Below, one piece after another: positions 1 through 64,000 of a stretch of DNA of 64,000 bases. The translations under genes were made by a program, and so were the position numbers. The notes below the pieces were generated by a model. The model saw only the letters and a program-made list of their open reading frames with translations. It was not told the DNA's origin and made no database searches. Origin of the DNA: Sphingomonadaceae bacterium. Its GTDB lineage: Bacteria > Pseudomonadota > Alphaproteobacteria > Sphingomonadales > Sphingomonadaceae. Numbering within the stretch: the first letter of the stretch is position 1; every line of letters starts with the position of its first letter. The stretch covers positions 1-64,000 of the forward strand of contig JAJUHA010000006.1 of NCBI GenBank assembly GCA_029268145.1, written 5' to 3'.

Positions 1-244
1 CCTGGTCGAGGGGGAGCCGGGACCCGGGGCTGGCGGGGCGGCGGAGCCAGTCCCAGGTGGCGAGCGCGCCGGCGAGCGGCGTGGGCGCGCCCGAGGGCGG
101 GGCAGGGGCGCCGGCATCGTTGCGGGCGAAGGCGGCGGCAAGCCACGCCTCCTCGCCCTGCTGGCCGGCGGCGGGGACGGCCGCGAGCGCAAGGGCGATG
201 GCGAGGCCGGGCAGGCGGAGGATGCGCATCCATTGCGAAAGCAT
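1..244 (-). CDS. Lytic murein transglycosylase, N-terminal part (runs off the left edge)
   Basis: Reading leftward from the ATG at 244, the frame starts MLSQWMRILRLPGLAIALAL and continues through AVPAAGQQGEEAWLAAAF, a Sec signal peptide followed by an Ala-rich mature start. The open frame runs to the window edge (about 81 codons visible). Position directly divergent from dapA, plus the signal peptide and helical start, fit the soluble lytic transglycosylase often found upstream of dapA in sphingomonads. Such enzymes cleave the MurNAc-GlcNAc bond of peptidoglycan in the periplasm. No catalytic domain is inside the window, so the family call rests on context. An alternative start is the in-frame ATG at 229. 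Confidence 0.5.
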   Translation of the reverse strand, partial: MLSQWMRILRLPGLAIALALAAVPAAGQQGEEAWLAAAFARNDAGAPAPPSGAPTPLAGALATWDWLRRPASPGSRLPLDQ

Positions 245-328
245 GGGGGAGGCTTTAGGCGCAGTGAACCGCCCGCGTCATCGGGGCAGGAACGGCCCGG
301 GTGCGGGCCAGCCACGGAAACCATTGCC

Positions 329-1210
329 ATGCCGCCCATCACCGGCTCCATCCCCGCGCTTGTCACCCCGTTCCGCGACGGCAGGGTCGATGCGGCCGCG
401 CTCGCCGAGCTGGTCGACTGGCAGATCGCGGAAGGCTCCTCGGGGCTGGTGCCGTGCGGCACGACGGGGGAGTCCGCGACGCTCTCGATCGCCGAGCATG
501 ACGAGGTGGTGGCGCTGACGGTCAGGGCCGCGCGCGGCCGGGTGCCGGTGATTGCCGGCTGCGGATCGAACGACACGGCCGTTGCCATCCACCATGTCGA
601 GCGGGCGGCCGCGGCGGGCGCTGACGCGGCACTCGTCGTCTGCCCCTACTACAACCGGCCGGGCCAGCGCGGGCTGCTCGCCCATTTCCGCGCCGTGGCC
701 GACGCGAGCCCGCTTCCCCTCCTCGTCTACAACATCCCGGGCCGGACCGGCATCGACATGGCCAGCGAGACGCTGGCCGAGCTTGCCGACCATCCGCGCA
801 TCATCGGCGTCAAGGAATCGACCGGAGACATCAACCGCGTGTCGGAAATCCGCGCCCTGTGCGGGCCGGACTTCCTCATCCTGTCCGGCAACGACTACAT
901 GACGCTCGGCATCATCGCCCATGGCGGCCATGGCGCCATCTCGGTGACGGCCAATGTCGCCCCCGCGCTCAACGCAGCGCAAGTGAAGGCCGCGCTCGAC
1001 GGCGATTTCGCCGCTGCGCTCGCCCTCCAGGACCGGCTGTGGCCGCTGCACCAGGCCCTCTTCACCGACCCGTCGCCCGGCCCGGTGAAATATGCGCTTG
1101 CCCGCGTGAGGGGGATGTCGGCCGAGGTGCGGCTGCCCATCCCCGAGCCGGGCCCGGCCGCGCGGGCGGCGGTCGATTCCGCGCTCGCCCACGCCGGGAT
1201 CGCCCCCTAG
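329..1210 (+). CDS. dapA: 4-hydroxy-tetrahydrodipicolinate synthase
   Basis: 293 aa, the usual length for DapA. It condenses pyruvate with aspartate semialdehyde, the first committed step of the diaminopimelate/lysine pathway, in the cytoplasm. Visible family marks: GTTGES near residues 44-49 (Thr of the proton relay), VYNIPGRTG with Tyr134, and VKESTGD with the Schiff-base Lys162. The start at 329 ([15 protein letters not shown]) is chosen because DapA proteins begin about ten residues before the LVTPF strand; the frame is open further upstream but that part has no family character. smpB begins one base after the stop, so the two are probably cotranscribed. Confidence 0.96.
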
Positions 1211-1211
1211 G

Positions 1212-1691
1212 ATGGCGCGCCCGAAGCCGGCGGCAGTGAAGGTCCGCATCGCCGCCGAGAACCGGCGCGCCCGCCACGAATATGCGATCGAGGACGTGTT
1301 CGAGGCCGGGATCGTGCTGACCGGAACCGAGGTGAAGGCGCTGCGCGCGGGCCAGGCGACGATCGCCGAAAGCTATGCCGAGGTGACCGGCGACGCGGCC
1401 TGGCTCATCAACGCCAACATCCCCGAGTGGAGCCACGGCAACCGCTTCAACCACGAGCCGCGGCGGCCGCGGAAGCTCCTCCTCCACGGCCGCGAGATCG
1501 CCCGGCTCCACGGCGCCGTCGCCCGCGAGGGCATGACGCTGGTGCCGCTCTCCATCTATTTCAACAACCGGGGCCGGGCCAAGGTGGAGCTGGCGCTGGC
1601 GAAGGGCAGGAAGCTGCACGACAAGCGCGCGGCCGAGCGCGACCGGGACTGGGCGCGGGAGAAGGCGCGGCTGCTGCGCGAACGGGGATGA
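1212..1691 (+). CDS. smpB: SsrA-binding protein SmpB
   Basis: 159 aa, standard length. SmpB binds tmRNA and delivers it to stalled ribosomes for trans-translation. Family features include the early EVKALRAG and SYAEV segments, the [16 protein letters not shown] stretch of the beta-barrel, and the basic C-terminal tail (KARLLRERG) that enters the vacant mRNA channel. The start lies one base after the dapA stop. Its own stop overlaps the next start in an ATGA (1688-1691), indicating translational coupling. Confidence 0.97.
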
Positions 1692-2311
1692 GCGCGGCGG
1701 CGAGCCATGCGCCGGCTGCCCTTCCCTGCCGGCCCGCCAGGGACTATCTCCCCCGGGCGATGGAGAGGCTGAGACGGTGGCTGCCGACGCGGGAGGCGCT
1801 CGAGCGCAACCGCTTCCTGCGGCCCTTCGCCCACAAGCTCACCAGCCCGCTCATCTGGCGGTTCAACCGCCGCGGCGTGGCGCGCGGGCTGGCGCTCGGG
1901 CTGTTCGCCGCCTTTGCCGTCCCCGTCGCCCAGACCCCCTTTGCCGCCGCCTTCGCCTTCGGCGTGCGCGCCAACCTGCCCGTGGCCGCGCTCTCCACCT
2001 TCGTCACCAATCCCTTCACGGCGCCCGTGGTGTGGGCGCTCGCCTACCAGGCCGGGGACCGGCTGCTCGCCTTCCGGGCCCGCGCGGATGCCGTGCTCGG
2101 CGCCGCCGACAACCCGGTCGACCGCTGGCTGACGCGCGGGATCGAGCTGGTGGGCACCACCTATCTCGGCCTCATCCTGTTCGGCATCGTCTTCGCGCTG
2201 CTCGGCTATGTCGGCGGGCAGCTGGCCTGGCGGATGTGGGTGTCGCGGCGCTGGCAGCGGCGCCGGCTGTTCCGGCGCCGGCGGCTGCACGCACCGGGAA
2301 CGGCGGCATGA
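1688..2311 (+). CDS. DUF2062 membrane protein
   Basis: 207 aa from the ATG at 1688, which overlaps the smpB stop as ATGA. A later Met at 1760 ([14 protein letters not shown]) would give 183 aa and aligns better with typical DUF2062 starts. After a basic amphipathic start come hydrophobic segments around [20 protein letters not shown], the [14 protein letters not shown] motif typical of DUF2062, and a C-terminal membrane helix ([20 protein letters not shown]) before an Arg-rich tail. DUF2062 proteins are inner-membrane proteins of uncertain role, often near smpB in alphaproteobacteria. The stop overlaps the next start (ATGA at 2308-2311). Confidence 0.85.
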
Positions 2312-2958
2312 GCGAGGGCGGCGGGCGCGACAAGCTGGTGGCGGCCAAGGAGGCCTGGGCCCGCGCCGGGCGGCTGCTGACCGGCCGGCCCGACCCCGAC
2401 CGGGCGATGCGGCTTCCCCCCGGTCAGCGGCTGGTCGAGACCTGGCCGGTGCTCGACCTCGGAGTCCAGCCCCATGTGCCCCTGGCCGACTGGCGGCTCG
2501 CGATCGACGGTGCCGTGGCCAACCCGGTGACGCTCGACTGGGACGGCTTCCAGGCGCTGCCGCAGACCGAGGACGTCTCCGACATCCACTGCGTCACCCA
2601 GTGGAGCCGTTACGACAACCGCTGGACCGGGGTTGCGACGTCGGTCATCCTCGACCTGGTGAAGCCGCTTGCCTCGGCCGCCCATGTCATCCTGCACGGT
2701 TACGACGGCTACACCACCAATGTCCGCCTCGACCATTTCGCGGAAGCCGACTGCCTTCTCGCCCACGCCCATGATGGCAGGCCGATCCCGCGCGAACATG
2801 GCGGGCCGGTGCGGGTGGTGATTCCGCGCTACTATTTCTGGAAAAGCGCGAAGTGGCTAAAGCGAATCGAATTTTCGGCCGTTGACAAGCCCGGATTCTG
2901 GGAAGTGCGCGGCTATCACAATGTCGGAGATCCCTGGACGGAGGAACGGTACGGCTGA
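2308..2958 (+). CDS. Molybdopterin-dependent oxidoreductase (sulfite oxidase-like domain)
   Basis: 216 aa, single oxidoreductase molybdopterin-binding domain as in YedY/sulfite-oxidase-like proteins. Seen: VLDLGVQPHVPLADWRLAIDG, the central DIHCVTQWSRYDNRW with Cys95 as the expected molybdenum thiolate ligand, LHGYDGYTTNV, and the C-terminal GGPVRVVIPRYYFWKSAKW and [10 protein letters not shown] motifs typical of the family. There is no Tat signal or heme domain, so it is probably cytoplasmic and the electron partner is unknown. It is coupled to DUF2062 by an ATGA overlap, and its 3' end overlaps the probable start of the following kinase. Confidence 0.9.
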   Translation: MSEGGGRDKLVAAKEAWARAGRLLTGRPDPDRAMRLPPGQRLVETWPVLDLGVQPHVPLADWRLAIDGAVANPVTLDWDGFQALPQTEDVSDIHCVTQWSRYDNRWTGVATSVILDLVKPLASAAHVILHGYDGYTTNVRLDHFAEADCLLAHAHDGRPIPREHGGPVRVVIPRYYFWKSAKWLKRIEFSAVDKPGFWEVRGYHNVGDPWTEERYG

Positions 2959-4141
2959 GGCGGCCCGGCGTGCCGACTTCGCCGCCGGGACTTCCGCAGG
3001 GACGGCCGCGCCGCGAGGCCGCTCCGGGCAGGCGCCGGCCGAGCCGCTGCGGATGCAGGGGGTCGGGCTTCTCGCCGCCGGCCTTGCCCATGACCTCAAC
3101 ACCATGCTCGGCGGAATCCTCGCCACCGCCGAGCTCATGGGCGCGCGCCTGCCCGCCGATGGCGACCTCGCCGCCGATCTCGGCGCGATCATCGCCCAGG
3201 CCGAGCAGGCGGGCGCGCTCATCCGGAAGCTCCTCGCCTTCTCCCGCCAGGAGCATCTGCGCCCGGCGAAGGTCGATCTCGCCGTGCTGCTCGGCCGGAT
3301 GGAGCCGGTGCTCCGGGCGCTTCTCGGCCGGCACATCGGCCTCTCGCTTCCCAGTCGTCGGGGCACCACGGTCGATGCCGATCCGCAGGCGCTGGAGCGG
3401 GTGGTGATGAACCTCGTCACCAACGCCCGCGATGCGATCGGCGGGCGGCCGGGCCATGTGGCGATCGGCCTCGAGCGGGTCAGCCCGGGCGATCTTCCGG
3501 CCGAGGCGCGCGGCTTCATGCCCGCGCGGGACTATGTCGCGCTCTCCGTCACCGATGACGGACCCGGCGTTCCGGCGGAGCTCCGGGCACGCATCTTCGA
3601 GCCCTATTTCACCACCAAGGGCGAAGGCGCGGGAACCGGGCTCGGCCTGCCCACCGCCTATGGTCTCGTCAAGCAGTCGGGCGGCTTCCTGCTGCTCGAC
3701 CATTCCCCGCGTCGCGGCGCGCGCTTCACCGTCTATCTGCCGGCCCCGCCGGTCGAGCCCGGGCACGCGGCTGCCGCGCCGGCGGTGAAGCCGCTCATCC
3801 TCCTCGCCGAGGACGAGGATCTGCTTCGCACCTGCGCCCGCCGCGGGCTCGAGCAGGCGGGCTATGCCGTCATCGCGGTCGACGGCGGCGAGGCGGCGGA
3901 AGCCGCCTTCTCCGCCCACCCGGAGGTCTCGGCGCTGGTCTCCGATGTCCGGATGCCGGGGGTGGACGGCGTGGAGCTCGCCCGGCGCCTGCGGGCCCGG
4001 CGGCCCGGCCTGCCGGTGCTGCTGGTCTCGGGCTATGCCGACGCGACGGCGCGGGACGCGCTCGGCGGGCTCGATGTCGCGTTTCTCGCCAAGCCCTTCC
4101 GGCTGGCCGACCTGCAGCGCTCGGTGGAGGGGCTCGTCTAG
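2921..4141 (+). CDS. Hybrid histidine kinase-receiver, CckA-like core without sensor domains
   Basis: 406 aa from the ATG at 2921. Visible in order: a 45-residue linker, the H-box [12 protein letters not shown] with His57, N-box [13 protein letters not shown] (Asn164), G1 VTDDGPG, F-box FEPYFTTK, G2 [11 protein letters not shown], then a receiver domain with acidic pocket LLAEDED, phospho-acceptor Asp342 in [10 protein letters not shown] and Lys391 in AKPF. The catalytic and receiver parts resemble CckA, the cell-cycle kinase that in alphaproteobacteria is often near recA, but no membrane or PAS segments are present. Start is uncertain: 2921 overlaps the previous gene by 38 bp; the Met at 3053 ([14 protein letters not shown]) is an alternative. 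Confidence 0.85.
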
Positions 4142-4245
4142 CCGAAGCGCGGGTCGGGGCGCGCCCGGGCACGTCGCAGGGCCTTTTCTTTCCCGCTTTG
4201 TTCCGTTACCCCGTCATCGGGTCGCAGGCGCTGGTGGGGAAGCGG

Positions 4246-5271
4246 ATGGAACGGGAAAAGGCGCTGGAAGCGGCACTGGCGCAGATCGACCGCGCGTTCG
4301 GCAAGGGCTCGGCGATGCGGCTGGGCAGCCGCGAGACCCTCGAGATCGAGGCGATCTCGACCGGCTCGCTCGGCCTCGACATCGCGCTCGGCATCGGCGG
4401 CCTGCCGCGCGGGCGGGTGGTCGAGATCTACGGCCCCGAGAGCTCCGGCAAGACGACGCTGGCGCTGCATGTCATCGCCGAGGCGCAGAAGGCCGGCGGC
4501 ACTGCCGCCTTCGTCGATGCCGAGCATGCGCTCGACCCGGTCTATGCGAAGAAGCTGGGGGTGGATACCGACAATCTCATCGTCTCCCAGCCCGACACCG
4601 GCGAGCAGGCGCTCGAGATCGTCGACACGCTGGTCCGCTCGAACGCGATCGACGTGCTCGTCGTCGACTCGGTTGCAGCCCTCGTTCCCCGGGCCGAGAT
4701 CGAGGGCGAGATGGGGGACAGCCATGTCGGGCTGCAGGCGCGCCTGATGAGCCAGGCCCTGCGCAAGCTCACCGGCTCGATCGCCCGCAGCCGCGCGATC
4801 GTCATCTTCATCAACCAGGTGCGGATGAAGATCGGCGTGATGTACGGCAACCCCGAGACGACGACCGGGGGCAATGCCCTCAAGTTCTACGCCAGCGTCC
4901 GGCTCGACATCCGCCGCACGGGCCAGATCAAGGACAAGGACGACATCGTCGGCAACACGACCCGGGTGAAGGTGGTCAAGAACAAGGTGGCGCCGCCCTT
5001 CCGCCAGGTCGAGTTCGACATCATGTATGGCAGCGGGATCAGCAAGGTGGGCGAGATCCTCGACCTCGGCGTCAAGGCGGGGATCGTCGAGAAGTCCGGC
5101 GCCTGGTTCTCCCACGATTCGACGCGGATCGGCCAGGGTCGCGAGAATGCCAAGGCCTATCTTGCCGAGCATCCCGATGTGGCGGCCAGGATCGAGGCGG
5201 CGATCCGCGCCAATGCCGGCGGAGTCTCCGAAGCGCTGATGGCCGGGCCCGACGCGGGCGACGAGATGTAG
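4246..5271 (+). CDS. recA: Recombinase RecA
   Basis: 341 aa. RecA forms ATP-dependent filaments on single-stranded DNA, catalyses strand exchange and triggers LexA self-cleavage. Walker [10 protein letters not shown] is at residues 63-71, followed by [10 protein letters not shown], the [16 protein letters not shown] segment, the [20 protein letters not shown] region and the loop [23 protein letters not shown]. The start at 4246 gives a normal RecA N-terminus ([21 protein letters not shown]) and has a GGGGA five bases upstream; 4198 would add an atypical 16-residue extension. The last residues are acidic (AGDEM), as usual. Confidence 0.97.
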
Positions 5272-5302
5272 CCGGGCCGCCCGGCCGCCTTCCCGGCCCG
5301 GC
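5271..5302 (+). terminator. Possible recA terminator hairpin
   Basis: A perfect 9-bp inverted repeat, GCCGGGCCG (5271-5279) and CGGCCCGGC (5294-5302), starts on the last base of the recA stop codon with a 14-nt loop. The nearest T run is 16 bases further on (five Ts at about 5320), so it is not a classical intrinsic terminator and may act with Rho. Confidence 0.35.
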
Positions 5303-5574
5303 GGGGATTCTCCGGTAGCTTTTTCGTCATCATTCTGCTATGCACCGGGGGCTTCGGTGTCGCTGGCCCGTATGCGAGGCATGCGTGGCATGGCGCGGGA
5401 AGCATCCGCAGGCCGGGATGACCCGGCGAACCGTGGAGAATGAATCGAAAAGCCGGGACGTCGCGGTTCGCGCCATCGGACAAGTGACCCGCGGAGCGCC
5501 TGCTCCGCGCCGGGCCGCCGGTAAGGGCCCGATGGTGGAGATGCCCTGGCACTTCCTGTTGAGAAAGGACGGAC
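5272..5574. other. recA-carD intergenic region
   Basis: About 300 bp with no convincing gene. It contains the recA hairpin, a short GAGGCATGCGTGGCATG repeat-like stretch near 5378-5394, a 7-bp stem (GCGGAGC / GCTCCGC, loop GCCT) near 5491-5508, and the carD ribosome binding site (GAAAGGAC) just before 5575. The carD promoter should lie here, but no sigma-70 hexamers stand out. Confidence 0.4.
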
Positions 5575-6078
5575 ATGGCTGCAGCAAGGTCGCTCAGTTT
5601 CGAGGTCGGGGACACGGTGGTCTATCCCAAGCATGGCGTGGGCAGGGTGATCGAGGTCCAGACCAGCGAGATCGCCGGCGCGAAGCTCGAGCTCTATGTG
5701 CTGCGGTTCGACAAGGAGCGGATGACGCTCAAGGTGCCCGTCAACAAGGTGGAGGCGGTGGGGATGCGCAAGCTCTCCTCGGAGGCCACGCTGATGAACG
5801 CCTTCCAGACGCTCAAGGGGAAGCCGAAGATCCGCCGGATCATGTGGTCGCGGCGGGCGCAGGAATATGAGGCCAAGATCAACTCGGGCGACCTGGTCTC
5901 GATCGCCGAGGTGGTGCGCGACCTGCACCGCGCCGAGGACCAGCCCGAGCAGAGCTATTCGGAGCGGCAGATCTACGAGGCGGCGATCTCGCGCCTGGCG
6001 CGCGAGCTGGCGGCGATGAAGAACATCGACGAGCCGGCCGCGCAGAAGGAAATCGAGCAGGTCCTGAAGGCCGCCTAG
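5575..6078 (+). CDS. carD: CarD family transcriptional regulator
   Basis: 167 aa, typical of alphaproteobacterial CarD. The protein binds the RNA polymerase beta subunit and stabilises open complexes, especially at rRNA promoters. The N-terminal Tudor-like RNAP-interaction domain is clear (FEVGDTVVYPKHGVGRVIEV, then YVLRFDKERMTLKVPVNK), followed by the helical DNA-binding domain (MWSRRAQEYEAKINSGD, SERQIYEAAISRLARELA, ending EIEQVLKAA). The start has a good AAGGAC Shine-Dalgarno. It stands alone between recA and a secreted protein. Confidence 0.95.
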   Translation: MAAARSLSFEVGDTVVYPKHGVGRVIEVQTSEIAGAKLELYVLRFDKERMTLKVPVNKVEAVGMRKLSSEATLMNAFQTLKGKPKIRRIMWSRRAQEYEAKINSGDLVSIAEVVRDLHRAEDQPEQSYSERQIYEAAISRLARELAAMKNIDEPAAQKEIEQVLKAA

Positions 6079-6173
6079 GCCAGGCGTCGGCCGGGGCGGT
6101 GGTGCGCCTTGGCGCGGCCCTGCGCCAGTGCTATGCGAACCGGGTGAGAGGGGTCTTGCAACGGGAGTTCCTG

Positions 6174-6848
6174 ATGCGCCTTCTCCTGCTTCCCGCCTTC
6201 CTCGCCACGGCGCCCGCGCCTGCCGCCGAGCGCAGCTTCCCGACGGGCCCGTTCGAGGAGATCCTGCTCGCCGGCAGCATGGACGCAATGGTTGCGACCG
6301 GCCGTGCCGTCGCCGTCGTCGCCGAAGGCACCGAGGCCGCGCTCGACCGGCTCGACATCCGGGCCGAGGGCAACCGCCTCGTCATCGCCTACCGCCGGGA
6401 CGTGCGCGGCAACTGGTCCGATCCGGCGCCGAAGATCCGGGTGACGGTGCCGCGGCTCGCCGCCGCCACCGTCTCTGGTTCGGGTGACATGGCGGTCGAT
6501 CGGGTGGAGGGGCCGGCCTTCAGGGGCCGGATCGCGGGCTCGGGCGATCTTGCGATCGGCACCCTGCGCGCGGGCCAGGTCGAGCTTTCCATCTCCGGCT
6601 CGGGCGACGTGCGCGCAGCCGGGAGCTGCACCCGCCTCCTCGCCAGCACTTCCGGCTCGGGCGACCTGCGGCTCGAAGGCCTCGTCTGCGAGACGGTGGA
6701 TGCCAGCAGCAATGGCTCGGGCGACATCGCCGTGCAGGCGACGAAATCGGGCGTGCTCGCGACCAACGGGTCGGGCGACATCCACGTGACGGGTGGTGCC
6801 ACCTGCACCGTCCGCAAGTCCGGCTCGGGCGAGATCCGCTGCGGCTGA
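6174..6848 (+). CDS. Secreted DUF2807 (GIN domain) protein with GSGD repeats
   Basis: 224 aa. The start at 6174 follows ACGGGAG and gives a clean signal peptide (MRLLLLPAFLATAPAPAAE), so the product is periplasmic or surface exposed. After FPTGPFEEILLAGSMDAMVA, a DUF2807-type start, comes a repetitive beta-helix-like part with seven copies of a (S/A/N)GSG(D/E) turn spaced roughly 18-25 residues apart, each followed by a short hydrophobic strand. DUF2807 proteins resemble adhesin heads; no function is established. It converges on the oxygenase gene that follows with only 4 bp between the stops. Confidence 0.85.
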   Translation: MRLLLLPAFLATAPAPAAERSFPTGPFEEILLAGSMDAMVATGRAVAVVAEGTEAALDRLDIRAEGNRLVIAYRRDVRGNWSDPAPKIRVTVPRLAAATVSGSGDMAVDRVEGPAFRGRIAGSGDLAIGTLRAGQVELSISGSGDVRAAGSCTRLLASTSGSGDLRLEGLVCETVDASSNGSGDIAVQATKSGVLATNGSGDIHVTGGATCTVRKSGSGEIRCG

Positions 6849-6852
6849 CGGC

Positions 6853-7776
6853 TCAGATCAGGCGGATCTCGCGCAGCCGCTCGAGGAGATAGTCATTGGC
6901 CGTGATCGGCGGCATCGCCGGGTTGGGCACCAGCGGCTCGATGCGGTGGTCTGGCCGGAAGTGGAGGAAGAAGGGGGTGGAGTAGCGCGGCAGGTGCCGC
7001 CGCTCGGGCGCGGGGTTGACGACCCGGTGGGTGGTGGACGGGAGCAGGCCGCCGGTCTGCCGTTGCAGCATGTCCCCGACATTGACCACGAGCGCGCCCT
7101 CGGGCGCGGTGACGTCCAGCCATTCCCCCTTGCGGGTGAGGAGCTGGAGTCCGGCCTCCTCGGCGCCGAGGAGCAGGGTGATGACGTTGATGTCCTCGTG
7201 CGCTCCGGCGCGCAGGTTCGGCGCATCCTCCGGCACGGGCGGATAGTGCAGCAGCCGCAGCACGCTGTTGCCCTCCGCGACCGGGTCGTCGAAGAAGTCG
7301 GGCGCCTGGCCGAGGTGGACGGCAATCGCGCGCAGGATCCTGCGGCCCACCGCCTCGAGCGCGGCAAACAGGGCAAGGGCGCTGGTGCGGAAGCCCGGCT
7401 GGCTTTCCGGCCAGACATTCTCCGGCATGAAGGGGCGGTAGCGGTGGCCTTCGGGAAGCTCGCGGCCGACGTGGTAGAATTCCTTGAGGTCGAAGAGGTC
7501 GGAATCCTTTGCCGTCTCGATTCCAAAGGGGGTGTAGCCGCGCGCGCCGCCCTGGCCGGGGACATGGGCGGCCATCTTCTCGGCGACCGGCCGGGCGAAG
7601 AAGGCGCGCATCTCGGCGAGCGCCTCGTCGATGAGCGCGCGCGGAATCCCGTGGCCTTCGACGACGGCAAAGCCGGTCTCGGCGAAGCTCGCGCCGAGCC
7701 GCCGCGCCGCCTCGGCGAGATCGGTCTCGACGAGCGACAGCGAAATGGGGTCGAGCGCGGCTCCGGTCATGGTCAT
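6853..7776 (-). CDS. 2-oxoglutarate/Fe(II) oxygenase, isopenicillin N synthase-like
   Basis: 307 aa. N-terminal DIOX_N region (FAETGFAVVEGHGIP) and C-terminal double-stranded beta-helix with the iron triad HED (AHEDINVITLL) and the distal His in TTHRVVNP, then RYSTPFFLHF with the Arg that binds the 2-oxoglutarate carboxylate. This is the standard arrangement for IPNS-like oxygenases, which hydroxylate or oxidise small molecules in the cytoplasm. The substrate cannot be inferred. A start at MTMTGAALDP (7776) leaves 63 bp to the divergent L,D-transpeptidase gene. Confidence 0.92.
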   Translation of the reverse strand: MTMTGAALDPISLSLVETDLAEAARRLGASFAETGFAVVEGHGIPRALIDEALAEMRAFFARPVAEKMAAHVPGQGGARGYTPFGIETAKDSDLFDLKEFYHVGRELPEGHRYRPFMPENVWPESQPGFRTSALALFAALEAVGRRILRAIAVHLGQAPDFFDDPVAEGNSVLRLLHYPPVPEDAPNLRAGAHEDINVITLLLGAEEAGLQLLTRKGEWLDVTAPEGALVVNVGDMLQRQTGGLLPSTTHRVVNPAPERRHLPRYSTPFFLHFRPDHRIEPLVPNPAMPPITANDYLLERLREIRLI

Positions 7777-7839
7777 GCGCCCTCGCTAGGTGGTGGCGGC
7801 GCCGCGGGCAAGCGCGCGGCTGGACGCCCGCGGGGCGGC

Positions 7840-9036
7840 ATGGCAGTGCCGCACCTGGTGCGGATCCTCCTCGCCCTTCTGCTGGTCCTGCTGTGCCGGC
7901 CGCTCGCTGCCGCGCAATGGACCCTTTCGGCAGCGGGCGAGCTGGTCGCGGCGGTGGACGAGGCGCCGGCCCACGGCCTTCATCCGGCGCGCTATGGCCG
8001 CGACGCCCTGTGGACGGCGCTTGCTGCGGGCGATGCCGAGGCGGTGGGCCGGCTCGCGCCCGAGTCGTTCCGCCGCCTTGCCAGCGACCTCATGGGCGGG
8101 GCCGCGCCGCCCGCCGCGCGGCGGCACTGGCATCTCGCCGGCCCTGTCCCGCAGCCCGGGCTGCTCGATGCGCTCATGGCCCGCGCGCTCGCGGGCGAGG
8201 GCGTGCGGGCCGTGCTCGCCGCGCTTGCGCCATCGCACCCCCAGTATCGGGCGCTGCAGGCCGCGCTCCCCGGCGCCGACCGGGCAACCGCCACGCGGAT
8301 TGCCGTCAACCTCGAGCGCTGGCGCTGGATGCCGCGCGATCTCGGGGAAAGGCACCTGTTCGTGAACGTGCCTGCCTTCGAGGCGCGCCTCGTCGAGGGC
8401 GGCAGGCCGGTCGCCGTCCACAGGGTGATTGTGGGCAAGACCCGCACGCCGACCCCGCAATTCTCCGCGCTGGTCACGGCGGTCACCCTGAATCCGGAGT
8501 GGGTGGTGCCCGCGAGCATCCAGCGCGAGAGCGTCAGCCGGCTGATGGCCTCCAACCCGGCCCGGGCCCGGGCGCTGGGCTATGTGCGCACGCCAGCCGG
8601 AGTGACCCAGCTGCCCGGGCCGCACAACCAGCTCGGACAGATGAAGCTTCGCATGCCCAACCCCTTTTCGGTCTTTCTGCACGATACCCAGGCGAAGGCG
8701 CTGTTCGCCCGCCCGGTCCGGGCGTTCAGCCATGGCTGCATCCGGACCGAAAGACCGCTCGACCTTGCCGAGGTGCTGCTCGCCGGCACGGCATGGACAC
8801 GGGCCCGGATCGACGCCGCCATCGCCGCCGGGACCACCGTCGACGCCGAGCTGGCACGGCCCGTCCCGGTGCACATCGTCTATTTCACGGCCGAGGTCGG
8901 GCCCGATGGGGCGCTTCGTCTCCACGACGACCTCTACGGACGCGACGCGCCCGTGGCCGAGGCGCTGCGCTCCGGGGCGCCCCGCGCCGTTGCCCGGGCC
9001 GATGCGGCCCGCGAGACGGAATGTGCGCCCGCCTAG
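7840..9036 (+). CDS. L,D-transpeptidase, YcbB/LdtD-like
   Basis: 398 aa with a signal peptide (MAVPHLVRILLALLLVLLCR). The N-terminal half resembles the scaffold domain of YcbB-type enzymes (AVNLERWRWMPRDLGERHLFVNVPAF) and the C-terminal half is a YkuD catalytic domain with VIVGKTRTPTPQF, NPEWVVP and the active-site motif SHGCIRTE, nucleophile Cys300. It should form 3-3 crosslinks or anchor proteins in periplasmic peptidoglycan. It is shorter than E. coli LdtD and lacks an obvious peptidoglycan-binding domain. Its TAG stop shares a CTAG with the stop of the convergent next gene. Confidence 0.92.
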   Translation: MAVPHLVRILLALLLVLLCRPLAAAQWTLSAAGELVAAVDEAPAHGLHPARYGRDALWTALAAGDAEAVGRLAPESFRRLASDLMGGAAPPAARRHWHLAGPVPQPGLLDALMARALAGEGVRAVLAALAPSHPQYRALQAALPGADRATATRIAVNLERWRWMPRDLGERHLFVNVPAFEARLVEGGRPVAVHRVIVGKTRTPTPQFSALVTAVTLNPEWVVPASIQRESVSRLMASNPARARALGYVRTPAGVTQLPGPHNQLGQMKLRMPNPFSVFLHDTQAKALFARPVRAFSHGCIRTERPLDLAEVLLAGTAWTRARIDAAIAAGTTVDAELARPVPVHIVYFTAEVGPDGALRLHDDLYGRDAPVAEALRSGAPRAVARADAARETECAPA

Positions 9037-9656
9037 GCCTGTGCGAAGCGGCCGGCGATGAGGAGGCGGCCCGGGCCGAGCGCGGTGAGCATCAGGTCGA
9101 GCTCGTCCGGCGCGACGGCGAAGCAGCCGTGGCTGCGGCCGATCTTGCCCAGGGTGCGGGCGACCGCGGGGCTCACATACTCCGCGGCGTGGACGACGAT
9201 CGCGCGCGCCTCGGCGTTGCTGTTGGTGGGATCGAGCCCGATGAGGCGCATCGAGCGCCCGTGCTTCCCGACATAGTGGGACGACGTGAGGTAGCTGCCC
9301 TCCGACGTGGCAAACGAGCCCTCCGCGTTGGAGAAGCGCTGCAGCCGGCCGGTATGGGCCGGATCCGACCCGCGCCCGTGGCTGACGAGATGGGCGGAGA
9401 CGCGGCCGGCCTCGAGGTCGACGAGGAACAGGCGCGGCGCCCGCGAGGGCAGCGCAAAGTCTGCGACCCCGACCCGGTCGGCGCGCGGCTGCGCTGCCGA
9501 GTGGCGGGCGAGGCCCTGACGGGCCAGTGCCAGGAGCGCGGAACTGGCCAGGGGCTCGGCGGCAGCTGCAGGTCCCGACACCGTGGCCGCGAGGGCGGCC
9601 GCCCCGGCAAGGCCCAGGAAGCCGCGGCGATCCCACGCTGCTTCATCCCGCGTCAC
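9033..9656 (-). CDS. Murein L,D-transpeptidase catalytic domain protein (YkuD_2) with Tat-like signal
   Basis: 207 aa from a GTG at 9656. The start is inferred from the twin-arginine-like signal WDRRGFLGLAGAAALAATVS right after it; no better ATG is in frame. The mature part contains FLVDLEAGRVSAHLVSHGRG, RFSNAEGSFATSEGSY, the SMRLIGLDPTNSNAEARAIVVHAA block and IGRSHGCFAV with the putative active-site Cys, all typical of the YkuD_2 branch. It is probably periplasmic and cell-wall acting, like the convergent neighbour with which it overlaps by 4 bp (CTAG). Confidence 0.88.
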   Translation of the reverse strand: MTRDEAAWDRRGFLGLAGAAALAATVSGPAAAAEPLASSALLALARQGLARHSAAQPRADRVGVADFALPSRAPRLFLVDLEAGRVSAHLVSHGRGSDPAHTGRLQRFSNAEGSFATSEGSYLTSSHYVGKHGRSMRLIGLDPTNSNAEARAIVVHAAEYVSPAVARTLGKIGRSHGCFAVAPDELDLMLTALGPGRLLIAGRFAQA

Positions 9657-9703
9657 TGCGCCAACAGGATGTCCGCGCCGCGGGTCGGCAAGGTGCGACG
9701 CCG

Positions 9704-10111
9704 TCACCAGAGACCAAGCGTTGCAAGTTCGCGGCGAAGCGTGGGCGGCAGCGGATCGGCCGGGTCGAGATCGGGGGGTGCGTCGCCTTCCTCGAGGTAG
9801 CGCCAGCCCTGGTGGGCCCGCCGGGGCACGGGCACGGTGGGGATCACGGGAAGGCCGAGGCGGATCTCGGCGCCGGGGCGATCCGGCAGCGCCACGATGG
9901 CGAGGATCGGCTGGCGGGCGACGATGGTGTGGGCGATGATCCAGTAGAGCGAGCCGCCGGCGAGATCCCCCGCGCGGCGGGGGGCCCGGGCGCTGGTGAT
10001 GCGGCCGACGCGCTCTCCGCTGGCAAGCGTGAGCGCGAAGCGTTCGGCCGCAGCCGCGAGGTCGGCCAGCGTGCGGCAGGCGAAGGCCACGCGGGTGAGG
10101 TGACACGGCAT
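9704..10111 (-). CDS. DUF1489 family protein
   Basis: 135 aa. Start at 10111 (MPCHLTRVAFACRTLADL). The conserved DUF1489 core is evident: GGSLYWIIAHTIVARQPI, then PVPRRAHQGWRYLEEGDAPPDL near the C-terminus. DUF1489 is a small alphaproteobacterial cytoplasmic family of unknown function. It is separated by 47 bp from the L,D-transpeptidase gene downstream and is divergent from dodecin. Confidence 0.85.
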   Translation of the reverse strand: MPCHLTRVAFACRTLADLAAAAERFALTLASGERVGRITSARAPRRAGDLAGGSLYWIIAHTIVARQPILAIVALPDRPGAEIRLGLPVIPTVPVPRRAHQGWRYLEEGDAPPDLDPADPLPPTLRRELATLGLW

Positions 10112-10243
10112 GCCCCTTTCTCGCAGAAGGGCGCCGGCAGGGACAGGCTTCGGGTGGCCGCAGGGGCGTTCGGCATCGGCGCCCACCGGTTGGTTCCCAG
10201 GCGTTCCCATGCAAGGGCAGCGCGCGGGAGCAGGAGGAATGCG

Positions 10244-10447
10244 ATGGGCGTCGCCAAGACCATCGAGATCGTCGCGGATTCGGAGACGGGCATCGAGGAC
10301 GCGGTGCGCCAGGGCGTGCGCCGGGCGGACGAATCGCTCGACCAGATCCGGGGCGTTTGGGTGAAGGACATCGAGGCAACCGTCTCCGGTGGCGAGATCA
10401 CCGGCTGGCGGGTCCGGATGATGCTCACCTTCGAGCTGAAGGACTGA
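10244..10447 (+). CDS. Dodecin family flavin-binding protein
   Basis: 67 aa, the right size for dodecin. The sequence MGVAKTIEIVADSETGIEDA followed by VRRADESLDQIRGVWVKDIE and a C-terminal strand WRVRMMLTFELKD matches the beta-alpha-beta-beta dodecin fold, including the Trp that stacks on the isoalloxazine ring. Dodecins form hollow dodecamers that store or buffer flavins in the cytosol. A strong AGGAGGA at 10232-10238 sets the start. Confidence 0.92.
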   Translation: MGVAKTIEIVADSETGIEDAVRQGVRRADESLDQIRGVWVKDIEATVSGGEITGWRVRMMLTFELKD

Positions 10448-10490
10448 ACGCCGCGGATCGGGCGGTCCCGCCCGGGCCCTGCCCGGCCTC

Positions 10491-11960
10491 TCACGCCGGC
10501 GCGAGGCCCAGCGCGGGCAGATCGGCGATGGCTGCGGCCATGTCGGCATGGGCGGCGGCCTGGCGGACCCGTGCGTCGATCGCGCGGATCTCCGCGTCGG
10601 CGGCGGCCTCCTCGCGCACGGTCGTCAGGAACAGGTCGCTCGCGCCGAGCGCGAAGCGGCGCTGCTCGGCGCGCGCCAGCTCGACCGCGGCCGCACGCTC
10701 CTGCGTGGCGAGGTCGACGAGGCGCCTTGTCGCGCGGACATCGGCGTCGAGCGCATCGAGCGCGATCAGGATCTCCTCCTCCAGCTGGCGGCGGCGCAGC
10801 TCGAAGGCCTGGATCTCGGCGCGGGTCGCGGCGATCCGGCCCGAGGCCGTGCGCTGCTCGAGCGGCAGGGAGAAGGCGAGGCCGACCTTGGTCTCGGTGC
10901 CGGAGCGGCTTGAGCCGCCAAGGCCCTCGGCGCCAAGGTCGCGCGAGGCTTCGACCTTGAGGTCGATGCGGGGCTTGCGCAGATTCTCGTCGAGCCGGAG
11001 CTGCTCGCTCGCCTGGGCAAGCCGGAGGTCGAGGGCCTTCAGATCCGGCCGGGCCTCGAGCGCCTGGCGTGCGCGCGCCTCGCCGGCGGCACCGAGCGGC
11101 AGCGGTGGCGGCAATGCGGGCGGCAGGCGGCTGTCGGCGGGGACCAGCGGCCGTCCGTCCGGACCGCGCCAGAAGAAGGAGAGGCGGACGGCAGCCGCCT
11201 CGAGCGCGCGCTCGGAGTCGACCACGAGCGCGCGGCGGCGGAGGATGGTCTGCTCATTCTCGGTGACGATGATGGCGGCGCGCGCGCCCTCCTTCACCTG
11301 GCGGCGGAAGCCGTCCTGCCGCTCCTCGGCGATCGCCAGCAGGTTGCGATAGACGCGCAGGCGCTCGCCGGCAGCCACCCATTGCAGCCAGGCATCGATG
11401 GCGCGGCGCTGGACCGCAATGGCGACCAGCAGGGTCTCGGTCTCGGCGAGCGCGATCCCGGTCTCGGCGCGGAACAGGCCGAAGCGGCGGTCGTCGATGG
11501 CGCGGTCGCGCAGCAGGGCGAAGAGCGCGCCGATCTTGAGCTCGCCGCCGCGGTTGGTGAAGCTCTCGTCCTCGTAGATGGGAAAGTCGCCGCCTGAGAC
11601 CCGGTAGCCGGCATAGACCTGGCCGCCGCGGCTGGCGAAGGGCCGCGTGACGGATGCGCCGAGCTGGCGGCCATCGTAGGTGCCGGAGAGGCGCGTTTCG
11701 GCAGTGCCGGCGATCACCGTGTCGAATGCGCCCTCGGCTTCGGTCAGGCGCCCCTCGGCGGCGCGGACGCGCGCCATGGCCTCGAGCAGCTGCGGAGCGT
11801 GGCGTCGGGAGGATGCGAGCACGTCGGCAAGTCCGAGCGGCTCGGCCACGGCGGGCGGCGCGGCGAGCGCCAGCCCGGCCGCGGCGAGCGCGCCCAGCAC
11901 CAGCCGGAACAGGCCCCCGGAGCGCGAGGCCCCGGGGACGGCGGCGAGCTTACGCACCAT
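10491..11960 (-). CDS. TolC family outer-membrane protein
   Basis: 489 aa with a signal peptide (GLFRLVLGALAAAGLALAAPPAVAE). Two long alpha-helical coiled-coil repeats with TolC-type motifs (PLGLADVLASSRRHAPQLLE at the start, ARPDLKALDLRLAQASEQL in the second half). It should form the trimeric outer-membrane duct of a type I export or efflux system. It is the last gene of a three-gene operon (ABC, HlyD, TolC) with 11-bp overlap to the HlyD gene, so it is probably dedicated to that exporter. Confidence 0.9.
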   Translation of the reverse strand: MVRKLAAVPGASRSGGLFRLVLGALAAAGLALAAPPAVAEPLGLADVLASSRRHAPQLLEAMARVRAAEGRLTEAEGAFDTVIAGTAETRLSGTYDGRQLGASVTRPFASRGGQVYAGYRVSGGDFPIYEDESFTNRGGELKIGALFALLRDRAIDDRRFGLFRAETGIALAETETLLVAIAVQRRAIDAWLQWVAAGERLRVYRNLLAIAEERQDGFRRQVKEGARAAIIVTENEQTILRRRALVVDSERALEAAAVRLSFFWRGPDGRPLVPADSRLPPALPPPLPLGAAGEARARQALEARPDLKALDLRLAQASEQLRLDENLRKPRIDLKVEASRDLGAEGLGGSSRSGTETKVGLAFSLPLEQRTASGRIAATRAEIQAFELRRRQLEEEILIALDALDADVRATRRLVDLATQERAAAVELARAEQRRFALGASDLFLTTVREEAAADAEIRAIDARVRQAAAHADMAAAIADLPALGLAPA

Positions 11961-13032
11961 TGGCCCCCTGGCTGGAGGCGTCAGGCGGAACCAGGCCGCC
12001 CTCGCTCACCGAGCGCGTGACCTGCAGAGGGAATCGGTTGAGCTGGCGCCACAGCTCGAACCCGACCGAGACCGTCTCCATGAGCACCCAGCCACGCACC
12101 TTGCCGCCGAGGCGGATGGCCGGCTCCTCCGGCCAGGGCGGGCGGTCCGCCGCGGGCAGGACGAGGACGCGGTAGAGGCCGTTTGGCGAGGCGGCGTCGT
12201 CGGTCGCGTAGACCACGCCGTCGAAGACGCCGCGGGCGATCGACGGCCAGCCGGAGAACTGGACCGCCGGCCATCCCTCGAACTGGAGGCGCACCCGGCG
12301 CCCCGCCTCGACCAGCGGGACATCGACTCCCTGGACGAACAGCTCGACGACCGGCTGCGACTGGCGCGGGGCAAAGGTGGCGAGCGGGTCCCCCTCCTTG
12401 ACGAGGGTGGCCTGGTCGAGCGCGCGGATCTGGAGGATCCGGCCCGCGCGCGGCGCGACCACCACCTGGAGCGACAGGCGGTTGATGCGCACGTCGATCC
12501 CCTGGAGCTTGGCCCGGCTCTGCGCCAGCCGTGCCTCGAGGTCGGCGACGCGGATCTGCGCCGCCTCGAGGTCGCGCGGGGCAGCGAGCCCCTCGGCGAC
12601 GAGGGTGCGCTGGCGGTCGACATCGAGCCGGGCGACCCTGACCGCCTGGGTCGCGGCGCGGATCTCGGCCTCGGCCTCGGTGCGTTCGGCCTCGAGCCGG
12701 TCGAGGATGGCGGGGTCGGTGTCGACGATGCGGACGATGGGGTCGCCGGCCTCGACCAGCTCGCCCTCGCGCACATACCATTCGACCACCCGGCCGGGGA
12801 CGAGGGCGGAGATGTTCTGGACCCGGTCGGCCGGATCGAGCGTGGTGATCTGGCCCTCGCCATAGGCGGTCTGGACCCAGGGAACGAAGGCGAGGAAGGC
12901 GCCGACGAGGAGCACCGCAATGCCGAGCATGGCCGCGATCGCGCTGGCCACCCGCGGGACCCGGATGGCAGCAAGCGTGGGAAACCTCGCGTAGTCCTCC
13001 TCACGCAACGACAAGTCGGCGCCCCTTGCCAA
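11950..13032 (-). CDS. HlyD family periplasmic adaptor
   Basis: 360 aa. A cytoplasmic N-terminus, one membrane helix (SAIAAMLGIAVLLVGAFLAF, about residues 30-50), then the biotinyl-lipoyl-like half motif NISALVPGRVVEWYVREGEL, a coiled-coil hairpin of roughly 90 residues and the second lipoyl half VVVAPRAGRILQIRALDQ. This is the architecture of membrane fusion proteins that bridge an inner-membrane transporter and TolC. Its start overlaps the ABC gene by 32 bp. The cargo is not encoded nearby in any obvious way. Confidence 0.92.
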   Translation of the reverse strand: MARGADLSLREEDYARFPTLAAIRVPRVASAIAAMLGIAVLLVGAFLAFVPWVQTAYGEGQITTLDPADRVQNISALVPGRVVEWYVREGELVEAGDPIVRIVDTDPAILDRLEAERTEAEAEIRAATQAVRVARLDVDRQRTLVAEGLAAPRDLEAAQIRVADLEARLAQSRAKLQGIDVRINRLSLQVVVAPRAGRILQIRALDQATLVKEGDPLATFAPRQSQPVVELFVQGVDVPLVEAGRRVRLQFEGWPAVQFSGWPSIARGVFDGVVYATDDAASPNGLYRVLVLPAADRPPWPEEPAIRLGGKVRGWVLMETVSVGFELWRQLNRFPLQVTRSVSEGGLVPPDASSQGANGA

Positions 13033-14710
13033 CGCTGGTGCGCAGCCGGTCGAAGGCGCTGCGGTCCTTGAGCAGCAGCTGCTGGTCGCGGCCGATCCAG
13101 AGGAAGCCGTCGAGCGTGATGTCCTCGGGCCGGTTGGTGAAGTGGATGATCGTGGTCCTGGTGCCGGCGAAGTGGCGGAACACGTCCTCGAGACGGTGGA
13201 GCGAGACCATGTCGAGAAGCGGCGAGAGCACCAGGATCCGCGGCCGGGAGAGGATGGCCGCGGCCAGCTTCAGCTGCATCGTCTTCGGCAGGCTGAGCGG
13301 CCAGCCGGTCGTCGAGAGGATGGTCTGCATGCCGTCGGGCAGCACCGCAATCCGGTCCTCGAGGCCGACGAGGCGGAGCGCGGCGCTGATGTCGGCCGGA
13401 TCGCCGCTCGCATTGGCGAGCGCCAGATACTCCTCGATCGAGGTCTCGACCATGTTCGGCCGGTCGAGGACGACGATTTCGGTCCTGAGGCGCACGTTGT
13501 CGAGGGCCGCGATGTCTATTCCGCCCAGCGTGACGATGCCGCTTTCGGGCCGGTTGTGGCGCTTGAGGAGATGGCTGAAGAGCCGCTCCATTCCCGGATC
13601 CCCGGAGGCGACCAGCTTGGCGCCTTCCGGGACGGCGAAGTCGAACAGCACCGGGCCGGAGGGGTGGGCGAAGCGGACGGCCGTCAGCTTCAGCGCGGCA
13701 TCCGGCGGCGAGCCGGCGTGGCGCCCGCCGGTCGGCTCGCGCTTCAGGCTGTAGAGCTGGTCGAGCTCCTCCAGCCCGGCGACGAGATCGTAGAAATCCT
13801 CGATGTAGGGGCCGAGCTGGGCCGCGCCGTAGAAGACGCCGGCGAGGATCAGTTCGGCGGCGACCAGCTGGCCGATCGAGAGCTGCTCGCGGATGACCAG
13901 CCAGCCCCCGAGGAAGAGAAGGGCCGCCGAGGCCACGGCGTAGAGGATGAAGAGGGCGATGGTCTGCGGGAAGCTCCAGCGGAAGTGACGCTCGCGGGCG
14001 CGGATGTAGCTCGCGGTCAGCTGCTCCGAGCGCCTGTAGGCGAAGTCCATGTGCGCGGCCGACTTGTAGAAGCCGTCGGACGCGCCGACGCTCTCGAGCC
14101 AGTGGGCCAGCCGATACTTCTCGTGGCAGACCTCGATCGAGGTCCGCATCGCACCGCGCAGGAAGAGCGACCAGATGGCCGAGAGCGCCAGCACGAAGAT
14201 GATGTTGAAGACGAGGAAGAAGGGGTGGTAGAAGGAGGTGACGATGATGCCGACGCCGGCCTGGAGAAGGACGGTGAAGCTGCCGATGAGCAGGCTCGGT
14301 ATCGACTTGTGGACCGTCATCATCTCGAAATAGCGGTTGAAGATGTCGGCCCGGCGGGAGTCGAGGAAATAGGGGTTCTCGGCGTGGACTGCGCGCACCG
14401 TGATCTCGGCAACCAGACGTGCCGAGAAGCGCCGCTTGAACATTTCCATCACATGGGTGCGCAGCGCCGCGAGCAGGGCCCAGATGAGGAGGAGGCCAAG
14501 CAGCGCCAGGCTGAGGACGACGAGCGGCGTCTCGAGCCCGGTCGCCACCTGGTTGATGAGCATCTGGACCGAGATGGGCGTGGCCAGCGAGAGCAGGCCG
14601 AGCCCGATGCCATAGACGATGGCGAGCGCGAGGAACCCGCGGTCCGCCCCGAGGATGGGGCCGGCCCAGGCGAGCACATCGCGAATGCGGACCGTGCGCG
14701 GCGCGGCCAT
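13001..14710 (-). CDS. ABC transporter membrane subunit with degenerate nucleotide-binding domain
   Basis: 569 aa, start at 14710 behind a CGGAGAG. An ABC exporter-type membrane domain fills residues 20-310, followed by an ABC-like domain at 335-560. In that domain the P-loop reads SGDPGMERLFSHL with no Lys or Ser/Thr, the signature is replaced by LSLPKTMQLKLA, and Walker B is ILVLSPLLD, so both the Mg-binding Asp and the catalytic Glu are gone; the H-loop region is IIHFTNRPED. The fold is retained but ATP hydrolysis looks impossible. It heads the operon with HlyD and TolC. It may need an ATPase partner encoded elsewhere, or may act as a gated channel. Confidence 0.85.
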   Translation of the reverse strand: MAAPRTVRIRDVLAWAGPILGADRGFLALAIVYGIGLGLLSLATPISVQMLINQVATGLETPLVVLSLALLGLLLIWALLAALRTHVMEMFKRRFSARLVAEITVRAVHAENPYFLDSRRADIFNRYFEMMTVHKSIPSLLIGSFTVLLQAGVGIIVTSFYHPFFLVFNIIFVLALSAIWSLFLRGAMRTSIEVCHEKYRLAHWLESVGASDGFYKSAAHMDFAYRRSEQLTASYIRARERHFRWSFPQTIALFILYAVASAALLFLGGWLVIREQLSIGQLVAAELILAGVFYGAAQLGPYIEDFYDLVAGLEELDQLYSLKREPTGGRHAGSPPDAALKLTAVRFAHPSGPVLFDFAVPEGAKLVASGDPGMERLFSHLLKRHNRPESGIVTLGGIDIAALDNVRLRTEIVVLDRPNMVETSIEEYLALANASGDPADISAALRLVGLEDRIAVLPDGMQTILSTTGWPLSLPKTMQLKLAAAILSRPRILVLSPLLDMVSLHRLEDVFRHFAGTRTTIIHFTNRPEDITLDGFLWIGRDQQLLLKDRSAFDRLRTSVGKGRRLVVA

Positions 14711-14892
14711 GGGCTCTCCGTTCTGTGGCGCTGCGGCAAAATAGGGTGGCGAGCGCCGGGTGGCAATGCCGCGCGGCAATCCGTCAGGCCGGAGCGCTCC
14801 AGACCTGCGGCGCTGGTGGCCGGGGACGCAAAAACCTTGCCAATGGGCAAACTGATCTTGACGGCGGATGTCCCGCGAGGTTACTTCGCCAC

Positions 14893-15264
14893 ATGGCAAA
14901 CCAACATCACGGCCTCGACCGCGCCTTTGCCGCCCTTGCCGACCCGACGCGCCGGGCCATCGTCGCGCGGCTGAGCAGGGGCGAGGCGGCGGTCAGCGCT
15001 CTCGCCGAGCCGTTCGCGATCGGGCTGCCCACGCTGCTGAAGCACATCCGGGTGCTGGAGCGCAGCGGCCTTGTTGCCACCGCCAAGTCCGGGCGGGTGC
15101 GCCGGTGCGCGCTCGTGCCGGATGCGCTGCGCGAGGCCGAGGCCTGGCTCGGCGCCCACATCACCGCCTGGGAAAGCCGGCTCGACCGGCTGGAGGCGCA
15201 TCTTGCCGACAAGGAAAGGAAGGCCGGACATGACCCTGCACGCGACACCCGATGCGACCTCTGA
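14893..15264 (+). CDS. ArsR family transcriptional regulator
   Basis: 123 aa winged-helix protein: LDRAFAALADPTRRAIVARL, then the recognition region FAIGLPTLLKHIRVLERSGL and wing VATAKSGRVRRCALV. No ArsR metal-site CxC is present, so it belongs to the branch paired with AHSA1/START-domain proteins. The neighbouring SRPBCC gene overlaps its 3' end by 35 bp. The upstream 180 bp also separate it from the divergent ABC export operon, so it could regulate either. Confidence 0.92.
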   Translation: MANQHHGLDRAFAALADPTRRAIVARLSRGEAAVSALAEPFAIGLPTLLKHIRVLERSGLVATAKSGRVRRCALVPDALREAEAWLGAHITAWESRLDRLEAHLADKERKAGHDPARDTRCDL

Positions 15265-15751
15265 CTCCGCCTGGGCAGGCTGGCCGCTCGATCGCGAGAT
15301 CGTCTTCGCCCGCGTGCTCGATGCCTCGCCGGAGGCGGTGTTCGACGCCTGGACCGATCCCGAGCAGCTTCGTGCCTGGTTCGGACCCGAGGGGATGGCG
15401 ATCGAGACGCGGGAGATCGCGGTCCGGCCGGGCGGGATGTGGCGCTTCGACATGGTGGCCCCCGACGGCACCCGCTACGACAACCGCATGACCTTCCTCG
15501 TCATCGATCGGCCGCGGCGGATCGAGGTGGAGCATGGCGCCGACCGCGACGGCGATCCCGCCCGGTTCCGGATGCTCGTCACCTTCGACGCGCAGGACGA
15601 CGGCCGGACGGTGCTGACTCTCCGCCAGATGCACCCGTCGGCCGCGCAGCGGCAGGCGACCATCGGCTTTGGCGCAGTGGCCTATGGCGCCCAGACGCTC
15701 GACAAGCTGGCCCGGCATCTCGCCGCCACGAGCGTGGAGGACATGGCCTGA
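15230..15751 (+). CDS. SRPBCC / AHSA1-like (START fold) protein
   Basis: 173 aa. AHSA1-type ligand-binding fold: VFARVLDASPEAVFDAWTDP, RAWFGPEGM, GGMWRFDMVAPDGTRY, FLVIDRPRRIEVEHG and the C-terminal helix GFGAVAYGAQTLDKLARHL. Such proteins are commonly the partner of a small ArsR regulator in one operon; the ligand is unknown. The start at 15230 follows GGAAAGGAAGG and lies inside the ArsR gene in another frame. Confidence 0.9.
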   Translation: MTLHATPDATSDSAWAGWPLDREIVFARVLDASPEAVFDAWTDPEQLRAWFGPEGMAIETREIAVRPGGMWRFDMVAPDGTRYDNRMTFLVIDRPRRIEVEHGADRDGDPARFRMLVTFDAQDDGRTVLTLRQMHPSAAQRQATIGFGAVAYGAQTLDKLARHLAATSVEDMA

Positions 15752-15879
15752 CACGGCGGCGCGCGGGCCGCCCCTCCGGCCCCGCCCACGAACGGCCGTC
15801 CTGTCTCCGGGTCAGCCGCTGCTGGCCCGCCGCCCGCCAAAGGCGCACGGCTCGGGCCGGAGAGCCTCACGCCGGCCGA

Positions 15880-16503
15880 TCAGCCGTGCAGGCTCATCAG
15901 CTGGTCCATCAGATTCTCCTCCGCGCTCGAGCAGACGCCAAGCACGAGCGCTTCGTCGCAGCCCTCCGCCACCACATAGGCGTGGCCCATGGAGGAATCT
16001 AGATAGATGCCCTCGCCCGTCTCGAGCACCACCGGATCGTAGAATTCGGAGTGGACCTCGATCCGTCCCTCGAGCACGAACACGAACTCCTCGCCCTGGT
16101 GGCGGACGAGCTCGCCGAACTCGTCGACGCTGCGCGCGCGGATCCGGGTGAGGATCGGGATCATCCGCTTTCGGCGCAGGTCGGTGCACAGATAGTGGTA
16201 ATCATAATTGTCCGTGACCACGCGGACGGCCCGATCCCGGACGGCAAGGCTGCGCCGGCCGGTCACCACCGGAGCCGTCTCCTCCGGGCCGTCGGCGAAG
16301 AGATCGGACATGCGGATCTCGAGCTTGCGACTGAGCTGCTGAAGCTTGTCATAGGACAGGGTGAGCCGGTCATGCTCGACCTTGGAAAGCGTCGAGACCG
16401 GAATGCCGCAGCGCTCGCTCATCTGCTTGAGCGTCCAGCCGTTGCGGGCGCGGATGCCGCGCATCACCTGGCCGAGCGTGGGCGGCGCTCGCCGATCGCT
16501 CAT
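15880..16503 (-). CDS. XRE family regulator with cupin sensor domain
   Basis: 207 aa. N-terminal Cro/CI-type HTH (TLKQMSERCGIPVSTLSKVE at about residues 23-42) and C-terminal cupin (ELVRHQGEEFVFVLEGRIEV, then GIYLDSSMGHAYV). This architecture is used for sensing small metabolites such as amino acids or polyamines. It is divergent from the D-amino-acid operon across a 133-bp gap and is the natural candidate for its regulator. The start at 16503 has GAGGA six bases upstream; an upstream in-frame ATG at 16557 has no ribosome binding site. Confidence 0.9.
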   Translation of the reverse strand: MSDRRAPPTLGQVMRGIRARNGWTLKQMSERCGIPVSTLSKVEHDRLTLSYDKLQQLSRKLEIRMSDLFADGPEETAPVVTGRRSLAVRDRAVRVVTDNYDYHYLCTDLRRKRMIPILTRIRARSVDEFGELVRHQGEEFVFVLEGRIEVHSEFYDPVVLETGEGIYLDSSMGHAYVVAEGCDEALVLGVCSSAEENLMDQLMSLHG

Positions 16504-16636
16504 GCCAGTCCTCGGCGGGGAGAAGCGGATTTTCCAGTCAGGACCATTATTCTCCATTCAGGTTGCAATGCTGCCCGCAATTGGTAAGGGTTTCCGCCAT
16601 CCCCCGCAAGCTGCGGCGGCCAGACGGGAGACGGGC

Positions 16637-18646
16637 ATGCGCAGGACATCTCTGCTGACGAAGCTGGCGGCGGAGCTTCTGGCTGCGGGTGCCATCGCGT
16701 TCGTCCCCATGCCGCCATCGGCCGGTGCCAGCCCGACCGATGCAGCAGGAGCCGCCGCACCGGCCTCTGCGCCGACGGGAGCGCCGGCGCCGGATGCAGC
16801 TCCGGTCGAGGTCGATCCGGCCGATCTCGGCGCCTACCTCGATGGCTTCATGCAGCTCGCCCTGGCGCGCAGCCAGGTGGCCGGGGCGGTGGTGGTCGTG
16901 GTCCGTGGCACCGACATCCTCCTCGCCCGCGGCTACGGGTTCGCCGACGTGGCCGCGCGCAAGCCGGTGGACCCGGATGCGACGCTGTTCCGGCCGGGCT
17001 CGGTGTCGAAGCTTCTGGTCTGGACCGCGGTGATGCAGCAGGTGGAGGAGGGCCGGCTCGATCTCGACCGGGACGTCAACGCCTATCTCGATTTCACCAT
17101 CCCGCCGTTCGAAGGCCAGCCGGTCACCCTTCGCCACATCCTGACCCACACGGCGGGATTCGAGGAATCGGTCCGCTATCTCATCTCCAGCGACCCGGAT
17201 GCGCTGATGCCGCTCGGCGACCTCATGAAGCGGGCACTCCCCAGGCAGGTGCAGCCGCCCGGGACGGTGCCGGCCTATTCCAACTATGCCACCGCGCTCG
17301 CCGGCTACATCGTCGAACGGGTGAGCGGCATGCCGCTCGAGACCTATCTCGAGCGGCGCGTGCTCGCTCCCGCGGGGATGACGCGATCGACGTTCCGCCA
17401 GCCCCTGCCGGAGCCGCTGCGGCCGCTGATGTCGAAGGGCTATCTCCTCTCCACGGCTCCGCCGCGGCCGTTCGAGTTCGTCCTGCCCTGGCCCGCCGGC
17501 AGCCTGTCCGCCACGGGAACGGACATGGGGCGCTTCATGATCGCCCATCTTGCCGATGGCGGCGCCCTTCTGCGCCCCGAAACCGCGCGGCAGATGCACG
17601 ATCATCGCGGCCCCGGCCTCGGCCTGCTCGACCGGATGGCGCTGGGTTTCTACGAGCAACGGGTCAACGGCCGGAGGGCCATCGGCCACGGCGGCGACAC
17701 CCAGCAGTTCCATTCCCATCTCTGGCTGTTCCCCGACGCCGGTCTCGGGCTCTTCGTGTCGTTCAACAGCAGCGGCACACCGGGCTCGACGCTGGCGCTG
17801 CGCAGCGCGCTGTTCCACGGTTTCGCCGACCGCTATCTCCCCGAGGCCCCGCGGCCGGCTCCCGCCGTCGACCCGGCCGAGGCCCGGCGCCAGGCCCAGG
17901 CGCTCGCCGGCTCCTACCGCAGCAGCCGCGGCAGCTTCACCAGCTTCATGAGCCTGTTCGGCCTTCTGGGACAAACCCGGGTGGTGGTCGACGGCGAGGG
18001 GCGGATCTCGGTGCCCAGCCTCGATCCGCTCAGCGCCGGGCCGCGCGAGTGGGTGCCTTCCGGACCTTACCTGTGGGAAGACCGCAACACCGGCGAGCGG
18101 CTTGCCGCCGAGGTGAAGGACGGGCGGGTCATCCGCTTCGGGATCGAACCGATCGCGCCCGTCATGCTGTTCGAGCGGGTGCCGCCCGGCAAGGATGGGG
18201 CCTGGCTGCTGCCCGCGCTCGCGGCTGCGGTCGGCGTGGCGCTGCTGGCGGTGGTGGCCTGGCCTGCCGGCGCGCTGCTGCGGCGCCGCTACGGCGTGGC
18301 CTTTCCCCTGTCCGGGGCGTCGCTGCGGGCGTGGCGCTGGTCCCGCCTCGGCGCCATCGCGGCCGTGGTTGCCGCGGCCGGGTGGGCCGCCGTCGCGGCC
18401 GCCTTCAGCCGGGATGTGGGGAGCATCGGTGGTCCGCTGGACTGGGCGCTGCAGGCGCTGCGGATCCTGACTCCGCTGGCCGCGCTTGGGCTGACGCTCA
18501 CGGCCGCATGGCACCTCTGGCTGTGCCTCCGGCACGGGAGGCCGTGGACCATGCGGCTCGGCGCGCTGCTCCTGGCCCTCGCGGGTGCGCTGTTCGTCTG
18601 GGTCACCTTCGCCTTCCATCTCTACGGCTTCTCGCTGGTCTACTGA
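16637..18646 (+). CDS. Secreted serine hydrolase (beta-lactamase/D-aminopeptidase fold) with C-terminal membrane helices
   Basis: 669 aa. A signal segment and Ala/Pro-rich linker precede a class C beta-lactamase-like domain: SVSK (Ser122/Lys125), YSN in VPAYSNYATA, and HGG in IGHGGDTQQF. After about residue 510 there are several hydrophobic segments (AWLLPALAAAVGVALLAVVA and three more), so the enzyme is likely tethered to the inner membrane with the catalytic domain in the periplasm. Members hydrolyse D-amino acid-containing peptides or esters. As first gene of the dgc operon it probably releases D-residues. The start follows ACGGGAGACGGGC. Its TGA overlaps the dgcA ATG. Confidence 0.85.
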   Translation: MRRTSLLTKLAAELLAAGAIAFVPMPPSAGASPTDAAGAAAPASAPTGAPAPDAAPVEVDPADLGAYLDGFMQLALARSQVAGAVVVVVRGTDILLARGYGFADVAARKPVDPDATLFRPGSVSKLLVWTAVMQQVEEGRLDLDRDVNAYLDFTIPPFEGQPVTLRHILTHTAGFEESVRYLISSDPDALMPLGDLMKRALPRQVQPPGTVPAYSNYATALAGYIVERVSGMPLETYLERRVLAPAGMTRSTFRQPLPEPLRPLMSKGYLLSTAPPRPFEFVLPWPAGSLSATGTDMGRFMIAHLADGGALLRPETARQMHDHRGPGLGLLDRMALGFYEQRVNGRRAIGHGGDTQQFHSHLWLFPDAGLGLFVSFNSSGTPGSTLALRSALFHGFADRYLPEAPRPAPAVDPAEARRQAQALAGSYRSSRGSFTSFMSLFGLLGQTRVVVDGEGRISVPSLDPLSAGPREWVPSGPYLWEDRNTGERLAAEVKDGRVIRFGIEPIAPVMLFERVPPGKDGAWLLPALAAAVGVALLAVVAWPAGALLRRRYGVAFPLSGASLRAWRWSRLGAIAAVVAAAGWAAVAAAFSRDVGSIGGPLDWALQALRILTPLAALGLTLTAAWHLWLCLRHGRPWTMRLGALLLALAGALFVWVTFAFHLYGFSLVY

Positions 18647-19644
18647 TGCCGCGCCGAACGGTCCGCCTGACGCTGGAGCGGTTCGCCTACCGCCAGCCGT
18701 TCCGGATCTCCGGCCACGTCTTCGTCGAGGCGCGCCTTCTTGTCGCCGCGATCACCGAAGACGGGCGGACCGGCCGCGGCGAGGGAGCCCCGGTCTATTT
18801 CCTGGGAGAGGATGCCGACCACATGCTGGCCGAAGCGGAGCGGGTCACGCCCGCCATAGCCGACGGCTGCAGCCGCGCAACGCTGCAGGCGCTGCTTCCA
18901 GCCGGCGGAGCGCGCAATGCGCTCGACTGTGCGCTGTGGGATCTCGAGGCGAAGCTGACCGGCACGCCGGCGTGGGCGCTGGCCGGGCTGGCCCGGCCGC
19001 CGCAGCCGCTGCGGTGCGTGCTGACGCTCGGCGCGGACACGCCGGAGCGGATGGCCGAGGCAGCCGCTGCGCTCGACCCGGCCGCGCCGATCAAGGCGAA
19101 GCTGACCGGCGAACCGGCGCTCGATGCGGCACGCCTGGAAGCCCTTCGGGCTGCGAGGCCAGAGGCCTGGATCGGCGTCGATGCGAACCAGGGCTTCGAC
19201 CGCGCGGGCCTGCTGCAACTCCTGCCCGTGCTGGAGACCCTGAAGATCGCGCTGGTGGAGCAGCCGTTGCGGCGTGGCGACGAGGCCGCAATGGAGGGTC
19301 TGCCGAGGGGCATTCCGTTCGTGGCCGACGAGAGCGCCCTCACGCTCCTCGACACGGACCGGCTGCCCGGCCGGTTCGCGATGGTCAACATCAAGCTCGA
19401 CAAGTGCGGCGGCCTGACCGAGGCGCTCCTAATCGCCCGCCGGGCCCGCGACCTCGGACTTCGCCTGATGGTCGGGAACATGGTGGGCTCCAGTCTGGCG
19501 ATGGCGCCCGGCTTCCTCCTCGGCCAGCTCTGCGACCTGGTCGACCTCGATGGCCCGACCTTTCTTGCCGCCGACCGGGACCCGGCCGTCACCTACCACG
19601 CGGGCTGCATCCATTGCCCGCAGGCGCTCTGGGGCTTCCCATGA
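18646..19644 (+). CDS. dgcA: N-acetyl-D-glutamate racemase / dipeptide epimerase (enolase superfamily)
   Basis: 332 aa. Enolase-superfamily catalytic set is intact: KAK (Lys150/Lys152), metal ligands Asp179 (GVDANQG), Glu205 (VEQPL) and Asp228 (VADES), and the second Lys250 (NIKLDKCGG). This matches L-Ala-D/L-Glu epimerases. Adjacency to a DUF1611 gene indicates the DgcN-DgcA pathway, in which DgcN N-acetylates D-glutamate and DgcA racemises the product so it can enter L-glutamate metabolism. A dipeptide epimerase role in murein peptide recycling is the alternative. Start overlaps the previous stop (TGATG); stop overlaps dgcN (ATGA). Confidence 0.85.
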   Translation: MPRRTVRLTLERFAYRQPFRISGHVFVEARLLVAAITEDGRTGRGEGAPVYFLGEDADHMLAEAERVTPAIADGCSRATLQALLPAGGARNALDCALWDLEAKLTGTPAWALAGLARPPQPLRCVLTLGADTPERMAEAAAALDPAAPIKAKLTGEPALDAARLEALRAARPEAWIGVDANQGFDRAGLLQLLPVLETLKIALVEQPLRRGDEAAMEGLPRGIPFVADESALTLLDTDRLPGRFAMVNIKLDKCGGLTEALLIARRARDLGLRLMVGNMVGSSLAMAPGFLLGQLCDLVDLDGPTFLAADRDPAVTYHAGCIHCPQALWGFP

Positions 19645-20762
19645 CATGCCCCGGCCAGACCCACGGCGCCGCGGAAGGGGGCGGGACTCCGGATGAGGCC
19701 GGGGCCGTGGCGCGACACGCCGGGCCCGCGCGGAGCGAGGGAGCGCCAGCCGGCCTCGACCTGCCGCACCCCTATCTGCTGTTCCTGGGCGACGTGACCG
19801 AGCCCGCCTTCGCCAAGACCGCGCTGGGTCTCGCCGACTGGGCTCCCGAGCGCTGCGTGGGCGAGCTCGCCCTGCCCGGCGCGGCCGTCTCGACCGGGCT
19901 GCCGCGGCTGACCCCCGCCGAGGCGCTTGTCGCCGGCGCGCGCGCCCTGGTCATCGGCGTGGCGAACCAGGGCGGCCGCATCCCCGAGACATGGGTTGCC
20001 GCGCTGACCGAGGCGCTGGAGGCAGGCCTCGACATCATCAGCGGCATGCATGTCCGGCTGGAAAGCTTCCCGGCGCTGGTGACGGCGGCCGGGCGGCATG
20101 GCCGCCGGCTCGTCAACGTCCGCACGCCGCCCGAAGGGATCCCCGTGGGCACCGGCCGGAAGCGCACCGGCAGGCGCCTGCTGACCGTCGGCACCGACTG
20201 CGCGCTGGGAAAGAAATACACCGCGCTCGCCCTGCATCGCGCGTTCCGCGCCCGAGGCATCGACGCCGACTTCCGCGCCACCGGGCAGACCGGAATCCTC
20301 ATCGCCGGCCGGGGAATTCCCATGGACGCCGTGATCGCCGACTTCGAGGCCGGAGCTGCCGAGATGCTGAGCCCCGACGCGCCGCCCGACCACTGGGACA
20401 TCATCGAGGGCCAGGGGTCGCTGTTCAACCCGGCCTATGCCGCCGTCTCGCTCGGTCTGCTCCATGGCAGCCAGCCCGACCTGTTCGTCGTCTGCCACGA
20501 TCCGACGCGGGACTGGATGCTCGGGCTGGACGGCTATGCCCTGCCGGACGTCGAGGAGGTGATCGATCTCACCGTCCGGCTCGGCCGGCGCACCAATCCG
20601 GCCATCCGCTGCGCGGGCGTCAGCCTGAACACCAGCGGGCTTTCGGCCGAGGCCGCGGCCGCCCTGATCGCGGCGGAGCGCGCCCGTCTCGGCCTTCCGG
20701 TGGCCGACCCGGTGCGCGGCGGACCGCCGTTCACCGAACTGGTCGACGCCTGCCTGGCATGA
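19641..20762 (+). CDS. dgcN: DUF1611 protein, DgcN-type D-amino acid N-acetyltransferase
   Basis: 373 aa. After a 45-residue low-complexity start the DUF1611 sequence begins (PYLLFLGDVTEPAFAKTALG). It has the Rossmann-like first half and a P-loop-like second half (LLTVGTDCALGKKYTALALH, FRATGQTGILIAGRGIP, IIEGQGSLFNPAYAAVS). DUF1611 proteins paired with an enolase-type epimerase have been assigned as D-glutamate N-acetyltransferase. Translationally coupled to dgcA and to the following transporter (ATGA overlaps on both sides). The N-terminal extension may be overcalled, but no better start is visible. Confidence 0.82.
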   Translation: MTCPGQTHGAAEGGGTPDEAGAVARHAGPARSEGAPAGLDLPHPYLLFLGDVTEPAFAKTALGLADWAPERCVGELALPGAAVSTGLPRLTPAEALVAGARALVIGVANQGGRIPETWVAALTEALEAGLDIISGMHVRLESFPALVTAAGRHGRRLVNVRTPPEGIPVGTGRKRTGRRLLTVGTDCALGKKYTALALHRAFRARGIDADFRATGQTGILIAGRGIPMDAVIADFEAGAAEMLSPDAPPDHWDIIEGQGSLFNPAYAAVSLGLLHGSQPDLFVVCHDPTRDWMLGLDGYALPDVEEVIDLTVRLGRRTNPAIRCAGVSLNTSGLSAEAAAALIAAERARLGLPVADPVRGGPPFTELVDACLA

Positions 20763-21910
20763 CAGCACCAGGCCCGACGTCCGGCGCCGCGGGCGGCCGC
20801 AACTGGTTCGGCCGCTTCCTCCTGCCTGGCCTCGCGCTCAAGGGCGTCATCATCGGCGGTGGCTATGCGACCGGTCGCGAGCTCGCCGAGTTCTTCTCGC
20901 CGGCCGGCCCGCTGGGCGGCCTTCTCGCCATGCTGCTCGCCACGCTGGTGTGGAGCGCGGTGGCGGCCAGCACCTTCGCGCTGGCGCAGCACTGGCAGCT
21001 CTACGACTACCGGCGCTTCTTCCGCCGGCTGCTCGGGCGCGGCTGGCTGCTGTTCGAAGGTGCCTACCTGCTGTTCGTCGTCCTCATCCTTGCGGTGTTC
21101 GGCGCAGCGGCCGGGGAGATCGCGTCCCAGACCCTCGGCTGGCCGGCGGCCGCCGGCTCGCTCGCGCTGGCGGCCGTCATCCTGCTCGCCACCGTTGCCG
21201 GCGAAACGGGGGTCGAACGGCTGCTTCGCCACGCCTCGGCGCTCATCTATGGCACCTATCTCCTGTTCATCCTTTTCGCCCTTGTCCGGCTCGGCGACCG
21301 GATCCTCGCCGGCCTCGCATCCCAGCCGGCGGTCACTCCTGCCTGGCTTCCCGGCGGGATCACCTACGCGGCCTACAACATCGTCGGAGCGGTGATCATC
21401 CTGCCGATGCTCCGGCACCTCAGGGACCGGCGCGATGCCGTGGTGGCAGGCGCGCTCGCCGGCCCGATGGCGATGCTGCCGGCCATGCTCTTCTTCCTCG
21501 CGATGCTGGCGTTCCACCCCGAAATCGCCAACGAGCCGCTCCCTTCGGCCTTTCTGCTCGAGCAGATGGCGGTGCCCGGCCTCGCCCTGCTGTTCCAGAT
21601 CATGATCTTCGCCGCGCTGGTCGAAAGCGGCGTTGGCGCCGTCCACGCCATCAACGAGCGGGTGTCGGGAACGCTCGAGGCCGGCGTGGGCCGCCCGCTC
21701 GGCACAGGCGGCCGGCTGCTCGTCGGCGGGCTGGTGCTTGCCGGATGCATGATGGTGGCCGGGCGGCTGGGGCTCGTGGAGCTGATCGCCTCCGGCTACC
21801 GTCTGCTCGCCGGGATCTTTCTTGCCGTCTTCGTCCTCCCCGTGCTGACACTGGGCCTCGCCCGTCTGCGCAGGGCGGACCGTGCGACCGCGATGGAGAC
21901 TTCGCCATGA
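20759..21910 (+). CDS. YkvI-like membrane transporter (APC superfamily-like)
   Basis: 383 aa, about ten hydrophobic segments. The first helix holds a glycine-rich motif (LKGVIIGGGYATGRELAEFF) typical of YkvI-like transporters related to amino acid/Na+ symporters. Its position between dgcN and a serine hydrolase, with ATGA overlaps to both, suggests inner-membrane import of the D-amino acid or small peptide handled by this operon. Substrate direction and coupling ion are inferred, not seen. Confidence 0.8.
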   Translation: MTAPGPTSGAAGGRNWFGRFLLPGLALKGVIIGGGYATGRELAEFFSPAGPLGGLLAMLLATLVWSAVAASTFALAQHWQLYDYRRFFRRLLGRGWLLFEGAYLLFVVLILAVFGAAAGEIASQTLGWPAAAGSLALAAVILLATVAGETGVERLLRHASALIYGTYLLFILFALVRLGDRILAGLASQPAVTPAWLPGGITYAAYNIVGAVIILPMLRHLRDRRDAVVAGALAGPMAMLPAMLFFLAMLAFHPEIANEPLPSAFLLEQMAVPGLALLFQIMIFAALVESGVGAVHAINERVSGTLEAGVGRPLGTGGRLLVGGLVLAGCMMVAGRLGLVELIASGYRLLAGIFLAVFVLPVLTLGLARLRRADRATAMETSP

Positions 21911-23481
21911 TCCTGGTCCGCCTTGCCGCCCTGCTCCTGCTGGCTCTGCCGGTGCCAGTCCGCGCCGCCCCTCCGCCCGACCTCGACATCCGGGTCGAGG
22001 CGCTGCGGCAGAAGGTCGGGGCCGTCGGCGTTGCCATCACGATCGTCGAGGGCGAAGCAGTCACGTTGGCGCGGGGATGGGGGGTGCGCCGGTTGGGGGA
22101 TCCCGCACCGGTCGATGCCGACACGCTGTTCGAGACCGGATCGACCGGAAAGGCCGTGACGGCGGCGGCGCTCGCGGTGCTGGTGGACGAAGGCCGGATC
22201 GGGTGGGATGATCCGGTCATCCGGCACCTGCCCTGGTTCCGGATGCACGATCCCTGGGTGACCCGGGAGATCAGCATCAGGGATCTCCTGGTCCATCGCA
22301 GCGGCCTTGGCCTCGGTCAGGGGGACCTGCTGTTCGTGCCGCGGTCCCGCCTGTCGCGGCGGGAGACGGTGGAGCGGGTCGCACACCTGCGGCCGAAGAC
22401 GAGCTTCCGCTCCACCTACGCCTACGACAACATCCTCTATGCGGTCGCCGGACAGCTGATCGAGGAGGTGAGCGGCCAGCGCTGGGAGGAGTTCGTGCGC
22501 GACCGCGTGCTGCGCCCGGGCGGAATGGCCACCGCCACCAGCGACAGCGACGAACATCTTCGCAATCCCAACCGCGCCCACCCGCACGCCCGGCTTTCCG
22601 GGCCAGTCCGAGGCCTCGGGCCGCAGCAGCTGCTCGACGAGCGCGAAGGGCTCGGCCGGGCCGCGGCGCCTGCCGGCGGCCTCGCCTTCAGCGCCAGGGA
22701 CCAGGCGGCCTGGCTGCGGCTCCAGCTGGCGCGGGGTGCATTGCCGGGCGGTGGGCGGCTGCTGAGCGAGCAGCAGCTGGCCGAAACCTGGAAGCCGGTG
22801 ACGATCATGCCGCAGAGCCAGCTTCCCGAGCCGCTCCGTCTGGCGCAGCCGGGCTTCCAGGCCTATGCGCTCGGCTGGCAGGTGCAGGACTATCGCGGGC
22901 ACCGGATGCTCGTCCACGGCGGGGCGGTCTTCGGCGCGATTGCCCGCGTGGTCATCCTGCCGGACCGCAACGTGGCATTCGCCATCATGATGAACTCGGA
23001 AGACAGCGGGCTGTTGCTCGGGCTGACCTACATGCTGGTCGACCATTGTCTCGGCCTGCCCGACCCGGGCTGGACCGAGCGGTGGCAGGCCTGGTACGAG
23101 GCGCGGCTGCAGGCCAGCGCGCGCCTCGCGCAGGCACCGGCCGCCGCGCCGGCGCAGGTCGGACCATCGCTCCCTCTCGCCCGCTATGCCGGCCGCTACC
23201 GCGATCCCTGGTATGGCGATGTCGTGATCGGCCACGGGCCCGAGGGCCTGACCATCGATTTCACCACCAACCCGGGCATGACCGGGCGGCTGAAGCACTG
23301 GCAGTATGAGAGCTTCGTCACTGCGTTCGACGACCCCGGCATCGAGCCGGCGCACGTGACCTTCCTGCTCGATGCCGACGGGCGCGTGAGCGGGGTCAGC
23401 CTGCGCCGGGTCAACCCGATGGCCGATTTCAGCTGGAACTACCAGGATCTCGAGCTCCGTCCGGTGCCGGCGGCCAACTGA
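21907..23481 (+). CDS. Secreted serine hydrolase (beta-lactamase/D-aminopeptidase family)
   Basis: 524 aa with a signal peptide (MILVRLAALLLLALPVPVRA). The catalytic motifs are STGK (Ser79/Lys82), YDN in TYAYDNILYAV, and HGG in LVHGGAVFG. The C-terminal 110 residues form a lipocalin-like DUF3471-type domain (LARYAGRYRDPWYGDVVIG). This is a second and different peptidase/esterase of the same superfamily as the first gene of the operon, without membrane helices, so it is likely periplasmic. It ends the operon and converges on a truncated TonB receptor. Confidence 0.88.
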   Translation: MILVRLAALLLLALPVPVRAAPPPDLDIRVEALRQKVGAVGVAITIVEGEAVTLARGWGVRRLGDPAPVDADTLFETGSTGKAVTAAALAVLVDEGRIGWDDPVIRHLPWFRMHDPWVTREISIRDLLVHRSGLGLGQGDLLFVPRSRLSRRETVERVAHLRPKTSFRSTYAYDNILYAVAGQLIEEVSGQRWEEFVRDRVLRPGGMATATSDSDEHLRNPNRAHPHARLSGPVRGLGPQQLLDEREGLGRAAAPAGGLAFSARDQAAWLRLQLARGALPGGGRLLSEQQLAETWKPVTIMPQSQLPEPLRLAQPGFQAYALGWQVQDYRGHRMLVHGGAVFGAIARVVILPDRNVAFAIMMNSEDSGLLLGLTYMLVDHCLGLPDPGWTERWQAWYEARLQASARLAQAPAAAPAQVGPSLPLARYAGRYRDPWYGDVVIGHGPEGLTIDFTTNPGMTGRLKHWQYESFVTAFDDPGIEPAHVTFLLDADGRVSGVSLRRVNPMADFSWNYQDLELRPVPAAN

Positions 23482-23521
23482 CGGCGGCAGCGGCGCGAGC
23501 CCGCCTGGAACCTGGCCGAAG

Positions 23522-24424
23522 CTAGAACCGCACCCCGAACATCGCGCCCAGCGTGCGCGGCCGGATCGTGGTGGCGGTGGCCAGCTGCACGCCATTGCCG
23601 CCAATCGCGGGCAGAACCGCGAAGGGAAACTCGCCCGCGGACACGATGCCGTAGCTGTCGGTGAGGTTGCGGCCGTACATCGCAACGCTGAACCGGCCGA
23701 ACTCGACTCCGGCGCGGACGTCGAGCGTGACATAGCCGTCGATCTCGATGGGGCGGCCGAAGGCGGTGCGATAGGCCGAGTTGAAGCCGCCGGTCTGGTC
23801 CCCCATGATGCGGATGCTGGTGCCGACATAGGCGAGCACCGCATCGGCGAGGCGGAAGTCGTAATCGGCGCTCAGGCTGGCCGATACGCGCGGCGTATAG
23901 GGCAGCCGGTCGCCGGCGAGCCCGCCGGTCAGGTTGGCGCCGCCACCCGGCGGAACCGTGTCGTCAAGAAGCTTTGCGTCCGTGATCGCGGTGTTGGCGA
24001 TCATCGTCAGCCCGTCGGCGGAGCGAAGGGTGAGCGTTGCCTTTAGCCCCTGGCTGCGCGCGCGCCGGCCATTGCTGTTGACGCCGACCGGGCCGGCGGC
24101 CGTCGTCACGGTGGAGGTGATCAGGATGTCGTCCCAGTCGAGATGGAACAGCGCGAGATCGAGAACCGCGCTGCGATCCAAGGTCTGGGCGCGCAGCCCC
24201 ACCTCGTAGCGCGTGACGGTATCGGCGCTGAACTCGGTGGGATAGTCGGCGGGGGCGCCCGGCGGCACGAAGTTGGGACCGCCCGGGCGATAGCCCCTGG
24301 CGATCCGGGCATAGACCGAGGCCGCGCCGCTGAGGTCGAAGCGGGGCGCGACCGACCAGGTCCACACGCCCTCCGACGAGCCTCCGTTCTGCGGCGCGCC
24401 ATTGTTCCTGCCTCGGGAATTGTT
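23522..24424 (-). pseudogene. TonB-dependent receptor, C-terminal barrel fragment (5' end missing)
   Basis: The frame encodes about 300 residues of the outer-membrane barrel end: IARGYRPGGPNFV, TRYEVGLRAQTL, ALFHLDWDDILI, RSQGLKATLTLR, MYGRNLTDSYG and a terminal Phe (GAMFGVRF) as needed for BAM insertion. Moving upstream the frame hits a TGA at 24425-24427, and there is no plug domain, TonB box or signal peptide, so more than half of the gene is gone. The break lies at the edge of the CRISPR region. It may once have been the outer-membrane importer of the neighbouring operon. Confidence 0.85.
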
Positions 24425-24791
24425 TCAGCCCTGTCGAGTTTTCACAGTTTTCCCACTCGTGCGGGGATGTGGTTCATGTCTGCCGCGCAACAAGCCGGTG
24501 GTGAGAAAGAGCGGGCGGGAGGATAGGCCGGGCGGGCGGTGTAGGACAGCCGGAGGCGGCGATGGTTTGTGCGCAGCACAAATCCACGACTCGCCGAAGG
24601 CCTGGCCGGCCGGTTGGCGGCGGAGCCGGCAAGCCGGACCGACAGGCGGGCTTTGCCCGCAAGTCCTGTTCCCTGTCTTGCTGCTTCCCCAGGACTCGGC
24701 GGCTTGGCCGCCGGCCGGGGCGCTCAACCGCCTGCCGCGTTTGCGGCGATCCGTTTCGGGCTCGGGCGAAGCCCGGGACCGAAGCGGATCT
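24425..24791. other. Hairpin-rich noncoding stretch on the leader side of the CRISPR array
   Basis: No gene recognised. It holds a run of inverted repeats: TTTGTGC-GCA-GCACAAA (24566-24582); GCGGGC-TTT-GCCCGC (24646-24660); AGTCCTG/CAGGACT (24662-24668 with 24690-24696); GGCGGC-TTG-GCCGCC (24698-24712); GCCGC-GTTT-GCGGC (24734-24747); and a 12-bp imperfect stem GATCCGTTTCGG / CCGAAGCGGATC (24748-24759 with 24779-24790) ending one base before the first repeat. Since the array is read on the plus strand, this is the expected leader position. An A/T-richer patch lies at 24418-24450. Confidence 0.5.
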
Positions 24792-25157
24792 GCTGCGGAT
24801 TGCAGCCCTTTCTCGTTCTGCTAGAACCGGCCCAATCTGGGCGATCCGCGTCCTGCCGCTGCGGATTGCAGCCCTTTCTCGTTCTGCTAGAACGGGCAGG
24901 AAGCAGCGCGCGTCCAGTCGGCGGCTGCGGATTGCAGCCCTTTCTCGTTCTGCTAGAACACCGCTGGGCACGGATGGGCTCGTGCTGATGCTGCGGATTG
25001 CAGCCCTTTCTCGTTCTGCTAGAACGGCAATGCGGGGAGAAAAACAGCGACTCTTGCTGCGGATTGCAGCCCTTTCTCGTTCTGCTAGAACCGAGGGCCG
25101 GGTCATCGGACGCTACACCTCGCTGCGGATTGCAGCCCTTTCTCGTTCTGCTAGAAC
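24792..25157 (+). CRISPR. Type II-C CRISPR array, six 36-bp repeats and five 30-bp spacers
   Basis: Six identical 36-bp repeats start at 24792, 24858, 24924, 24990, 25056 and 25122; all five spacers are exactly 30 bp and unique. Each repeat begins GCTGCGGATTGCAGCCC and ends CTCGTTCTGCTAGAAC. The plus strand is the sense strand, because repeat bases 11-34 pair with the tracrRNA anti-repeat at 29696. The array is therefore convergent with the cas genes. The repeat end TTCTGCTAGAAC is a good extended -10 box, as in the repeat-encoded promoters of other II-C arrays. Both repeat ends are small palindromes (GCTGC/GCAGC and GTTCT/AGAAC). Confidence 0.98.
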
Positions 25158-25159
25158 TG

Positions 25160-25193
25160 CCCTCGCGTAGCCGGTTGGAAACGCGGGGGTTTT
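25160..25193 (+). terminator. Probable terminator of the CRISPR array
   Basis: Two bases after the last repeat, CCCTCGCG (25160-25167) pairs with CGCGGGGG (25182-25189), an 8-bp stem with one G-U, loop of 14 nt, followed directly by TTTT (25190-25193). On the plus strand this fits an intrinsic terminator that would stop array transcripts before they run antisense into cas2. Confidence 0.5.
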
Positions 25194-25205
25194 CCTGATT
25201 GGGCA

Positions 25206-25577
25206 TCAGAAAAGCTGGAGCTGGGCGGGGGCTGGGGCGGGGTTTTCGCGCTTTTTTCCGACATAGACCCTGATCCGGCCGAACTGGTTGTCGGTGATGG
25301 TGAGGAAACGGACCTCGCCCTTTTCGGGCACTTTGGCGCCCATGCGGGTGGCGTGAAGCTCGGCATTGTCGACGGACGCACAGTGGCGGATGTAGATCGA
25401 GAATTGCATCATGGTGAAGCCGTCTTCCAGAAGATCTTTCCGAAAGCGGGCATAAGCGCGGCGGGCAGCTTTCGTGTCGACCGGCAGATCGAACATGGCA
25501 ATCACCCACATGCTCCGCCACCCCCAGGGCTGGATGGGATAGCGCGGCGGCGGTTCAGGCCGCGCCATCTTCGACAA
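25206..25577 (-). CDS. cas2: CRISPR-associated endonuclease Cas2
   Basis: 123 aa. Ferredoxin-like Cas2 fold with the first strand and metal Asp (MWVIAMFDLPVDTK), RRAYARFRKDLLEDGFTMMQ, SIYIRHCAS and RFLTITDNQFGRIRVYVG. Works with Cas1 to capture and integrate spacers. The N-terminus is about 20 residues longer than minimal Cas2. Start can be 25577 or the Met at 25568; either overlaps the cas1 3' end. It is the last gene of the cas9-cas1-cas2 operon, 49 bp from the array. Confidence 0.95.
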   Translation of the reverse strand: MSKMARPEPPPRYPIQPWGWRSMWVIAMFDLPVDTKAARRAYARFRKDLLEDGFTMMQFSIYIRHCASVDNAELHATRMGAKVPEKGEVRFLTITDNQFGRIRVYVGKKRENPAPAPAQLQLF

Positions 25578-26487
25578 GATCGGGTTGCAGGGGCAGGCTT
25601 TCCGGCACCAACAGCGCGTCCCGGTCGTTGAGTGTCAGCGCCTTCGCGAGACTTGCGGCAGACTGCTCGATGCCGAGGAGGAGAGGCCAGCGCTTGCCGC
25701 CCACGAGGATGGTGTCGTTGAAGATGGTGAGGAGGGCGGCGCGCGTCCGCCGGTCATCGAGGCTGGGAGCGGTCTCGCCGGCGACGCAAAGGCCGCGCAC
25801 CTTCCAGTCGACAATGGGGCGCCACGGCTCCAGAAGGTCATCGGCGAGGCAGAAGGGGTTGGCGCGGTTGCGGTGCCAGACGCCGAGCGACGGGATGAGG
25901 CCCGAGGCGACGAGGGCGCGGGCGCAGGCGGCGCGGACGATGGCGTAGCCGTAGTTGAGCAAGGCGTTGGTGCCATCGGCGGCGCGGTCGCGGCGGAAAT
26001 CCCTGCCGAACAGCCTCGGCCAGTAGCGCTGGGCGCCCTGGGCCTCGAAATTGTCCGGGTCTCCGGAGCGGACGCGGCCGGCGAGCGCCGTGAGGCCGGC
26101 GTCATCGGATCCGGCTTCCTTCAGCACGCGGCCCTGCTGGCGGAGCTTGGCGGCGACGAGCGCCTGCCAGAGGCGCTTGCGTAAAGGGGCTCCGGCTTCC
26201 ACCTGGGCCCAGTGTCGCTCCGTGAGCGCATGGTGCCCTTCCATGGGGAGCATCATGCCGGCCGGCAGGTGATCACGGCCAGTGACGATGACGGTGGCGC
26301 CGGCTGCCAGACATTCGATGAAGACGGCCTGGGTGTAGCTGGCACGGCCGTCGTCCACGACGAGGACGCCGAGGTCCTCGATGGGGACAGTGGCTTTAGG
26401 GAGTTCCGGGCGTTCGATGACAAGCTGGCGATGGGCGACCGACAGGCGGGTGCCGGGGGTGGCGATCTCGATGGTCTTGCGCAGCAT
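25555..26487 (-). CDS. cas1: CRISPR-associated integrase Cas1
   Basis: 310 aa, type II subtype. The three metal-binding residues are present at positions matching well-studied type II Cas1: Glu148 (PDNFEAQGAQRYW), His205 (GVWHRNRANPF) and Glu220 (ADDLLEPWRP). N-terminal beta domain and C-terminal helical domain are complete. The ATG at 26487 overlaps the cas9 TGA by one base (TGATG). There is no csn2 or cas4, as expected for subtype II-C. Confidence 0.97.
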   Translation of the reverse strand: MLRKTIEIATPGTRLSVAHRQLVIERPELPKATVPIEDLGVLVVDDGRASYTQAVFIECLAAGATVIVTGRDHLPAGMMLPMEGHHALTERHWAQVEAGAPLRKRLWQALVAAKLRQQGRVLKEAGSDDAGLTALAGRVRSGDPDNFEAQGAQRYWPRLFGRDFRRDRAADGTNALLNYGYAIVRAACARALVASGLIPSLGVWHRNRANPFCLADDLLEPWRPIVDWKVRGLCVAGETAPSLDDRRTRAALLTIFNDTILVGGKRWPLLLGIEQSAASLAKALTLNDRDALLVPESLPLQPDLVEDGAA

Positions 26488-29400
26488 CAGTCATGTGCCG
26501 AATGGATACGGCCGATGGGATCGATGGCGACCTTGCGTCCGCCGGATTTCAGGATGGACGCGGCGGTGGGGCGGAAGACGCTGGTGCCGGTCGCGTCTTC
26601 GGCGCGCCAGAGCACGATTGGCCCTGCCGCCCAGACACCCTGGACGATCCAGAGGCCATTCAGCTTGCCGTCCGGGAAGTGGAGCGTGTCTCCTTGCGCG
26701 AGCGACATGACGAAGGCGGCGTTTTCGCGTTGCCTTGCGATGGGCGGCAGGCGCTTTCGAAGGCGATCTGCGGCTTCGAGCAGGCTGACGATCTCGGTTT
26801 CGACGGTGCCATCCGACAAGCGGAAGATGGCGGCATGATGGTTGTTGCCGAGATCGGCGTAGCCGTTCCTCAGTTTCGCCATCAGCTTTTTCTGCTGCTT
26901 CACGCGGATGCGGACCTTGCGGATGGGGGCGCCGCCTTCCGAGACGGTGGGATAGCCGTTGAGGAAGGCCTTCTTCGGGTCGCCGCCGTGGCTCTCGACC
27001 CATGCGCGCACGGTGTCGCGGATGTGGGGGTCGGGCCAGGCATCGTCGTCGGCGAGAAGGGACTTCGTGAGCATCTCGACCGGCTTTCGGGTGGTGAACC
27101 AGCGGTAGGCGACCTTGCCGGTGCCTTCGGCGGGGCCGGCGTCGCCGTAGGTCGTGTCCTTGTGCAGCGGCCCCGACACCTTGCGGCGGACGCGGTGGGA
27201 CACGATGATTTCGCCGACCCTGGCCTGGGCCTGTGCGCGGACATCCGGGAAGGGCGGATCGAGCGCGGGGGGTGGGGGACGCGAGGGATCGTCCTTCTGC
27301 TGGAAGAAGAGGGAGAGGGTCTGGGTGTAGCCGGGGTGGGCGAGTGCGACGACGAGGGCGTCGATGGCGTGGTGGCGATGGTCGGCGCGGGTCTTTTCGC
27401 CATCATCGGACAAGATGTTGTTGAGGCCCCAGCGGCGGCGCAGTTCGGCGGTGACGCGGCCGGAGAGGGTTGCGACCTTCACCTCGCCCTGCTGCCCGAG
27501 ATCGGGGAAGAGCTGCTTCAGGAAGCCGACGGCTTGCCTTGCGGCATAGCCGGTGTCGGTCAACTGGCGGGAGGCGAAATCTTCGGGCGGGGGTTCGCGG
27601 AAGCGGCGGTCCTTGCGCCAGCCGGGGCCGTAGCGGTCGTCGAAGTTGCCGACGCGCTTCACGACTTCGGCCAGCTCGTCGGGCCTGCCGTCGTAAAGCT
27701 CCAGGGGGGTGCGGTTGGATTTCCGGAGGTTGATGTCCTTCCGGCACAGCGTCTTGTTGGCGAAACTGTCGTCGAGGCTCTTCCAGCGGGGCCAGATATG
27801 CTCGACCTCGAAGGCGCCGTCGCGGAAGAGGGCGGCGAAGCTGATCTCGGCTCCGGTGTAGGGACAGATGTGGCGGCACTCTTTCCAGAGGAGCCACTTC
27901 TCGATGTCGGCGCGGGTGGGTTCGGCGATGCCCTTGGACTGGAGGTCGGCGATGGCTTCCTTGCGGACCTTTTCGCGGTTGCGGTTGCGCTTCGTGTCTT
28001 CGGCGCGTTCGCGGGCGGACTTGCCGACTTCGCGGGCGACTTCGACGCGGATGCGGTCGGGCTTGCCGTAGACGCCGATGAGGTTGTTGACGACCTTGCG
28101 CAACTCATTCTGGACGCGAAGCACGGTGGGGTTGCGGACGGCCTTCTGGCGGTCGATCTCCTCCCTGCTGTTGCCCGGTGTCGGCAGGCGATCGACCCAT
28201 GAGCCGGTGGGCTGCACGCGGTTGGGGAAGGTGGCGGCGCGCCAGCCTTCCTCCTCGGGGCTGGCGAGGAGGCTGCCGAAGATCGCGCCCTGCTGGAGGC
28301 GCGGCAGGAAGGCTTGGAGCGCCTCGGTTGAGAAGGGTTCCCAGCCGGGGGCGAAGGTGAGGCCGGCGAGGCGGTCCGCCTGTTCGTCGGTGAGGGCGAA
28401 GTCGGCCTTGAGCGCTTCGCGGGCCTTCTGGCGCTCGGTGCGGCGCTCGGCTTCGCGGCGAATGACGATGCGGCCGCCGATCTCGCCATAGTCGGCCTTG
28501 AAGAGGCGGGCGTGGATTTCGCGGCGCAGGCGATCCCGCAGGTCGGGCTCGGCTTCCCAGCGGTCGGCCATGATGGCGGCGAGGCGGTTTTCGAGGCGGT
28601 TGCCGACGAGGCCCTTTTCCCCGCCGCGCTCAAGGTTGAAGCTGGGCTTCTCGGGCATGGCGTTCTTGCGCCAGTAGAGCTTCAGGTGCCGGTGGATGCC
28701 TGACCAGGTGACGCTGTCCTGCTTACGGAGGAGGGCCAGGATCGCGGCGCGTTCGTTCTCGTCGAGCGGCCGGCCATTTCCGTCCTCGATGCGGAGAGTG
28801 TTGAGCTTTTCCAGCATCCGCTTTTCCTGGGCGATCCAGGAGGCGGAGGCGGCGAGATCGGCACCGGGCACGAAGCGGCATTTGCCGAGCGTGGCCCGGC
28901 GCCAGAAGACGGGCTTCTGATCGAAGATCGTCTGTTCGAGACAGGCGGTGAAGGTCGGATCGCTGAGGCAGGGGTGGTGCGGGGACTGGGCGGCGAGGAG
29001 GGCGCGGAACTCGGCGACGACATCTTCGCGGGCGAAGTGGTGGTGGCGGCGGCGGCCTTCCGGGATTGTCGTCTTCTCGCCTTTCTTGCGCTTCCCCACC
29101 ACGGGGATGGTGGCGAGATAGGCGCCCAGCGTGAGGCTGGAGGCCTTGAGGGACGCACGGTCGATGTCGCGCTTGCTGGCGGCGGCCTTTTCGTCGGCGG
29201 CGGGCTCTTCCTTCTTCTGCGCGACGCCGATCTCGGCGTCTTCCAGGTCGCGGCCGCGGAAATGGCGGCGCTGGGCGAGATGGTAGAGGGCGCGGCCCAG
29301 TTCGTGCGGGGTGAGTGGCTCATGGAGCGCACGGGCGCGGAGCGCCCATGGGTCGGCCGCCATGGCCGCGGCCCAGGGCGAGCCCTTTTCCTTGCCGAAG

Positions 29401-29660
29401 GAGGGCAGAAGGCCGGCTTCGGCGAGGAGGGTGTTGAGGCTGCGGCGGCGCATCCGGCGGCGGCGGAGCTGGCGGCGCATCAAGCGGCGCTTGCGGCGCT
29501 CCTGGTTCCAGGGAATGCCATCCGGATCGCGCGCCTCGGGGAAAATGCGGGTGCCGAGGTGGAGAATTTCGCCGGTGCCGGCGGCGGTGTCGAGGCGGAC
29601 GACGGCGGAGCCGATGGACGTGGTGCCGATGTCGAAACCGAAAATGAGTTCTGATGCCAT
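26487..29660 (-). CDS. cas9: CRISPR-associated endonuclease Cas9, type II-C
   Basis: 1057 aa, compact as usual for II-C. RuvC-I FGFDIGTTSIGSAVV with Asp10; Arg-rich bridge helix at residues 52-75 (RRKRRLMRRQLRRRRMRRRS); recognition lobe to about 490; RuvC-II RIRVEVARE with Glu540; HNH domain with CPYTGAEISF, VEHIWPRWKSLDDSFANKTL carrying His621 and Asn635; RuvC-III DHRHHAIDALVVALAHP with His764 and Asp767; then wedge and PAM-interacting region to the end. All nuclease residues are kept, with Glu620 where SpCas9 has Asp before the HNH His. Start at 29660 follows GGGGAGG (29667-29673). tracrRNA is divergent immediately upstream. Confidence 0.98.
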   Translation of the reverse strand: MASELIFGFDIGTTSIGSAVVRLDTAAGTGEILHLGTRIFPEARDPDGIPWNQERRKRRLMRRQLRRRRMRRRSLNTLLAEAGLLPSFGKEKGSPWAAAMAADPWALRARALHEPLTPHELGRALYHLAQRRHFRGRDLEDAEIGVAQKKEEPAADEKAAASKRDIDRASLKASSLTLGAYLATIPVVGKRKKGEKTTIPEGRRRHHHFAREDVVAEFRALLAAQSPHHPCLSDPTFTACLEQTIFDQKPVFWRRATLGKCRFVPGADLAASASWIAQEKRMLEKLNTLRIEDGNGRPLDENERAAILALLRKQDSVTWSGIHRHLKLYWRKNAMPEKPSFNLERGGEKGLVGNRLENRLAAIMADRWEAEPDLRDRLRREIHARLFKADYGEIGGRIVIRREAERRTERQKAREALKADFALTDEQADRLAGLTFAPGWEPFSTEALQAFLPRLQQGAIFGSLLASPEEEGWRAATFPNRVQPTGSWVDRLPTPGNSREEIDRQKAVRNPTVLRVQNELRKVVNNLIGVYGKPDRIRVEVAREVGKSARERAEDTKRNRNREKVRKEAIADLQSKGIAEPTRADIEKWLLWKECRHICPYTGAEISFAALFRDGAFEVEHIWPRWKSLDDSFANKTLCRKDINLRKSNRTPLELYDGRPDELAEVVKRVGNFDDRYGPGWRKDRRFREPPPEDFASRQLTDTGYAARQAVGFLKQLFPDLGQQGEVKVATLSGRVTAELRRRWGLNNILSDDGEKTRADHRHHAIDALVVALAHPGYTQTLSLFFQQKDDPSRPPPPALDPPFPDVRAQAQARVGEIIVSHRVRRKVSGPLHKDTTYGDAGPAEGTGKVAYRWFTTRKPVEMLTKSLLADDDAWPDPHIRDTVRAWVESHGGDPKKAFLNGYPTVSEGGAPIRKVRIRVKQQKKLMAKLRNGYADLGNNHHAAIFRLSDGTVETEIVSLLEAADRLRKRLPPIARQRENAAFVMSLAQGDTLHFPDGKLNGLWIVQGVWAAGPIVLWRAEDATGTSVFRPTAASILKSGGRKVAIDPIGRIHSAHD

Positions 29661-29662
29661 GC

Positions 29663-29690
29663 TTGACCTCCCCGTTCATGATGCTAGCAT
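29663..29690 (+). promoter_or_regulatory. Promoter of the tracrRNA gene
   Basis: TTGACC (29663-29668) and TAGCAT (29685-29690) with a 16-bp spacer place the start at about 29697, exactly where the anti-repeat begins. The -10 lies in a 10-bp perfect palindrome ATGCTAGCAT (29681-29690), and the -35 overlaps the cas9 ribosome binding site on the other strand. Confidence 0.65.
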
Positions 29691-29693
29691 GAA

Positions 29694-29702
29694 AATCTAG
29701 CA
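29694..29702 (-). promoter_or_regulatory. Candidate cas9 promoter (extended -10) inside the anti-repeat
   Basis: On the minus strand the anti-repeat reads like a CRISPR repeat and keeps its extended -10, TGCTAGATT (29702 to 29694). A start about 7 bases on (near 29687) would give a leader of about 27 nt containing the GGGGAGG site before the cas9 ATG. No clear -35 is seen, as is common for extended -10 promoters. Confidence 0.4.
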
Positions 29703-29820
29703 GAACGAGAAGGGGCTGCTTTTCGCAAGCAAATGCTTCTTCGTGTGGGCTCGGCATCCCAAGAGCAAGTGCCGGTTCTTGCGGCGCTCCCGGCAAACGG
29801 GGGCGCCGCAAATCGTTTGG
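29696..29820 (+). ncRNA. tracrRNA of the type II-C system
   Basis: The 24 bases at 29696-29719 (TCTAGCAGAACGAGAAGGGG then CTGC) are complementary to repeat positions 11-34 with a single G-U. Downstream: GCTT-TTCGC-AAGC hairpin (29718-29730); a stem TGCTtCTT / AAGAGCA enclosing the GGGCTCGGCATCCC block; TCGGCA (29751-29756) able to pair with TGCCGG (29770-29775); and a 12-bp terminal hairpin GCGGCGCTCCCG / CGGGGGCGCCGC (29781-29809) followed by AAATCGTTT. The blocks TTTTCGCAAGC and GGGCTCGGCATCCCAAG resemble, from memory, the tracrRNA of Parvibaculum lavamentivorans. It ends just before the clpA stop. Confidence 0.9.
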
Positions 29821-29825
29821 GGTGC

Positions 29826-32156
29826 TCAGGCCTTGTCTTCGGCGGTTTCCGCGGGCTTCCGGCGGCGGGCCTTCTTCTTCGGGGCGGCCGGAGTGATCTC
29901 GAAGGCGAGCTTCCCGTCCTTGAGGTGCACGCGGACTTCGCCGCCATGGACCAGCTTGCCGAACAGGAGCTCGTCGGCAAGCGGGCGCTTGATCTCCTCC
30001 TGGATGAGGCGGGCCATCGGCCGGGCGCCGTAGAGCCGGTCGTAGCCGCGCTCGGTGAGCCAGGCCTTGGCCTCGTCCGAAAGGCTGATGTGGACGTCGC
30101 GGTCGGCCAGTTGCAGCTCGAGCTCGAGGATGAACTTGTCGACGACGCGGGCGACCACCTCGGGCGGGAGATAGTCGAAGGCGACGACGGCATCGAGCCG
30201 GTTGCGGAACTCGGGCGAGAACATCCGCTTGATGGCTTCCTGATCCTCGCCCTCGCGGGTGGTGGCGCCGAAGCCGATCGCCTCGCGCGCCATGTCGGCG
30301 GCGCCGGCGTTGGTCGTCATGATGAGGATGACGTTGCGGAAATCGACCGTCTTGCCGTGGTGGTCGGTCAGCTTGCCCGCATCCATCACCTGGAGGAGGA
30401 TGTTGTAGAGGTCCGGGTGGGCCTTCTCGATCTCGTCGAGGAGGAGCACGCAGTGCGGGTTCTGGTCGACCGCGTCGGTCAGGAGACCGCCCTGGTCGAA
30501 GCCGACATAGCCCGGAGGCGCGCCGATGAGACGGCTGACCGAGTGCCGCTCCATATATTCCGACATGTCGAAGCGGTGGAGCGGGATGCCGAGGAGGGCG
30601 GCGAGCTGCCGCGCCACCTCGGTCTTGCCAACGCCGGTGGGGCCGGAGAAGAGGTAGGAGCCGATGGGCTTGTTGGGGTCGCGCAGCCCCGCGCGGCTGA
30701 GCTTGATGGCCGAAGCGAGCTGGGTGATCGCCGCGTCCTGGCCGAAGACAACCCGCTTCAGGTCGGTCTCGAGCGTGTGGAGCAGCTTCTTGTCGTCGGT
30801 CGAGACCGACTTGGGCGGGATGCGCGCCATGGTGGCAACCACCGCCTCGATTTCCTTCACGCCGATCACGCGCTTCCGCTTGGCCTCGGGCAGCAGCATC
30901 TGCGCCGAGCCGGACTCGTCGATGACGTCGATCGCCTTGTCGGGGAGCTTGCGGTCGTTGATGTAGCGCGCCGCGAGCTCGACCGCCGACTTGATGGCAT
31001 CGGGCGTGTAGCGGACGCGGTGGTGCTTCTCGAAGGCGGCCTTGAGGCCGGTCAGGATCTTGACCGTGTCCTCGACCGAGGGCTCGTTGACGTCGATCTT
31101 CTGGAAGCGGCGCAGCAGCGCGCGATCCTTCTCGAAATGGTTGCGGAATTCCTTGTAGGTGGTCGAGCCGATGCAGCGGATGGTGCCGCCCGAGAGCGCC
31201 GGCTTCAGCAGGTTGGACGCATCCATCGCCCCGCCCGACGTGGCGCCGGCACCGATCACCGTGTGGATCTCGTCGATGAAGAGGATGGCGTGGGGCAGCT
31301 TCTCGAGCTCGGCCACGACATTCTTCAGCCGCTCCTCGAAATCGCCGCGGTAGCGCGTGCCGGCGAGCAGCGCGCCCATGTCGAGCGCGTAGATGACCGC
31401 CGGGCGGAGCACGTCGGGCACATTGCCCTCGACGATCTTGCGGGCGAGCCCCTCGGCGATCGCGGTCTTGCCCACGCCGGGATCGCCGACATAGAGCGGG
31501 TTGTTCTTGGAGCGGCGGCAGAGGATCTGGATCGTGCGGTCGACCTCGGCCTCGCGGCCGATGAGCGGGTCGATCCGGCCGGACCTCGCCTTCTCGTTCA
31601 GGTTCACCGTGAACTGCTTCAGCGCTGATTCGGGCTGCTTCCTCCCGTCCTGCTTCTTCTCCTCGCGCTGGGCCTCCTCCTCGGTGCCGCGCGGGGTCTT
31701 GGGCTCGGACATGCCGGGCGACTTGGCGATGCCGTGGCTGATGTAGGAGACGGCGTCGAGCCGGGTCATGTCCTGCTGCTGGAGGAAATAGACGGCGTGG
31801 CTCTCGCGCTCGGAGAAGAGCGCGACGAGGACATTGGCCCCCGTCACTTCCTCTCGGCCGGAGGACTGGACATGGAGGATGGCGCGCTGGACGACGCGCT
31901 GGAAGCCGGCGGTGGGGGAGGGATCGACGCTCGAATCGGCCCTGAGCGATCCCAGCTCGGTATCGAGGTAGCGGGTCACCTGGGCGGAGAGCTCGTCGAG
32001 GTCGACTCCGCAGGCCTTCATCACGACCGAGGCGTGGGTGTCGGTGGTCAGCGCCAGGAGGAGATGTTCGAGGGTTGCATATTCGTGCCGGCGGCGGCTG
32101 GCCTCGGCCAGCGCGTTGTGGAGGGTGGTCTCGAGGTCGCGGGAGAAGGAGGGCAT
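29826..32156 (-). CDS. clpA: ATP-dependent Clp protease ATP-binding subunit ClpA
   Basis: 776 aa. ClpN repeats (ETTLHNALAEASRRRHEYAT, then GFQRVVQRAILHVQSSGREE), an acidic/Lys linker at about residues 145-175, AAA1 with Walker A GDPGVGKTAIAE and Walker B ILFIDEIHT, and AAA2 with GPTGVGKTEVAR and LLLDEIEKAHPD. Feeds unfolded substrates to ClpP in the cytoplasm. The C-terminus is a Lys/Ala-rich tail (PKKKARRRKPAETAEDKA). The adaptor gene clpS, which usually precedes clpA, is not upstream here. Confidence 0.96.
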   Translation of the reverse strand: MPSFSRDLETTLHNALAEASRRRHEYATLEHLLLALTTDTHASVVMKACGVDLDELSAQVTRYLDTELGSLRADSSVDPSPTAGFQRVVQRAILHVQSSGREEVTGANVLVALFSERESHAVYFLQQQDMTRLDAVSYISHGIAKSPGMSEPKTPRGTEEEAQREEKKQDGRKQPESALKQFTVNLNEKARSGRIDPLIGREAEVDRTIQILCRRSKNNPLYVGDPGVGKTAIAEGLARKIVEGNVPDVLRPAVIYALDMGALLAGTRYRGDFEERLKNVVAELEKLPHAILFIDEIHTVIGAGATSGGAMDASNLLKPALSGGTIRCIGSTTYKEFRNHFEKDRALLRRFQKIDVNEPSVEDTVKILTGLKAAFEKHHRVRYTPDAIKSAVELAARYINDRKLPDKAIDVIDESGSAQMLLPEAKRKRVIGVKEIEAVVATMARIPPKSVSTDDKKLLHTLETDLKRVVFGQDAAITQLASAIKLSRAGLRDPNKPIGSYLFSGPTGVGKTEVARQLAALLGIPLHRFDMSEYMERHSVSRLIGAPPGYVGFDQGGLLTDAVDQNPHCVLLLDEIEKAHPDLYNILLQVMDAGKLTDHHGKTVDFRNVILIMTTNAGAADMAREAIGFGATTREGEDQEAIKRMFSPEFRNRLDAVVAFDYLPPEVVARVVDKFILELELQLADRDVHISLSDEAKAWLTERGYDRLYGARPMARLIQEEIKRPLADELLFGKLVHGGEVRVHLKDGKLAFEITPAAPKKKARRRKPAETAEDKA

Positions 32157-32551
32157 GCGGATCTCCAGCTGGCCGCCGGGGCGGTCACGACGGGTTACGG
32201 CTGGAATGTCACCCTGCTTAAGGGAAAGTGCAAGGGGGGGTGCGCTGCCGCGGCACCGCGCGCCATGGCTGCCGGCATCGCAGTCGGACGGCAGGTGCCG
32301 GGTGCCGGAACCCCATCCGGCTCCGGCACCCGGCGGTCATCCTGCCACCTGCCTTGACCCTGGACCCCGGTGCGACCCTCGTTGGCGGCAACCAATTGTA
32401 AACTGCCCCTCCGGGGCACCGAATGCAACCTCGGCCCCGCACCGTCCATCGCACCGGGGTGGCTTCCGGTCGTGAAACACCGCTGTCATGAATTGGACGC
32501 CGGCGGCTGCTAGCCCGGGGGCGGGGAGCGCGGGACGGCGGAGGAGGCGGC
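32157..32551. other. clpA upstream region with two sets of nested inverted repeats
   Basis: 395 bp without a recognised gene. First dyad: GGCAGGTG (32290-32297) and CACCTGCC (32346-32353) enclose a perfect 12-bp stem CCGGGTGCCGGA / TCCGGCACCCGG (32298-32309 with 32322-32333). Second: CCCCGGTGCGA (32365-32375) and TCGCACCGGGG (32449-32459), perfect 11 bp, enclosing GCCCC-TCC-GGGGC (32405-32417). They could be structured RNA, a terminator or protein sites; no known riboswitch or RNA family was recognised. The clpA promoter and the divergent gene's promoter must also lie here. Confidence 0.5.
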
Positions 32552-33688
32552 ATGGGCGGCTTCAAGGTCACGAGCTGGAACATCGAATGGGCCGACCGGC
32601 TGGTCGACGCGCTCGGGCAGGCGGGCGAGCCCGGGCTGCTGGCCGCCCGCCGCGCCGAGGCGATCGCCACCGAGATCCGGCTGATCGACCCCGACATCCT
32701 CCTGGTGGGCGAAGGGCCGCGCGGCGAGGCGCGCGCAGCCGAGTTCTTCGCCCGGGTCGCTCCCGGCTACCGGCTCGTCACCCGCGGCGACGACGGGCTC
32801 TATGGCATCCAGGGCCAGCAGTGGCTCTGGTTCCTCCTTCACGAGCGGCTGCAGGCGACGGCGCGCCTCCTCCACCTCGACCGGTGGGTTGCCCTCACCG
32901 AGGCCGGCTCGCACGGCTTCTTCGGCGGCAGGAACGGCGCGCGCTGGCCGGTCGCGATGCCGCGCCTCGTCAAGGCCGTGGAGCCCGACGGCAAGGCGAC
33001 CCTCTCCTACGACCCGGCGAAGATGCACGAACATTACCGCACGCCCCAGGTGCTGCTGGTGACGATCGACGGCTTCCGGTTCGAGCTGGTGGGGTGCCAC
33101 CTGAAGTCGAAGCACATCGGCATGTCCCCGCCGAAGGGCATCCTCGCCCCCGACGGCTTCGCCCAGCATCCCGAGTTCGTGGCGAAGGTGGTGGAGGCCC
33201 GGGCCAAGCTCTCCTCCGAGGCGGCGAACGTGCGCGCCTATCTCGATGCCCGCTTCCTCGAGGATGCGAACCACGCCGCGATCGTCGCCGGCGACCTCAA
33301 CGACGGGCCCGGCAAGGAGCGGATCGAGCGGCAGTTCCTGCTCCACGACCTGGTCAGCAACATCCAGGGCGATGTCTTCTTCGCGACCCGCTTCCTCAAC
33401 CACGCCCTGTTCGATCTCGCCGACGAGCAGCGCTGGACGGCCCGATTCCGCGATTCGCTCGACCCCGGGCGGCGGCCCGAGATCCTGCTCGACCACATCC
33501 TCTTCACCCAGGCCTTCACCGGCCCCGACCGCGAGGGCGCAGCGCCCTTCCGCGCCGCGCGCAACGGCGGCTGTGTCGAGCATGGCGCCCACCACGAGGC
33601 CAATGCCGTCCTGCCGGCAGCGCTCACCACGAGCGACCACCGCCCGGTCTCCATGCGCTTCGCCCGCCGGCCGCCGGCTGCCGGCTAG
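32552..33688 (+). CDS. Endonuclease/exonuclease/phosphatase family protein
   Basis: 378 aa. EEP fold motifs: VTSWNIEWAD at the start, DPDILLVGEGP, FELVGCHLKSKH, IVAGDLNDGPG and the C-terminal TTSDHRPVSMRF, giving the Asn/Glu/Asp/His set of metal-dependent phosphodiesterases. There is no signal peptide, so it is a cytoplasmic nuclease or phosphatase of unknown target. The start is preceded by GGAGGAGGCGGC. Its TAG shares a CTAG with the stop of the convergent acyl-CoA dehydrogenase. Confidence 0.88.
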   Translation: MGGFKVTSWNIEWADRLVDALGQAGEPGLLAARRAEAIATEIRLIDPDILLVGEGPRGEARAAEFFARVAPGYRLVTRGDDGLYGIQGQQWLWFLLHERLQATARLLHLDRWVALTEAGSHGFFGGRNGARWPVAMPRLVKAVEPDGKATLSYDPAKMHEHYRTPQVLLVTIDGFRFELVGCHLKSKHIGMSPPKGILAPDGFAQHPEFVAKVVEARAKLSSEAANVRAYLDARFLEDANHAAIVAGDLNDGPGKERIERQFLLHDLVSNIQGDVFFATRFLNHALFDLADEQRWTARFRDSLDPGRRPEILLDHILFTQAFTGPDREGAAPFRAARNGGCVEHGAHHEANAVLPAALTTSDHRPVSMRFARRPPAAG

Positions 33689-34902
33689 AGCGGCTTGATC
33701 TGGCTGAACGGCGTGTCCTTGTCGGGCCGGAGATCGCCGGGGAGGCCCAGCACCCGCTCGGCGATGATGTTGCGGAGGATCTCGTCGGTGCCGCCGGCGA
33801 TCCGGAGGCCCGCCGACCACATGTAGCTCCCCTGCAGCCGCTCGAGATCGGAGCCTGGCGCAACGGCAAGGCCCGCGCCCTCGGCCAGATCGAGCGCGAA
33901 GGCGGACATGTCCTGCATCGTCTTGGCGACGACCACCTTGGCGATCGACTGCTCGGGGCCCGGAATGGCCCCCTTGGAGAGCGCCGAGAGCGCCCGCATC
34001 TGGGTGAGCTTCACGCCCTCGTCGGCGATGTAGGTGTCGGCGATGCGCTGGCGCACGTCGGCGCGCTCGATCGCCGGCCCGCTGTCGGTCTCGATGCTGC
34101 GCGCCACGTCGATGAGCGTCCGGTAGCCGGGCGCGTGGCGCGGCTTGCCGCCGACGGCGAGGCGCTCGTGCATGAGGGTGGTGAGCGAGACCTTCCAGCC
34201 GTCTCCCACCGCGCCGAGGCGGTGCGTGTCGGGGATCACCACGTCGGTGAAGAAGACCTCGTTGAAGTCGGAGGAGCCCGACATCTGGCGGATCGGCCGG
34301 ACCTCCACGCCGGGCGCCTTCATGTCGACGATGAACATGGTGAGGCCCTTGTGCTTGGGCGCGTCGAAGTCGGTGCGGGTGACGATGATGCCGAAGTCGG
34401 AACGGTGGGCGAAGCTGGTCCAGACCTTCTGGCCGTTGACCACCCAGCGGTCGCCGTCGCGCACCGCCCGGGTCCGGATCGCGGCCAGGTCCGAGCCGGC
34501 GACCGGCTCGGAGAAGAGCTGGCACCACACTTCCTCGCCGCGCAGGGCCTTCGGCACGTAGCGGGCGATGATGTCGGGCGCGCCGTGGGTGAAGACCGTC
34601 GGGATGCACATGCCGAGGCCGATCGAATAGAGGCCGGTCGGCACGTAGGTGCGGCTCTCCTCCTGGTTGAAGATGATCTGGTGCATGGGCGAGAGGCCCT
34701 GCCCGCCCACTTCCTTCGGCCAGGTGAGGCCGACATAGCCGGCGTCGTGCTTCCGCGCCTGCCAGGCCTTGGAGCGGGCGACGAACTCGTCGAGGCCCCA
34801 GGGCTCCGCCGGGGGTTCGAGATACTCGGCCGCGTTGGCCTCGATCCACGCCCGGACCTTCGCGCGATACGCGGCTTCGGCGGGGGTGTCGTTGAAGTCC
34901 AT
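33685..34902 (-). CDS. Acyl-CoA dehydrogenase (first of a pair by position, downstream gene)
   Basis: 405 aa flavoprotein. Family features: QLFSEPVAGSDLAAIRTRA, WVVNGQKVWTSFAH, FNEVFFTDVVIPDTHRLG, and the C-terminal RIAGGTDEILRNIIAERVLGLP that contacts FAD. It oxidises an acyl-CoA thioester to the enoyl-CoA and passes electrons to ETF. It lies 24 bp after another, shorter acyl-CoA dehydrogenase gene. Such unequal pairs often form heterotetramers acting on bulky substrates such as steroid or terpenoid CoA esters; that part is inference. Confidence 0.93.
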   Translation of the reverse strand: MDFNDTPAEAAYRAKVRAWIEANAAEYLEPPAEPWGLDEFVARSKAWQARKHDAGYVGLTWPKEVGGQGLSPMHQIIFNQEESRTYVPTGLYSIGLGMCIPTVFTHGAPDIIARYVPKALRGEEVWCQLFSEPVAGSDLAAIRTRAVRDGDRWVVNGQKVWTSFAHRSDFGIIVTRTDFDAPKHKGLTMFIVDMKAPGVEVRPIRQMSGSSDFNEVFFTDVVIPDTHRLGAVGDGWKVSLTTLMHERLAVGGKPRHAPGYRTLIDVARSIETDSGPAIERADVRQRIADTYIADEGVKLTQMRALSALSKGAIPGPEQSIAKVVVAKTMQDMSAFALDLAEGAGLAVAPGSDLERLQGSYMWSAGLRIAGGTDEILRNIIAERVLGLPGDLRPDKDTPFSQIKPL

Positions 34903-34926
34903 GGCGTCTCCTTCCCGTCTTCCCGT

Positions 34927-36027
34927 TCAGGCCGCGGCCCGGTTCCGCAGTTCGAGCGCGCGCACAAGGCGATCGGCCCAGTGGGCGCGCGATCCGAGCG
35001 CGCCGGCGATCTGCCGGGCCCGGCGGTAGTAGAACTGGCAGTCATGCTCCCAGGTGAAGCCGATGCCGCCGTGAAGCTGCACCGACTCCTCCGCCGTGAA
35101 GCGCAGCGCGTCGAGCGAGGCAAGGCGCGCTGCTGCCGCAGCCTGGGCAAGCTCGGGCGCGCCCGATCCCCAGGCCCAGCAGCCGTGCATGGCGTGCGCC
35201 CGGGCCAGCTCGCCCTTGATGTACATGTCGGCGAGCTTGTGCTTGACCGCCTGGTAGCGGCCGATCCGGAGACCGAAGGCCTGGCGATCCTTGGCGTAGG
35301 CGAGCGTCATCTCCATGGCGGCCGCGGCCGTTCCCAGCGCTTCCCAGGCGTGGAGCACGGCCAGCCGCTCGCAAAGCGTCACCCAGTCCTGCGCGGTGCC
35401 CAGCGGCTCGGCGGCTGCGCCGGCGAAGGCGAGCGTGGCCGCGCGGCGGACGAGATCGAGCGACTGCAGCGGCGCGACGGTCACGCCCGCCGCCTGCAGC
35501 GGCACCAGCGCCATCGCGGGGCCATCGGCAGACGCGACGGTGACCACCGCGACCGTGGCCGAGAGCCCGTCGGCAACCGGCGCCTTGGAGCCGGTGAGGC
35601 GCCCGTCCTCGAGCCGGGCCGCGGGCATCTGCGCCGGCGATTTCGCGCCCTCGGCCCAGGCCAGGCAGCCGATCGCCTCGCCGCTGGCGAGCCGCGGCAG
35701 CCACGCTGCCTTCTGCGCGTCGGTGCCGGCCAGCAGCAGCGCCTCGATGACCGCCATGGTGGAAAGGAGCGGCACGGGGGCGAGGCTGCGCCCCACCTCC
35801 TCGGCCAGCACGCAGGCCTCGTCGGCGCCGAGCCCGAGCCCGCCGTGGGCTTCGGGCACGCGGGCCGCCGGCCAGCCCTGCTCCACGACCTTCGCCCAGA
35901 GGGTGGCGTCATGGGGCGCCTCGCCCTCCATGGCGCGGCGGGCAACCGCGGGGCCGGCCTCTGCATCGAGGAACTTGCGCGCTGCCTCGCGCAGGGTCTT
36001 GGCGTCGTCCGACAGGTCGAAATCCAT
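34927..36027 (-). CDS. Acyl-CoA dehydrogenase, partner subunit
   Basis: 366 aa. N-terminal helical domain (DDAKTLREAARKFLDAEAGP, PEAHGGLGLGADEACVLAEE), a weakly conserved middle domain in which the usual FAD-contact motif is blurred, and a clear C-terminal domain (YAKDRQAFGLRIGRYQAVKH, VQLHGGIGFTWEHDCQFYYR). The HGGIGFTWEH segment is typical of the FadE-like subunit in alpha2beta2 dehydrogenases. Cotranscribed with the 405-aa dehydrogenase that follows. Confidence 0.92.
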   Translation of the reverse strand: MDFDLSDDAKTLREAARKFLDAEAGPAVARRAMEGEAPHDATLWAKVVEQGWPAARVPEAHGGLGLGADEACVLAEEVGRSLAPVPLLSTMAVIEALLLAGTDAQKAAWLPRLASGEAIGCLAWAEGAKSPAQMPAARLEDGRLTGSKAPVADGLSATVAVVTVASADGPAMALVPLQAAGVTVAPLQSLDLVRRAATLAFAGAAAEPLGTAQDWVTLCERLAVLHAWEALGTAAAAMEMTLAYAKDRQAFGLRIGRYQAVKHKLADMYIKGELARAHAMHGCWAWGSGAPELAQAAAAARLASLDALRFTAEESVQLHGGIGFTWEHDCQFYYRRARQIAGALGSRAHWADRLVRALELRNRAAA

Positions 36028-36129
36028 GGGTCCTCCTTGCGGTCCGGACTAGGGGCGCCGCCGGCCCTGCACCCCTCCCGATAGCGGGAGGATCGGGCCG
36101 GGCAAGCGCATGCCGGAAGGGCGAGGCGT

Positions 36130-36777
36130 TCAGGCGCGGACCGGTCGCTCCCGGTACCATTTGGTGATGATGTGCTTGACGCCGCGATAGACCTTCAGGC
36201 CGGCATGGAGCGTCTCGAAATTGGGCCGCCCCTGGCTGTCGAGATTGTGCCAGGCGAGCAGCTTGCCGGTCTCGGGCTGGATGGTCTTGCCAATCCGCCG
36301 GAAGCGGGTGGCGCCCCCTTCCTCCGGCGCGTCCAGATAGACCATGAGGGTCCAGGTGCGCTGCCCGCCCACCCGGCAGAAGCGGTCATAGTCCGGCCCG
36401 TCGGGCTCGAAATAGTCGGTGTGCCAGCGGAACTCCTGCCCCACGGCATAGCGCTGGCCCTGGATCTTCTCGCCGTGGCTCGCGGGCTGCCCGGCGATGG
36501 CCTCGAGCATCCGGTCCACGCGGGCGACGAGCGGGTCGGCGGGATCGAGCATGCAGGTCTCGGACGTGCGGTAGAGCGGGTCGCCGTTCGAATCGGCGAA
36601 GGTCGAGGGCCGGCGGTCGGCATCGATGCGCGCGACGAGGGCAGCGCAGGTCTCGTGGTCGAGGAAGTTGCGCCGGATGTAGAGGGTCAGCCGCCCGTCG
36701 GGCACCTTCTGACAGCCGTCGAAGGGCCGGGCGAGCGGATCAGTCGCCACCGCCGCCTCCGCCATCGCCTCCGCCAT
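36130..36777 (-). CDS. Prolyl 4-hydroxylase-like 2OG-Fe(II) oxygenase
   Basis: 215 aa. P4Hc fold: FLDHETCAALVARIDADRRP, TSETCMLDPADPLV, the iron ligands HTD in FRWHTDYFEPD and the distal His plus the 2OG-binding Lys in TLHAGLKVYRGVKHIITKWY, with YLDAPEEGGATRF between. Probably a protein or amino-acid hydroxylase; the substrate is unknown. Several start codons are possible in the repetitive MAEAMAEAAVATD region, which overlaps the 3' end of the upstream Gly-rich gene; a GTG at 36750 would cut that overlap. Confidence 0.88.
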   Translation of the reverse strand: MAEAMAEAAVATDPLARPFDGCQKVPDGRLTLYIRRNFLDHETCAALVARIDADRRPSTFADSNGDPLYRTSETCMLDPADPLVARVDRMLEAIAGQPASHGEKIQGQRYAVGQEFRWHTDYFEPDGPDYDRFCRVGGQRTWTLMVYLDAPEEGGATRFRRIGKTIQPETGKLLAWHNLDSQGRPNFETLHAGLKVYRGVKHIITKWYRERPVRA

Positions 36778-37069
36778 CGCTGCCGCCGTCGCCCCACCCC
36801 CCGGTCGCGCCGGCGCCGCCGAAGCTGCCGCCTCCGCCCGCCAGGCCGCCGCTGCCCGAAGACGCCGAATCGCCGCCGCTGCCGTCGCGTTCGCTGCGGC
36901 GGCTGGCGCGCGCCGAGCGCCGGAAGGCGAGGACGAGGAGGAGGAGCCCGAGCGGGAAGAGCAGGATGGCGGCCGGGGGAAGGACGAGGCCCCCGGCCAG
37001 GAGAAGGAGGCCGGCGAGCAGGAGCGCCGTGTTCGGCTCCAGCGCGATCATGCGGCGCCGGCGCGTCAT
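36740..37069 (-). CDS. Small membrane protein with Gly-rich tail
   Basis: 109 aa. One long or two short hydrophobic helices (TALLLAGLLLLAGGLVLPPA, ILLFPLGLLLLVLAF) follow a basic start, then an Arg/Ser-rich stretch and a Gly/Ser/Asp-rich tail ending GGDGGGGGGD with SFGGAGATGGWGD. The tail resembles the C-termini of TPM-domain membrane proteins, but that domain itself is absent. Not recognised as a named family. It overlaps the oxygenase start downstream and follows the lipoprotein gene by 12 bp. Confidence 0.5.
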   Translation of the reverse strand: MTRRRRMIALEPNTALLLAGLLLLAGGLVLPPAAILLFPLGLLLLVLAFRRSARASRRSERDGSGGDSASSGSGGLAGGGGSFGGAGATGGWGDGGSDGGGDGGGGGGD

Positions 37070-37081
37070 GGCCGTGCTGTA

Positions 37082-38053
37082 TCAGGAACCGGGCGGCGGG
37101 TCAGCCTTGCCCCTGCCGAAGGTCTTGACGGCCAGCCAGAGCGCGCCTGCAGCCGCAACCAGGCCGCCCAGGGCCTTGAGCAGCGTGGTGAGCGTGCCGG
37201 TGGGCTCCACCACGGCCCTGAGCGCCCGGTCGGCCTCGCGGGCCCCTGCCTCGATGGCGGCGGCGCCGGCGACATAGACCTCGACCGTGCGCGAATCGGT
37301 GAAGGGGCTGCCGCGCGGGGCGAAGCTGCCGTCCGCCCGCTTCGTCATCACCCGGGTCCGGATGGTGAGATCGTGGCGGCCGGTTTCTTCCGCAGTGAGG
37401 GTCCAGCGCCAGAGCGCCTGGTCGCTCGCGTAGAGATCCTGCAGGGCCGGGGTCGCCGGATCGATCGTGACGGCGAGGCCCGGGCCGGCGATGAGGCTTG
37501 CCTCGATGAAGCGGCCGACGGCGGGGGCGAAGCGACCTTCCCTGCCCGCCACGCCGGCAAGCGCGCGCGACGGTGCGTCGCTCCCCGCCGTGCGCGAAAC
37601 GACGAGGGTGACGCTGGCCTGTTCCCCCTTCCTCATGCGTTCGGGCGTCTTGAAGGCGCCAGTCCCGCGGGCGACGCTCTGGAGCATGGCGCATTCCTCG
37701 GCCGGGATGCGCTCCTCGACGATGTCGCAATAGGGGAGGGTTCCCGCCTGCGCGCCCCCCGCGGTCATGCCCCTGGCCGGCGGCGGCGTTGCCTCCTCAG
37801 CCGGGGCTGGTCCCGGGGCCGGAACCGGTCTGGGCGCCGCGGCTTCTGCCGCCGTTTCGTCGGGACCGTTTGCGGCCGGTGGCCGTTCCATGGCGGGTGG
37901 CGCTTCCTCTTCCGGCTCGAACGGCGCCTCGACGGTGGGCGGCTTTCCCGGTGCGGGCGCCGACCGTTCGACCTTCTGGCCGCAGCCTGCCACAAGAAGA
38001 GGGATGGCGAGCGCCACCGCCAGCCGCGTCGACCAGCGCATCATGTCGTCCAC
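37082..38053 (-). CDS. Putative lipoprotein with Pro/Ala-rich linker and C-terminal membrane helix
   Basis: 323 aa. The N-terminus has a signal and lipobox LLVAGC (Cys24 from the first Met; starts at Met4 or Met5 are also possible). A 75-residue Pro/Glu/Ala-rich linker leads to a folded domain (GTLPYCDIVEERIPAEECAM through TRVMTKRADGSFAPR), and a hydrophobic helix near the end (LKALGGLVAAAGALWLAVKT). The middle resembles the wrapper around effector-associated domains, with stress-like TLVVSRTAG and WRWTLTAEETGRHDLTIRT strands, but no family is recognised with confidence. Confidence 0.65.
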   Translation of the reverse strand: MDDMMRWSTRLAVALAIPLLVAGCGQKVERSAPAPGKPPTVEAPFEPEEEAPPAMERPPAANGPDETAAEAAAPRPVPAPGPAPAEEATPPPARGMTAGGAQAGTLPYCDIVEERIPAEECAMLQSVARGTGAFKTPERMRKGEQASVTLVVSRTAGSDAPSRALAGVAGREGRFAPAVGRFIEASLIAGPGLAVTIDPATPALQDLYASDQALWRWTLTAEETGRHDLTIRTRVMTKRADGSFAPRGSPFTDSRTVEVYVAGAAAIEAGAREADRALRAVVEPTGTLTTLLKALGGLVAAAGALWLAVKTFGRGKADPPPGS

Positions 38054-38116
38054 CTCCCCGCCGGCGCAAGGTTAACGCGCGCTGCGGCTGCTGTCACCTG
38101 CAGCCGTCGGCGCGGG

Positions 38117-41100
38117 TCAGGCCGCGGCGCGGGCCTCGCCGTGCGGCGCGTTCCAGCGGGCCCAGAGCTCGGCCCGGCGCTTCGCCACGGCCTCCGCTGC
38201 CGCGGCCTTCACCGGGCCGAAGCCGCGCACGTCGAGCGGCAGGCGGGCGATTTCGGCGGCAAGCGCGAGCCGCTCGGCCGAGAGGCCCTCGAGCAGCCGC
38301 GCCACCTCGGCCTCGTAGGCGGGAATGGCCTCGCGCTCGGCCCGGCGCTCCGCGGTGCGGCCGAAGGGGTCGAGCGCGGTGCCGCGCAGGGGCTTCAGCG
38401 CACGCAGCAGGCGGAACATGGGAAGCGCGACCCAGCCCGGGAAGGCGTATTTCCGCGGCCGGCCGGTCGCCGGGTCGGTCCGGGCGAGGAGCGGCGGGGA
38501 GAGGTGGAAGGTGAGCGACGCCCGCTCGGCGAAGGTCTGGTCGAGGAGCGGCCCGAGATGCGCGAGCTGGAGCCGGGCCACCTCATATTCGTCCTTGTAG
38601 GCCATCAGCTTGTGGGCGGCGCGCATGACCGCCTCGGTGAGTGCGGTCGCGCCGGGTGCCACGGCCTCCTCGGCCGCGCGGACGCGGTTGACGAGGGCGG
38701 TGTAGCGCTCGGCCCAGGCGGCATTGCCCCAGGCCGCGAGATCGGCCGCGCGCTGCGCGATCCCCTCGGCGAGCGACAGCGGCCCGGGCTCGGGAGCGAG
38801 CAGGGCCTCGACCCGCTCGGGCGCATGGGCAAGCAGCCGCCCCAGCGTCAGCGCCTGGCGGTTGAAGCCGACCGCGACGCCGTTGAGTTCGATGGCCTTC
38901 TCGATGGCCGCCAGCGGCAGCGGCACCAGGCCCTTCTGCAGCGCATAGCCGAGGAGCAGGATGTTGGCGGCAATCGCATCGCCCATCAGCGCGGTCGCGA
39001 TGCGCTCGGCTGCGACGAAATGGGCGGCCCGCGTGCTGCGCTCGATCTGCAGGCGCACCAGCCCGGCGCGGAAGTCGATGTCGCGGTTCTTTACGAACTC
39101 GGCGGTGGGGGCAATGTCGGCATTGGCGACCGCGTGGGTCCGCGCGGTCGAGAGCATGTCGGCGGCGGCCTTGTCGGCGGCGACGACCGAATCGCAGGCG
39201 ATCAGGAGATCGGCGCCGCCCGTGATGATGCGCGGGGACAGCAGCGCGTCGTTGCTGGCGGCGATCCGGACTGCGCTCCACACGGCACCGCCCTTCTGGG
39301 CGAGGCCGGCCATGTCGGCCGTGGTCGAGGCGAGGCCGGCGATGTGGGCGGCCATGCCGAGGAGCGCCGAGACGGTGAGCACGCCGGTGCCGCCGATTCC
39401 GGTGACCAGGATCGAATGGTCGTGGCCGAGCGCGGCCGGGACCGGATCGGGAATGTCGTCGAGCGGGAGCGCCTTCGGGTCGGGCTTCCGCAGCCGGCCG
39501 CCGGTGACGCTGACGAAGCTGGGGCAGAAGCCCTTCACGCAGGAGAAGTCCTTGTTGCACGACGACTGGTTGATCCGGCGCTTGCGGCCGAACGTGGTCT
39601 CGAGCGGCTCGACCGAGACGCAGTTCGACTGCACCGAGCAGTCGCCGCAGCCCTCGCACACGGCCGGATTGATGACGACGCGGCGGTCCGGGTCGGCCAT
39701 CAGGCCGCGCTTGCGGCGGCGGCGCTTCTCCGCCGCGCAGGTCTGGTCGTAGATGATGACGGTGGTGCCGGGGGTCGCGCGGAACTCCTTCGAGACGGTC
39801 TCGAGCTCGCCCCTGTCGAGGACGCGGACCTCGGCGGGCAGATCGATCGCCCGGTAGCGGCCGAGGTCCTCGGTCAGCACGGCGACCGCGGCGGCGCCTT
39901 CGGCCAGCACCTGGCGGGCGATCATGGGGACGGTGAGTCCGCCTTCCACCGGCTGGCCGCCGGTCATGGCGACCGCATCGTTGTAGAGGATCTTGTAGGT
40001 GATGTTGACCTTCGCCGCGATCGCCTGGCGGATGGCGAGCAGGCCGGAATGCTCGTAGGTGCCGTCGCCGAGGTTGGCGAAGACATGGGGCTCGTCGACG
40101 AACGGGGCCTCGCCCACCCAGGTCACGCCCTCGCCGCCCATCTGGGTGAAGGTCTGGGCGCGGTCCATCCACAGCGCCATGATGTGGCAGCCGATGCCGG
40201 CGAGCGCGCGGCTCCCCTCCGGCACCCTGGTCGACGTGTTGTGGGGGCAGCCCGAGCAGAACCAGGGCGAGCGCTTCAGGGGCGCGGCGAAGCCTCGGGC
40301 GAGCGCCTCGCGGCGGGCGAAGTAGGCCAGCGCCTCCTTGACCCGGTCGGTTGCGTGGAAGCGGCTGATGCGCGCTGCGATCACATGGGCGATCATGCCT
40401 GGCGTCAGCTCGTTGTCGGGCGAGAGCAGCCATTCGCCGCTCTCGTCATGCTTGCCCACCACCACCGGGCGCACGTCGGGCTTCCAGTTGTAGAGCTGCC
40501 ACTTCAGCTGGTGCTCGATGAACTCGCGCTTCTCCTCGATGACGAGGATCTCCTCGAGGCCTTGCGCGAAGGCGCGCACGCCATCGGGCTCGAGCGGCCA
40601 GGGCATGCCCACCTTGTAGACGCGCACGCCGATGTCGCGGGCAACGCGCGCGTCGATGCCGAGCGCATGGAGCGCTTCCAGCGTGTCGGTGAAGGCCTTG
40701 CCCGTCGTGATGATGCCGAAGCGCGGCCGCGGGCTGTCGAAGACGAGGCGGTCGATGCCGTTGGCGCGGGCGAAGGCCTGCGCCGCGAAGCCCTTGAAGC
40801 GCTGGAGCCTGGTGTCTTCCTCGCGCCAGATGTCGTTCGGGCGGATGTGCACGCCCCCTTCAGGGAAGGCGAAGTCGGGAAAGACGATGGCGCGCCGCTC
40901 GGCCGCGGTGTCGACGGTCGCCGAGGTCTCGACCGTGTCGGCGGTCGCCTTGAAGCCGACCCAGGTGCCGGAGAAGCGGCTCATCGCCAGCCCGAGCAGG
41001 CCATATTCGACGATCTCGTGGACCGAGGCCGGCGCCAGGAAGGGCACGAAGGCGGCGGAGAAATTGTGGTCCGACTGGTGCGGAAGGGTGGAGGACTTGG

Positions 41101-41563
41101 CGCCATGGTCGTCGCCGACGATGGCGAGCACGCCGCCGTGGCGCGAGGTGCCCGCGGCGTTGGCATGCTTCATCACGTCCATCGCCCGGTCGAGACCGGG
41201 GCCCTTGCCATACCAGATGCCGAAGACGCCGTCATGCTTCGCGCGCGAATTGAGCGCGGCCATCTGCGCGCCCCACACGGCGGTGGCGCCCAGCTCCTCG
41301 TTGATTCCGGGCACGAACACGATGTTGCTGGCGAGAAGCTCCTTCTTCGCCCGCCACAGCTCCTGGTCGAACCCGCCGAGCGGGGAGCCGCGATAGCCGG
41401 AGATGAAGCCGGCGGTGTCGAGGCCGGCGGCGGCGTCGCGCGCGCGCTGGACGAGGGCGAGGCGGACGAGGGCCTGGGTGCCCGAGAGGAAGACGCGGTC
41501 CACGCCGAGATCGTAGCGGTCGGCGAGGCGGACCTCGCGCAGGGCAGGGGCGGCGACATTCAT
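38117..41563 (-). CDS. Indolepyruvate ferredoxin oxidoreductase, fused subunits
   Basis: 1148 aa fusion of the two subunits. Order: pyruvate-flavodoxin-type alpha domain (GTQALVRLALVQRARDAAAG, GISGYRGSPLGG-like start, IVFVPGINEELGATAVWGAQ), TPP-binding domain (GIGCHIMALWMDR, FANLGDGTYEHSGLLAIRQA), a 4Fe-4S segment (NPAVCEGCGDCSVQSNC and SCVKGFCPSF), and the gamma-type domain (VTGIGGTGVLTVSALLGMAA). It oxidatively decarboxylates aryl-pyruvates from aromatic amino acids to aryl-acetyl-CoA. It is monocistronic, 134 bp from the divergent tRNA-Leu. Confidence 0.93.
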   Translation of the reverse strand: MNVAAPALREVRLADRYDLGVDRVFLSGTQALVRLALVQRARDAAAGLDTAGFISGYRGSPLGGFDQELWRAKKELLASNIVFVPGINEELGATAVWGAQMAALNSRAKHDGVFGIWYGKGPGLDRAMDVMKHANAAGTSRHGGVLAIVGDDHGAKSSTLPHQSDHNFSAAFVPFLAPASVHEIVEYGLLGLAMSRFSGTWVGFKATADTVETSATVDTAAERRAIVFPDFAFPEGGVHIRPNDIWREEDTRLQRFKGFAAQAFARANGIDRLVFDSPRPRFGIITTGKAFTDTLEALHALGIDARVARDIGVRVYKVGMPWPLEPDGVRAFAQGLEEILVIEEKREFIEHQLKWQLYNWKPDVRPVVVGKHDESGEWLLSPDNELTPGMIAHVIAARISRFHATDRVKEALAYFARREALARGFAAPLKRSPWFCSGCPHNTSTRVPEGSRALAGIGCHIMALWMDRAQTFTQMGGEGVTWVGEAPFVDEPHVFANLGDGTYEHSGLLAIRQAIAAKVNITYKILYNDAVAMTGGQPVEGGLTVPMIARQVLAEGAAAVAVLTEDLGRYRAIDLPAEVRVLDRGELETVSKEFRATPGTTVIIYDQTCAAEKRRRRKRGLMADPDRRVVINPAVCEGCGDCSVQSNCVSVEPLETTFGRKRRINQSSCNKDFSCVKGFCPSFVSVTGGRLRKPDPKALPLDDIPDPVPAALGHDHSILVTGIGGTGVLTVSALLGMAAHIAGLASTTADMAGLAQKGGAVWSAVRIAASNDALLSPRIITGGADLLIACDSVVAADKAAADMLSTARTHAVANADIAPTAEFVKNRDIDFRAGLVRLQIERSTRAAHFVAAERIATALMGDAIAANILLLGYALQKGLVPLPLAAIEKAIELNGVAVGFNRQALTLGRLLAHAPERVEALLAPEPGPLSLAEGIAQRAADLAAWGNAAWAERYTALVNRVRAAEEAVAPGATALTEAVMRAAHKLMAYKDEYEVARLQLAHLGPLLDQTFAERASLTFHLSPPLLARTDPATGRPRKYAFPGWVALPMFRLLRALKPLRGTALDPFGRTAERRAEREAIPAYEAEVARLLEGLSAERLALAAEIARLPLDVRGFGPVKAAAAEAVAKRRAELWARWNAPHGEARAAA

Positions 41564-41635
41564 GGTGGCGAGTCTCCCGATTGGTCAGCCATACTGTCCT
41601 TTCTCGCCGAATTCAAGGTGGCCCGGCGCGGCGGC

Positions 41636-41663
41636 TTGCCTCGCCTCCTTCCTTTGCTATAGG
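41636..41663 (+). promoter_or_regulatory. Promoter of tRNA-Leu (and probably tig)
   Basis: TTGCCT (41636-41641) and TATAGG (41658-41663) with 16 bp between predict a start near 41670, 28 bp before the tRNA. It is the best sigma-70-like pair in the gap. Confidence 0.5.
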
Positions 41664-41697
41664 CCCGCGCTTCGCTTGCACCGGGCGTGGTCTCGAG

Positions 41698-41781
41698 GCG
41701 GGTGTGGCGGAACTGGCAGACGCGCCGGATTTAGGTTCCGGTGTCCCTGACGTGGGGGTTCGAATCCCTCCACCCGCACCA
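41698..41781 (+). tRNA. tRNA-Leu (anticodon UAG)
   Basis: 84 nt including an encoded CCA. Acceptor stem GCGGGTG / CACCCGC pairs perfectly; the anticodon arm is CCGGA-TTTAGGT-TCCGG giving UAG; a long variable arm (TGTCCCTGACG) marks a class II tRNA; the T arm holds GGTTCGAATCC. It reads CUA and other CUN codons. It is followed by tig after 38 bp. Confidence 0.97.
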
Positions 41782-41819
41782 CCGCCGCCGCGCCTCCGGC
41801 CGGGATTGAGGATCGCTCC

Positions 41820-43349
41820 ATGCACGTCACCGAAACCCTGAACGAGGGCCTGAAGCGCGGCTTCTCGCTGCGAATTCCCGCCGCCGACATCGACGCGAGG
41901 GTCGAGCGCGCCATCGCCGAAGTCGCACCGCGGGTGCGGATGCCCGGGTTCCGCCCCGGCAAGGTGCCCGGCAACCTCATCCGCCGGATGCACGGGGAGG
42001 CGCTTCGGCAGGATGCGATCCGGGAAGCGCTCGACGAGGGGCTGAAGACGCTCATCGGCGAGCGGCAGCTGCGCCCGGCCATGCAGCCCTCGGTCGATCT
42101 CGACCAGCTTCCGGCCGATGGCGAGGATCTCGTCGTCGCGGTGGACATGGAGGTGCTTCCCGACGTGCCCGACGTCCCGACCGAGGGGATCGCGCTCGAG
42201 CGGCTGGTGGTCGAGGTGGACGAGGCGTCGGTCGATGCCGCGCTGGCGCGGCTGGCCGAGCAGCAGAAGCGCTTCGTCGCGGCAGGCGAGGGTCATGAGG
42301 CCCGGGCCGGTGATCTGGTCGTCATGGATTTTGCCGGCACGGTCGATGGCGTGGCCTTCGAGGGTGGCACCGGCACGGGCATGGAGGTGGAGCTGGGCTC
42401 GGGCCGGCTGATCCCCGGCTTCGAGGAGCAGCTTCTTGGCGCCAGGGCGGGCGAGGCGCGGACGGTCCGGCTCACCATCCCGGCCGACTATCCGGCCGCG
42501 GCGATCGCCGGAAGGCAGGCGGAGTTTGCCGTGACCGTGACCGACGTGCGCGTGGCCGAGGTGCCCGCGGTGGACGAGGAGCTGGCGAGAAACCTCGGGC
42601 TCGACAGCCTCGAGGCGCTGCGCGACATCCTGAAGGACCAGCTCGAGCGCGAGCTCGCCCAGCTGTCGCGCACCTACATGAAGCGCAAGCTGCTCGACCA
42701 TCTGGCGGCCCAGGTGGACTTCGAGGTGCCGCCGGCGATGGTCGATGCCGAGTTCCAGGCCATCTGGGCGCAGCTGACGCAGGGCATGACCGAGGAGGAG
42801 AAGGCCGCGGCCGAAGCCGAGCGCGGAGACTATGTGCGGATCGCGACGCGCCGGGTGCGCCTGGGGCTGCTGCTGTCGGACATCGGCCAGAAGGCGGGAA
42901 TCGCCGTGACCAACGCCGAGATGAACCGGCTCGTTGCCGAGGAGGCCGCGCGCTATCCGGGCCAGGAAGCCGAAGTCCGCAAGTATTTCGCCGAAAATCC
43001 GATGGCGGCGGCCCAGCTGCGTGCGCCGCTGTTCGAGGAGAAGGTGGTCGACCATCTGCTGGCGAGGGCGAGCGTGACCGAGCGGACTGTGACCCGCGCC
43101 GAGCTCGAGGCCGCGATCGAGAGCGAGGACGAGACGCCGCTTGCGCGGAAGGCCGCGCATGGCGAGCCCGGCCATGTCCACGGGCCCGACTGCGATCATG
43201 ACCATGATCCTGCCCATGCCGAAGCAGCGCCGGCGAAGCCGAAGCGCGCGGCGAAGGCAAGGGCGGCGGCCGGTCCCGAAACCCCGGGCGACGCGGCGCC
43301 CGAGCCGGCGGCGCGCAAGCGCGCGCCGAAGGCGAAGGCCGAAGGCTAG
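41820..43349 (+). CDS. tig: Trigger factor with His-rich C-terminal extension
   Basis: 509 aa. N-terminal ribosome-binding domain with the signature GFRPGKVP (residues 43-50), a central FKBP-type PPIase domain (AGDLVVMDFAGTVDGVAFEG, GFEEQLLGARAGEARTVRLT) and the helical C-terminal chaperone domain. It acts on nascent chains at the ribosome exit. After about residue 440 the protein continues with a His/Asp-rich patch (residues 447-468, HVHGPDCDHDHDPAH inside) and a Lys/Ala/Pro-rich tail, together about 65 residues longer than E. coli trigger factor. The stop shares a CTAG with the convergent small gene. Confidence 0.95.
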   Translation: MHVTETLNEGLKRGFSLRIPAADIDARVERAIAEVAPRVRMPGFRPGKVPGNLIRRMHGEALRQDAIREALDEGLKTLIGERQLRPAMQPSVDLDQLPADGEDLVVAVDMEVLPDVPDVPTEGIALERLVVEVDEASVDAALARLAEQQKRFVAAGEGHEARAGDLVVMDFAGTVDGVAFEGGTGTGMEVELGSGRLIPGFEEQLLGARAGEARTVRLTIPADYPAAAIAGRQAEFAVTVTDVRVAEVPAVDEELARNLGLDSLEALRDILKDQLERELAQLSRTYMKRKLLDHLAAQVDFEVPPAMVDAEFQAIWAQLTQGMTEEEKAAAEAERGDYVRIATRRVRLGLLLSDIGQKAGIAVTNAEMNRLVAEEAARYPGQEAEVRKYFAENPMAAAQLRAPLFEEKVVDHLLARASVTERTVTRAELEAAIESEDETPLARKAAHGEPGHVHGPDCDHDHDPAHAEAAPAKPKRAAKARAAAGPETPGDAAPEPAARKRAPKAKAEG

Positions 43350-43687
43350 CAGGCGGCCGGTCGCGCTGGCGCCCCGTCCCGGACGATCGCGCGGGCGGCC
43401 AGCCCGGCCGCATGCCGGCACCGGGCCGAGGCGCCGACGGTGTCGGCGCCCGGGGCGGACCAGGCGCTGACGAAGAGGCCCGCGCGGTGCGCCAGCCCGG
43501 GGCTGGCCTGGATGACGGGGCCCCTGTCCGAGCGCGAAGAGCCGCGCCAGCGATCGTCGCAGGTCAGCGCGGCGGCCGCGGCAAGGGTGACGGCCGGCTC
43601 GGGCACGGACCGGGCGAGGAGAGGGGGCGCCACCCCGAGACGGAGGCTGGGAAGGGCGACGCGGGCAGGCGGAAGATGCGCGCGCAT
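43346..43687 (-). CDS. Hypothetical protein, 113 aa
   Basis: Not recognised. Begins MRAHLPPARVALPSLRLGVA, has a hydrophobic Ala-rich patch (AVTLAAAAAL) near residue 35 and three Cys (LTCDDRW, SARCRHA, PAAC at the end). Its TAG stop overlaps the tig stop by the same CTAG arrangement seen at three other convergent pairs in this window, which is mild support that it is real. GC-rich DNA makes chance frames common, so it may also be noncoding. Confidence 0.35.
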   Translation of the reverse strand: MRAHLPPARVALPSLRLGVAPPLLARSVPEPAVTLAAAAALTCDDRWRGSSRSDRGPVIQASPGLAHRAGLFVSAWSAPGADTVGASARCRHAAGLAARAIVRDGAPARPAAC

Positions 43688-43751
43688 GCCCCGCCCTGCG
43701 CCAGCCCGGTGGCTGGCGCAAGGGGAGCGCGGGGACCGCGCTCCGGGCGGG

Positions 43752-44597
43752 TCAGAAGGCGGCCGTCACCGAGAAGACGAACTGCGCATTGGAGATGGCC
43801 TTGCCGTCCGGCACCTTGGAGAAGTTGGGCTGGAGGCGAAGCCAGTCGGCGCTGGTGTCGCTGATGTTGGTGTCGACATAGGCGAAGCCCAGCGTGACCG
43901 GGCCGACGACCACGTCGGCGCCGAGCAGCCAGTCGACATAGGAGCCGGTGGGCGCGATGCTGGTGCCGTTGGGGCCGAGCCCCGGGTTGCCGTCGGAATA
44001 GCCGATGTGCGCCTTGGCGGTGACCGGGGTGCCCGGAATCCCCACCGTGAAGTCGCCCGAGAGGTAGAGATTGTCCTCCTTGTCCCCGATCGCGCTGTCG
44101 GGGTGGGCGGACCAGTTGCCGAGCGCGGTCTGCGACGGCGCGTAGAAGATGCCGCCCGTCACTCCGACCGGGCCGAGGCTGCCCGAGGCCTTGGCGTAGA
44201 GCTCGACGAAGGTGGTGGTGTCCGCTCCGCCGGGATAGGTGTAGACGGTGAAGCCGGCGTCGATCCCCGCCGGGCCGAGGCTGAACTTGTAGCCGCCGAA
44301 CAGGTCGAGCTCGACATTGGGGCCGCCGAAGGTGCCCCAGCCCGCAAGGCTCGAGGACCAGAAGCCGGCATAGAGGCCGGATTCGTGGGAGACGCTGAGG
44401 CCGGCCTGAACGGCCACGCTGTTGTTCGACTGCGAGACGCCGCGGAAGCGATAGTCGGTCACGAAGGCCGCCGTGCCGGCAAGGGTGAAGGGCTTCTCCT
44501 CCTCCTCGGCCCTGGCCGCCGTGGGCACCAGCCCGGCCGAAGTGGCCAGGACAACCCCGAGCAGCGACAACCCCCTCATTTTTTGCAATCCCGTCAT
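43752..44597 (-). CDS. TorF family putative porin
   Basis: 281 aa. Start at 44597 behind AAGGAGCGGAAC; signal peptide MTGLQKMRGLSLLGVVLATS to AARAEEEE. The mature protein begins with the family hallmark AAFVTDYRFRGVSQSNNSVA, continues with SHESGLYAGFWSSSLAGWG, ELDLFGGYKFSLGPAGIDAG and YTYPGG, and ends with an aromatic strand (FVFSVTAAF) for outer-membrane insertion. Substrate unknown. The promoter region contains a 15-bp dyad TTGTGC-GCT-GCACAA. Confidence 0.9.
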   Translation of the reverse strand: MTGLQKMRGLSLLGVVLATSAGLVPTAARAEEEEKPFTLAGTAAFVTDYRFRGVSQSNNSVAVQAGLSVSHESGLYAGFWSSSLAGWGTFGGPNVELDLFGGYKFSLGPAGIDAGFTVYTYPGGADTTTFVELYAKASGSLGPVGVTGGIFYAPSQTALGNWSAHPDSAIGDKEDNLYLSGDFTVGIPGTPVTAKAHIGYSDGNPGLGPNGTSIAPTGSYVDWLLGADVVVGPVTLGFAYVDTNISDTSADWLRLQPNFSKVPDGKAISNAQFVFSVTAAF

Positions 44598-44713
44598 GTT
44601 CCGCTCCTTGGTGCGCACCGCCCTCCGCATGGGGAGCGGGCGATGGTGATGCACTCGCTGCGGGAACCTCGGGGAGGCTTGACGCCTTCTGTGCGGGCGA
44701 AGGTGGACGCAAT

Positions 44714-44728
44714 TTGTGCGCTGCACAA
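44714..44728. promoter_or_regulatory. Operator-like dyad TTGTGC-N3-GCACAA upstream of the porin
   Basis: Perfect 6-bp inverted repeat with a 3-bp centre, 117 bp upstream of the porin start and 142 bp before parE. Nearly the same site (TTTGTGC-GCA-GCACAAA) occurs at 24566-24582. The form resembles PhaR-type operators (TTGC-N3-GCAA core), but the regulator is not identified. Confidence 0.45.
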
Positions 44729-44870
44729 GATGCGATGTGCGCCATGGCGCCCTGGTGAGGCACGAAGCTGCGACATGTGGCAGGTCTGCCACAAGGGCGG
44801 AGCGGGCCGGTGGCCCCGGCCGCCGGCGGGCGATTCCCTTTTGGGCCCGGGCGGTCTAGCATCGCGGGCG

Positions 44871-46847
44871 ATGACCGATCTCTTCGCTGCGCACGGGCAC
44901 GACCCGTCCGGCTATGATGCCCACCAGATCGAGGTGCTCGAGGGGCTGGAGCCGGTCCGGCGGCGGCCGGGCATGTATGTCGGCGGCACCGATTCGCGGG
45001 CGCTGCATCATCTCGCCGCCGAAGTCCTCGACAATGCGATGGACGAAGCCGTGGCCGGCCACGCCACCCGGATCGAAGTGGCGCTCGAGGCCGATGGCAC
45101 GCTCGCCATCACCGACAATGGCCGCGGCATCCCGGTCGATCCGCACCCGCGCTTCCCCGACCGCTCGGCGCTCGAGGTCATCCTCACCATGCTGCACTCG
45201 GGCGGGAAATTCTCGGGCAAGGCCTATCAGACCGCCGGCGGGCTCCATGGTGTCGGCATCTCGGTCGTCAACGCGCTCTCGGAATCGCTCGAGGTCGAGG
45301 TGGCCCGCAACCGCACCCTCTATCGCCAGCGCTTCGCCCGCGGCGTGCCGCTTGCCCCGCTCGAGGAGGTGGGGCCGGCGCCATCGCGCCGCGGCACCCT
45401 GGTCCGCTTCCGCCCCGATCCCGAGATCTTCGGCGCGGGCGCGCGCTTCGCCCCCGAGCGGCTGTGGCGGCTGGCGCGCAGCAAGGCCTATCTCTTCGGC
45501 GGAGTCGAGATCCGCTGGCGCTGCGCGCCCGCCCTTGCCCGGGACGGCGTGCCGGAGAGCCAGACCTTCCTCTTCCCCGGCGGGCTCGCCGACCATCTGG
45601 CCGAGGCGGTCGCGGGCGAGGCGACGGTCACCATCGCTCCCTTCGTCGGCCGGGTCGCCTTCGCCGACAACCAGGGCCAGGTGGAGTGGGCGGTCCACTG
45701 GACGGTTGCCGGAGACGGCCAGGCGAGCTGGTACTGCAACACCATCCCCACCCCCGACGGCGGCACCCACGAGGCCGGCTTCCGCGCCGCGGTCGTGAAA
45801 TCGCTGAGGGCCTTCGCCGGTCTGACCGGGCAGCGGAAGGCAGCGGAACTTTCCGCCGACGATGCGCTTTCGGGGGCGATCGTGATGCTTTCGCTGTTCA
45901 TCCGCGAGCCGCAGTTCCAGTCCCAGACGAAGGACCGGCTGACCTCGCCCGAGGCGGCCCGCCTGGTCGAGGGCGCGATCCGCGACATGCTCGACCACTG
46001 GCTCGCGGAGGATCAGGAGCGCGGCCGGGCGCTGCTTGCCCATGTGCTCGAGCGGATGGAGGAGCGGCTCGCCCGCCGCCAGGCCCGCGAGGTCTCGCGC
46101 AAGACGGCGGTGCAGCGCCGCGCGCTCCGGCTTCCGGGCAAGCTCACGGACTGCGTGCGCCAGGAGGCGGAAGGCACCGAGCTGTTCATCGTCGAGGGGG
46201 ACTCCGCCGGCGGCTCGGCCAAGCAGGCGCGCGATCGCCAGACCCAGGCGGTGCTGCCGATCCGCGGCAAGATCCTGAACGTCGCCTCCGCCGCGGTCGC
46301 CAAGGTGCGCGACAACCAGGAACTGGCCGATCTTGCGCTCGCGCTCGGCTGCGGCACGCGGGAGCGCTTCGACCTTGCGGCGCTGCGCTACGAGCGGGTC
46401 ATCATCATGACCGACGCCGACGTGGATGGCGCCCACATCGCGACGCTGCTCATGACCTTCTTCTTCCGCGAGATGCCGGGCCTCGTCGGCGCTGGCCGGC
46501 TGTTCCTCGCCCAGCCGCCGCTCTTCCGGCTGACGGCCGGCAGCGAGAGCGTCTACGCCCGCGACGAGGCCGAGCGGGACCGGCTGCTCTCCACGCGCTA
46601 CCGGGGGCGGAAGGTGGAGGTGGGGCGGTTCAAGGGCCTTGGCGAGATGCTGCCCTCCCAGCTGCGCGAGACCACGATGGACCCGGCGAAGCGCACCCTC
46701 ATCCGGGTGACGCTGCCGCCCACCCACCAGCAGCAGCATGCCGTGCGCGACCTCGTCGACCGGCTGATGGGCCGGGTGCCCGAGCACCGCTTCGCCTTCA
46801 TCCAGGCCAATGCCGCAAGCGTCGGGGCCGAGGCGATCGACGCCTGA
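44871..46847 (+). CDS. parE: DNA topoisomerase IV subunit B
   Basis: 658 aa. GHKL ATPase part (VRRRPGMYVGG, LDNAMDEAVAGHATRIEV, ITDNGRGIPVDPHP, GGKFSGKAYQTAGGLHGVGI), transducer domain, and Toprim part (ELFIVEGDSAGGSAKQARDR, ILNVASAAVAKVRDNQE, IIMTDADVDGAHIATLL) followed by the gyrase-B-like end (GRFKGLGEMLPSQLRETTMD). The length and the absence of the GyrB insert indicate ParE rather than GyrB. It pairs with ParC, encoded elsewhere, to decatenate chromosomes. Confidence 0.94.
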   Translation: MTDLFAAHGHDPSGYDAHQIEVLEGLEPVRRRPGMYVGGTDSRALHHLAAEVLDNAMDEAVAGHATRIEVALEADGTLAITDNGRGIPVDPHPRFPDRSALEVILTMLHSGGKFSGKAYQTAGGLHGVGISVVNALSESLEVEVARNRTLYRQRFARGVPLAPLEEVGPAPSRRGTLVRFRPDPEIFGAGARFAPERLWRLARSKAYLFGGVEIRWRCAPALARDGVPESQTFLFPGGLADHLAEAVAGEATVTIAPFVGRVAFADNQGQVEWAVHWTVAGDGQASWYCNTIPTPDGGTHEAGFRAAVVKSLRAFAGLTGQRKAAELSADDALSGAIVMLSLFIREPQFQSQTKDRLTSPEAARLVEGAIRDMLDHWLAEDQERGRALLAHVLERMEERLARRQAREVSRKTAVQRRALRLPGKLTDCVRQEAEGTELFIVEGDSAGGSAKQARDRQTQAVLPIRGKILNVASAAVAKVRDNQELADLALALGCGTRERFDLAALRYERVIIMTDADVDGAHIATLLMTFFFREMPGLVGAGRLFLAQPPLFRLTAGSESVYARDEAERDRLLSTRYRGRKVEVGRFKGLGEMLPSQLRETTMDPAKRTLIRVTLPPTHQQQHAVRDLVDRLMGRVPEHRFAFIQANAASVGAEAIDA

Positions 46848-46884
46848 GGCATCGGGCCTCTTCCGCGCTGCGCTGCGCTCGGGC

Positions 46885-48648
46885 ATGGTGGTGGCGATGC
46901 TGCCCGCCCTCCTCCTCCTTGCCGCCCTGCTGGCGCCCGGGCCCGCAGCGGCCACGGCCCAGCAGGATGCCGCGCTGGCCGCCTATCTGCGCGGCCGGGT
47001 GGCGGCGGGCGCGGACGAGATGGGCCGCGCCGCCGCAAGCTTCGGCCTGGCCCTGGCCGCCGAGCGCGCCGTGCCCGAGGTGCGGCTGAACGCCTTCGAG
47101 ACTGCGCTGGTGTCCGGGGATCTGCGGACCATGGCGCAGCTCGCAGACGCGCTGGCCGCTGCGCCGGCCGAACCGGGAACGCCCTCGCGCTTCGGCTTCA
47201 ACGAGTCCGTCGTCGCCCTCGCCCGGGCGAGCGTGGCGGCATCCGCGCGCGACTGGCGCGCCTTCGATTCGGCCCGCGCGACCTTCCGCGACCCGATGAC
47301 GGGCGGAACCCCCGTCATCTCGACCCTGCTCGATGCCTGGAGCGCTGCCGCCCGCGGCCGCTTCGACGAGGCGCTCGCGCGGCTGCCGGCGGACGAGCCG
47401 AACCCGCTCGCCCGCTCCTACTTCCTCGAGCATCGCGGCCATGTGCTGGCGCTGGCGCGGCGCTGGGGCGAGGCGGCCGACGTCTATGGCCGGATCGTCG
47501 CCGCCGAGGGCGCCAATGTGCCGAGGCTCCGGCTGCAGGCCGCGGCAGCCGCCCTCGAGGCGGCCCGCGCCGAGCCCGCCGGCGCCTCCGCGTGGCGGGA
47601 GAAGGCCATCCTGCTGCTGGCCGGCGGCCCCCGGGGCGATCCGCTGCTCACGGATGCCCGCGCCCGGCTTGCGGCGTCTCCCGGCCTCGACGGGCGGCGG
47701 CTCGGCGGCCTCGTCCTTTCGGCGGGCGATGGCCTTGCGCTCATGTTCCTCCGCCTCGCCGTCGACGCCAGCCGCGAGCGGCCGCACCCGGCCTCGCTCG
47801 CCTTCGCCCGCTTCGCGACGATCGTCGCGCCGCAGATGGCGGAGACCTGGCTGATCGCCGGGGACATGCTCGGCCGGCATGGCCTCGCCGACCTTGCGCT
47901 TGCCGCGTTCGACCGGGTCGGCCCCGGCCCCTACGCGCGGACGGCGCGGGTCCGCCGCGGGCAGGTCCTGGCCGAGTCCGGCGACAGGGCCGGCGCGCTG
48001 GCGCTGTTCCGCGCGCTCGCCGCCGAGCCTGGCGCGGGGTTCGAGGACTGGGTGCGGGTGAGCGATGTCGAGCGCGAGATGGACGACCATGCCGCCGCGG
48101 CTGCGAGCCTCGGGCGGGCGATCGCCCTGCTGCCCGACCCGACGGCGCCGGACACGGCGTGGGTCTGGTTCCTGCGCGGCTCGGCGCATGAGCAGGCCGG
48201 CGACTGGGCGGCTGCCGAGCCCGACCTGCGGCGCGCGGTCGAGCTTCAGGGCGACAATGCCATCTTCCTCAACTATCTGGGCTATTCGCTTCTCGACCGG
48301 AAGCTGGCGCTCGACGAGGCGGACGCGCTCATCGCCCGCGCCTTCAAGGCCGCGCCCGACAATGGCGCGATCATCGACTCCATGGGCTGGTCGAAGTTCG
48401 TCCGCGGCCGCTATGCCGAGGCGGTCGAGCTCCTCGAGCAGGCGCGCGCCGCCGAGCCTGCCGACCCGACGGTCGCCGACCATCTCGGCGATGCGCTCTG
48501 GCGGGTCGGCCGCCGGATCGAGGCGCGCCACGCCTGGGCATCGGCGCTTACCCTCGAGCCCGACGACCGGCTGCGCCGGTCGCTCGAGCGCAAGCTTGCC
48601 GTCGGCCTCGATCTTGCCGCGGCCGACCGCGCGCTCGCCCGCCGCTGA
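46885..48648 (+). CDS. Secreted tetratricopeptide repeat protein
   Basis: 587 aa. Signal peptide MVVAMLPALLLLAALLAPGP then almost continuous helical repeats. The best TPR units are in the last 180 residues (WVWFLRGSAHEQAGDWAAAE, LNYLGYSLLDRKLALDEADA, IIDSMGWSKFVRGRYAEAVE, VADHLGDALWRVGRRIEARH). Similar proteins stand before ispE in many alphaproteobacteria, but no function is established. The start at 46885 lies 37 bp after parE; ispE follows after 9 bp, so the three are probably one unit. Confidence 0.85.
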   Translation: MVVAMLPALLLLAALLAPGPAAATAQQDAALAAYLRGRVAAGADEMGRAAASFGLALAAERAVPEVRLNAFETALVSGDLRTMAQLADALAAAPAEPGTPSRFGFNESVVALARASVAASARDWRAFDSARATFRDPMTGGTPVISTLLDAWSAAARGRFDEALARLPADEPNPLARSYFLEHRGHVLALARRWGEAADVYGRIVAAEGANVPRLRLQAAAAALEAARAEPAGASAWREKAILLLAGGPRGDPLLTDARARLAASPGLDGRRLGGLVLSAGDGLALMFLRLAVDASRERPHPASLAFARFATIVAPQMAETWLIAGDMLGRHGLADLALAAFDRVGPGPYARTARVRRGQVLAESGDRAGALALFRALAAEPGAGFEDWVRVSDVEREMDDHAAAAASLGRAIALLPDPTAPDTAWVWFLRGSAHEQAGDWAAAEPDLRRAVELQGDNAIFLNYLGYSLLDRKLALDEADALIARAFKAAPDNGAIIDSMGWSKFVRGRYAEAVELLEQARAAEPADPTVADHLGDALWRVGRRIEARHAWASALTLEPDDRLRRSLERKLAVGLDLAAADRALARR

Positions 48649-48657
48649 CGGCCGGCC

Positions 48658-49482
48658 ATGACCCGGTTCGTCGAGGCGGCGCCCGCCAAGGTCAATCTTG
48701 CGCTCCATGTCCGCGCCCGCCTGCCCGATGGCTACCACGCGCTCGAGACCCTGTTCGCCTTCACCCGCTTCGGCGACCGGCTCGAGGCCGAGCCTGCCGA
48801 TGACTGGGCGCTCGACGTCACCGGCGCGACGGCAGGGGCGGCCGGCCCGGAGGCGGACAATCTCGTGCTGCGCGCCGCGCGGGCCTTCGCCGAGGCGAGC
48901 GGCAGCCGGGCACGCTTCCGCTTCCGCCTCGAGAAGCGGATCCCCGTGGCGGCGGGCCTCGGCGGTGGCAGCGCCGACGCCGCGGCCACGCTGCGGTTGC
49001 TCGACCGCGCCTGCGGCACGGGCCTCGGCCCCGCCGGGCTCGGCGCGATCGCAGCCGGGCTGGGGGCCGATGTGCCGGCGTGCGTGGCGAGCGTGACGGC
49101 ACGCGGCGAGGGACGGGGCGAGCGGCTGACCCCTTCCTCCTCCCGCGCCGGGACGCCGATCCTTCTGGTCAACCCCGGCGTGCCCGTGCCGACCGGCCCG
49201 GTGTTCCGGGCCTGGGACGGGGTGGACCGCGGGCCGCTCGGTGACGATCCGGAGACGGGGCGCAACGATCTCGAAGCCGCCGCGATCGGCCTTGCGCCCG
49301 TCATCGCCGAGGTCCTCGCCTTCCTGCGCGGGCTGCCGGGCGCGCGCCTGGTGCGGATGAGCGGCTCGGGCGCGACCTGCTTTGCCCTTGGTGTCCGGAG
49401 GGCGCAGGTGCCGAAGGGCTGGTGGAGCGCTGCGACCGAGCTGGTCGAGGGGCCGCCGGCCGTTCCCGCGCCCGCAGCCTAG
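48658..49482 (+). CDS. ispE: 4-diphosphocytidyl-2-C-methyl-D-erythritol kinase
   Basis: 274 aa GHMP kinase. N-terminal FVEAAPAKVNLALHVRARLP, the ATP-binding glycine loop PVAAGLGGGSADAAATLRLL, and C-terminal RMSGSGATCFAL. It phosphorylates CDP-ME in the MEP isoprenoid pathway. The ATG at 48658 is immediately before the conserved start. Its TAG shares CTAG with the convergent gene's stop. Confidence 0.95.
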   Translation: MTRFVEAAPAKVNLALHVRARLPDGYHALETLFAFTRFGDRLEAEPADDWALDVTGATAGAAGPEADNLVLRAARAFAEASGSRARFRFRLEKRIPVAAGLGGGSADAAATLRLLDRACGTGLGPAGLGAIAAGLGADVPACVASVTARGEGRGERLTPSSSRAGTPILLVNPGVPVPTGPVFRAWDGVDRGPLGDDPETGRNDLEAAAIGLAPVIAEVLAFLRGLPGARLVRMSGSGATCFALGVRRAQVPKGWWSAATELVEGPPAVPAPAA

Positions 49483-49895
49483 GCGGCGGCGAGCGCGTCG
49501 GCCACCCGCGTGGCCGCCTGCCACAGGCGGGCCCGCGCGGCCTGGTCCAGCATGTCCCTGGCGATCCGGTCGGCCTCGGCCCGGTCGCCTTCGGCCGCTG
49601 CGGCGAGCAGGCCGAGCAGGATCGATTCGTCGGGCGAAAGGGTGGCCGCGCAGGGCGGGAAGACCAGCATCGGCTCCGGCCAGAGGGCGACGGCCATGTC
49701 CATGAAGGCGGCAAAGGCCGGCACCGCCGGCCCGAGCAGGGGCGTGACCATGGGCCGGGGATTGGCCCTTCGGCAGGCCATCAGCACCCAGAAGCGCAGG
49801 GCCCGGGTGAGCCGGGCGGTGGGCGTGGCTTCGGGATGGACGGGCAGGGGTGCGAATCGGCTGAGCAAGCGGCGGCCTCCTTCCGCCTCCGGCAT
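49479..49895 (-). CDS. Hypothetical protein, possibly DUF6628-like
   Basis: 138 aa, helical and Ala-rich. Features: ARLTRALRFWVLMACRRANP, ATLSPDESILLGLLAAAAEG and a terminal helix LWQAATRVADALAAA. This layout resembles a small sphingomonad family (DUF6628), but the match is from memory and weak. The start is 4 bp from a Fur-box-like sequence on the same strand, and it follows an AAA ATPase gene by 19 bp. Stop overlaps the ispE stop (CTAG). Confidence 0.6.
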   Translation of the reverse strand: MPEAEGGRRLLSRFAPLPVHPEATPTARLTRALRFWVLMACRRANPRPMVTPLLGPAVPAFAAFMDMAVALWPEPMLVFPPCAATLSPDESILLGLLAAAAEGDRAEADRIARDMLDQAARARLWQAATRVADALAAA

Positions 49896-49898
49896 TAA

Positions 49899-49919
49899 TG
49901 CGAATGACTCTCAGTTACA
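49899..49919 (-). promoter_or_regulatory. Fur-box-like sequence
   Basis: TGCGAATGACTCTCAGTTAC plus A (49899-49919) agrees at about 17 of 21 positions with the alphaproteobacterial Fur/iron box form TGCAAATGATTCTCATTTGC plus A. It overlaps the end of the ATPase gene and sits directly before the 138-aa gene, so that gene would have an almost leaderless message. Confidence 0.4.
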
Positions 49920-50736
49920 AGCCAGCTTCCAGCCGGGTCAGCACCTCGGTCCGGTAGTGCCACGCCGTGCGCCCCGACCGGCCGCCCCGCGCCAGCGCGA
50001 AGGCCAGCGCATCACCCTCGTCGAGCGGCAGCCCCTCGGCCGCCAGATAGCCCCGGCACATGGCGAGATACTGGTCCTGGCTGGCGGCGTGGAACCCGAG
50101 CACCAGGCCGAACCGGTCGGTGAGCGCGACCGCGTCGTCCTCGGCATCGCGGGCGTGGCGGGCGCCGGCCTCGGCCTCCCGGCGGTGGAGGTGGCGATGG
50201 TTGGACGTGACCGCGAGCCGGACCTGTGCCGGCCGGGCGGCGACTCCGCCGTCGAGCAGCGAGCGCAGCGCCCGGGCGCGATCGTCAAGGGCGTCGAAGG
50301 CGATGTCGTCGACGAAGACGAGGAAGGGCCCCGGCGCCGGCGCCAGCCGGGCGAACAGCGCCGGAAGCGTGGCAAGCGCGCTCGCCGGAGTCTCGACCAG
50401 CGCGAGCCGGCAGGCGCGCGCCAGGCTGCGCACCAGCGCCGACTTCCCCATGCCGCGCGCGCCCCACAGCAGCATGTCGTGCGCCGGGCCGCCGCGCGCG
50501 AGGCTCGCGAGATTGCGGCGGAGCGCCGCCACCTGGGCATCGACACCCACGAAGCGGTCGAGCGGCACCGTGGAAGCCGGCGGGACGGCGACGAGGTGCC
50601 GCCCGTCCCACCGCATGGCTTCTGCCGTTTCCGGGTCGGCCTCGGCGACGGCTGCAGGCGCGAGCCGCTCGAGCGCGGCGGCCACGCGCGCAAGGAGCGC
50701 CGGCAGGGCCGCTTCCGCATCGGTCAGGTCCCTCAT
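49915..50736 (-). CDS. DUF815-type AAA ATPase
   Basis: 273 aa. N-terminal helical part, then LDRFVGVDAQVAALRRNLAS, Walker A LLWGARGMGKSALVRSLA, Walker B FLVFVDDIAFDALDDRARAL, sensor-like VRLAVTSNHRHLHRRE and FGLVLGFHAASQDQYLAMCR, ending with an Arg-rich AFALARGGRSGRTAWHY. This is the DUF815 family of small AAA proteins of unclear role. Start at 50736 has AAGGGAAG upstream. It is divergent from yajC. Confidence 0.88.
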   Translation of the reverse strand: MRDLTDAEAALPALLARVAAALERLAPAAVAEADPETAEAMRWDGRHLVAVPPASTVPLDRFVGVDAQVAALRRNLASLARGGPAHDMLLWGARGMGKSALVRSLARACRLALVETPASALATLPALFARLAPAPGPFLVFVDDIAFDALDDRARALRSLLDGGVAARPAQVRLAVTSNHRHLHRREAEAGARHARDAEDDAVALTDRFGLVLGFHAASQDQYLAMCRGYLAAEGLPLDEGDALAFALARGGRSGRTAWHYRTEVLTRLEAGL

Positions 50737-50808
50737 CCGCGCTTCCCTTTTGAAAATCGGCAACGGCCGGTGTAAGGCCCCCGCTTTCCCACCCGTGAAG
50801 AGAGCTTC

Positions 50809-51156
50809 ATGTTCGCATCTCCTGCCTTTGCGCAAGCCGCAGCGGGCCCCGCCGGGGGCGCGGGCGCCTTCCTCATCCAGGTCGTGCCGCTCGTCCTCCT
50901 CTTCGTCATCTTCTGGTTCCTCATCATCCGCCCGCAGCAGAAGCGCATGAAGGAGCACCGCGACATGGTCGCGGCCGTCAAGCGCGGGGATGAGGTGGTG
51001 ACCGGCGGCGGCCTCATCGGCAAGGTCACCAAGGTGACCGACAGCGATGTCGAGATCGAGCTGGCCCCCAATGTCCGGGTCCGCGCGGTCAAGACCACCC
51101 TGTCCTCGGTGACGCCCAGGGGTGCACCCGCCGCCGCCAGCGACGCGAAGGCCTGA
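50809..51156 (+). CDS. yajC: Preprotein translocase subunit YajC
   Basis: 115 aa. One membrane helix (FLIQVVPLVLLFVIFWFLII) followed by RPQQKRMKEHRDMVAAVKRG and DEVVTGGGLIGKVTKVTD, the standard YajC sequence. It forms the accessory SecDF-YajC complex at the inner membrane; secD follows after 9 bp. Confidence 0.96.
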   Translation: MFASPAFAQAAAGPAGGAGAFLIQVVPLVLLFVIFWFLIIRPQQKRMKEHRDMVAAVKRGDEVVTGGGLIGKVTKVTDSDVEIELAPNVRVRAVKTTLSSVTPRGAPAAASDAKA

Positions 51157-51165
51157 CGCCTGCCC

Positions 51166-52758
51166 ATGCTCGAATTCTCCCGCCCGCAGCTGCTCGGGAT
51201 CCTCGGCATCCTGCTTGCCGGGTTCCTCTTCGCCCTGCCCAACTTCCTTCCGGCCGGCGTGGTGGCGCAGTTCCCCTCCTGGGTTCCCGGCGGCCAGCTC
51301 AACCTCGGCCTCGATCTGCGGGGCGGATCGCACATCCTGCTCGAGGCCGACCCGGCCGATGTCCGCCGCCAGCGGCTCGAGATCCTCGAGGAGACGGTGC
51401 GCGCCGAGCTGCGCCAGGCGGACGGCGGCCCGATCCGCGTGACCGACCTTGGCACCCGCAGCGGCGCCGTCACCTTCACGGTTCGCGATCCGGCCGATCT
51501 CGACCGCGCCGTCGAGCTGATGCGCAACCTCTCCCGCCCGGTCGGCGGCCTGACCGGCCAGCGGAGCTTCGACGTCGAGGTGCGCGATGGCGCGCGGATC
51601 CTGCTCACGCCGACGGCAGCCGGCCTTGCCGCCGAGACCGACAGCGCGATGGCGCAGGCCGTCGAGGTCATCCGCCGCCGGATCGACGAGCTCGGCACCC
51701 GCGAGCCTACCATCGTCCGCCAGGGCGCCAACCGGATCGTCGTCCAGGTGCCGGGCCTGCAGGATCCGGACCAGCTCAAGGCGCTCATCGGCAAGACCGC
51801 GCGGCTCGAGTTCAAGCTGGTCGACGTCGAGGCCGACCCGGCTGCGGTCGCGCAGGGGCGGGCGCCGCCGGGCTCGCAGATCCTCCCCTCGGCCGAGGGC
51901 CCGCCCGTCGTCGTCAGGCGCCGGCCGATCGTGACCGGCGACCAGCTGGTCGATGCCCAGCCGAGCTTCCAGGACGGCATTCCGGTCGTGTCCTTCCGGT
52001 TCGATGCCAGCGGCGGCCGGCGCTTCGGCCGGGCGACGCAGGAGAATGTCGGCAAGCCCTTCGCCATCATCCTCGACGGCCAGGTCATCTCGGCGCCGCG
52101 GATCAACGAGCCGATCCTCGGCGGCTCGGGCATCATCCAGGGCGACTTCACGACCGAAAGCGCGAACGATCTCGCCATCCTGCTGCGCTCGGGCAAGCTT
52201 CCAGTCGAGCTCAAGGTCATCGAGGAGCGCACCGTCGGCCCCGACCTCGGCGCCGATTCGATCCGCGCCGGCGCGATCGCAAGCGGCCTCGCCACGCTTC
52301 TCGTCGCCGCCTTCATGATCATGACCTACGGGCGCTTCGGCGTCTGGTCGGTCATCGCGCTGGTGCTCAACGCGATCCTCATCCTCGGCGTGATGTCGGC
52401 GATCGGGGCGACGCTCACGCTCCCGGGGATCGCCGGCTTCGTGCTGACCATCGGCGCCGCAGTCGACGCCAATGTCCTCATCAACGAGCGGATCCGCGAG
52501 GAGCTCCGCAAGGGGCGCAAGGTCGTCACTGCAATCGAGACCGGCTATGCCGAGGCCTCGCGCGCCATCTTCGACGCCAATGTCACCAACGTGATCGCTG
52601 CCGTCATCATGTTCCTGCTCGGGTCAGGGCCGGTCAAGGGCTTCGCGGTGGTGCTCATCATCGGGATCGTCACCTCGGTGTTCACCGCCGTCACCGTGAC
52701 CCGGCTCATCGTCTCCTGGTGGATCCGGGCCAACCGGCCGCAGGCCATCCTGCTGTGA
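51166..52758 (+). CDS. secD: Protein translocase subunit SecD
   Basis: 530 aa. N-terminal helix, LNLGLDLRGGSHILLEAD, the P1 periplasmic domain, then the membrane domain with VGPDLGADSIRAGAIASGLA, VLTIGAAVDANVLINERIRE and GYAEASRAIFDANVTNVIAA, which carries the proton-path Asp. It uses the proton gradient to pull exported proteins into the periplasm. Part of the yajC-secD-secF operon. Confidence 0.97.
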   Translation: MLEFSRPQLLGILGILLAGFLFALPNFLPAGVVAQFPSWVPGGQLNLGLDLRGGSHILLEADPADVRRQRLEILEETVRAELRQADGGPIRVTDLGTRSGAVTFTVRDPADLDRAVELMRNLSRPVGGLTGQRSFDVEVRDGARILLTPTAAGLAAETDSAMAQAVEVIRRRIDELGTREPTIVRQGANRIVVQVPGLQDPDQLKALIGKTARLEFKLVDVEADPAAVAQGRAPPGSQILPSAEGPPVVVRRRPIVTGDQLVDAQPSFQDGIPVVSFRFDASGGRRFGRATQENVGKPFAIILDGQVISAPRINEPILGGSGIIQGDFTTESANDLAILLRSGKLPVELKVIEERTVGPDLGADSIRAGAIASGLATLLVAAFMIMTYGRFGVWSVIALVLNAILILGVMSAIGATLTLPGIAGFVLTIGAAVDANVLINERIREELRKGRKVVTAIETGYAEASRAIFDANVTNVIAAVIMFLLGSGPVKGFAVVLIIGIVTSVFTAVTVTRLIVSWWIRANRPQAILL

Positions 52759-52765
52759 GGGCGCC

Positions 52766-53713
52766 ATGAAACTGCTGAAGCTCGTGCCCGACGGCACCAA
52801 CATCCCGTTCCTCAAGTGGCGCGTGCCGGTGTTTGCCGTGTCGATCGCGCTCATCCTCGCCTCCATCGCGCTCGTCGCGGTGCGCGGCCTCAACTTCGGC
52901 GTCGACTTCGCCGGGGGCCTGATGATCGAGGCGGAGTTCGACCGGCCGATCCCGCTCGATGACCTGCGCGCCGTGGTCAACGCGGCAGTCGCCGGCGACG
53001 CGTCGCTCCAGACCTTCGGCAGCGCCGGGACGGTCTCGATCCGGCTGCCGCTCCCGCCCGGCGACGAGGAGGCCGTGCAGCGCGTGGTCACCACGGTCCA
53101 GAAGGCCGTGGAGGCGCGCTACCCCGAGGTCAGCTTCCGCCGGACCGAGACGGTCTCGGGCAAGGTCTCGGGCGAGCTCATCCGCGACGGGGCGCTGGCC
53201 ATCCTGCTCGCAATGCTCGGAATCTCGATCTACATCTGGTTCCGGTTCGAGTGGCAGTTCGGCGTGGGCGCGCTGTTCGCCCTTGTCCACGACGTCGCCC
53301 TCACCCTCGGCTTCTTCGCGCTGACCCGGCTCGAGTTCAACCTGAACATCGTGGCCGCCGTGCTCACCATCGTCGGCTACTCGCTCAACGACACCGTCGT
53401 CGTCTACGACCGGATCCGGGAGAATCTGCGCAAGTTCCGCAAGATGGACATCGTCCCCCTGCTCGACCTGTCGGTAAACGAGACGCTCTCGCGAACCATC
53501 GTCACGTCGGTCTCGATGATCCTCGCCCTTGGTGCGCTGGTGCTGTTCGGCGGCGACGTGCTGTTCGGCTTCTCGGTCGCGATGCTGCTCGGGATCGGGA
53601 TCGGCACCTATTCCTCGATCTTCATCGGTGCGCCGATCCTGGTGTGGCTGGGCGTTGGCCCGCACAGCTTCGTGCCCGCCGAAGCACCCGGCAGGGCGGA
53701 ACGGGTCAGCTGA
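52766..53713 (+). CDS. secF: Protein translocase subunit SecF
   Basis: 315 aa. Six-helix SecF: LNFGVDFAGGLMIEAEFDRP near the start, VSGKVSGELIRDGALAILLA, then VLTIVGYSLNDTVVVYDRIR and NETLSRTIVTSVSMILALGA. Partner of SecD, 7 bp downstream of it. The C-terminus is a short soluble tail. Confidence 0.97.
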   Translation: MKLLKLVPDGTNIPFLKWRVPVFAVSIALILASIALVAVRGLNFGVDFAGGLMIEAEFDRPIPLDDLRAVVNAAVAGDASLQTFGSAGTVSIRLPLPPGDEEAVQRVVTTVQKAVEARYPEVSFRRTETVSGKVSGELIRDGALAILLAMLGISIYIWFRFEWQFGVGALFALVHDVALTLGFFALTRLEFNLNIVAAVLTIVGYSLNDTVVVYDRIRENLRKFRKMDIVPLLDLSVNETLSRTIVTSVSMILALGALVLFGGDVLFGFSVAMLLGIGIGTYSSIFIGAPILVWLGVGPHSFVPAEAPGRAERVS

Positions 53714-53731
53714 GCCTCGCGCCCTCGGGGG

Positions 53732-53833
53732 CTAGAGGCAGCAGGCCGCCAGATAGTTGACCGTCGCCTGGGCGGCCGTGCCGAGCAGGACCGCGCCGAC
53801 GAGGAACAGGAGCTTCGCCATGCCGCCCGACAT
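53732..53833 (-). CDS. Possible small membrane peptide (33 aa)
   Basis: MSGGMAKLLFLVGAVLLGTA, then AQATVNYLAACCL, is a single hydrophobic helix with a terminal Cys-Cys-Leu. It could start at 53833 or at the second Met (53821, 29 aa). It is convergent with secF, 18 bp from its stop. Single-span small proteins are plausible here, but no ribosome binding site is clear and no family is known. Confidence 0.3.
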   Translation of the reverse strand: MSGGMAKLLFLVGAVLLGTAAQATVNYLAACCL

Positions 53834-53888
53834 GGCGTGCGGCTGCGCCGAAGGCAAGAGCGGGACGCGGCGGGCGCCGGTGCGCGGC

Positions 53889-54860
53889 CTAGGCGGCGGC
53901 GAGCGCCTGCCGTTCGGTGCCGAGCAGGCGGGCGCGCGCCTCGGCATATTCGCGGGCGAGGCGGTCGACCAGCTCGGCGGCCGGGAGCACCGCCTTGACC
54001 GCGCCGATCCCCTGGCCGCAGCCCCAGATGTCCTTCCAGGCCTTGGCCTCGGTGTTGCCGCCGCTGCCGAAGTTCATGGTCGAGATGTCGCCCCGCGGGA
54101 GATTGTCCGGGTCGAGCCCGGCGTTGCGGATGGAGGGCTTCAGATAATTGCCCCACACCCCGGTGAAGAGGTCGGAATAGACGATGTCGTCGGCGCTCGA
54201 GGCCACAATCATCTCCTTGTAGCGCTCGTCCGCGCGGGCTTCCTTCGTCGCGATGAAGGCCGAGCCGATGTAGCCGAAATCCGCCCCCATGGCTTCGGCG
54301 GCAAGCACTGCAGCGCCGGTTGCGATCGCACCCGACAGCGCGACCGGCCCGTCGAACCACTGGCGGATCTCCTGCACCAGCGCGAAGGGCGAGAGCGTGC
54401 CGGCGTGGCCGCCGGCGCCGGCTGCGACCGGAATAAGGCCATCGGCGCCCTTCTCGATCGCCTTGCGCGCGAAGCGGTCGTTGATGATGTCGTGCAGCAC
54501 CACCCCGCCGTAGGAGTGGATGGCGGCATTGACGTCCTCGCGCGCGCCGAGCGAGGTGATGATGACCGGCACCCGGTACTTCACGCAGAGCTCGAGGTCG
54601 GCGAGCAGCCGGTCGTTCGACTTGTGGACGATGAGGTTGACCGCATAGGGCGCGTCGGCCTCGGTGAGCTCGGTCGACAGGCGCTGGAGCCATTCCTCGA
54701 ACTGGGCGAGCGGCCGGGCGTTGAGGCTGGGGAAGGAGCCGATGATCCCGGCCCTGCACTGGGCGATGACGAGGTCGGGGTTGGAGATGATGAAGAGCGG
54801 CGAGCCGATGACGGGAATGCGCAGCCGGGCCTTCAGCCTCGCGGTGATCGGGTGGGTCAT
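53889..54860 (-). CDS. Nitronate monooxygenase / 2-nitropropane dioxygenase family protein
   Basis: 323 aa FMN TIM barrel. Seen: LRIPVIGSPLFIISNPDLVI, AGIIGSFPSLNARP, VPVIITSLGAREDVNAAIHS, GGVVLHDIINDRFARKAIEK, GAGGHAGTLSPFALVQEIRQ, ALSGAIATGAAVLAAEAMGA and IGSAFIATKEARADERYKEM. Oxidises alkyl nitronates or similar compounds in the cytoplasm. The start overlaps the stop of the flavoprotein reductase upstream (ATGA in the minus direction), so the two are coupled. Confidence 0.93.
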   Translation of the reverse strand: MTHPITARLKARLRIPVIGSPLFIISNPDLVIAQCRAGIIGSFPSLNARPLAQFEEWLQRLSTELTEADAPYAVNLIVHKSNDRLLADLELCVKYRVPVIITSLGAREDVNAAIHSYGGVVLHDIINDRFARKAIEKGADGLIPVAAGAGGHAGTLSPFALVQEIRQWFDGPVALSGAIATGAAVLAAEAMGADFGYIGSAFIATKEARADERYKEMIVASSADDIVYSDLFTGVWGNYLKPSIRNAGLDPDNLPRGDISTMNFGSGGNTEAKAWKDIWGCGQGIGAVKAVLPAAELVDRLAREYAEARARLLGTERQALAAA

Positions 54861-56098
54861 GCGGCCAGTCCTTCCATCGCCTTCAGGGGCACCGACGCGT
54901 CGGCAAGCCGCTCGGGCGGAATGCGCGCACCCCGCTCGATGAGCCCCCGTCCGCCCATATACTCCTTTGCTGCGTTGATGCAGTCGAGCGCGACGAGCGC
55001 GCCAGCCCTCAGATAGGCGAGGGACCAGCTGCCCGAGCCGGGCTCGCCGCGCACCACCCGCGTGTCCGCGCCCGTCGAGAGCCCCACCGTCTGCAGCCGC
55101 GCGTCATACTGGTTCGACCAGAACCAGGGCAGCGCCCGATAGGGCGGGGCGGCCTCCCCCTCGAGGATGTGCGCGGCTGCGGCCTTCGCCATGTCGGACG
55201 CGTTCTGGACCGACTCGAGCCGGATCTCGGCGCCGCCGGCGAAGGGGTTGGCATGCAGCGCGCAATCCCCGATGGCCTGGATGCCCGGAAGCGAGGTGCG
55301 GCAATGGGTGTCGACCCGGACGCCGTTCGGGCAGTCGGCGCCGGCGGCCGCCAGCGGCCCCACCTCGGGCACCAGGCCGATGCCGGCGATGACGAGATCG
55401 GCGGCGAGCCGCTCCCCGCCGGCGAGGAGGACGGCGGTGGGCCGGCCCTCGCCCTCGATGGCGGCAACGCCGGCGCCGAGCCGGACATCGACACCATGGC
55501 TGCGGTGGAGGGCGAGCGCCCAGTCGGAGACTTCCGGCCCCGCCACCCGGGCAAGAAGCCGCGGCAGCGCCTCGACGACGGTGCCGGCGTGCCCCAGCTT
55601 CCTCAGCACCGCGGCAGCCTCGAGGCCGATGTAGCCGCCACCGACGATGACGACCCTCGGCGCATCGGCGAGCGCTGCGCGCAGGGCATCGACATCGGCG
55701 CGGGTGCGGATGACATGGGCGAGCTGGCCGCCGGGGCAGGCGAGGCGTCGGGCCTGGCCTCCGGCGGCCCAGATCAGCCGGTCGAAGCCGAACGCCTCGC
55801 CCGTGGTGGCGGTGGCCACCCGGTTGCGGACGTCGATGGCGCCAATCCGCACGCCGGTGCGGAGCGTCACCCCCCGGTCCTTCCAGAAGGCGGCCGGGCG
55901 CAGCAGCAGCCGCTCGGCCTCGCGCTCGCCGGCGAGATACTCCTTGGAGAGCGGCGGCCGCTCGTAGGGCGGGTCCGGCTCGGCGCCGACGAGCGTGACC
56001 GGCCCCGCGTGGCCGCCCTGCCGCAGCGCAAGCGCAGCCGAGGCGCCGGCCTGGCCCGCGCCGACGATGAGAACGGCAGCCCCTCGCCCGCTCATCAT
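54857..56098 (-). CDS. FAD-dependent ferredoxin reductase
   Basis: 413 aa. Two dinucleotide folds: VLIVGAGQAGASAALALRQG for FAD and RVVIVGGGYIGLEAAAVLRK for NAD(P)H, with ERPPLSKEYLAGE and CALHANPFAGG typical of rubredoxin/ferredoxin reductases of mono- and dioxygenase systems. No ferredoxin or oxygenase partner is adjacent; the coupled nitronate monooxygenase may only share regulation. One base separates it from the asparaginase gene upstream. Confidence 0.92.
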   Translation of the reverse strand: MMSGRGAAVLIVGAGQAGASAALALRQGGHAGPVTLVGAEPDPPYERPPLSKEYLAGEREAERLLLRPAAFWKDRGVTLRTGVRIGAIDVRNRVATATTGEAFGFDRLIWAAGGQARRLACPGGQLAHVIRTRADVDALRAALADAPRVVIVGGGYIGLEAAAVLRKLGHAGTVVEALPRLLARVAGPEVSDWALALHRSHGVDVRLGAGVAAIEGEGRPTAVLLAGGERLAADLVIAGIGLVPEVGPLAAAGADCPNGVRVDTHCRTSLPGIQAIGDCALHANPFAGGAEIRLESVQNASDMAKAAAAHILEGEAAPPYRALPWFWSNQYDARLQTVGLSTGADTRVVRGEPGSGSWSLAYLRAGALVALDCINAAKEYMGGRGLIERGARIPPERLADASVPLKAMEGLAA

Positions 56099-56099
56099 C

Positions 56100-57077
56100 T
56101 CACTCGTCGGCGAAGATCTTGACGACCGGCGCCGTGCCCTCGGTGACGGCGGCCCGGTACATGCCCGGTGCGTTCAGGGCGAAGCTCACCTGGCCCAGGG
56201 CGTCGACGACGATGACGCCGCCGTCGCCGCCCAGCGCGCCGATGTCGGCGATGACGGCGTCGGCCGCGGCCTGCGCCGTCTGGCCGCCGAAGCGGATGCG
56301 GTCGCAGATCTGGCCGGCGGCCCGCGCGCGGATGAAGATCTCGCCCGAGCCCGTGGCGGACACCGCGCAGGCGCCATTCTCGGCAACGGTGCCCGCGCCG
56401 ATCACGGGCGTGTCGCCGATCCGGCCCGGGGCCTTGCCGGTCAGCCCGCCGGTCGAGGTTGCCGCGGCAAGGTTGCCGGCCCGGTCCCGGGCGACCGCGC
56501 CCACGGTGCCGAAGCGCAGGCGGATGTCGAAGGCGGCCGCACCCCCCTTCTGCAGCTCCTCGAGCATCCGCCGCCGCGCGGGCGTGATGAAGTGGCTGTT
56601 GGGCACCTGGGCGAGGCCATGGGCACGGGCGAACCCATCGGCCGCCGGCCCGGCCAGGAAGACGTGCGGGCCGGTCTCCATCAGCCTGCGGGCCAGCCGG
56701 ATCGGGCTTTCCGTCGTCATCACGCCGGTCACGGCGGCGGCGCGGCGCGTGGCGCCGTCCATGATGGCCGCGTCGAGCTCGGCCGTGCCGGCGCTGGTCA
56801 GTGCCGCGCCCACGCCGGCGTTGAAGTGGGGCGAGGCCTCGAGCGCCACGACCACCGCCTCGACGGCATCGACCGCCGTGCCCCCGGAGGCGAGGATGGC
56901 GCGCCCCTTCTCCAGCGCATCGGCCAGCGCCTCGCGGATCGCCGCTTCCTCGCCCGGGGCGTAGCCGCCGCGTTCGAGGGTGCCCGCGCCGCCGTGGAGC
57001 GCAAGCGCCCAGCCCGCGGCAGCTGCCGGTGTTACCATGAGCCAAGCTGCCAGCAGCGCGCCAAGCAACCGTCCCAT
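56100..57077 (-). CDS. Isoaspartyl peptidase / L-asparaginase (Ntn-hydrolase), secreted
   Basis: 325 aa with a signal peptide (MGRLLGALLAAWLMVTPAAA). N-terminal ALHGGAGTLERGGYAPGEEA, ASPHFNAGVGAALTSAGTAE, and the autocleavage site RFGTVGAVARD with nucleophile Thr191, then GGLTGKAPGRIGDTPVIGAG and the glycine-rich substrate region. The enzyme matures into alpha and beta chains and cleaves beta-aspartyl peptides in the periplasm. It starts a three-gene minus-strand operon and is divergent from tRNA-Met. Confidence 0.94.
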   Translation of the reverse strand: MGRLLGALLAAWLMVTPAAAAGWALALHGGAGTLERGGYAPGEEAAIREALADALEKGRAILASGGTAVDAVEAVVVALEASPHFNAGVGAALTSAGTAELDAAIMDGATRRAAAVTGVMTTESPIRLARRLMETGPHVFLAGPAADGFARAHGLAQVPNSHFITPARRRMLEELQKGGAAAFDIRLRFGTVGAVARDRAGNLAAATSTGGLTGKAPGRIGDTPVIGAGTVAENGACAVSATGSGEIFIRARAAGQICDRIRFGGQTAQAAADAVIADIGALGGDGGVIVVDALGQVSFALNAPGMYRAAVTEGTAPVVKIFADE

Positions 57078-57147
57078 CGCATCTCCCCTTCGGCCATGAT
57101 GGTGCGGCTAGAGGCGGGCGCGCCGGCGCGCAACTGCCAGCCCGGCG

Positions 57148-57176
57148 TTGACCGCCCGCGCGCCCCGCGCTACGGC
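57148..57176 (+). promoter_or_regulatory. Promoter of tRNA-Met
   Basis: TTGACC (57148-57153), 17 bp, TACGGC (57171-57176). The -35 is strong and the -10 weak and GC-rich. Predicted start is near 57183, about 5 bp before the tRNA. Confidence 0.45.
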
Positions 57177-57187
57177 CCTCGCCTCCC

Positions 57188-57264
57188 GGCGGGGTAGCTC
57201 AGTTGGTGAGAGCGCAGGATTCATAACCCTGAGGTCGCGGGTTCAAATCCCGCCCCCGCTACCA
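57188..57264 (+). tRNA. tRNA-Met (CAU, elongator type); attachment site of the island
   Basis: 77 nt with encoded CCA. Acceptor GGCGGGG pairs with CCCCGCT (G1-U72 wobble), D arm AGCTCAGTTGGTGAGAGC, anticodon arm CAGGA-TTCATAA-CCCTG (CAU, with one A-C mismatch), T arm GCGGG-TTCAAAT-CCCGC. The G1-U72 wobble and D loop fit an elongator rather than initiator tRNA. Its last 48 bases plus one more are repeated at 62457-62505. Confidence 0.95.
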
Positions 57265-57265
57265 G
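57217..57265. repeat. attL: 49-bp direct repeat (tRNA-Met 3' end)
   Basis: Begins GGATTCATAACCCTGAGG and ends CCGCTACCAG. It is identical to 62457-62505. The tRNA stays intact on this side. Confidence 0.93.
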
Positions 57266-57741
57266 CAACACATTGGGGAAAAACGAAAAGGTCTGACTCC
57301 CAAAGTGGCGAAACCGGCAGAACCTGGGTCCTGGGTAACAGATTGGGTAACGGGTGCCGCCGATGGCTGCGAAGAACGCCTGCGCGGCGCCGCCGGGCTG
57401 GCGCGGTCCCAGGTTCCTGATAGCGTGACGAGCGACACGGCCTGAGAGACGGGAACGGCTTGCAACCGCGCTTCACGGGCTTCTGAGCGGCCCCAGGAGG
57501 GGGGGGAACGTTCTGGCGCGGCCGGCTGGAAACCGGCGGCCCCCCGTTTGCGTGATGAAAGGGAGTTTTGAGCTTTTTGGAGAGTGTCCGCTAGAGCCGC
57601 CAGGCCCGCCAGGCCGTTGGAAAGGCTGGGGTCTTCAGGGTCGCGACCCCGCCAGGGCACCCGCCAGGGCACCCGCCGGAGCCGCCCGGGAGCCGGTTTC
57701 GTTCGGCAAATCGGGCCATTTCGGCCCGCGAACGGACGGGA
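57266..57741. other. Left end of the island, noncoding
   Basis: 476 bp without a convincing gene; open frames here are low-complexity. It contains two direct GGGTAAC boxes (57333-57339 and 57345-57351), likely integrase arm sites; one CCGCTAG (57588-57594) followed by degenerate copies (CCGCCAG) up to about 57620; and a 12-bp tandem CCGCCAGGGCAC at 57650-57673. The last two look like decayed relatives of the iterons at 58666-58956. Confidence 0.55.
57333..57351 (+). promoter_or_regulatory. Putative integrase arm sites, left (two GGGTAAC)
   Basis: GGGTAAC at 57333-57339 and 57345-57351, 12 bp apart (slightly more than one helical turn), 68-86 bp inside attL. The same heptamer forms the palindrome GTTACCCGGGTAAC at 62346-62359 near attR. 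Confidence 0.4.
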
Positions 57742-58647
57742 TCAGCGCCGCTTTTCCTCGACCAAATCCGCGAGGTCGCGGCCCTCCGCCGTGGGCCGGA
57801 TCAGCTCGGCATGCCGGCCCGCCTCGGCGTAGCGCTGGCAGGCCCTGTTCGCCGCTTCGTGGCCCGTGGCGTCATTGTCGGCATAGATGCGCAGGAACTC
57901 GATGCCGGGCAGGATCGGGAACCGCGCCAGCCCCCCGGCCGACAGCGCTACCCAGACGGGAAGCCATGGTTGCCACAGCAGCGCGGCAAGGCCGGTCTCG
58001 ATCCCCTCGGCCAAAGCAAGGCCGGTCTCCACCGCCTCGTCAGGCGAGAGCATCACCACGCCCTCGCGCGCCTCGCCCAGCATCATCTTCGGCAGCTTCG
58101 CGCCGTCCGGCCCGCGCGCCCGCTCCCCGGCGGGCGTCAGGGGCGTGCGATGCACCCCCTGCGGCCTGCCCGTCACGGCATTGCGGATCAGCCCCAGCAT
58201 CGCGGGATGCCGCTCGGTTCTGAACGGGCATGCCGGATGATAGCGCAGCGCCGCCTGCGTCTCGGCCGGAAGGCCAAGCCCGCGCCGCCTGAGATAGGCT
58301 TCTACGGGCGAGCCTTCGACCGGCTGGGCCTCGCGCCACAGCCGCGCCCAGTCGCCAGAGGGCCGGCGCGGCTCGGGGGCAAGGCGTCGCACCGACCGGG
58401 GCCGGGCGGCAGGCGCGCAGCCGCCCGCCTCCAGCCAGCGCGCGGCATCGGCAGGGCCGCAGCCCAGCACCCGCTGCACCAGCGCCAGCATGCCGCCGCC
58501 ATGCCCGGCCTCGTGGTCGAACCAGACCTCCCGCGCCACATCCACGGAAAGCGAACCCCGCGCGCCGTAGCGCCATTGCGCCCCCCGGCTCAGCGCCCGG
58601 TTGGGCTCACCAAGCAGGGCGCGAACCGCAGATTCGCTCTCAAGCAT
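57742..58647 (-). CDS. Toprim domain protein (primase-like) of the island
   Basis: 301 aa. N-terminal part resembles the CHC2/DUF7146 zinc-less primase start (WRYGARGSLSVDVAREVWFD, HEAGHGGGMLALVQRVLG), then YLRRRGLGLPAETQAALRYH, and a Toprim domain with GLALAEGIETGLAALLWQP (conserved Glu) and LRIYADNDATGHEAANRACQ (DxD-like). Likely makes primers for element replication. It lies directly downstream of the iteron array, and a DUF3631 ATPase is upstream. Confidence 0.85.
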   Translation of the reverse strand: MLESESAVRALLGEPNRALSRGAQWRYGARGSLSVDVAREVWFDHEAGHGGGMLALVQRVLGCGPADAARWLEAGGCAPAARPRSVRRLAPEPRRPSGDWARLWREAQPVEGSPVEAYLRRRGLGLPAETQAALRYHPACPFRTERHPAMLGLIRNAVTGRPQGVHRTPLTPAGERARGPDGAKLPKMMLGEAREGVVMLSPDEAVETGLALAEGIETGLAALLWQPWLPVWVALSAGGLARFPILPGIEFLRIYADNDATGHEAANRACQRYAEAGRHAELIRPTAEGRDLADLVEEKRR

Positions 58648-58962
58648 CCGCTGGGTCCTCTGGGGCCGCTAGGCCCGCTAGGGCCGCTAGAGCATTGAAA
58701 TGGCTCGGCTTTTTCAGCATCCAAGACGCTAGGCAGTCCGCTAGACCCGCTAGGTAACTGAGATCGTTAGGAAAAATGGCGCTGACGGGCGATTGCGCGG
58801 CACGTCCCCGGGTCGCATCCGCCAGGCCGGGCCACCGAAGGCGCAAAAAAAGCACGTGTTTCCAATGCTCTAGCGGCCCTAGCGGACTGCCTAGCGGTTT
58901 GCGTCCAAGATTCATAAACAAAATCAAGCACCTAGCGGCCCTAGCGGCCCTAGCGGACTTTT
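58648..58962. other. Candidate replication origin region of the island
   Basis: 315 bp between the ATPase and toprim genes with no gene. Filled by 12 copies of a 7-bp iteron in inverted symmetry (separate entry), two A/T-rich patches inside the arms (58691-58724 and 58902-58931), and a central 116-bp segment with A5 and A7 tracts. Confidence 0.6.
58666..58956. repeat. Inverted iteron array, 12 copies of CCGCTAG/CTAGCGG
   Basis: Left arm, CCGCTAG orientation: 58666, 58675, 58684, 58726 (ACGCTAG), 58738, 58747. Right arm, CTAGCGG orientation: 58870, 58879, 58891, 58932, 58941, 58950. Spacing is 9 bp within triplets and doublets, 12 bp between single and doublet, and 41-42 bp between triplet and single, in mirror order in both arms. 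Both arms share GCTAGGCAGTCCGCTAG. CCGCTAGAGCATTG (58684) is matched by its exact complement at 58863-58876. This is the pattern expected for initiator or helicase binding at an origin. Confidence 0.75.
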
Positions 58963-60123
58963 TCATGGGAGGTAGCGCGCCCAGGCGTCGGTGAAGTGCG
59001 CACGCCGGAACCCCCGCGCGTTGCGGCCGCCCGCCCACAGCTGGGCGGAGCGGATCGCGTAGGGCGCCAGCAGGGCCGCCAGCTTCTGGGCCGTGAGCGG
59101 CTTGCCGCGCAGGTCGCCCCATGGGGCCTCGTCGATGCCAGTCAGGGCGGCCAGCAGGTCGGCGGTTGGCATCTCGTGCCGGCCGGCGGAGTCGAAAACC
59201 CCCCGGATGTCCGCCAGGAGCCGCACGCCAAGGCTTTGCGGGGCCTCGGCGGCCTTGGCGATGAAGTGCACCGCCGCCGCCCGCGCCCGTTGGGGCCAGT
59301 CGCCACCGGCGAGATCGGCCAGGATGACGAGTGGCTCCCAGACGTCGGCGGCCCGGTCCACCACGCCGGGGGGCAACTCCGGCCGCATCGCGGCCGCGCG
59401 TTCCTCCAGCGGCTCCGCCCATGCCGCGAGGCGATCCCGGACGGCGTGCAGCGCGCGCTCGTCATCGCGCGGCCGGTAAGGCTGCACCTCCTCATCTCCG
59501 CGCCGCCGCCGCATCGGGATCACGATGGCGCGGCTGCGGATCGTGTCCGGCAGGTTGCCAAGCCCGGCCAGCGCCACGGGGGCGAAGCACGGGATCTCCT
59601 CGGTCTCGACGCGCTTGCCGACGATCACGCAACGGCCGGCAACCGCGCCCCTCCGATAGCCCGCGTTGAGCGCGGACCGCAGCGCCTCGGTCTCGGGGGT
59701 CGCCTTGCCGCCGAAGATCGCATCCGCCTCGTCCATCAACACGGTCGGCGGCCCGTCATCGGCCGCAATCCGCCGCAGGAGGTAGGCCGAGGTTGCGCTG
59801 AAGGCGTGCAGCGGCCTTGGCACCAGGCCGGCGAGGATTTCAAGCGCACGGGTCTTGCCAGAGCCCGGCTCGGCCGAGAGAAGCGCCAGCCGTGGCGTCG
59901 TCTCGAAGCCCGGCAGCAGGTGGCAATGCGCGGCCCAGAGCGCCGCCGCGACCGCCGCCTCCGGGCTGGGCCACGCCACGAACCGGCAAAGCGCCGCGTG
60001 GGCCTCGTCGAGCGGCCGGCCGGAGACGCCAGCGCGGGCCGTCGCGGCGGGCCGGAAGACCTCCACCGCTAACGCGCAGGGGTCGATGTCGAGCGGCGGG
60101 GCGGGCACGTTCATCGGCGTCAC
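58963..60123 (-). CDS. DUF3631 domain ATPase of the island
   Basis: 386 aa. P-loop AEPGSGKTRALE (about residue 84), Walker B TVLMDEADAIF, arginine-rich SRAIVIPMRRRRGDEEVQPY, and the DUF3631 C-terminal part (VVDRAADVWEPLVILADLAG through AHFTDAWARYLP). DUF3631 proteins accompany primases on mobile elements and probably act as helicase or loader. The start is a GTG at 60123 overlapping the alpA-like stop (GTGA); an ATG at 60114 is possible. Confidence 0.88.
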   Translation of the reverse strand: MTPMNVPAPPLDIDPCALAVEVFRPAATARAGVSGRPLDEAHAALCRFVAWPSPEAAVAAALWAAHCHLLPGFETTPRLALLSAEPGSGKTRALEILAGLVPRPLHAFSATSAYLLRRIAADDGPPTVLMDEADAIFGGKATPETEALRSALNAGYRRGAVAGRCVIVGKRVETEEIPCFAPVALAGLGNLPDTIRSRAIVIPMRRRRGDEEVQPYRPRDDERALHAVRDRLAAWAEPLEERAAAMRPELPPGVVDRAADVWEPLVILADLAGGDWPQRARAAAVHFIAKAAEAPQSLGVRLLADIRGVFDSAGRHEMPTADLLAALTGIDEAPWGDLRGKPLTAQKLAALLAPYAIRSAQLWAGGRNARGFRRAHFTDAWARYLP

Positions 60124-60323
60124 GCCTCTTCACCCCGAGGCCAGCGGCGCCCATCGATGCGCGACGCAATCCACCCCTCCACCTCGTCGGCCGGCCAGGC
60201 GACGGCGCGCCGGCCGATCTTGACGGGCGGCGGGAAGTCGCCGCAGCTCATCGACCGGTAGAGGCCTGCCCGGCTCAGGCCGGTTTGTTCGAGAACCTGT
60301 TGAAGCCGAACGAGTTTTCGCAT
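60120..60323 (-). CDS. AlpA-like excisionase/regulator
   Basis: 67 aa. MerR-like winged helix: RLQQVLEQTGLSRAGLYRSM, FPPPVKIGRRAVAWPADEVE and GWIASRIDGR, the standard phage/satellite AlpA sequence that regulates integrase expression or excision. The ATG at 60323 is preceded by TTGGAGA. Upstream on the minus strand TTGCAC-N16-TAGTTT is a possible promoter (about 60363-60390). Confidence 0.9.
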   Translation of the reverse strand: MRKLVRLQQVLEQTGLSRAGLYRSMSCGDFPPPVKIGRRAVAWPADEVEGWIASRIDGRRWPRGEEA

Positions 60324-60411
60324 GACCGTCTCCAATCTTCAGGGACGGCCTGAAAAACTATGCACAAAACCGTTCGGTGCAACACATATAAACCTGCCCG
60401 CCCGGCTGAGA

Positions 60412-61017
60412 TTAAAATGTGCTGTTGCGGTTTGGGCTAGGAAACTCAGGCTCCTCTTCAAGCCGCTCCAAGGCTTTCGCCAGAACCTGCGCTTCGCGGC
60501 TGAACCGGATGCCAGCGTAGCGATTCAGGGTCCGAAAGATGACGAAAAGCGGACCGGTCGTCCTGGCGTTCACATCGAAGTTCTGGTGCCGCAGCTCCCG
60601 GGCGAGGGCATTCACGCGCCGGTCCGTCTCTGAGGGAGGGCGCCCGGCGGTCCCGGGCGGTAGCTTCTTCTCTGCGGACAGGGTCATAATCTTAACCTGT
60701 TTCAGGGCCCGTCGCAGTTTCAGCACCGGGTCGGAACCATGGGCGAGCGGGACCCAGTAAAGCGCCGTCGCGGCCGGGTCGGACAGGGCTTCCAGCTGCC
60801 GCTCGAGGCTCTCGATGGCGTTGCTGAGGCTGCGCAACTGCGCCAAGGCCTCCGATGGGCTCGCATCCGCAACTTCCGCCTCGAAGACCCCGATGCCCCA
60901 CCATGTCTCTGCGAGATGGAGTATTGGCCCGATTTGCAGCTCCCTGGGGAGCTTGCCATCGGCCTGTAGGCCTTCGAGTTCCCGCGCGAGATCGGCCAGC
61001 GGTTCCTCGACCGTCAC
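60412..61017 (-). CDS. Hypothetical island protein, 201 aa
   Basis: Not recognised. Starts with a GTG overlapping the integrase stop (GTGA at 61014-61017), so it is translated with the integrase. Sequence is helical: LADLARELEGLQADGKLPRE, a probable coiled coil at LRSLSNAIESLERQLEALSD, a basic middle (LKLRRALKQVKIMTLSAEKK) and PSETDRRVNALARELRHQNF. There are no enzyme motifs. As the only non-replication gene of the element it is a candidate cargo or regulatory protein. Confidence 0.7.
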   Translation of the reverse strand: MTVEEPLADLARELEGLQADGKLPRELQIGPILHLAETWWGIGVFEAEVADASPSEALAQLRSLSNAIESLERQLEALSDPAATALYWVPLAHGSDPVLKLRRALKQVKIMTLSAEKKLPPGTAGRPPSETDRRVNALARELRHQNFDVNARTTGPLFVIFRTLNRYAGIRFSREAQVLAKALERLEEEPEFPSPNRNSTF

Positions 61018-62280
61018 GCGGGCCTCCGGTGGATTGGCAGCACCTTGGCGCCCGGTCGCCCGTCGAGGATGCGTGAAAGTTCCTCGGCCCAGCGCGCAAG
61101 CGCGTGCCGCTTCTCGGATGCGTAGGCGTGGCGTTGATAGGTGCCCACGATCCCGGCGCGGGTGCCGCTCACGTGATTGAGCACCGCTTCGACAACCGTA
61201 ACCCCGACGCCAAGGGCCTGCATGCGGGTGGCAGCCGTCCGGCGGAGGTCGTGCGGGCGGAAGGGCGCCGGGGTTGCGCCAAGTTCGGCCGCCATGGCTT
61301 TCACGAGGCGCGGCCAGGCTTTCGAGAACCCCGACACAGGGCGCGACCTCAAAGGATCATCTCCGGCGCGATGCAGTCGCGTTGCGGGGAAGATGAGCGT
61401 GCCCTCCAGCCGCGGCAGGCTGGCGAGGATGTCCATCGCCGGGCCTGAGAGGGGCACAAAATGTGCGCGGCCGTTCTTCGACCGGTCGGCGGGGATGGTC
61501 CAGGAATCGCCCTCGATCTCGGCCCAGGAAGCGCCGAACACTTCTCCCCGCCGAGTGGCAGTCAGGAGCTGCAACTGGAACCCCGGGCCCCAGGGCCAGC
61601 CGATGACATCGCAGGCGCGCCAGAAGGCGACGAGCTCGGCGTCGTCGAGCACCCGGTCGCGCGGCGGCGCGAGCGGTGGGCGCATCGCATCCCGCGCCGG
61701 GTTGCCAGGCATGTCATCCAGCATCGGCAGCGCCCAGCTGAAGAAGGCGGAGAGCACCTGTTGCACGTGTCGGCCTTCGCGCAGTCGTTCCCGGCCGGGT
61801 TCGCCATAGGCGACATCCTCGACGAGCCGCGAGACATCGGCGCGGGTGATGGTCTCGACGCGGCGATGGCCGAGCGCCGGGAGGATCCACTTGCGCCCGC
61901 GCCGCTCGATCTCGCCAGCCGAGCGGAGGCGGCCGCGAACGGCCCGGATGAGGTAGAGCTCCCACCATTCCGCAAGGGTCCGCGCCTTTGAAGCGCTGCC
62001 CGCGCGGCGTTCCGAGGCACGGCGGGCGGCCGGGTCACGGCCAGCCGCAATGTCGGCGAGGGCTGTTCTCGCCCGGTCGCGGGCCCGGGCGAGCGTGAGT
62101 GTCGGATACCGGCCGAGGGTCAGGTTCACGGGCTTGCCGGCGATTCGCGTGCGCAGCGTGAAGGTCTTGCTCCCCGAGGGCCCAACGCGGATGCGGAGCC
62201 CGGGAACGAGAGCGTCTGGCACTTCGATCCTGCCCGAGGCGGGGGGCTTTGAGGCCAGCAATCTTGGCGTCAGTCAGCAT
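61014..62280 (-). CDS. Tyrosine-type site-specific integrase, with apparent N-terminal frameshift
   Basis: About 420 aa. Arm-binding DUF4102-type start, a SAM-like core (RTLAEWWELYLIRAVRGRLR) and the catalytic domain with Arg (LQLLTATRRGEV), HDLRR (RPHDLRRTAATRM) and Tyr (GTYQRHAY). The continuous frame begins only at a TTG (62261), while the ATG at 62280 encodes the family start MLTDAKIAGLKAP in another frame. Removing one G from the G6 run at 62241-62246 joins them as LKAPASGRIEVPDALVPGLR. It lies beside attR and should integrate into tRNA-Met. A TTG start would remove about seven residues. Confidence 0.85.
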
Positions 62281-62345
62281 CGCGTCTCCCCCGCCACCCG
62301 GCCACCGAGGCCCTCGGCGAGGAGCGCAGGATTCCTGCTGAACCT

Positions 62346-62359
62346 GTTACCCGGGTAAC
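62346..62359. promoter_or_regulatory. Palindrome GTTACCCGGGTAAC near attR
   Basis: A perfect 14-bp palindrome made of two GGGTAAC half sites, 66 bp upstream of the integrase ATG and about 100 bp inside attR. Sharing the heptamer with the left end suggests integrase arm binding and possibly autoregulation of int. Confidence 0.45.
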
Positions 62360-62456
62360 GTTTTCAGCGAACTACCATGGGACAAACTGGGACGCAACAG
62401 GATGCTAACCCATTGAGAAATCGAAATTCGGGGATGTCCTGGGAGGGGGTGAAACC

Positions 62457-62505
62457 GGATTCATAACCCTGAGGTCGCGGGTTCAAATCCCGCCCCCGCT
62501 ACCAG
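62457..62505. repeat. attR: 49-bp direct repeat of the tRNA-Met 3' end
   Basis: Exact copy of 57217-57265. It carries only the 3' part of the tRNA (anticodon arm to CCA), so it is not a tRNA gene. The chromosome resumes after it with the 3' end of a TonB receptor. Confidence 0.93.
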
Positions 62506-62517
62506 GTCCCGGCGCTG

Positions 62518-63752
62518 CTAGAAGCGGAAAAGCAGGTCAACCCCGAAGGTGCGCGGCGCGTTGATCGTGCCGAACGACCAGAGGCCGAAGGTTGGGACCG
62601 GCGCGGAGCTCGCCGCGGTTCTGCCGAAGGTTGTGCCGACATCGAGCACGTGCAGGAAATAGTTGGCATTGGTGAGGTTGCGGGCAAATCCGGACAGCCG
62701 GAGGTTGCCGACCTCGACTCCGATCGAACCGTTGAGAAGGCCGAAATCGTCGACGAGCCCCGGGTTTGGGTCGTTGATCGAGGCGGTGTTGGCGACGATC
62801 GCGTAGCTGCTCTTGAAGGCATAGTTGCCATTGAACAGCAGGGTCACGCGCTCGCTGAGCGGCTGCTGCCAGTCGATGCTGAACTCCCCTGTGAGCCGCG
62901 GCGCGCGGCGCAGCAGGAAGCCGGACTTGTCAATCGGCGCCAGCTGGCCGGCAGAGGGGCCATCGAGCAACGTGCCGAGATCCTCCCAATTCTCGAAGCG
63001 GGCATCGAGGAATCCAAGGTTGAAGCCGACGGTGAGCCCGTCGATCGGCATGGCGCGCAGTTCCGCCTCGAAGCCGTTGAGACGAGCGTTTGCGGCGTTC
63101 TGGACAACGGTGACCGTGCCCGCGACCGGATCCGGGAACACGACATCTTCCTGCTTGTTCTCATACTTCATGAAGAAGGCAGCGAGATTGGCCTGAAGGC
63201 GGTTGTTGAGGATCGTCGTCTTGAGACCAAGCTCCCAGTTCTTCACTGTCTCCGGGTCATAGGGCCCGAAGGAGGAGGGGCTGGAGCCGCGCCCATTGAA
63301 CCCGCCCGAGCGGAAGCCTTCCGAATAGTTGGCGTAGAGCAGGGTCTCGTCAAGCTTGTACGAGATGCCCACCCGCGGCGTGAAGGCGGACCAGCGCTGG
63401 TCCCCGTCGACTCCCGCGACATAGCCCGCCGAGGCGCGCCGGGTCTCGTTGCACTCGCCGTAGGAGATGGAGAAGGCGCTGTCATAGTCGCGGGCGTCGG
63501 GAAGACCGGTTCCGGTGCCTCCACAGGCGGACTTCCGATCCTCGAGCAGGCGTCCGCCGACGGAAAGGGTGAAGTTCTGGAACACTTCCCAGTCGGCCTG
63601 CGCAAAGCCGGCAATGCTCCGCGCCTGCTGCTGATAGTCGGTCCCGCCGACCTCCCCCCCGAAGAAGAAAGTCTGCTGGTTGTTATTGTAGCTGCTGTCG
63701 AAATAATAGAAGCCGCCGACGAGCTGGACCGGACCGATCCGTCCCTGGGGTC
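62518..63752 (-). pseudogene. TonB-dependent receptor, 5' end removed by an IS element
   Basis: About 410 codons of barrel remain: QLVGGFYYFDSSYNNNQQTF, NFTLSVGGRLLEDRK, YKLDETLLYANYSEGFRSGG, KNWELGLKTTILNNRLQANL, LSGFARNLTNANYF, and the final FGVDLLFRF with terminal Phe. Plug domain, TonB box and signal are missing; the frame meets the IS end near 63753. The family is the large sphingomonad receptor type with YSEGFRSGGFNGRG. Its stop is 12 bp from attR. Confidence 0.88.
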
Positions 63753-64000
63753 GAGACTCAATCACAGCCAGAAGGCTACGGCGGCAGCGAGGCTTACGGC
63801 GGATAGGAAGTTTCTGGCGAGCTTGTCGTAGCGGGTGGCGATGCGGCGGAAGTCCTTGAGGCGGCAGAACATGGCCTCGACCCGCCAGCGATCCTTGTAT
63901 CTGCGTTCGTCATACTGGATCGGGCGCTTGCGGTTGCGCCGACCTGGTATCACCGGGATGGTGCCCTGCTCGCGCAAGGCAGCCCTGATGCGGTTCGCGT
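63753..64000 (-). mobile_element. IS5-family element, partial (continues past the window)
   Basis: The end probably lies at GAGACTC (63753-63759). The minus-strand frame from the edge to a TGA at 63762 encodes the transposase C-terminus: IRAALREQGTIPVIPGRRNR, then KDRWRVEAMFCRLKDFRRIA with the DDE Glu, TRYDKLARNFLSAVSLAAAV and a final AFWL. This is typical of IS5/IS427-group transposases. The other end and the target duplication are outside the window. Confidence 0.85.

What the first reader, a model, noticed from the sequence alone, without database searches (positions are those of the whole stretch)
24792..29820. Complete compact type II-C CRISPR-Cas9 system with identifiable tracrRNA
One 5-kb block holds an intact 1057-aa Cas9 (all RuvC and HNH residues seen: D10, E540, H621, N635, H764, D767), Cas1 with E148/H205/E220, Cas2, a clean six-repeat array and a tracrRNA whose anti-repeat pairs over 24 bases with the repeat. 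The system looks functional and self-sufficient. Cas9 carries Glu before the HNH His where SpCas9 has Asp. The PAM and target range cannot be read from this sequence.
Basis: partly seen in the sequence, partly recalled or inferred. Interest (0 to 1): 0.75.

Follow-up and report, generated by a model that had tools for sequence, protein, structure and literature searches.

The report
Intact type II-C CRISPR-Cas9 locus
A small-genome bacterium carries a complete, apparently working but ordinary CRISPR-Cas9 immune system of a known subtype, from an uncharacterised family of Cas9s whose guide RNA keeps a knot also seen in the presumed ancestor of Cas9.

Summary
Window 24792-29811 holds six identical 36-nt repeats with five 30-nt spacers, cas2, cas1, a 1057-aa cas9 and a divergent tracrRNA. 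The catalytic residues are present, but the HNH Asn is N644, not N635; repeat:anti-repeat pairing is 32 bp, not 24. The Glu before the HNH His is a clade marker (17 of 17 Cas9s aligned).

Array and tracrRNA run on the + strand, opposite to the cas genes. By published II-C rules the acquiring end faces cas2, each repeat carries a promoter, and the 19-bp hairpin before the oldest repeat silences a useless guide.

The locus belongs to a sporadic clade (16 further loci, mostly alphaproteobacterial metagenome bins, cas9 40-74% identical) and was not found in four congeners.

The window's own spacers gave no credible protospacer, so its PAM is unproven.

New member of a known kind.

The parts
24748..24790 (+). 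19-bp hairpin ending 1 nt before the oldest repeat; would sequester the guide of the extraneous crRNA
   Evidence: -40.6 kcal/mol for 24735-24791, z -5.1, 0 of 200 shuffles as stable; similarly strong hairpins in L038, L049, L051, so 4 of 10 arrays folded; mechanism published in PMC12080349
24792..25157 (+). CRISPR array: six identical 36-nt repeats, five 30-nt spacers; crRNA sense is +
   Evidence: direction from the tracrRNA
25160..25193 (+). inverted repeat plus T-run between newest repeat and cas2 stop: probable terminator of the array transcript, lying in the leader / acquisition region
   Evidence: sequence; cas2-to-repeat stretches of 14 loci printed, where most near-clade loci keep the CCCTCGCGT/ACGCGAGGG inverted repeat (read by eye)
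25206..25577 (-). cas2 (123 aa)
   Evidence: TIGR01573 61 bits; PADLOC Cas2_II 144 bits
25555..26487 (-). cas1 (310 aa), type II
   Evidence: TIGR03639 238 bits; PADLOC Cas1_II 308 bits
26487..29660 (-). cas9 (1057 aa), type II-C
   Evidence: TIGR01865 567 bits; RuvC_III and HNH_4; model closest to ThermoCas9 and Nme1Cas9, Z 29.3 and 28.9
29663..29690 (+). tracrRNA promoter-like site TTGACC-16-TAGCAT with TG before the -10; its -35 overlaps the cas9 ribosome-binding site
   Evidence: only promoter-like hit in 24350-30000, 0.3 expected; TTGACCTCC kept in 8 of 8 near-clade loci (read by eye)
29698..29811 (+). tracrRNA: anti-repeat, nexus with pseudoknot, terminator-like hairpin
   Evidence: duplex with repeat 32 bp; nexus and pseudoknot; covariance model R1 119.9 bits

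Best explanation
It is a functional type II-C CRISPR-Cas adaptive immune locus. Shown by sequence: operon cas9-cas1-cas2 on the minus strand; tracrRNA divergent from cas9 with its own sigma70-like promoter; array in the same sense as the tracrRNA, read towards cas2. Inferred from the family: short crRNAs start from the promoter at the end of each repeat, pair with the tracrRNA, load Cas9, and Cas9 cuts DNA matching the spacer next to a 3' PAM with RuvC and HNH; Cas1-Cas2 insert new spacers at the cas2-proximal repeat; the hairpin at 24748-24790 silences the useless guide read from in front of the oldest repeat. The locus was probably gained horizontally, beside clpA.
For: Family models for all three proteins; intact active sites; dN/dS 0.12-0.22 for cas9 and 0.03-0.11 for cas1 and cas2 against six relatives; Cas9 model (mean pLDDT 79.5, pTM 0.50) matches II-C structures from end to end; own repeat:anti-repeat duplexes average -57.1 kcal/mol against -43.0 when swapped between 13 loci; tracrRNA nexus covaries; repeats are degenerate at the cas2-distal end in L040 and L042, as published for II-C (PMC12080349); spacers of L040, L042 and L051 match DNA of their own bins, in L040 and L042 partly phage-like; not found in four congeners, with synteny ending at or within 55 bp of the clpA 3' end in three.
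Against: No credible protospacer for any of the window's five spacers in phages, plasmids, IMG/VR seed scans or 397 family genomes; the best resemblances are 26 of 30. Use against real invaders is not shown. The array is short, and no expression data exist. The repeat -10 of this locus (TAGAAC) lacks the final T that 10 of 13 repeats compared have.
Confidence: 0.9

Rival explanations
1. The locus is intact in sequence but idle: cas genes or tracrRNA are not expressed, or acquisition has stopped, so the five spacers are relics.
For: Short array and no credible matching invader; no transcripts can be seen here.
Against: Six repeats without a single mismatch, intact genes under purifying selection across the clade, conserved tracrRNA promoter. 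Decay would be expected to touch the repeats or the anti-repeat.
Confidence: 0.12
2. crRNA and tracrRNA are read from the minus strand, in the direction of the cas operon.
For: The anti-repeat is complementary to the repeat on either strand, so pairing alone does not decide.
Against: A minus-strand tracrRNA would run into the cas9 start codon; the nexus, pseudoknot and terminator hairpin follow the anti-repeat on the + strand and covary; the sole promoter-like site points +; the three L040 protospacers share a motif on the 3' side expected for + reading.
Confidence: 0.03
3. The effector is a type II-D (Cas9d) or an IscB-like nuclease rather than II-C Cas9.
For: NCBIfam Cas9d matches residues 513-954 at 158 bits; the tracrRNA has an IscB-like nexus pseudoknot.
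Against: 158 bits is far below the Cas9d cut-off of 375 and below 567 bits for Cas9; 1057 aa; cas1 and cas2 are present, whereas II-D lacks them (PMC11706934, passages); best folds are ThermoCas9 and Nme1Cas9.
Confidence: 0.02

Closest known systems
Nme1Cas9 and ThermoCas9 type II-C systems
   Same: full-length Cas9 fold (Z 28.9 and 29.3, 27% identity); gene order cas9-cas1-cas2 and 36-nt repeats (Nme recalled)
   Different: Glu instead of Asp before the HNH His (the HNH structures aligned read EIDH; that they are Nme1 is recalled); different C-terminal domain, PAM unknown; nexus pseudoknot, not recalled for Nme1
EHCas9 (aquatic metagenome, 1070 aa, NGG PAM; PMC10281378, passages and section 21 read)
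   Same: II-C locus whose Cas9 is nearest to alphaproteobacterial ones; same gene order; tracrRNA upstream of cas9 and read in the direction of the array
Campylobacter jejuni type II-C system
   Same: promoter in each repeat, acquisition at the last repeat, hairpin in front of the oldest repeat (PMC12080349); some pairings in its guide RNA superpose on nexus pseudoknots (PMC9581776 passages)
   Different: 987-aa Cas9, model match Z 23.1 at 22% identity; triple helix in its guide RNA (recalled)
IscB omegaRNA nexus pseudoknot (PMC9640706 section 8 passages; PMC9581776 passages)
   Same: loop of a hairpin inside the nexus stem pairs with bases just downstream of that stem
   Different: omegaRNA scaffold is 206 nt with many more helices; here it is reduced to one 4-6 bp stem, a GGG:CCC hairpin and a 4-5 bp pseudoknot

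Membership tests
type II-C CRISPR-Cas | Cas9 with RuvC and HNH active sites | tested here: met
type II-C CRISPR-Cas | adaptation genes cas1 and cas2 only, no csn2 and no cas4 in the locus | tested here: met
   no room for another gene between 25206 and 29660; neighbours are a TonB-receptor fragment and clpA
type II-C CRISPR-Cas | tracrRNA with anti-repeat to the locus's own repeat | tested here: met
type II-C CRISPR-Cas | promoter within each repeat | tested here: inconclusive
   repeats end in TGCTANNNY in the near clade and in T in 10 of 13 compared, but the window's hexamer is TAGAAC and the promoter scan does not list it
type II-C CRISPR-Cas | new spacers added at the last (cas2-side) repeat | tested here: inconclusive
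   cas2-distal repeats are degenerate in L040 and L042, one mismatch in L047; the window's own repeats are all identical
type II-C CRISPR-Cas | RNA-guided DNA cleavage next to a 3' PAM | not testable with these tools
   only indirect: L040 protospacers with a shared 3' motif
type II-D (Cas9d) | Cas9d family model above cut-off | tested here: not met
   158 bits against a cut-off of 375
type II-D (Cas9d) | cas1, cas2 absent | tested here: not met
   cas1 and cas2 present
type II-A / II-B | csn2 or cas4 in the operon | tested here: not met
   no such gene between 24792 and 29825
IscB-like nexus pseudoknot RNA | nexus hairpin loop pairs with bases just downstream of the nexus stem | tested here: met
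   80 of 85 cells paired, 9 double-change cells, 0 of 2000 shuffles as good, 17 tracrRNAs, register set by eye; single loci alone are weak

The most novel reading that the evidence does not exclude
The locus belongs to an uncharacterised branch of type II-C whose tracrRNA retains a minimal IscB-type nexus pseudoknot as an essential part of the guide, whose HNH uses Glu where most other Cas9s compared have Asp, and whose members swap C-terminal domains to change PAM (N2TCAC-like in the L040 type, something else in the L041/L042 type).
Probability: 0.35. Interest if true: 0.55.

Novelty: new member of a known kind. Interest (0 to 1): 0.35.

Why it matters
It adds an intact, compact Cas9 (1057 aa) from a branch for which no experimental study turned up in the listings searched, with a predicted guide RNA and, for a near relative, a PAM lead. 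The covarying nexus pseudoknot would let one test directly how much of the ancestral omegaRNA core a working Cas9 guide still needs. Otherwise it is a routine type II-C locus.

Tried and rejected
Among 25 family loci held from that search the best are 26 of 30 (spacer 1, flank GCGCCCGA) and 25 of 30 (spacer 3, flank CTTCCCTG), the rest 18-24. Spacer 5 resembles a 2Fe-2S protein gene on a Pacificitalea plasmid at 26 of 30, flank CCGGATCG, E 6. None is credible, and none of these three has TCAC at positions 3-6. Two IMG/VR scans with spacers of L047 and L038 gave 0 and 2 contigs, the 2 at 19 and 21 of 30. No PAM can be given for this protein.

PAM from relatives: L040 gave three protospacers with GATCACAG, GATCACCG, GGTCACCG (six identical columns of eight, chance 3e-5; a shared run of four, chance 4e-4). 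These odds do not allow for five relatives' arrays having been tried. Against a clade-wide PAM: L051 gave CCTCACGC, which fits, and TCGAACAG, which does not; L042 gave GCAACCAA, TCCAAACC, TGTCGTCG and CTCCGTCC (30/31, 30/30, 28/30, 24/30), with no common motif beyond a pair (chance 0.13). A fifth L042 hit (sp27, 24/30, flank TCGGCGAG) was left out because its PAM-side bases mismatch. A weaker L040 sp20 hit (25/30) has GATGCG; L040 sp6 in an Arthrobacter phage (26/30) has GGACCTCG, against the motif. Other hits of 21-27 of 30 in named phages and plasmids, L048 hits at 24/30 in other bins and one L052 hit at 24/30 were set aside as unsure. The L048 and L047 arrays gave no protospacer in their own genomes that passed. 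A further search for L040 protospacers in 15 genomes of its family (its own included) added none judged real. A published set found the domain sequence not predictive of PAM (PMC10278012, passages), so transfer from L040 to the window is only a guess.

Domain swap: residues 976-1050 are 0.73-0.84 identical to L038, L039, L040, L047 but 0.39-0.43 to L041, L042, L052. In trees, joining L041 to the first type is rejected for that domain (p 0.002), but keeping all seven near relatives together is not (p 0.17), nor is an L041+L042 clade in the rest of the protein (p 0.058). The groups were named after seeing the identities. Recombination is suggested, not shown.

No Rfam family matches the tracrRNA, even at E 1. 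No Cas9 relative in IMG/VR. My first motif search missed the L046 tracrRNA; the covariance model found it, L045 and L053, none of them used in building it. L052 was left out of the Cas9 alignment A3 because its open frame covers only about residues 235-1057; L053 because it is partial. In the duplex swap test the own anti-repeat ranks first for only 6 of 13 repeats, since near relatives have nearly the same anti-repeat. The 60 nt folded for L041 were off by two bases, and for L040 they lie before its last perfect repeat, not before the degenerate one.
Full report
WHAT IS THERE. The window is part of contig 6 of a 2.66-Mb genome, 99.8% complete, in 82 contigs. Between a fragment of a TonB-dependent receptor (23522-24367) and clpA (29826-32156) lies one CRISPR-Cas unit: array 24792-25157, cas2, cas1, cas9 (all minus), and a tracrRNA on the + strand. 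cas9 and cas1 overlap by one base, cas1 and cas2 by 23 bases, so they probably form one operon.

IS IT FUNCTIONAL. The Cas9 family model gives 567 bits against a cut-off of 100; type II models fit Cas1 and Cas2. An AlphaFold model (mean pLDDT 79.5, pTM 0.50, 16 sequences) matches ThermoCas9 and Nme1Cas9 over the whole length (Z 29.3 and 28.9, rmsd 8.4 and 8.3 over 861 and 909 residues). Against six near relatives dN is 0.19-0.29 and dS 1.2-1.9 for cas9; 0.08-0.14 and 0.9-2.5 for cas1; 0.04-0.09 and 0.7-2.3 for cas2. High dS values are near saturation, so the ratios are rough, but selection against change is clear. Expression and activity are untested.

DIRECTION AND RNA. The repeat pairs with the anti-repeat at about 29696-29731 over 32 bp. 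Downstream of the anti-repeat on the + strand come a nexus and a strong hairpin, and upstream the only promoter-like site between 24350 and 30000 (TTGACC-16-TAGCAT with TG; 0.3 expected), which would start transcription at the anti-repeat. In 8 of 8 near-clade loci (window, L038-L042, L047, L052) the -35 reads TTGACCTCC (read by eye); in the window it is the complement of the cas9 ribosome-binding site. So the cas9 promoter must overlap the tracrRNA gene or share the palindromic -10 (ATGCTAGCAT in the window); that is inference. The array, in the same sense as the tracrRNA, is read + towards cas2. Repeats are degenerate at the far end in L040 and L042, so acquisition is probably at the cas2 side. 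This is the published II-C layout: spacers acquired through the last repeat, a promoter in each repeat, and an extraneous crRNA from the oldest repeat countered by a hairpin, a terminator or repeat mutations (PMC12080349: abstract, passages and section 18 seen). The window has the hairpin (24748-24790, z -5.1; z -6.9 for the 60 nt in front of the repeat). Of 10 arrays whose upstream flank was folded, 4 have such a hairpin (window, L038, L049, L051) and 6 do not (L040, L041, L042, L043, L046, L047); of those six, L040 and L042 have degenerate oldest repeats. L044 could not be folded (contig end) and arrays running off their stretch were not tried. An inverted repeat followed by Ts sits between the newest repeat and cas2 and probably ends array transcripts (25160-25193).

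RELATIVES. One scan of the species-genome collection found 16 loci with Cas9s 40-74% identical to the window's. Their hosts are metagenome bins named Porphyrobacter, Hyphomicrobiaceae, Hyphomicrobiales, Beijerinckiaceae, Alphaproteobacteria, Pseudomonadales and others, so by bin names the clade crosses orders. Cas1 and Cas2 are more conserved (81-87% and 84-95% in the near clade) than Cas9 (65-74%). In the window's family, 25 of 298 genomes have a Cas9 match at E <= 1e-20, mostly of another kind with Asp before the HNH His. Arrays with this repeat type match at E < 1e-20 in 5 of 397 family genomes: G000, G395 (contig length as L047), G378 (as L041), G231 and G260; the four other genomes of the genus, one of them 82% complete, show neither cas9 nor array. 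Synteny with three congeners runs from clpA upwards and stops at or within 55 bp of its 3' end; for 16000-24790 four congeners give only short matches, the longest 239 bases at 70%. Together this points to horizontal gain; the vehicle was not identified. Position 620 is Glu in all 17 clade members aligned and in 20 of 44 rows in all, Asp in 24; some rows are duplicates of one gene.

THE PSEUDOKNOT. Between the anti-repeat and the terminator each of the 17 tracrRNAs (window and L038-L053) reads: stem strand, some 5-9 nt, GGG, an 8-nt loop (CTCGGCAT in the window), CCC, stem strand, then TGCCG or its counterpart. The loop can pair with the bases just after the stem. Over these 17 a 4-bp core of the stem pairs in 68 of 68 cells with 30 double-change cells, and the pseudoknot in 80 of 85 cells with 9; no shuffle of 2000 does as well on the full sets (registers fixed by eye). 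The five failures are all at the fifth pair. For single loci the pairing alone is weak evidence (shuffles reach it in 35 to 576 of 2000, 15 loci); the covariation carries the case. Relatedness is not removed by this shuffle: with distinct rows only, n is 8 and 6, and 0 and 3 of 2000 reach the observed value. The same topology is the nexus pseudoknot of IscB omegaRNA, where changing the loop abolished editing (PMC9640706 passages), and some pairings of CjCas9 guide RNA are said to superpose on it (PMC9581776 passages); Cas9d has a kissing interaction of a similar kind (PMC11706934 passages). Listings for pseudoknot with tracrRNA and nexus, type II-C or CjCas9 and for 'nexus pseudoknot' or tracrRNA from 2023 on (ten of 2,526 shown) named no paper that reports it for tracrRNAs of this branch, and three Cas9 surveys do not use the word (PMC7606464, PMC3936727, PMC10278012). 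Most subscription journals are not covered.

PAM. The window's own spacers matched nothing credible. Arrays of five relatives (L042, L048, L040, L047, L051) were searched in their own and sister genomes. For L040, three spacers match at 27, 26 and 29 of 30, one on a contig with an integrase and two on a contig with Mu-like head and tail genes; the 3' flanks are GATCACAG, GATCACCG and GGTCACCG. Six of eight columns identical happens in 3e-5 of random draws from the same contigs, before allowing for the five arrays tried. L051 gave one fitting and one non-fitting flank, L042 four without a common motif, L048 and L047 none. Prophages that survive next to a matching spacer may carry escape changes, so flanks may mislead. 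The window's C-terminal domain is 70% identical to that of L040; an N2TCAC-like PAM is a lead worth testing, no more. That near relatives in II-C can differ in PAM is published (PMC9433092, abstract seen).

VERDICT. An ordinary but intact type II-C system of an uncharacterised branch. The nearest published enzyme met in the searches is EHCas9 (NGG PAM), which has Asp at the HNH position and whose sequence could not be compared here. Published guide RNAs of clades III, VI and IX are noted as longer and more diverse (PMC7606464 passages); this branch's place in that scheme was not tested.

Noticed in passing
window 23522-24367: TonB-dependent receptor fragment: only the C-terminal barrel (281 aa) is open, directly beside the CRISPR array; may be a remnant left by the rearrangement that brought the island.
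   Followed up: partly
window 16361-23481: Two open frames with PF00144 serine beta-lactamase-like domains (16361-18646, 20950-23481) flank a mandelate-racemase-like (MR_MLE) and a DUF1611 frame; only short matches in congeners. Function unknown.
   Followed up: partly
window 11950-14899: HlyD-family adaptor and an ABC transporter membrane protein side by side, a type I-like export pair.
   Followed up: no
window 29658-29690: The tracrRNA -35 element and the cas9 ribosome-binding site are the same bases on opposite strands, and the -10 is a perfect palindrome (ATGCTAGCAT), which suggests a shared or competing divergent promoter.
   Followed up: partly
L040 array 13179-13214 and L042 14035-14070: Degenerate oldest repeats at the cas2-distal end (9 and 3 mismatches).
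   Followed up: yes
L048 array, spacers 42 and 59 of the script's numbering: Two spacers of one array are 93% identical over 30 nt, as if related targets were sampled twice; a pair in L047 is 90% over 29.
   Followed up: no
L137 (G399 contig 45, 28000-39500): Mu-like prophage module (minor head, maturation protease, major head, tail) in the genome of L040, hit by two of its own spacers.
   Followed up: partly
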